Shown here in pieces: positions 1-20,319 of a DNA stretch of 20,319 nucleotides. The stretch is taken from IMG/VR virus record IMGVR_UViG_3300044645_000846, positions 1 through 20,319 of that record; one strand, 5' to 3'. Origin of the DNA: a virus. Position 1 is the stretch's first letter, and each line of letters opens with the position of its first letter. Made by a program: the position numbers and the translations under genes. The notes under the pieces were generated by a model. It was given only the letters and a program-made list of their open reading frames with translations. It had not been told where the DNA came from and searched no databases.

Positions 1-1398
1 CACATCCATCGCGGTATTGCCTTGGAGGATGGTCGGCTCGGGGAGATTATGCGAGCACAGTGCTTTGTAGCCGGAGGGGGCCGTGTAGGCGAAGGCGCGT
101 TGGCCGAAGTTAATGCAAGCAGTCTGTGTGTTGTAACAGCTTATCCCGAAGTAATAAGTGCCAGACGCAAGGCTTGAAAAAGCTGTGCCCTGACTGACTC
201 CGTTTTTGTAAAATGTGACGGTGCCCGCGTCAAGATCTAAGGCAATGCCAATTACAGTATTGTCAGACGCATAAGAGGCCCCATACGAGCTAGCACTACC
301 GTTGTTGTATTTGTTGCCACTGTCGCTGTGATAAGAGTATCCGTCTGAGTTTGATCCCACATAGGAACTATTGAACGAGCGAGTTACCCCGCACATAAAA
401 CCTTGTGTGCTTGTGTTTGTAAGTGTTGTGGCTTCGCAATACCATTTGCCAGAGCTAACACCAATGGTCGAAAATCGAGACCCATAAGCTGAAGACGGGC
501 CAACTAGATCGAGGTTCCCGTTCGACAGTGTTCCGCCGCCACTCGCCAGCGGGTTGAGCGTCGCATAATTCCCCCTTGCCTCATTCCCCGCACCGGTGTC
601 CGTGCCATAGCCGGTGGGTGAATCGACGAGCGAATCGTTGCCTGCACCAGATGCCACTGAGAAGTTGTTGGGCGTCCAGTTGTTGCTGCCCGCTGCATCC
701 TTGCCAAGGGTCGTGGCCGTCGTGCCCGAGTTATCCGAAAAGGGCAGCCTGAAGCCGTTGGTGCCGTAGCTGCCGCCAAAGGCTTTCGGTATGAGCTGGC
801 CGGTGATGGCGTCGGTTTCGGTGAAGCTGGTGGGGTCAAGACTGGAGCCATCCGCCATGTGGATGTCTGCCAAGTAAATGTCACACGGATTTGTAGAGGT
901 GTTAGAGGAACGCACCCCGAACGTATGCAACACTGCCGTGTTGGTTAGGAAGCTAGATGACGTAAGCCCTGATCGGTTGTCAGTCGAAAATGTCGTGATC
1001 TCGCTGCCATTCACGTACATCCGTGCCTTATTGGCGTTGGTGCCGTTGGTGGAGTCAATGCGAAGAACGATGTGATACCAAGCAGATGGATCACGAAATA
1101 CTTGAGTAGTTACAAGAACTGTTGCGCCTGGTCGATCAAGGCAAAGCCTGTCACTGCTGTCGAAGTAGAGGATATCTGTCCCGCTAGTGCCGACGCTAAA
1201 AACATCTTGAGCGGAACCAAGTTTGCAGCGCTTAACCCAAAAAGAAAGTGTCCAGAGATCACGGTTACCAGCAGATCCGGGAGTGCGGTTGAGGTAGGCC
1301 GAATCGGCGGAGTTGAACCTGAGGCTTCTGGAGATCTGGTAACCCACCGCAGCGTCAGCGCCAGCGCCAAGCAGGATGCCGTTATTGATAACGCTCAT
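1..1398 (-). CDS. LamG + SPRY receptor-binding fibre, 3' end outside window
   Basis: A frame starts at ATG 1398 in an ATGA overlap with the previous gene and stays open to base 1 (466 codons); it is partial. Residues 1-195 are a concanavalin A/LamG-like domain (SLRFNSADSAYLNRTP, LWTLSFWVKRCKL, FRDPSAWYHIVLRIDSTNGT, ARMYVNGSEI, IYLADIHMADGSSLDP). Residues 205-290 are a linker I recognise from aquatic phage fibres (YGTNGFRLPFSDNSG, TTLGKDAAGSNNWTPNNFSV, DSLVDSPTGYGT). Residues 300-450 look like a SPRY domain (GKWYCEATTL, GFMCGVTR, VIGIALDLDAGTVTFYKNG, YYFGISCYN, then NFGQRAFAYTAPSGYKAL). Both domain types are carbohydrate- or protein-binding sandwiches used as adhesins, so this is the likely receptor-binding fibre. 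More domains may lie beyond the edge. Specific receptor unknown. Confidence 0.85.
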   Translation of the reverse strand, partial: MSVINNGILLGAGADAAVGYQISRSLRFNSADSAYLNRTPGSAGNRDLWTLSFWVKRCKLGSAQDVFSVGTSGTDILYFDSSDRLCLDRPGATVLVTTQVFRDPSAWYHIVLRIDSTNGTNANKARMYVNGSEITTFSTDNRSGLTSSSFLTNTAVLHTFGVRSSNTSTNPCDIYLADIHMADGSSLDPTSFTETDAITGQLIPKAFGGSYGTNGFRLPFSDNSGTTATTLGKDAAGSNNWTPNNFSVASGAGNDSLVDSPTGYGTDTGAGNEARGNYATLNPLASGGGTLSNGNLDLVGPSSAYGSRFSTIGVSSGKWYCEATTLTNTSTQGFMCGVTRSFNSSYVGSNSDGYSYHSDSGNKYNNGSASSYGASYASDNTVIGIALDLDAGTVTFYKNGVSQGTAFSSLASGTYYFGISCYNTQTACINFGQRAFAYTAPSGYKALCSHNLPEPTILQGNTAMDV

Positions 1399-2180
1399 TT
1401 GAGGTCCGAGATCAGGCGGGCGGAAATGCGGGTGGCGGATTCGACGTAGTAGGCGAGCACATCCACCGCGTTCGCCGTTGTCGTCAGTGTCGGTGCGGTG
1501 CCGCCGGGGAACTTGAACGCACTATTGAATGACGCCGTTCGCCCTCCGGTGCCGTCCTGCGTGATCACGATCACACCGCTCTGGCCAGCCGTCACGTTGC
1601 TAGGCGCTCCGAAGGTCCGGTTGCCGCCAAGGGTGACGCTGAAGTTGTTGGCGTTGGCCATGTCGATGGTGATCGTCGTCCCATCGGTCAGTGCCGTGAT
1701 CGTGCCGCGCTGGGCAACGGTGAAGTTCTGGTTGATGTTCGTGCCAGCCACTGTGTAGGTGGCGTTCTGCAGCGTGACGGTCCGGTCAGCCGTTGGGTCG
1801 GTAACCGCCAGCGTGGTCTCAAAGCCGTCAGCGGTGCTGCCCTCAAACAGCAGCGAGCCAGCCGTGCCAATCTCCAGTGCGCCGGTAACCGTGCCACCAG
1901 CCAAGGCGAGGTAGGTGCTCGCGGCGCTGGTGCTGGTCAGCAGGCCAAGGTTCGCAGCGGTAACGTCGCCCACCGTGATCCAGGCGCTATTGGCCGCATT
2001 GCGCAGCTTGAGCAGGGCCGGACTAACGCCGGTGTCGATCCACCACTGGTAGGCGTAGGTGGTGGTGGGGGCGGTCGAGCCGCTGTTCTGGCTGACGATC
2101 GCCGCAAGGATCGTGTTCAGCTCCGAGCGGAAGTTTGCGCCCGACTGGTTGGCTAGCGAATAGTCAGTTGCCTGTGCCAT
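1395..2180 (-). CDS. Tail fibre protein (261 aa)
   Basis: A 261-residue fibre. Residues 8-75 are a recognisable N-terminal module (SGANFRSELNTILAAIVSQN, then TTYAYQWWIDTG, LLKLRNAANSAWITVGD) seen at the base of many phage fibres, probably the virion-attachment end. Residues 90-110 hold the LAGGTVTGALEIG turn common before fibre shafts. The C-terminal half is a Thr/Ala/Asn-rich beta region (TITALTDGTTITIDMANANN, TFGAPSNVTAGQSGVIVITQ) ending FKFPGGTAPTLTTTANAVDV, YYVESATRISARL, also a widespread fibre ending. The ATG overlaps the gpJ stop by one base, and its TGA overlaps the next fibre's ATG (ATGA). It may be the linker that joins the larger LamG/SPRY fibre to gpJ; that is inferred from order only. 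Confidence 0.82.
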   Translation of the reverse strand: MAQATDYSLANQSGANFRSELNTILAAIVSQNSGSTAPTTTYAYQWWIDTGVSPALLKLRNAANSAWITVGDVTAANLGLLTSTSAASTYLALAGGTVTGALEIGTAGSLLFEGSTADGFETTLAVTDPTADRTVTLQNATYTVAGTNINQNFTVAQRGTITALTDGTTITIDMANANNFSVTLGGNRTFGAPSNVTAGQSGVIVITQDGTGGRTASFNSAFKFPGGTAPTLTTTANAVDVLAYYVESATRISARLISDLK

Positions 2181-5100
2181 TAGGTGATCTGCCTGCCGTG
2201 GCCAACGGCTTGGTAGTCAAAGGTCTTACTCACCATGCTACCTCCACTGTTTCTGAAGGTCACCGTAAATCCGGTGCGACTAATGCTTGACAGTGTGAAG
2301 AAGTCGCCGGTGGCCATATCTTGCGCTGTGATGCCAACGCTTGGGGCAGCATAAAACGCCGTCGGGAAGGTGACGCTATAAGCGGCAGTACCACTGCTGA
2401 GGTTGCGCTGGGTTTCCGTCCGCCTTTGGAATTGTGTAACAACACCGAGTTCGTCGATCAGGATGTTCTGCGCGGGGTTGTGGCTGGTGGCATCGACGCG
2501 GAACTGGAAGGCTCGGCCACGGGTGGTGCCATTGACGAACGGCTGCCAGTCGTTCCAGGTCGGAGTGCCACTGGGGTTGTCGTTGGTTGTTCGCACGTAA
2601 AGCTGGGCGTTGACTGCGCTGAGGTCGTCGCCGTCGATGTCGTCCCACTCGTCGATCAGTTCGGTGCGCTCGTCCCAAGCATCACCAGGCTGGAAGGCGC
2701 GAGTCAGCAGGATTGCCCGCAAATCAATGTCGTAGACGTTGCTGAGGTCCAGCGTGTTCAGGAACTGGTAGCTGCCGCTGGTGCTGGTGGCGCCATAGAA
2801 ATCAACGCTGCTGATGGCGTCCCAGTCCGGGATGTCGTCGATCAAGCCGGTGGAGGTTAGGACTAGGCCGCCTTCATCGGCGCTATAGAACATATCGGTG
2901 GCGGTGCCCTGGAATGGCGGGGCGTCGTCGTCCTCGCGGTATTCCTGGATCAGGTAAATGTCCTGCGGGGCGGGCAGGTCCACCACCACGGTTGCCACGT
3001 CGGCGGATTCGTTGCCGGTGCTATCGACAGCGCGAATCAGGTAGGTGCCCTCTAGCAGCGGGACAATTTTGCGGGTGCTGCTGCCGTTGACCGCAGGAAC
3101 GATGTCGTTGGCGCGGCCCCAGGTGGCGTTGACGCCGATGTTCGGGGTGTAGCGAATGCGGACCTGACCGCCGATGCGAACGTCAAGGTCAACCGCTTGC
3201 GGCCAATACAGCTCTGCGTTGCGGTCGTCAATCGGTGCGATGAACAGGTCCGGGATGCTGGCCGGTGGTGCGGTCTTGCCAAGGGCGTTGAAGCTGGCTG
3301 TTGCCGTACCAGAGCGCTTGAAACCGCTGCTTTCGGCCTGCAGCTCAAAGTCGTAGAGGCCGACCTCGCTGTTGAGGATTTCGTAGTCGGGTGAGCGGGT
3401 GGTCAGGGTGGTCCAGTTGCCGCTGTTGTAGCGGTAGCGGAAGATGTAACGCGGTGCGTTTTCAACCGGCTGCCAGCTCACGATCAACTTGGAGAGCACC
3501 TGGCCGTTGGATTCGTACAGCAGTTCGGTGGCGCCAAGGCCCTGCGGTGTTGCGGGTGCTACGTCCAGTTCACTGATGTCCCGGGCCACCAGTGGAATGT
3601 CGCGTTCGATGTAGTCGTATTTGCCGGTTTCATGCAGCAGTGCGGTAATGGCAAAGGTCTGGCCGCCTTCCTGCTCCTGCACCGTGAGCACTTGGTAGAG
3701 CTGGGTATTGACGCTGCTGGTGGAGATTGCCCAAGTGGAGCCGACAGTGGGCACCAGATCCAAAGATGACGGCAGGGTCAGGGTGCTGCCGTTTAGCGCG
3801 GTGCCGTTGATGCCCGTGATGGTTTGGCTTACGCCAGTGGGCAACACCACGCTGAAATCCATGGTGGCGGGCATACCGTCAGCGAACATGTCTTCTGCTG
3901 AACGATCCAGCGTGACTGCCAGTGCGGTGCCGCCTGTGATGCGTCCAGCGCGGAAGCGACCTGCCTTGACAGGATCAGCCACCTGCACAATCTGACCGGG
4001 GCGGACTTGGGTGCCTTCGGCGATGCCCGTAGCGAAGCTGATAACCTCGCCTTGCCGTTGCTCTGAATACAGCAGCCACTCGCCAACGCGGCGGGCCTGA
4101 GCGCGACTGGTGCAGGCAAAGGCAGCAATCTCAACTTTGTTGACGCCGTATTTCCGCATGGCGTCGGTGTCTTCCACCATCTCGTAGGCGGTCTCGCGGG
4201 TTTCGAGATCCAGGTAGCTGACGACCGCGACGGTGTGGCGCGTTTTGAGGCTGCTGCCGCTGTAGGTGAAACCCTCGGGGGTGACGTTGCCTTGGTTGAA
4301 GACGAAGGTGGGGTCAGTGGGGCGATCCTGCGCGATCGTCAGGCTGCCGGTGCTCCAGAACGGTTGGGCGCGGAAGACTGAGCACAAATCGTTGATGAGT
4401 TTGTATGCCTCGTCTTGGGTCTGGATGCTGACGTTGCAGGAGAAACGGGGTTCAGTGCCACCGAAACCATTTGGCACCAGCTCGTTGCAATAAACACTGG
4501 CCGCATAGAACGCAAATTTGTCCAAGCTGGCGGCGGCAATGTAATCGCCGAATCCGTATCTGGTTGATGTAAGGAGATCCCACAGGATCCATGCCGGGTC
4601 GCTGCACCACTTGGCGCTTTGGAAGGTGCCGTCGAAGACACCGCTGTAAATCAGCCGGCCATTGGTTGCATCGACGGTGGCGTTACTAGGAAGGGCAATT
4701 TTGATGCCACGGATGCGATAGGAACGCTGCGGGAAGCTGCTGAACTGTTCGGCGTCAGCGAGGATGCCAACGACGGCGCTGTTGGGGTAGGCGGTCTTTG
4801 CATAGATCAGTTCGGTGTAACTGGCCCAGTAAAAGTCACTCAGGATTGTGTAATTGCCAGAGACGGCGGGATCTGCATTGATACGCACCACGCGCACATC
4901 AACAGGCGGCGCTTGCGTGAAGTCGATCTTGTATTTGCGTTGGTATAGGTCTGTGGTGCGACCTTTGATGGTGTCAGTTAGGACTGTGGTGTAGGGGCCG
5001 CCGTTGTAGGAGAGGCGGACTTCAAGATCAATTTGTGTGCCTTCAATGCCACCGTCGTTGAAGATCTTTTGCAGTTGCGGAACCGATAGTGTTACGCGAA

Positions 5101-5539
5101 CGGCGTTGACGTTGACATCAGTAATACTGCGAGTAACGGGCGAGGCTTGAAGGACTTTGACGTTAACGCCGCTTTCTTCTTGTGTTGATGTACCCGTTTC
5201 TGTCAGATACGTCTGGTTTTGCGTGCCGTAGCGCGGATTGATTGTGATGCCTTTGAAGTTAAAATCTGCGTCCTGGTATGGCTGGCTTGCATCAGCACCA
5301 GCTCGCACCAGCGGTGTTTCTTCGATGTAAATGTCTTTCAGGAGAGCACGGTTGTAGGAATCCGTGCCACGGGTATAAGCGCGAGCGGATGGGAAACCTT
5401 CAATTTCGCCCTCGCTGATTAGATCGACGATGCGGGCGTATTGCTTAGATTCGAGGTTGTCACGCTCAACGCTGGGCGGCGAAGGCGCCGAATAAGAAGG
5501 CTGACCGCCACCAGAACCAGCAATCTGACGGTCGCTCAT
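2180..5539 (-). CDS. Central tail tip / host specificity protein (lambda gpJ-like), 1119 aa
   Basis: A 1119-residue protein, almost the length of lambda gpJ (1132), at the tip of the tail where gpJ makes host contact. The N-terminal 600 residues carry the family core: YARIVDLISEGEIEGF, LKDIYIEETPL, the ADPAVSGNYTI segment, DPAWILWDLLTSTRYGFGDY, a central TRHTVAVVSYLDLE segment and VRPGQIVQVADP. About residues 660-740 form a fibronectin type III-like domain (LIVSWQPVENAPRYIFRYRY), with a second Ig/FN3-like domain at about 745-855. Residues 1030-1119 look like a small beta C-terminal domain common on phage adhesins (YSVTFPTAFYAAPSVGITAQ, ending FDYQAVGHGR); a receptor or sugar contact there is an inference. 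The start overlaps the gpI stop (ATGA), and the stop overlaps the fibre ATG (TAATG). Confidence 0.94.
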   Translation of the reverse strand: MSDRQIAGSGGGQPSYSAPSPPSVERDNLESKQYARIVDLISEGEIEGFPSARAYTRGTDSYNRALLKDIYIEETPLVRAGADASQPYQDADFNFKGITINPRYGTQNQTYLTETGTSTQEESGVNVKVLQASPVTRSITDVNVNAVRVTLSVPQLQKIFNDGGIEGTQIDLEVRLSYNGGPYTTVLTDTIKGRTTDLYQRKYKIDFTQAPPVDVRVVRINADPAVSGNYTILSDFYWASYTELIYAKTAYPNSAVVGILADAEQFSSFPQRSYRIRGIKIALPSNATVDATNGRLIYSGVFDGTFQSAKWCSDPAWILWDLLTSTRYGFGDYIAAASLDKFAFYAASVYCNELVPNGFGGTEPRFSCNVSIQTQDEAYKLINDLCSVFRAQPFWSTGSLTIAQDRPTDPTFVFNQGNVTPEGFTYSGSSLKTRHTVAVVSYLDLETRETAYEMVEDTDAMRKYGVNKVEIAAFACTSRAQARRVGEWLLYSEQRQGEVISFATGIAEGTQVRPGQIVQVADPVKAGRFRAGRITGGTALAVTLDRSAEDMFADGMPATMDFSVVLPTGVSQTITGINGTALNGSTLTLPSSLDLVPTVGSTWAISTSSVNTQLYQVLTVQEQEGGQTFAITALLHETGKYDYIERDIPLVARDISELDVAPATPQGLGATELLYESNGQVLSKLIVSWQPVENAPRYIFRYRYNSGNWTTLTTRSPDYEILNSEVGLYDFELQAESSGFKRSGTATASFNALGKTAPPASIPDLFIAPIDDRNAELYWPQAVDLDVRIGGQVRIRYTPNIGVNATWGRANDIVPAVNGSSTRKIVPLLEGTYLIRAVDSTGNESADVATVVVDLPAPQDIYLIQEYREDDDAPPFQGTATDMFYSADEGGLVLTSTGLIDDIPDWDAISSVDFYGATSTSGSYQFLNTLDLSNVYDIDLRAILLTRAFQPGDAWDERTELIDEWDDIDGDDLSAVNAQLYVRTTNDNPSGTPTWNDWQPFVNGTTRGRAFQFRVDATSHNPAQNILIDELGVVTQFQRRTETQRNLSSGTAAYSVTFPTAFYAAPSVGITAQDMATGDFFTLSSISRTGFTVTFRNSGGSMVSKTFDYQAVGHGRQIT

Positions 5540-6153
5540 GACGCTGCAATCTCCTCGGTGTTAATGCCGGACGAAATGACGACTGAGCCAACAATCGTCT
5601 CGCCGTAAACAATCGGTACAGGTACACCTTGACGGCTTACGTTTTGGATGCCGCTGAAACTGTATGACTTACGTGGATCGTTGAAACTATCGGTGCCACT
5701 TGTTACGGCTGATGTTTGTGCTGTTGGAGTGAGTAGTTGAGCGGTGCCCGCAAGAGCCAATGAAAAGCCTATTGCGCCCACGGTAGGAAGAGCAGAACTT
5801 ATGGCAAATGAGCCAATCATTGCCGCTCCAAACGGGTTGATTAGTGCCAATGCAATCAAACCGATCCCTGCCGCAATCTGACCGAAACCGCTACCTGCAC
5901 CAACGACAACAGGGATGATGCGGATCGGCTCGCTTTCGGCAACGGGATAACCCAGCACCTCTGGATGGTCGGCAATCGCAAGCTGCAGGCGTCCGGTAGT
6001 CACCTTGTAGTGGTGCTGCGCCATGTGCCCTTCCAGCTTTGGGAAGTTGGCCAGCAGGAAACGAATTGCCTCGGTAGGGGTGCTGACTGCTGCTTTGAAG
6101 CTGCGGTGGCCGAGGAATTTAGCCAGGCTGCCGTAGACCTTGATGACCCTCAT
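5536..6153 (-). CDS. Tail tip assembly protein I-like (205 aa)
   Basis: The start is placed at the ATG at 6153, which forms TGATG with the gpK stop; a GTG three codons upstream (6162) is possible but has no advantage. The protein begins [15 protein letters not shown], an N-terminal ubiquitin-like fold typical of gpI, then has a glycine/alanine-rich hydrophobic centre (about residues 88-145, with IGLIALALINPFGAAMIGSF) that could be membrane-active, and ends with the family motif IQNVSRQGVPVPIVYGE, then VGSVVISSGI. gpI-type proteins are needed for tail tip assembly and are not clearly present in mature lambda tails. The stop overlaps the gpJ start as ATGA. Confidence 0.9.
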   Translation of the reverse strand: MRVIKVYGSLAKFLGHRSFKAAVSTPTEAIRFLLANFPKLEGHMAQHHYKVTTGRLQLAIADHPEVLGYPVAESEPIRIIPVVVGAGSGFGQIAAGIGLIALALINPFGAAMIGSFAISSALPTVGAIGFSLALAGTAQLLTPTAQTSAVTSGTDSFNDPRKSYSFSGIQNVSRQGVPVPIVYGETIVGSVVISSGINTEEIAAS

Positions 6154-6869
6154 CAGCGGCACCTACTGGAGTGGCGGAGCACTCGCCCCGTCTGCTTTTG
6201 ATAGTAGCCGCCGTAGATGTCGCGGGAACTAAGTCGTCCGCGAATGTGGTGAAGAATCTGCTGCTCACCCACGTAGACCGCGACGTGATTCAAGCCGGAC
6301 GATCCATCCAGCGACATCAAGATGGCGTCTCCGACCTGCATCGTTTCCAGCGGCACCTCAACAAAACCCGCCTCCTTCCAGCAACCATCAAACATCGGGT
6401 TGGTGGTGAAGCCGTCCATGTCAAGCGGGCGCTCCCAGTCAGGGAGTTCTAGACCCCAGGTTTCGGCGTACCAGTCGCGAACCAGCGTCCAACAATCGCT
6501 GATGCTCCAGACCCACTGCCGCCCGATCAGTGGTGCCTTGTAGTCACTTGGGGCAATCTCGCACCATGCCAACGTGCCGGGGTTGACGATGTACCAGCGT
6601 AGGCCGGACTTGGTGCAGCCGAGGCGATCGGCGTCACTGGGGGTGGCGGGTGTTTTCGGGTGGCTATGGAAGACAGCAACCACCTCACCGGCATCCTCGG
6701 CATCGGCGTAGTCGGCGGGATCCAGCAGGAAGAAGTCGTCGGCGGTGGGGGCAAGGTTTTGGCATGGCCAGTACCGTTCGCGTCCTTTGATCACCACCAC
6801 CAAGCCGCAGGCTTCCCGTGGCGCTTCGGCCAATGCGTGCTCAACTGCTGCCTTCTGCCAGCTTTTCAT
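6153..6869 (-). CDS. Tail tip assembly protein K-like: JAMM metallopeptidase plus NlpC/P60
   Basis: A 238-residue two-domain protein of the lambda gpK type. Residues 1-110 are a JAB/MPN domain with a complete JAMM motif: E19 (PREACG), H68-S-H70-P, S78 and D81 in the spacing H-x-H-x7-S-x2-D, ligands for zinc. Residues 113-238 are an NlpC/P60 domain with candidate catalytic C126 (ISDCWTLV), H195 (LNHVAVYVG) and H207 (ILHH). The NlpC/P60 family cleaves peptidoglycan peptides; the JAMM part probably processes a tail protein or a cell-wall bond. Both active sites look intact. The ATG overlaps the gpL stop (TAATG), and the TGA overlaps the gpI ATG (TGATG). Lambda gpK has 199 residues, so the length fits. 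Confidence 0.93.
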
Positions 6870-8428
6870 TAGTAGGACGCTCCAACGCCTGGGAATGAGC
6901 CGAAGGGCAGCTCGGCGTTTTCACCGAATCGCACCTTGCAACTGCTGAGACGTTTGCCGCATACATCGTTTAGCGGGTCGCCGGTGCCGGAAATGACGCG
7001 AGGCTCGGTGGTGTTGTTGATGCCCGTTTCCCAAATAACAGCGTCACTGGAGTTCAACAGGCGAAGGTTGCCGTTGTTTTCGATCACAGCGCGGTTAGCC
7101 GTACCAGTTACAGAGGCGATGGTATAAACCGCCGAAACCGTAGTCAGCGTGCCGTAGCCGACTGGTGAACGGAAGGGGTTGCTTAGGGCAGTGGTAACTG
7201 TTGCCTTAAATACGGTGTCCTGCTTCCACAGGCCGGTGGAGGAGATCACGGTTGCAGCGGCCCCAGAGCCGCTGGTTTGACGCCAGCGGTTGGTGGCAGA
7301 GGGATACAACGGTGCTTCGGCGCTAGGTATTAACTCACAGGTGGCGGCAAGCTGCAGCGTCATCGTCTTGCCTTCGTAGGTGAAGGTGTAGTTAGCAGTG
7401 CGAGTGGTGCCAACGGCATAGCTATCGGCGTTGCCTAGGACTTCGTGGAAGAACGAGCCGTTGCGACCTGCGCGGATGTCGGTTGGCTCCCAGTTCTGGT
7501 AGGTGACGGTGACAGGTGTTCCAAGGAAGGCCGTGCCCGTGCGCCACACCGATACACCAGCAGTGGTCAGCAGGCGCAGGTTGCCGTTGGATTCCATCTC
7601 CAAGCGGTAGCCGCCGATGTCTTGGGTGTTGGCACTCCACACAACGTTGCCGGCTTTGTCCTGCACAAATACGTTGCCGCGTGAGCCGATGCGCCAGCGA
7701 AACCACTGATTGCTGCTGACCAGTTGCGTCTCAAGCACAAAGGTGGTGGTGCCAGGGCTGAGCGTATTGGTGCCGCTGGGCCAGTTGGTGGCGGGCACGC
7801 TATTGAGCGGGGTGTCGTTTTCGTCGAAGTAGTTGGTGCCCGTGTAGCCGCACTCGGCACTGCGGTAGACCCACTGGCACAGGTTGGCGATGCACTGGCG
7901 CTTAGGGGCACGAACACCAGCAAGGTCAAACGCAGCGGCCAGCTCAAACTCCACCACGTCGCGGTTTTCAACCGTCTTGCGATCGACGTAATAAACCTCC
8001 TTGGGAAACTCAATATCTGATGGAGTGCCGTAGGGGTTGACGCCACCGGGGAAGTTGACGGCATCCAAAAACCGGCTCAGCGTGCGGATGCGTGTCACCT
8101 TCGCGCCAGTCAGGTCGTTGCCGAAGGTCTCGTCGTTGATGTTGATGAGGATGGCCGAGATGCTGCCGAGGAGGTTGGCAACGCGGATCTTGGGGCGTGG
8201 CAGTTGACCGTTGCCGTTGTACTCAAATCCCTCGGCTTCAATGGGCAAGGCGTAGTAGCTGTTGCCTTTCCACACCACATCACCAGCAGCGGTGGTTTGG
8301 TTAACGCCGTTGTGGAAGCGGTAAATTTCGTCGCTGCCGTGCAGGTCTTGGCGCAGTTCAATTTCAAACAGCTCAATAATCGCGTAAGGCGAGCTGCTGA
8401 TTAGGTCTTCAAAGACGCTTGAGGTCAT
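6869..8428 (-). CDS. Minor tail protein L-like with lectin-like insertion (519 aa)
   Basis: The core is a lambda gpL homologue: residues 1-200 ([51 protein letters not shown]) and residues 486-519 ([19 protein letters not shown] and the GSFPG ending). Lambda gpL has 232 residues; here about 280 more lie between. Cysteines C179, C184 and C193 come before the insertion and C490 and C497 after it; in lambda gpL the corresponding C-terminal cysteines hold an Fe-S cluster. The insertion contains three repeats of bulb-lectin type (about 247-268, 277-299, 448-470; for example [20 protein letters not shown]). The QxDxNxVxY mannose-binding positions are only partly kept, so sugar binding is open. gpL sits in the tail tip under gpJ. 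The ATG overlaps the gpM stop (ATGA), and the TAA overlaps the next ATG. Confidence 0.88.
7056..7081 (-). repeat. Lectin-like repeat, copy 2 (DNA level)
   Basis: Partner of the stretch at 7569-7594, encoding NGNLRLL of the third lectin-like repeat in gpL. The two copies are about 500 bases apart, further than the spacing between repeats in a usual bulb-lectin domain. Confidence 0.65.
7569..7594 (-). repeat. Lectin-like repeat, copy 1 (DNA level)
   Basis: This 26-base stretch encodes the NGNLRLL core of the second lectin-like repeat in gpL. It matches 7056-7081 at 22 of 26 bases by eye in the same orientation. The surrounding peptides agree at 11 of 21 positions. Confidence 0.65.
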
Positions 8429-8793
8429 GGCTCAAACACTTGGATGAAGCTGGCGCTAATAATATTGATGTTTGCGTATTGCAATTCCCTGCTCCAACTG
8501 GGGCAAATGTACTTACCAGAAGATCCACCGGCTGGTGGCGTCCAGTCAAACGATTCAGATCCTTTGCGTGCATCAAAAAATGCTTCAATTGCATCTGCAT
8601 CCGCGTTGGTTTTAGCTGTCCACTTCAAATCCCACACTTTTGGGTTTTGATTTAATCCATAGGTCAGGCGCTGTGAATAGCCATCGCCATATTGCACCGT
8701 GCGAACATTTGGTTCACTCTTTTTCGTCAAGCTGAAATCAGGCGTTGTGCCACCAGTGCTTGTACCAACCGTGGCATCGTTGAAAGTAGCCAT
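8425..8793 (-). CDS. Minor tail protein M-like (122 aa)
   Basis: A 122-residue protein in the lambda M slot directly after the tape measure (lambda gpM has 109). Family features: VRTVQYGDGYSQRLTYGLNQ, then PKVWDLKWTAKTNADADAIEAFFDARKG split around a helix, FDWTPPAGG, and a final strand [11 protein letters not shown]. gpM-type proteins belong to the distal tail/tail-tip complex that caps the tube at the baseplate end. The ATG overlaps the tape measure stop by one base (TAATG), and its stop overlaps the gpL start by four (ATGA). Confidence 0.9.
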   Translation of the reverse strand: MATFNDATVGTSTGGTTPDFSLTKKSEPNVRTVQYGDGYSQRLTYGLNQNPKVWDLKWTAKTNADADAIEAFFDARKGSESFDWTPPAGGSSGKYICPSWSRELQYANINIISASFIQVFEP

Positions 8794-11345
8794 TACGCCA
8801 GCAAGCCTCCAGGGCGCTTCTGCTTGATCAATTCTGCCTGCACAGCAGCACCAACAGCACGTCCTAATGCATTTGCGTCAGGTGCATTTCCTTGCACGCT
8901 GGAGCCGCTTGCATCGACGTTGACAACCACATTGGCGCCACCACCCTTCATGGTCACCGGAATCGTACGACCATCAGGCAGGGGCACATAGGCTTCGGGG
9001 CGACTTCCTTCGCCGTAAATGGCCATTTGCGGGCTGTTTGCAATGCCTCCGGCTGCGTAACGACGCAGATCAATCGGTCCGTTGGCAGTCATGATACCGC
9101 CATTGGCAAAACCAAGAAAATTGCCTATCGCGGAGCTACCAGGGAAAAATGCTTTTAGTGTTTGGAAAATTGCAGCTCTCATAAATATTTTGCTCAAATC
9201 TAAAAGAACCGATCGAGTGAAATCCGCAAAACTTGCTTTTCCAGTTGTTACAAATTCAGCCAACTGATCTCCAAGTCCAACAAAAGTATTCCCCAATGAA
9301 GAACCAAGATTTGCTCCAAGATTCAATGCAGAATCAGCAATTGATTTAAAGGAGGCTTTGAAGTTATCTTTGAAACTTTCCCCAGTTTTAGCGGCGCCTT
9401 CCAAGGCTTCCCGCAGTTTTTGAATTGCTTCAAGCAATTCTTCGGATGTCAATATGCCTGCAAATTTTTCAATTACTGCAGCAAGTTGTTTATTTATTTC
9501 AACGCGCCTCTTGTCTTCCTCGCTTAAAACTTTTGTTTTTAATTGTGCGTCTGCGATCAAAATATTGATTTGCGCTCTGGCTTGTGCCTCTTCGTCAAGA
9601 GCCTTTATTACGTCTGTGCCATACCCTTTAAATGCATTTTCAATTGCCTGCTCTAATTGTTGCTGAGACTGAGCGCCTTCAAGAATTGCTTGATTAACGC
9701 CAATCTGGCCGCGTTCAAGTTTTTTTTGTAAATCAAGCTCTCTTTGTAAAAATTTTGAATATTCAGCGCGAATGTCAAGACCTTGTCGCTCAAGGTTTAC
9801 GGTGTCCAACCCAAGCTGTAATTGTTCATTTGTAAGGTCAATAATTTTTTTGCGCTTTTTCTCTTTTTTATCTGCCGCTCCTTCTGCGTCTAAGCCTGGC
9901 GTTGCGCCTTCGCCGGTGCCAAATAAACCAGCACCTGGTTCAAATTCTGGGAAATAGTCTTTGAAATTTTTGGTGTATTCGTTTAAAACATTGGTTACCT
10001 TGCCAAATATTTTTTCTGGAGTCGTGCCAAATGCTTCGGCAATTTTGCGCGGAAGAAATAATGCAATATCGCTAAATATTTTAAAAAGACCTCGCGAAAA
10101 TCCAAACATGGTGCCGCCAATTTTCGCCAATGCTCTTCCAATGTCTCTCGCCAAATTAAACCAAAAAGTCGCAAACCTTTTGATTTGTTCTGAGTTTTGA
10201 TTTGCCCAACTGATTGTCTTGGCGAGATTATCTTGCAAACCTGCGCCAATTTTCTGGAAAAATCCACCATAGTTTTCGCCTGCAGTATCCAAAGCAATTT
10301 GTAGTCGGGCACCTGCCTTTGCCGGCGAATCACCAATGATTTTGGCAATTTCGTCGTAATCATCTAATTGTTGCTTGGCAAATTTGACGAAGTCGGCAAT
10401 TTTTACTTCGCCTTGCTCAAAAGCTTTTGCCAATTCCGGCAGTGTTCGACCAGTGGCTGCAGCAAACTTGGCAACAGCACCGGGCAAGCGTTCACCAATC
10501 TGACCGCCCATTTCTTCGGCGCTTACCTTGCCCTTGCTCAAAACCTGAACGGTGGCGCGGACGATTGCATTGATATCTTCTTGAGATTTACCAAACGCAA
10601 CGCCAGCGGCAACAACGCCCCTGTAGATCGTTTCTGTTTCTTTCAGGCTCAATCCATTGGCACGCGCAGCTACTGAAACCTGTGCATAACCGGAAATTGT
10701 TTCCTTGAGAGAAATCGCGTAATCGTCGCTAACTTTTCTTGCAATTTGCAAATTCCGTGAATAATCTTCTTGACTGCTAGACGCTTGAGCAAGAGTTATT
10801 TTTGCAAGATTGAGATCGTTGTTGTAGTTGGCAATTGCTGCAGACGCTTGCCGCAACGGTCTAATGACCATGCTGCCAACAGCCACGCCAATACCTGCAC
10901 CAGCAGCAGTACCAGCGCCAGGAATAATGCTTCCCAACGCAGCGCCACCAGCAGCACCAATCAGCTCATCTGGTCCGAGAAAGCTAGCGCCTGCTGCAAT
11001 TGCTCCAATCCTGCCTCCACCACCACCGCCACGGCGTCCTTGTGCTTTTGCGGCCTGAGCTTCAAACTTCGAGGCTTGAGCAGTAGCCTCCTTAAATTCT
11101 TTGCTTGCAATATCAACACTGTTCGCCAACTCACGCCAAGAAGCGGCATAGTCCTTGAGAGTTTTTATGCTATTGGCGCCAGTTTTTTCTTGAACATCGC
11201 GCAGTTCATTTGATAAAACTTTGAATTTTGCAGAAGATATCGTTGTTTGATTTGCAAGATTATTTAACTTCGCGCTGAGACCTTGGAAGACCGCTTCGCC
11301 CTCAGCCTTGATGCGCAGCTTGATTTCCGAGGTGATTGAACTCAT
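8793..11345 (-). CDS. Tape measure protein (lambda gpH-like), 850 aa
   Basis: The protein that sets tail length and is ejected with DNA. Its 850 residues almost equal lambda gpH (853), so a tail near lambda's length is expected. Order: helical/coiled region 35-105, Gly-rich hydrophobic segment 105-165 (likely membrane-active), tape measure N-domain about 190-330 with KGKVSAEEMGGQIGERLPGA, basic hinge KKEKKRKK at 493-500, long charged helix 500-650, lambda-type C-terminal domain about 660-735 (LAEFVTTGKASFADFTRSVL), then a Gly-rich tail 745-850 with IYGEGSRPEAYVPLPDG. In lambda the C-terminal end is cleaved during assembly; the similar tail suggests the same here, by inference. The gene is much richer in A and T than its neighbours: positions 9961-10020 have 17 G or C of 60, against 36 of 60 at 12181-12240 in the tube gene. 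It starts in an ATGA overlap and ends in TAATG. Confidence 0.95.
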   Translation of the reverse strand: MSSITSEIKLRIKAEGEAVFQGLSAKLNNLANQTTISSAKFKVLSNELRDVQEKTGANSIKTLKDYAASWRELANSVDIASKEFKEATAQASKFEAQAAKAQGRRGGGGGGRIGAIAAGASFLGPDELIGAAGGAALGSIIPGAGTAAGAGIGVAVGSMVIRPLRQASAAIANYNNDLNLAKITLAQASSSQEDYSRNLQIARKVSDDYAISLKETISGYAQVSVAARANGLSLKETETIYRGVVAAGVAFGKSQEDINAIVRATVQVLSKGKVSAEEMGGQIGERLPGAVAKFAAATGRTLPELAKAFEQGEVKIADFVKFAKQQLDDYDEIAKIIGDSPAKAGARLQIALDTAGENYGGFFQKIGAGLQDNLAKTISWANQNSEQIKRFATFWFNLARDIGRALAKIGGTMFGFSRGLFKIFSDIALFLPRKIAEAFGTTPEKIFGKVTNVLNEYTKNFKDYFPEFEPGAGLFGTGEGATPGLDAEGAADKKEKKRKKIIDLTNEQLQLGLDTVNLERQGLDIRAEYSKFLQRELDLQKKLERGQIGVNQAILEGAQSQQQLEQAIENAFKGYGTDVIKALDEEAQARAQINILIADAQLKTKVLSEEDKRRVEINKQLAAVIEKFAGILTSEELLEAIQKLREALEGAAKTGESFKDNFKASFKSIADSALNLGANLGSSLGNTFVGLGDQLAEFVTTGKASFADFTRSVLLDLSKIFMRAAIFQTLKAFFPGSSAIGNFLGFANGGIMTANGPIDLRRYAAGGIANSPQMAIYGEGSRPEAYVPLPDGRTIPVTMKGGGANVVVNVDASGSSVQGNAPDANALGRAVGAAVQAELIKQKRPGGLLA

Positions 11346-11683
11346 TTGCGGCTCGCATTCAAAACGGAAAGGGCAGCCATTTCCATCACCTGCACGCCCT
11401 CAAAGACAGCGACAGGATCCTTGACTGAATACAGCTTACAGAGCCATTCAAGACTCGGGTAGTTCAATCCTGTCAGTCCTGCCATGCTCGTGTGCCATTG
11501 CGTCGACATGCGGATGAACATCACCACGATGTCCCAGTTCTCCTCCCAGACCTCACAGTCCTGTTGTACAGCTTGCAAACGTGCAGCGGCAATCTGCTCC
11601 TCACTTGCGCCAAGAGCCTTCAGGTCGGCTTCGCGCTCGTCAACTACGCCACCTTTCGCCCAGTACTCAGCAGCGACTTTTAG
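11342..11683 (-). CDS. gpT-like extension (DUF1799-like), made by -1 frameshift from gpG
   Basis: The T part of the G-T fusion. After the slip at 11683 the frame encodes 113 residues: LKVAAEYWAKGG, DEREADLKALGASEEQI, then a segment with CEVWEENWDIVVMFIRMSTQW and GLTGLNYPSLEWLCKLY. The W-ENW...F-STQW...GL-Y pattern is that of the phage DUF1799 family found just before tape measure genes. There is a TTG at 11578, but the frame is open and family-like well upstream of it, and no ATG with a good ribosome site precedes it, so I read the piece as an extension and not an independent gene. The fusion would be 221 residues. In lambda the T domain binds the tube protein and the G domain binds the tape measure. 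The stop overlaps the tape measure start as ATGA. Confidence 0.82.
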   Translation of the reverse strand, partial: LKVAAEYWAKGGVVDEREADLKALGASEEQIAAARLQAVQQDCEVWEENWDIVVMFIRMSTQWHTSMAGLTGLNYPSLEWLCKLYSVKDPVAVFEGVQVMEMAALSVLNASRK

Positions 11684-12006
11684 TTTTTTGCCGGCGCCCC
11701 TGTCACGCTGTCGGCATACGCTTGGATGATCGCCTTCATCACATAGGGATCATCACAAAGCTCTTTTTTGTTCTTTGACGTAAAGGGAACAGGCTTGCCC
11801 TCTTCATCATTGACGCCCTCCCAGCCTTCAAGGATCCCATCAACAAGAGCGTCATCACCCTTGTCAATGAGATCGTTAAAAGCCGAGCGACTCATCTTTT
11901 TGAAGACTGCCTCAAACGTTTGAGTCTCAAAGCGATTTCCGTCAACCGGAGTTTCAACTTTGATTTCCCACTTGTAGGAAGCAGTCTTCTTGAGAACGAA
12001 GGCCAT
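11680..12006 (-). CDS. Tail assembly chaperone gpG-like (108 aa)
   Basis: A 108-residue acidic, helical protein starting MAFVLKKTASYKWEIKVETP, with ETQTFEAVFKKMSRSAFNDL, EGWEGVNDEEGKPVPFT and YVMKAIIQAYADSVTGAP. Its position between tube and tape measure, its size and the 'core GWEGV-D-G-PVPFT' pattern identify it as the short form of the lambda G/GT chaperone pair. These proteins coat the tape measure and recruit tube subunits. They are not in the finished virion. The last two sense codons before TAA form a slippery heptamer, so part of translation should continue in the -1 frame to make a 221-residue fusion. Confidence 0.85.
   Translation of the reverse strand: MAFVLKKTASYKWEIKVETPVDGNRFETQTFEAVFKKMSRSAFNDLIDKGDDALVDGILEGWEGVNDEEGKPVPFTSKNKKELCDDPYVMKAIIQAYADSVTGAPAKN
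11683..11689 (-). promoter_or_regulatory. Programmed -1 frameshift site, A_AAA_AAC
   Basis: The coding strand at the end of the gpG-like gene reads GCA AAA AAC TAA. Taken with the last base of GCA this is A_AAA_AAC in the correct phase for tandem -1 slippage, and it is immediately followed by the stop, which would add a pause. From the slip point the -1 frame is open (CTA AAA GTC GCT ...) down to 11342. A purine run AGGGG at 11701-11697 lies seven bases upstream and could act as a Shine-Dalgarno-like stimulator. I did not find a clear downstream hairpin. Lambda uses the same strategy with a different heptamer. Confidence 0.82.
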
Positions 12007-12015
12007 GAACAGAGA

Positions 12016-12957
12016 TCAGGTGAACACCAGCGAAGCTTCGTTGTTGCCAGCCGTGGTGGGCAGAGCCAGGTACGGCATGGACAGCGCGATTACGCCGTTA
12101 GTATCAGCGTAGCTGCAACCGGTGATGTCTGTCTGCGCTGCGTTCAGCGTGACGATGTTGCCAGCGGTGGCGCCCAGCACGAGGCTGGTGGAACCAGTGG
12201 CAGAAGCAACAGCCTTGGCGAAGAAGTCGGTGGTGCCAACAGCAGGAGCCTCGATCACAGCCGTACCACCAGGGGCGCGGTTGGTGATCAGCACTTCCTG
12301 AGAGCTAGCGGTCTCCTTGTAGAGCAGCTCGTTGTTGAGCGCCATGTCGAACGACTCAATGCGGGAGCTGGTCACACCGTGGAAAGTGGCCGTGGTCACG
12401 TTGGTGTCGTTGATCTCGATGGCAGCAGCCTGGTTGGCAACAGTGAAGGAGCCAGACAGGGCGGTGCCGTCAGGGGCGTTGTAGATGCCGATGAACTGGA
12501 AGCTGGCAACAGCAAACTGACCAGCAGTCAGGTTGAAGCTGACAGTGCCGCGTGCGCCGGTGATCTTGTGACGAGTGCCGTCGTAGAAGCAGTAGATCGT
12601 GGCGGAACTGAAGCTGCTGCTCACCGGGGCATAGGTTACCGAGGTGGAAGCAGAAATGGTCTCGCTCAGGCCGCAGGACTTCAGCAACGGACCAAAAGCA
12701 GGAGCGGTGCCAGCAGTGCCAGAACCAGACAGCTCAACATCAAAGGTCACGCTGACGCGCTTGTTGGCAACCAAAGTGCCACGGGTGCTGTTACCAAGGA
12801 AGCCTTGATAAGAAGCCGCTTGAACGTTGTCCGACTCAATCGGAGTTACTTCAAGGTTGGTAACTTGAACCGCGTCAGAACCGCCGACAGGACTAGGGTC
12901 AGTCCCATAGGTTGTCTCAATCTTCGCGATCAGAAACTTCTTCCGAGTCAGTGCCAT
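12016..12957 (-). CDS. Major tail (tube) protein, 313 aa
   Basis: The tail-tube subunit, whose stacked hexamers form the tail shaft and DNA conduit. It begins MALTRKKFLIAKIETTYGTD, the usual start of phage tube proteins (a basic strand followed by E-x-x-YGTD). It continues with LEVTPIESDNVQ, a strand RVSVTFDVELSGSG, FGPLLKSCGL, KITGARGTVSFNLTAGQFAV and a distal beta domain (about residues 190-313). It is longer than lambda gpV (246). The position between terminator and gpG-type chaperone is the lambda U-V-G order. The whole gene contains no TTA, CTA or TCA codon, a bias expected of a highly expressed gene and the cause of a long open frame on the opposite strand. Nine bases separate the stop from the next start. 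Confidence 0.88.
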   Translation of the reverse strand: MALTRKKFLIAKIETTYGTDPSPVGGSDAVQVTNLEVTPIESDNVQAASYQGFLGNSTRGTLVANKRVSVTFDVELSGSGTAGTAPAFGPLLKSCGLSETISASTSVTYAPVSSSFSSATIYCFYDGTRHKITGARGTVSFNLTAGQFAVASFQFIGIYNAPDGTALSGSFTVANQAAAIEINDTNVTTATFHGVTSSRIESFDMALNNELLYKETASSQEVLITNRAPGGTAVIEAPAVGTTDFFAKAVASATGSTSLVLGATAGNIVTLNAAQTDITGCSYADTNGVIALSMPYLALPTTAGNNEASLVFT

Positions 12958-13069
12958 CGGTGGTAGGAGCGGCGGTTTCTGTGATCAGTGTAAGCTTCCC
13001 AGACTTAGGGTCAAACAAATAGCTGCCGCCCACTCCGGGATTGGGAACTTCCCTTTCAATCTTAGCCAT
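12917..13069 (-). CDS. Small ORF between tail terminator and tail tube (50 aa)
   Basis: A 50-codon frame from ATG at 13069 to TGA at 12917. It starts MAKIEREVPNPGVGGSYLFD, continues PKSGKLTLITETAAPTTDGT and ends in an acidic tail DSEEVSDRED. The start is four bases after the terminator gene's stop. The end overlaps the first 41 bases of the tail-tube gene in another frame. Without it there would be a 116-base hole in an otherwise gapless operon, which is the main argument that it is real. The GGSY-DPKTG-like core resembles small proteins I recall in this position in other siphoviruses, but I cannot name a function. Length alone is not convincing, so confidence is moderate. Confidence 0.6.
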   Translation of the reverse strand: MAKIEREVPNPGVGGSYLFDPKSGKLTLITETAAPTTDGTDSEEVSDRED

Positions 13070-13073
13070 GATG

Positions 13074-13499
13074 TTAGGCGCTGGTTAGTGAAGTCCTGCT
13101 CGTGCGATAGCGCACAAGGAAGTCTTGGCTAATGATACCCAAAGGCACATCAGCTTCATAAAGACTGAAGTCAGTACGGTCAGGTGTCAAGTCAAGCGCA
13201 TAACCGTTGACGGTTTGATCGGCCATCAATTTTTGATGCACCTGCTGTGTGTAGGTGTCTGATGTGTCGTCAGGAATGGCAGCACGAACAAGGGTGGTGA
13301 TCCTGACTCGCATCGTCCAATCCAACTTGTCGTAGAAGTTGGTGTCAATCGGTTGATCGTTGACCGGCTCCACGATCACAGCAGGCACCTCACCCCGCGC
13401 CAGAGGCTCTACACGGCTCCTGTAGACCGTTGCGCCCGTGATGGTGTCAAGATTGCTCTTGATGCGAGCCAGGATCAATTCTCGGCGGGTGTCAGCCAT
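13074..13499 (-). CDS. Tail terminator (gpU-like), 141 aa
   Basis: A 141-residue protein close to lambda gpU in length (131). It has the family pattern: an N-terminal helix RRELILARIKSNLDTITGA, then VYRSRVEPLARGEVPAVIVEP, a strand WTMRVRITTLVRA, a helix TYTQQVHQKLMADQ and a C-terminal strand GIISQDFLVRYRT. Such proteins form a hexameric ring that stops tail-tube growth at the length set by the tape measure and docks the tail on the head. It precedes the tube gene, as in lambda (U before V). Two bases separate it from the upstream stop. The stop is TAA. Confidence 0.75.
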   Translation of the reverse strand: MADTRRELILARIKSNLDTITGATVYRSRVEPLARGEVPAVIVEPVNDQPIDTNFYDKLDWTMRVRITTLVRAAIPDDTSDTYTQQVHQKLMADQTVNGYALDLTPDRTDFSLYEADVPLGIISQDFLVRYRTSRTSLTSA

Positions 13500-13501
13500 G
13501 G

Positions 13502-14140
13502 TCAGGCGGAAGCGACTTGGACAACGGTGCAGATCACGCCGGGGATACTTGGATGAGCGTAAGGACTGGTGGCTGCTGCCTCAGCGTGAATGTAGGCAGC
13601 AACGTTTGATGTTGCCCAGATCAACTCCAAGTAATCACCGGCAACAACTGGCAACACAAAATTGACGCAGCCGATCACGTTGCCGTCAACGTTGCCATGC
13701 TTTGCGATGATGCTGAATCGGCTGTCGCTAGCCGGCACGTTACCAGCGCTGCCTTCGTTGTTCTTGCGCAACCAAACGTTGATATCGTGAATGCTGTTGT
13801 CCGTATTGCTGAACTGAATTGAGAACGTAATGCTGTAAACGCCAGCGTGATCAAAGGTGATTTGAGTGCCGGAAACAACGCGAATGCCGCGACTACCAGT
13901 GTCACGTTGACGCAGGTAAATCGATGTCGGCGTATTGGCAGTTGCCGTCTGTGAGGTTAAATCCCAGAAAGAACCCCAATAACTAGGAGACGAAAAATAC
14001 GGAAGCCGACTCCAAGTTGAAACCCCATCTCCAATCTTGAGATTATTTGTTTGCGTTTCAATGGCGGCTTCACCAGGAAGCAACACAGGATTTAATGCCG
14101 CCCAATTCGCTCTGGTGTTGACTTTGAAGACGCTGCTCAT
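13502..14140 (-). CDS. Structural protein: tropism-determinant-like N-terminus plus C1q/TNF-like jelly roll
   Basis: A 212-residue protein of two parts. Residues 8-48 (NTRANWAALNPVLLPGEAAI, then KIGDGVSTWSRLPYF) match the short N-terminal domain found at the base of major tropism determinants and many phage fibres. Residues 52-212 are strand-rich with TFDHAGVYSITFSIQFSN, INVWLRKN, VNFVLPVVAGDYLELIWAT and a hydrophobic last strand VICTVVQVA, the style of trimeric C1q/TNF-like jelly-roll domains in phage structural proteins. Such domains usually bind sugars or proteins at the virion surface. It sits between the head-tail joiner and the tail terminator, ten bases after the former and two before the latter, not with the tail-tip fibres. 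A head or neck fibre is my best inference; a collar spike is an alternative. Confidence 0.66.
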   Translation of the reverse strand: MSSVFKVNTRANWAALNPVLLPGEAAIETQTNNLKIGDGVSTWSRLPYFSSPSYWGSFWDLTSQTATANTPTSIYLRQRDTGSRGIRVVSGTQITFDHAGVYSITFSIQFSNTDNSIHDINVWLRKNNEGSAGNVPASDSRFSIIAKHGNVDGNVIGCVNFVLPVVAGDYLELIWATSNVAAYIHAEAAATSPYAHPSIPGVICTVVQVASA

Positions 14141-14150
14141 GACCTCAAAG

Positions 14151-14432
14151 TCAGACTTTGCTCAATAGTAGTTCTGAAAAAACACCGTCATCAACAGGGC
14201 GATTCTCACGCACGGTGTAAGACACGGAATCAACCGTAATAGAAGTGCCGCGAGCGGCAGTGCTGACATCAGAAGTCTTTGCCGTAAGCAAGTACTCCCG
14301 AGACAACGCCATACCGCCCGCGATCACATCCATAGGCGAATCCAGAATGCCAAGAAACGCAGTACCAGCACCAATTTGGCAGGTAACGCCAAACTCGTTC
14401 AGGAAAGCATCTGGCAATTCAGGAAACGCCAT
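14151..14432 (-). CDS. Head-tail joining protein (gpFII-like), 93 aa
   Basis: The start at 14432 lies five bases after the decoration gene's stop and gives MAFPELPDAFLNEFGVT. The open frame upstream of it is Cys/Arg/His-rich out-of-frame translation of the previous gene and is left out. The protein has the small beta-barrel pattern of lambda gpFII: an N-terminal helix, a GAGTAFLGILDSPMDV segment (compare the FDDP turn of gpFII), LLTAKTSDVS, a GTSITVDSVSYTVRE hairpin, and PVDDGVFSELLL at the end, matching the DDG turn of the family. gpFII binds the gpW-plugged portal and receives the completed tail. Placement between the capsid block and the tail block fits. Similarity is by motif reading only. 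Confidence 0.66.
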   Translation of the reverse strand: MAFPELPDAFLNEFGVTCQIGAGTAFLGILDSPMDVIAGGMALSREYLLTAKTSDVSTAARGTSITVDSVSYTVRENRPVDDGVFSELLLSKV

Positions 14433-14437
14433 CAGGA

Positions 14438-14827
14438 TCAGTTGCCGTACTTCTTGCTGTAAACCAGCGAGACGCCGTACACGAACACAGGGTTGGTGCC
14501 AGCTTGAGTACCGACAGCACGCACATAACGGCGCACATCGTTGGAGTTGATGCTGATCTTCTCGAAGGCAGCAGCAGAACCAGTGACCTCGGTGAAGGTC
14601 TTGCCGGTGATGTCTGCCCAAGCAGAGTTGTCTTCAGAATCCTGAAGCTTGACGTTCAGGGTAGGAGTGGTGCCACTACCAGCTTCGCAGTCGAGGACCA
14701 CGATGGCTTCGCCTTCAGCATCGTTCGAGCCTTGCAGATCGAAACCGGTGCCGGTGGCAGTAGCGGTGCGGGAGTCAGCCGGAAGGAGGCTGGCGATGTA
14801 GGTCTTAGACCCCAGGTTGTGGATCAT
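14438..14827 (-). CDS. Probable capsid decoration protein (129 aa)
   Basis: The frame is open upstream of 14827, but the start is placed there because a good Shine-Dalgarno (GGAG, then eight bases) precedes this ATG and the peptide MIHNLGSKTYIASLLPAD begins like the family. The upstream residues overlap the previous gene and look like out-of-frame coding. The 129-residue protein has a strand-rich pattern with DLQGSNDAEGEAIVVLD, LNVKLQDSEDNSAWADITG and a C-terminal YVRAVGTQAGTNPVFVYGVSLV. I recognise it as a structural protein commonly placed just after the capsid gene in siphoviruses, usually regarded as a decoration or head-stabilising protein. The gene contains no TTA, CTA or TCA codon from position 14504 upwards, a bias shared with the capsid and tail-tube genes and consistent with high expression. 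Decoration is inferred, not demonstrated. Confidence 0.72.
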   Translation of the reverse strand: MIHNLGSKTYIASLLPADSRTATATGTGFDLQGSNDAEGEAIVVLDCEAGSGTTPTLNVKLQDSEDNSAWADITGKTFTEVTGSAAAFEKISINSNDVRRYVRAVGTQAGTNPVFVYGVSLVYSKKYGN

Positions 14828-15053
14828 TGGTCTTTCTCCGTTTGGGAGCGGGTTTGCTTTGAACAGGATCCGGCTGCTCGTCAGCCGTAACAACAACTTC
14901 CTCGATGATGGGAGCGGGAATGGCCTTCTGAATACCGATCAACAGCAGAGCTGATTTTTTATCGGTTTCTACGTAATCACCAACTTTCACCTGCTTGAGG
15001 TCAACGATGGTGTCACGCAGCATCTGAATGCGCATTACCCGCTCCGTAATCAT
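14805..15053 (-). CDS. Small head-region protein of unknown function (82 aa)
   Basis: An 82-residue protein whose ATG overlaps the capsid stop as TGATG, so it is almost certainly translated with it. Residues 1-45 look folded, with a segment VKVGDYVETDKKSALLLI like the small phage proteins in head operons that carry a GD-V-V-turn and a Leu-Ile helix. Residues 46-82 are rich in Pro, Gln, Lys and Arg (KPAPKRRKTNDPQPGV) and probably disordered and basic. It occupies the place where lambda-like phages have small accessory head genes. Its end overlaps the next gene's start by 23 bases. I cannot assign a function; DNA contact by the basic tail is possible but unsupported. Confidence 0.72.
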   Translation of the reverse strand: MITERVMRIQMLRDTIVDLKQVKVGDYVETDKKSALLLIGIQKAIPAPIIEEVVVTADEQPDPVQSKPAPKRRKTNDPQPGV

Positions 15054-17716
15054 CAGGACAGCTTGCAGATGGACTCAGGATGACGGATGGCCACGTCATA
15101 GTCCTGCATGGCCACCACACGCACGGTGCCGGAGGCGGAACCGGTGTAAGGGTCAACCATGATGTCCAGACCGCTCCAGAAGCCGATCAGGATGTCGCTG
15201 AAGTTAGCGAACACCGCAGTGTTGTTCGGCATGGAGTTGGACACATAAGCCGGGTAACCGTTGATGGTGTTGTCGGCTTCGTAGATGAAGTTGGCATTGG
15301 TGCCGGTAGCCGACTTCTCGGTGGTCTTCAGAGTGCCGCGCAGAGCGGAGTTCATCAGATAGCCGAGACTGCCCAGCAGGGCGTTGTCGGTGCTCAGAGC
15401 GGCTTCAGCGTTCACATAGTCAGCGAACGTGGTGTAGCCGGACTCGGTGTTGATACCGGTCACGTTCAGGAAGCCGAGCGGATAAGAAGCAGCGCCAATG
15501 CCGTTGATGGCTTGGTTCTCAACTTCAATCGCGATCTGCTGAGCCAGGTCACGGCGAACCAGATTCTCAATGTCGATGCTGGATTGAAGCAGCAGACGAC
15601 GGGAGTAATCGGTCAGAGCACCAATGGTGCGCGGCTGCATCGTCACTTGGTCGACGGTCAGTTGACCCTCGGTGATCGAGCCGGACTCGGCAACGTGGTA
15701 CACAGTGGCACCACCGCTCTGGCGGGGCAGAGCAACCATGCCTTGCAGACCGGTCATCACAGTTGCGCCGGCGGTCTGGAGAACCAGAGCCTTACGCAGC
15801 AGGTCGATGAAGCTCTCGCTCATCAGTTCAGTGGCAACCAGGTCACCACCACCGGAGGCAGAACCAACGGTCAGGTCGCGACGGCCATAACCCAGCACAT
15901 CGGCGGGAATCAGGATGCCACGAGCTTCCTTGCCAGACTTCTGCTGAGCAGCACGGCTGACTTCCATTTCGAAAGCAGCAGCACGCTGAGCTTCTTGGCT
16001 GTTGGGGTGAGCAAGAGCGTTGATGGCGCGGATAAAGGAGAAGTCACGCTTCTCTTTGTCCGACATGCCAATCTCGGCATCTTTCGGGTTCAGAGGCTTC
16101 TCTTCCACACCCATCTTTTCCAGAAGGGCAGAACGAAGCTCATCGAGGCTGCGGGAGTTAGCGATGAACTCCTGAGCCATTTCAATGTTCTTGGTGCGTT
16201 GACCAAGAGCAATCATGTCGGCCATTTCCTTAGCCTTGGCCTGAGCGGCCTCAGCGCGGATAGCCTCAACATTGAGGTTTTGATCCACGGTTGTAACTCC
16301 GTTGGGTTGACTGTGAACGGCTGAGGCCGTATCGACGTTCTCATTATGGGAGAAAGAACGTCCAATTCCAACCGAATTATCAGCCGGCACGGTGACCAGG
16401 CTTATTTCAAACGGTTGGAAACTGGTAGCGCGATAAGTCACAGGTGATGTGGACTCATCGGCTTCCATGGAGTTGATCTTGTAGCCGAAGCTGACATTGC
16501 GGATGATTCCATCCTTGATCAACTCTTGCATCTCGCGACCTAGTTCGTTGTTCGCGAGTTTTACGCGTGCATAGGCACGCTTGTTTTTGATGTAAGCCTT
16601 CTGCACAACGCCGACGATTTTGTCTGCATCGTGTTGGTACAACAGAGGCGCACCATCATTGAGACGGGTGAGATCCATGGACTTGGCATCCATGCTCAAC
16701 ACTTCCATGCCGTAGTAACGCTCAACAGGCGCTTCGCTGGCAAAGGGGAACTCAAGCGTGCGATCTTCGCTTTCAGAGCGAAACTCAGTTGCGAGTGAAC
16801 GCTTCAGCGTCTCGCCTTCAAAGAAACGCAGCGCAGCAATCTTGCGAAGTTCAGAGAACTTATGACCGACAACAGTTTCGGTTTGTTCGTAATTGTCTTC
16901 GCTGTTTTTGCGGTACACGCGAATCAATGCAGCGGGATCTTCTTCAGATGCGTTAATCGTAAACGAAGAATCCGGCACTTCAATTACACCTTCGCGGGCA
17001 ATTCGCGTAACTTTACCGCGTGCAGTGCCACCACTTGAATCCCACTCTACAAAATCACCAACTTTGACGGCGTCAGGCGCGGCACGCTCCTCTTCGCGTT
17101 CACCGGTGGCTTCTTCAAACATCATCGGATCAAAGTCGTGATCGCTCAGCCATTCGCGAGCCTCGGCAGGCGTAAAGCGGTCAGCATCAAAGCGGATGGC
17201 CTGCAGTTCAGAGGTGCCTTCTTTGATCCCATAAATAGCATCAATGCCAGCGCCAAATTCATCATTGACGCGGCGGATGCTGTCGTACTGATCAGGGTCA
17301 GTCAGGCGAGCAGCATGCTCATTGGGATAGGGGCGTCCATCGACGATCTCTTCGTTGATTTCCATGGCACGCTCCTGTGCTTTTTTAATGGCTTTGGATT
17401 TCATGTTGCTCCAGGTTTGACCTGAATCACCACCCCATGCCGCCCATGCTACGCGACCCGGCGAAGGATAGTCTTCACCATCAGGGCGGAAGCCTTTGCC
17501 CTGCTTGTCAACCTCATGGCGGGCAAACCATGCGGCCATCGTGATGACAGTTTCAGGACTCAGTTCATCACCGGAAAGGATCTGGCCGGCACGCGTAGCG
17601 GCAACATCAGTGCCACCGGGGCGACCGTCTTTCTTCCATGCGCGATAACGACGCGCTTCGGCCTTCATGCCTTCTGTTGGCATCAGGTCGATTGTTTTGT
17701 CACCAACCTTTGCCAT
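15053..17716 (-). CDS. Prohead protease / HK97-fold major capsid fusion (887 aa)
   Basis: One uninterrupted frame with several modules. Residues 1-120 hold a helical segment ending in a motif with HEVDKQGKGF, PSPGRVAWAAWGGD and W102. Residues 128-205 form a second conserved-looking module (IYGIKEGTSELQAIRF). Residues 216-268 look like a Tudor/SH3-type barrel (VKVGDFVEWDSSGGTARGKV). Residues 295-455 are an S78-type prohead protease with candidate catalytic H362 (LYQHDAD), S409 (RNVSFGYK) and E437 (FEISLVTVPAD). Residues 477-600 are a scaffold-like delta region. Residues 600-887 are the HK97 capsid fold (ILIPADVL, TVYHVAESGSITEG, AINGIGAASYPLGFL, near-terminal VAMQDYDVAIRHPES). The family protease processes the prohead and removes the delta region. 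The start forms TGATG with the portal stop. A credible internal start at 16288 would yield a separate 411-residue capsid protein. Protease and capsid identity is strong; I do not know the functions of the N-terminal modules. Confidence 0.92.
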   Translation of the reverse strand: MAKVGDKTIDLMPTEGMKAEARRYRAWKKDGRPGGTDVAATRAGQILSGDELSPETVITMAAWFARHEVDKQGKGFRPDGEDYPSPGRVAWAAWGGDSGQTWSNMKSKAIKKAQERAMEINEEIVDGRPYPNEHAARLTDPDQYDSIRRVNDEFGAGIDAIYGIKEGTSELQAIRFDADRFTPAEAREWLSDHDFDPMMFEEATGEREEERAAPDAVKVGDFVEWDSSGGTARGKVTRIAREGVIEVPDSSFTINASEEDPAALIRVYRKNSEDNYEQTETVVGHKFSELRKIAALRFFEGETLKRSLATEFRSESEDRTLEFPFASEAPVERYYGMEVLSMDAKSMDLTRLNDGAPLLYQHDADKIVGVVQKAYIKNKRAYARVKLANNELGREMQELIKDGIIRNVSFGYKINSMEADESTSPVTYRATSFQPFEISLVTVPADNSVGIGRSFSHNENVDTASAVHSQPNGVTTVDQNLNVEAIRAEAAQAKAKEMADMIALGQRTKNIEMAQEFIANSRSLDELRSALLEKMGVEEKPLNPKDAEIGMSDKEKRDFSFIRAINALAHPNSQEAQRAAAFEMEVSRAAQQKSGKEARGILIPADVLGYGRRDLTVGSASGGGDLVATELMSESFIDLLRKALVLQTAGATVMTGLQGMVALPRQSGGATVYHVAESGSITEGQLTVDQVTMQPRTIGALTDYSRRLLLQSSIDIENLVRRDLAQQIAIEVENQAINGIGAASYPLGFLNVTGINTESGYTTFADYVNAEAALSTDNALLGSLGYLMNSALRGTLKTTEKSATGTNANFIYEADNTINGYPAYVSNSMPNNTAVFANFSDILIGFWSGLDIMVDPYTGSASGTVRVVAMQDYDVAIRHPESICKLS
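16286..16300 (-). promoter_or_regulatory. Internal ribosome binding site and GTG start for stand-alone capsid protein
   Basis: Within the protease/capsid gene the coding strand reads ACGGAGTTACAACCGTG. GGAG lies at 16300-16297, followed by eight bases and a GTG in the same frame at 16288-16286. This GTG is codon 477; the peptide from it begins VDQNLNVEAIRAEAAQ, which looks like the N-terminus of a free HK97-type capsid protein. It would give 411 residues, within the usual range for a capsid with its delta region. The decoration gene nearby uses the same layout: GGAG, eight bases, ATG. The site is an inference; nothing here shows that it is used. Confidence 0.5.
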
Positions 17717-19275
17717 CAGTCGATGTCCTCAAGTTCAGGTTCTTCCTCATGTTCCATCGGATGTTCAGTTGGAGCAACAGGAACAGGTTGAGAAACACCG
17801 TTGTTAGAAACCTGCGACGGGTCGGTATCAAGGACAATGCCGTACTCATCAGCAACAGCAAGTTCATGTTGACGTTGACGCATCTGATCCTCAAAGTCAC
17901 CGCCGTGCAGGGCGATCACCTGCGACAGCGTCATGATGCCTGAGCGGATCAGTTCCTTGTAAGCAGCAGCTTCTTTCTGCGGGTCAACGAACTGAGCAGC
18001 GGGTGCAATCCACTTGGCTTCTTCATAACGCTCAGGGTTGCTGTCGTAATTTGGCAGATCCAGAACGCCGGCCAAAACCGCCATTTCAATCCACTTCTCG
18101 TAGACCTCTTCACAGAGCGATTCGATCAAATATTGCTGGAGTGTTTTGTAATGCGTTCTTGTTTCAAGCAGTTCCAGTCGTGAAGAGCTGTAGTTGCTCT
18201 GAGAGAAATCTGAGCTGACTTGCGTGTAAGAACAGCCAATCCCAGCAGCCACAGCTCGCAGCATTTGCTGCACAAAAGGAGTGAATGCATCATCAGGGCG
18301 ATTGGGCGTGAAGAACTGCATTTCTTCACCGGGTGCCAATCGACGGATGCTGCCGGGTGAGAAGTCGAGGACAGACTCCTGATCAAACGTGCCATCTTCA
18401 AACAGCTCCTGATCCGGCGTCTTGACGAACGCCATCATGCTGCTGCTGGCGCGAGCGGCGACAATCTCCGCTTCTTCGTATCCAGACAAGTTGCGCAGGC
18501 GCATGATCGCCGTAGCAAACGCGCTAACACCACGCGTCTGGCCGGGGCGTTCAATCAAATACAAGTGAATGATGTCTTCAGCGGGAATGCGCACGCGGCG
18601 CTTCATTGCCTTGACGGCGTAAGCAAATTGGTAATCGCCAGGGTGGTAATCAAAGAAGTGATAGGCAACCGGGCGCCCCCACTTGTCAATCTCCACGCCC
18701 ATTCGCACTTCATTGCCGTTCTTTTCGATGCCGCTGTAATCATCATCAAGAAGATCCGACTCGATGAGTTCCAGTCCAAGCGGCACCTTGCTGCCACCAA
18801 ACGGTTGCTTGACAAGACGGATGAAGACTTCACCGGATTCAAGGACAGAGGTGATGCTGAGGCGTTGGATGTCATACCAGCTCAGCTTGCCGCCGGCGTG
18901 ACAACGCTTGGCTGATGTCCAACGGTCGAATTCCTCTTCGATGCGGCGATTGATCTCATCAGCAAGGCGCCCACCACGCTGCATGCGCACTTGAGCTTGC
19001 ATCCTGATGCCGGTGCCAACCACGTTGTTGCGGACAGCACGCAGGGCAGACTTGGCGAAATCGGAATCACGCACCAGTTGACGGGCGCGATTGCGAAGCA
19101 TCCTGATGCTGCCTCGGATCTCACTGTCAGCCGACGTGGCTTGGCTGATCCAGTCAGACGTGAGGCGGTTGTTCTGAGCGGCGGCATACGCACGCTTCAG
19201 GTAACCATTCTTCTGCTGCGCTTCAGCCAGTTGCTTTTGCAACGCGCCGGTGCGACCGATACCGAAGATCGCCAT
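17716..19275 (-). CDS. Portal protein (lambda gpB family)
   Basis: A 519-residue portal, close to lambda gpB (533). Portals form the dodecameric ring at one capsid vertex through which DNA enters and to which the connector and tail attach. Supporting features are the N-terminal AAQNNRLTSDW region, the VRNNVVGTGIRMQAQV segment, VLESGEVFIRLV, the ELIESDLLDDDY segment, the IPAEDIIHLYLIERPGQTRG motif, and the C-terminal GIGCSYTQVSSDFSQSNYSS segment followed by a long helical region, all typical of the lambda-type portal_2 family. The tail (about residues 485-519) is acidic and proline-rich (EHEEEPELEDID) and probably disordered. The start overlaps the preceding stop as TAATG, and the stop overlaps the protease/capsid ATG as TGATG, so translation is probably coupled on both sides. 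I see no truncation. Confidence 0.95.
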   Translation of the reverse strand: MAIFGIGRTGALQKQLAEAQQKNGYLKRAYAAAQNNRLTSDWISQATSADSEIRGSIRMLRNRARQLVRDSDFAKSALRAVRNNVVGTGIRMQAQVRMQRGGRLADEINRRIEEEFDRWTSAKRCHAGGKLSWYDIQRLSITSVLESGEVFIRLVKQPFGGSKVPLGLELIESDLLDDDYSGIEKNGNEVRMGVEIDKWGRPVAYHFFDYHPGDYQFAYAVKAMKRRVRIPAEDIIHLYLIERPGQTRGVSAFATAIMRLRNLSGYEEAEIVAARASSSMMAFVKTPDQELFEDGTFDQESVLDFSPGSIRRLAPGEEMQFFTPNRPDDAFTPFVQQMLRAVAAGIGCSYTQVSSDFSQSNYSSSRLELLETRTHYKTLQQYLIESLCEEVYEKWIEMAVLAGVLDLPNYDSNPERYEEAKWIAPAAQFVDPQKEAAAYKELIRSGIMTLSQVIALHGGDFEDQMRQRQHELAVADEYGIVLDTDPSQVSNNGVSQPVPVAPTEHPMEHEEEPELEDID

Positions 19276-19853
19276 TAACGGAACCTCACTTTGGCGAGAC
19301 CGGGATTGCCGAGACCCTGACGGATTTTCTCAGCTTTCCGCTCCATTGCAATTTCAGCTTTCAAACTGTCTTGCAATTGAAGAAGCTCGGCCATCTTGTA
19401 CCGCTTCAGGCTACGTCCACCGATCTGATATTCCTGCACCATCCCGCCTTGGGCGAGCGTACGGATGGCGGCGTCAACATAAGACAGGTCAATCTCAGCG
19501 CGAGATCGATCATCAAATGCACCGGGCGTGCCGGCGTACTTGGCAGTGGCCTTGACGGTGAATTGGCCGCGACCAGCGGTGTACTGCAGCGTGCTGTATG
19601 TGGCAATCGCCTGCCAAGTCCAGAGGCCAGCATCAAAGCCAGTCGTGGTTGAGGCTGGTATTGTCACCCGCCAACCAGTGCCTTCAGCAGTGCCAACAAC
19701 AGTCGTGCCTTCACTTGCAGTATTCGTCCGTGCGTACCACGTAAGCGTGTAGGTGCCACTGTCGATGTTCGTGCCAATCGCATCCTTGAACGCGGGCACG
19801 TCAAAAATGACGGTGTCACCCGCGTAAATCAGGTTCGGGACAAGGATGCTCAC
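19275..19853 (-). CDS. gpW-like head-tail connector with N-terminal beta domain
   Basis: A 192-residue protein in the lambda W slot between terminase and portal. The C-terminal third (about residues 138-192) has the look of gpW-type connector proteins: the QEYQIGGRSLKRYKMAELL segment, then a charged helix with KAEIAMERKAEK, ending in VRFR. Residues 1 to about 105 are a Ser/Thr/Gly-rich, strand-alternating domain that looks Ig-like (LTWYART, WTWQAIATYS); this part is absent from lambda gpW, which has only 68 residues. gpW proteins plug the portal after packaging so that gpFII can attach. The start is GTG, chosen because it forms a four-base GTGA overlap with the terminase stop; its own stop overlaps the portal ATG as TAATG. 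Function rests on position plus the C-terminal motif; the N-terminal domain's role is unknown to me. Confidence 0.68.
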   Translation of the reverse strand: MSILVPNLIYAGDTVIFDVPAFKDAIGTNIDSGTYTLTWYARTNTASEGTTVVGTAEGTGWRVTIPASTTTGFDAGLWTWQAIATYSTLQYTAGRGQFTVKATAKYAGTPGAFDDRSRAEIDLSYVDAAIRTLAQGGMVQEYQIGGRSLKRYKMAELLQLQDSLKAEIAMERKAEKIRQGLGNPGLAKVRFR

Positions 19854-20319
19854 CAGCTCGTCACGAATGAAGGATTGCTGCGCCGTACCCGCCTTTGCGG
19901 TGGCCGATATGGTGAGTCTATCGGCTTGTCAGGCAATACGTCACTTGTATCTGCTTTTTTCGCAGCCTTGCCAATACTCCGCTCAAACTGCTCAAAAATC
20001 GTGTTCCTGTTGAAGCGCATGTACAGAAAGTGCAGCGCCGCATAGCTGTACACAAAACAGTCCAATGCCTCGTTGCGATCACCCGGTCGCTTCTTCCACT
20101 CTCGAATCGCAAAACCCTTGACGTAGCGGACGACCTGACGCTCCGACGTGATTTGCTTGAAGTACTCCTGACCAGCCTCGGCGTGGAAGTGGATGTACCC
20201 CGCGCCATGCTCGTTGTGCTTCAATCTGCCGAACAACGTTGACTTGATCGTGTCAGAACCGACAGGGAACACCTCGGCCGAATTTTTCAAAACTTGCCCT
20301 TTGTAGTTAATATCCACCT
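19850..20319 (-). CDS. Terminase large subunit, C-terminal part (gpA-like), 5' end outside window
   Basis: This is the C-terminal end of the DNA-packaging terminase large subunit. The reading frame is open to the right edge; the GTG at 20317 reads as an internal valine rather than a start. About 155 residues are visible. They resemble the end of the lambda gpA/GpA family nuclease domain: a KSTLFGRL segment, a GYIHFHAEAG segment, then EYFKQITSERQV and the conserved NEALDC motif followed by an aromatic helix. The tail is basic and proline-rich. The family packages DNA into the prohead through the portal as an ATP-driven motor and cuts DNA with this C-terminal nuclease. The ATPase part and the small subunit lie beyond the window. 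The stop overlaps the next gene's GTG by four bases (GTGA). Context directly upstream of a gpW-like gene and the portal supports the call. Confidence 0.88.
   Translation of the reverse strand, partial: VDINYKGQVLKNSAEVFPVGSDTIKSTLFGRLKHNEHGAGYIHFHAEAGQEYFKQITSERQVVRYVKGFAIREWKKRPGDRNEALDCFVYSYAALHFLYMRFNRNTIFEQFERSIGKAAKKADTSDVLPDKPIDSPYRPPQRRVRRSNPSFVTSW

Follow-up and report, generated by a model that had tools for sequence, protein, structure and literature searches.

The window analysed here, a 20,319-nucleotide stretch of viral DNA (IMG/VR record IMGVR_UViG_3300044645_000846), carries on its minus strand, in order, genes for a portal, an S78-protease capsid protein, an 82-amino-acid protein, a 129-amino-acid protein, an FII-like joiner, a short-fibre protein that we call FIB, a U-like terminator and a tail tube, followed by chaperone, tape measure, M, L, K, I, J and two tail-end fibre genes. 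Gene order and homology to annotated relatives gave the portal, tape measure, M and I their names, and the naming of L, K (NlpC/P60) and J is supported by Pfam. The features around the slot between FII and U are as follows.

14438-14827, minus strand: 129-amino-acid protein upstream of the joiner, weakly Bbp16 cement-like (Bbp16, E 7e-4, below the gathering cut-off)
14151-14432, minus strand: gpFII-like head-tail joiner (93 amino acids, ATG at 14432), the upstream slot border (PF05354, E 1.5e-8 with the query 14151-14471)
13502-14140, minus strand: FIB, a short-fibre protein with Mtd_N (residues 9-41) and a predicted C1q/TNF-like jelly roll (residues ~51-212)
14014-14140, minus strand: Mtd_N part of FIB (residues 1-~42), a generic phage-fibre N-terminal domain (Pfam and PDB profile matches)
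13502-13990, minus strand: C1q/TNF-like C-terminal domain of FIB (residues ~51-212; predicted model and structure matches)
13074-13499, minus strand: gpU-like tail terminator, the downstream slot border (PHROG 4204, E 2.2e-25)
12016-12957, minus strand: tail tube protein, downstream of the terminator (PF18906, 1e-12)
1-2180, minus strand: tail-end fibre genes, encoding a 261-amino-acid protein and a SPRY/LamG protein of at least 466 amino acids that is cut by the window end

FIB is a complete, ATG-initiated protein of 212 amino acids, whose gene starts 10 bp past the stop of the gpFII-like gene, with 2 bp between its own stop and the gpU-like start. An earlier note on this DNA, which gave the same coordinates without a strand, had the gene flanked by a gpFII-like joiner and a gpU-like terminator and far from the fibre genes; the PF05354 and PHROG 4204 matches bear out both borders, and the tail-end fibre genes lie about 11 kb away. 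The joiner also matched NCBIfam tail_join_FII below its cut-off (E 0.0017), and the terminator matched Pfam Phage_tail_U at a sub-threshold E of 0.048.

A single 887-amino-acid ORF (15053-17716, minus strand) combines Hva1_TUDOR, prohead protease (S78) and HK97-type capsid domains, and its counterpart in roseophage CRP-823 is annotated as two overlapping capsid ORFs. The K-like protein (6153-6869, minus strand) has a JAB domain and then NlpC/P60. Within the gpL-like tail-tip protein (6869-8428, minus strand; PF05100, E 6.6e-59), a region resembling mannose-binding B_lectin (E 1.5e-5, below the curated cut-off) is possibly an inserted lectin, and the C-terminal region of the J-like protein (2180-5539, minus strand) weakly resembles H-type lectin and Gp53-like C-terminal domains (E about 0.005, below cut-offs).

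The N-terminal part of FIB is readily recognised by sequence. Mtd_N (PF18454) matched residues 9-41 with an E of 1.2e-7 and 32 bits, against a gathering cut-off of 26.3, and it was found in all 22 aligned homologues (E<=0.01). Nearly all PHROG matches to FIB involve the N-terminal ends of proteins that carry a tail fibre, tail spike, structural-protein or hyaluronidase label, mainly 'tail fiber' and 'tail spike', and the FIB profile reached PDB sequences at E<=0.001 via this part only, in phage hyaluronidases (6x3m, E 4e-7). A hyaluronidase identity, suggested by several PHROG and GenBank labels, was rejected, as the catalytic part is absent and the N-terminal residues alone match. FIB is also not Mtd proper, having no Pfam mtd_2nd match and a C-terminal domain that is C1q/TNF-like instead of C-type lectin.

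By sequence the jelly roll is weak in FIB itself (BclA_C, E 0.034); the window sequence did not reach the curated Pfam C1q model, and its C-terminal part has no curated match. Among the 22 homologues, BclA_C was found in 12 and C1q in one at E<=0.01. An AlphaFold2 model of the monomer, built on the 22-sequence alignment, had a mean pLDDT of 87 and a pTM of 0.70. Compared with solved structures, residues 51-212 of this model matched BxpB best (Z 17.1), then BclA (Z 16.3), the phi812 central spike (Z 15.5), Caprin-2 C1q (15.3) and human C1q (about 14); cyanophage matches were a chain of the A4 portal-tail complex (Z 15.0) and the CBD of the A-1(L) short tail fibre (14.5). The predicted model thus argues strongly for a C1q/TNF jelly roll, and the combination of an Mtd-like N-terminus with such a domain in a 212-residue protein, as read in the earlier note, holds on both counts. 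The domain also resembles many uncultured-phage proteins among predicted viral structures, several of collagen-like or side-tail-fibre type. Because many of these fold matches belong to proteins of those two types, the C-terminal domain is not specific to one position on the particle either.

To see what occupies the slot in relatives, we searched IMG/VR with FIB, which gave 209 confirmed matches, of which the best 80 were kept. Within these best 80 of 209, U directly follows FIB in all 80, and the order FII-FIB-U is found in 77, the other three lacking sequence upstream; homologues at the same locus, which the earlier note had proposed to look for in relatives, are therefore the rule in this set. 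Further IMG/VR scans were made with the terminator (best 80 of 271) and the portal (best 80 of 280) to escape the bias of a FIB search. These yielded 153 new loci, 93 of them with both FII and U; the 60 left out comprised 12 from the terminator scan with <=664 bases upstream of U and 48 from the portal scan with <=4.5 kb after the portal match. The 93 loci and seven re-found ones, with identical slots removed, gave 72 distinct FII-U slots (best 80 of 271 plus best 80 of 280). FIB occupies 48 of these, an unrelated protein that we call ALT occupies 20, three are empty and one holds a scar. One-third (24 of 72) thus have no intact FIB, which marks the gene as accessory. As every scan kept the best 80 matches, of 209, 271 or 280, these proportions apply to near relatives only.

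In the scar, 10 codons from the start of FIB lead into six others and then a stop, a 16-codon remnant on one contig (L089, identical to L182) whose flanks are 94.5-95.4% identical to the window; this contig could be an assembly artefact. When 29 whole records, mostly fragments, were searched with both profiles, FIB-type genes were found in 15 (a count that includes Synechococcus phages S-CBS1 and S-CBS3, matched over the N-terminal part only), ALT in eight and both in none. Nor was the choice between FIB and ALT associated with the alleles of the portal, MCP, 82-amino-acid gene, FII, U, tube, TAC or 78-amino-acid gene (p 0.31-0.66), in a test covering at most 68 of the 72 slots, the three empty ones and the scar being omitted, with n from 14 (portal) to 68 (U). 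As a search for the docking partner of FIB, the same comparison singled out no neighbour and speaks neither for nor against any of them.

ALT is about 107 amino acids long (104-108 in 11 aligned examples) and is predicted to form a beta-sandwich (pLDDT 88). It resembles F5/8-type-C domains at a sub-threshold E of 2e-4; its profile had no match among PDB sequences, and the protein had none in phage records. By fold, it matched the BPP-1 cement protein (3j4u_H, Z 8.4) and a Milano neck/portal-vertex chain (Z 8.3), and Foldseek/VIA matches to XepA (Z 11.5) and YomS (11.2) were slightly above others, from which we draw no function. Kinship of ALT with the cement-like 129-amino-acid protein was considered and dropped, profile comparison giving it a probability of 0.9%.

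The FIB gene itself does not look hypervariable. Comparison of the window gene with 96 homologues gave a median dN/dS of 0.107 (tube 0.106, terminator 0.046), with dS high in many pairs and a median of 0.93 for FIB, and the gene is under purifying selection. At some loci the MCP is 85-90% identical yet FIB only 46-55%; at others, which come from the FIB scan (best 80 of 209) and so favour high FIB identity, the MCP is about 50-56% identical and FIB about 69-74%. Over 86 loci, the Spearman correlation with MCP identity was 0.78 for FIB, 0.81 for FII and 0.85 for U. FIB alleles are swapped against the backbone and do not simply track it. Two alleles look mosaic, with identities in the N-terminal and C-terminal parts of 100% and 80% (L027) and of 64% and 85% (L044). 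Given that the slot can hold FIB, ALT, a scar or nothing, that no record among the 29 has both FIB and ALT, and that the choice between these two goes with no neighbouring allele, the FIB slot is a dispensable, exchangeable adhesin-type cassette, held under purifying selection.

The nearest annotated relatives by portal are Synechococcus phages S-LBS1, S-CBS1 and S-CBS3, about 50% identical, and the terminator search matched these three and five roseophages only. A DNA-level search of phage records with window positions 9000-18000 found no match. Because the nearest annotated relatives are Synechococcus phages, we infer, as a guess, that the window phage infects a picocyanobacterium. A profile search of genome contigs for the host found one relative, a 33.7-kb contig binned in a Planctomycetota MAG (L245, 7726-9064), with the order FII-FIB-U and a FIB 43% identical; this was discounted as host evidence because the contig appears to be that of a phage within the bin.

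The slot in the cultured Synechococcus phages holds genes already annotated as fibres, S-CBS1 gp10 ('fibre protein') and S-CBS3 gp09 ('fiber protein'). Like FIB, these two and S-LBS1 A09 sit between FII and U and are about 180-202 amino acids long, and gp10 and gp09 have Mtd_N (E 4.5e-15 in S-CBS1). Unlike FIB, the S-CBS proteins have a C-terminal domain of another sequence family, so that BLASTP aligns them with FIB over the N-terminal ~50 residues only, and A09 has the S-CBS1-type C-terminal domain (66% identical to S-CBS1) without an Mtd_N match. The FII-U interval of S-LBS1 (L238, 7484-11298) contains, along with A09, a 568-amino-acid 'tail fiber', whose first residues resemble S-CBS1 gp07 by eye, and an annotated 'integrase'. 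In S-CBS1 (L082, 2927-3988) and S-CBS3 (L239, 7835-8995), an annotated major tropism determinant lies between the cement-like gene and FII; the S-CBS1 protein of this neck block matches mtd_2nd with an E of 5.5e-24. The contents of these three genomes suggest that the region around the joiner repeatedly gathers adhesin-type genes. In roseophage CRP-823, the slot gene is absent and FII abuts U. The literature covered, outside which lies the original genome paper of S-CBS1 and S-CBS3, held no description of the FII-U slot that we recognised.

The best explanation for these observations, to which we give a probability of roughly 0.5, is that FIB serves a lambda-like siphovirus as a short accessory adhesin fibre, probably a trimer, and that its gene sits in an exchangeable FII-U cassette. 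Since the slot is emptied or swapped without matching changes in its neighbours, FIB is dispensable for building the particle, on which it is probably an optional extra grip. The Mtd_N part and jelly roll, modelled here as a monomer, would form a trimer; its N-terminal end would attach to the virion, with the neck or upper tail as the likeliest site, and the jelly roll would face outward to bind a host surface glycan weakly and reversibly. By analogy with the collar fibres (NPS) of lactococcal 936 phages and the turrets of archaeal virus HFTV1, as far as the available parts of their descriptions extend, this contact would precede engagement of the tail tip, and specific recognition would be left to the dedicated tail-tip fibres. 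FIB would thus probably tune attachment by niche, and loose attachment to polysaccharide, raised in the earlier note, is a reasonable inference by analogy.

A broader reading, which we put forward only tentatively and at somewhat less than even odds, is that a lineage of aquatic lambda-like siphoviruses keeps the FII-U interval as a dedicated plug-in socket for a second adhesin away from the tail tip, one that is freely exchanged among otherwise near-identical phages, is displayed at the neck and tunes loose attachment. Its contents, a no less tentative list, would be a C1q-type trimeric fibre, an unrelated galactose-binding-like sandwich, other fibres as in the cultured relatives, or nothing.

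The location of FIB on the particle has been read mainly from its gene position, which makes a neck placement no more than plausible; we give the neck or upper tail about even chances. In favour of the neck are the strictly kept slot position (best 80 of 209), the presence of other fibre genes at the tail end, and homologues of the C-terminal domain whose genes adjoin capsid or connector genes in other phages. In the available part of the report on Anabaena phage A-1(L), the genes for the neck fibres are described as remote from those for other structural proteins (PMC10966104). Mtd_N, moreover, is also the leading domain of tail-end proteins in S-CBS1, S-CBS3 and another relative: the N-termini of S-CBS1 gp10 and gp20 are 61.5% identical over 52 residues, and the phage of locus L053 (L249) encodes a 460-amino-acid Mtd_N fibre beside F1/F2 homologues at the tail end. 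The layout of A-1(L), as far as that account describes it, and the presence of Mtd_N on tail-end proteins make gene order weak evidence for the neck. Of the head or neck fibre proposed in the earlier note, the adhesin-type architecture and the locus among the neck genes, conserved in relatives, are supported, as is an accessory role, and a seat on the head or neck stays a plausible proposal.

The same observations lend some weight to the alternative that FIB is an ordinary fibre of the tail tip or side, encoded out of order, with Mtd_N docking at the baseplate like the tail-end Mtd_N proteins. Its N-terminal domain is common to tail-end proteins of the same genomes, the PHROG labels on that domain point to the tail, and A-1(L), in the part of its description at hand, illustrates how gene position can mislead. 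We nevertheless consider this unlikely, given that the FII-U position is strictly kept across divergent backbones (best 80 of 209), that tail-end fibres have genes of their own in the window, and that S-LBS1 A09 carries the C-terminal domain of S-CBS1 gp10 in the same slot behind a different N-terminus. This last arrangement implies that the slot is not defined by Mtd_N.

Homologues of the FIB C-terminal domain are encoded near the head genes of several other phages. The gene is flanked by portal and MCP in ctQRb9, an arrangement assigned to DC33 by homology to it; it directly follows a putative capsid gene in phiAC-1, and lies beside capsid or connector genes also in ct2t2046, ctnlZ23 and ctXG6705; some are encoded directly after a stabilization-protein gene. 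In DC31 and ctfjg026, the domain is inside longer proteins with no annotated capsid gene adjacent, and near the one in ctah5458 the annotation lists no capsid gene. Limnohabitans phage DC33 (L084, PQ492659.1) is filed as Inoviridae, a classification that looks wrong for a 39-kb record whose C1q-type protein shares 57% identity with that of podophage ctQRb9, amid a similar gene layout. That such homologues adjoin portal or capsid genes in podophages and phiAC-1, and that ALT has a middling fold likeness to 3j4u_H and the Milano chain, would suit a capsid-shell decoration, an outer knob or cement protein, in place of a neck fibre. We find this reading quite improbable, since a cement-like gene is already there at 14438-14827 (a sub-threshold match) and Z values near 8 may reflect a mere common arrangement.

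A dispensable, exchangeable gene might also be moron-like, its product absent from virions, and this we regard as very unlikely in view of its tight packing in the structural gene run, its fibre-type N-terminus and a C-terminal domain common to phage fibres. In lambda the gene order is FII-Z-U, and FIB occupies the map position of Z, but replacement of the tail completion protein gpZ is the least credible reading of all, as the slot is empty or scarred in relatives, FII directly meets U in CRP-823, the fold is C1q, and the Pfam search found no gpZ/HK97-gp10-type match.

If FIB is indeed an accessory adhesin, a compact one-gene adhesin that is swapped, replaced or lost at a fixed site would offer near-isogenic phage series for the study of a second adhesive surface. 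The locus would also warn annotators not to take each Mtd_N or C1q protein for a tail-tip fibre, or each neck-block gene for that of a neck protein.

Among known systems, streptococcal phage hyaluronidases and BPP-1 Mtd have an N-terminal Mtd_N as in FIB, with different C-terminal domains; both act at the tail. The fold match of FIB to A-1(L) (8ke9) is to the short tail fibre, not the neck fibre; the isolated CBD of that tail fibre does not bind host cells, and stem plus CBD does. A-1(L) is itself a cyanophage with trimeric neck fibres, whose carbohydrate-binding module did not bind the host, as stated in the available part of its report (PMC10966104); unlike FIB, each fibre is described there as a three-protein bead chain with genes distant from other structural genes. 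The turrets of HFTV1, as covered in the accessible part of the source, have a galactose-binding-like domain with a proposed role in reversible adhesion (PMC12494034). Like the proposed FIB fibre, they are surface proteins away from the tail tip; unlike it, they are capsid turrets on MCP hexamers, and the likeness drawn here is one of description.

The closest precedent, going by the part of the source available, is the NPS collar fibre of lactococcal 936 phages, found in 73 of 113 phages with variable C-terminal binding modules (PMC6669499). The same portion of that source describes NPS proteins of ~500-900 residues, with a near-identical N-terminal part of ~180 residues that is proposed to form the collar, and reports the NPS of TP901-1 as non-essential (PMC6669499). 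As there described, the 936 and TP901-1 fibres resemble FIB in being adhesin-type accessories that some phages carry and others lack. They differ from it in their BppU-like N-terminal collar domain and greater length, where FIB has 212 amino acids and a generic Mtd_N, a length and N-terminus that exclude it from the NPS family so described; and the NPS is proposed to form the collar, whereas for FIB a neck location is a plausible reading of gene position. Most known adhesins of the neck and collar come from dairy phages and from a few myophages; the FIB cassette, already annotated as a fibre in S-CBS1 and S-CBS3, is a modest extension of them.
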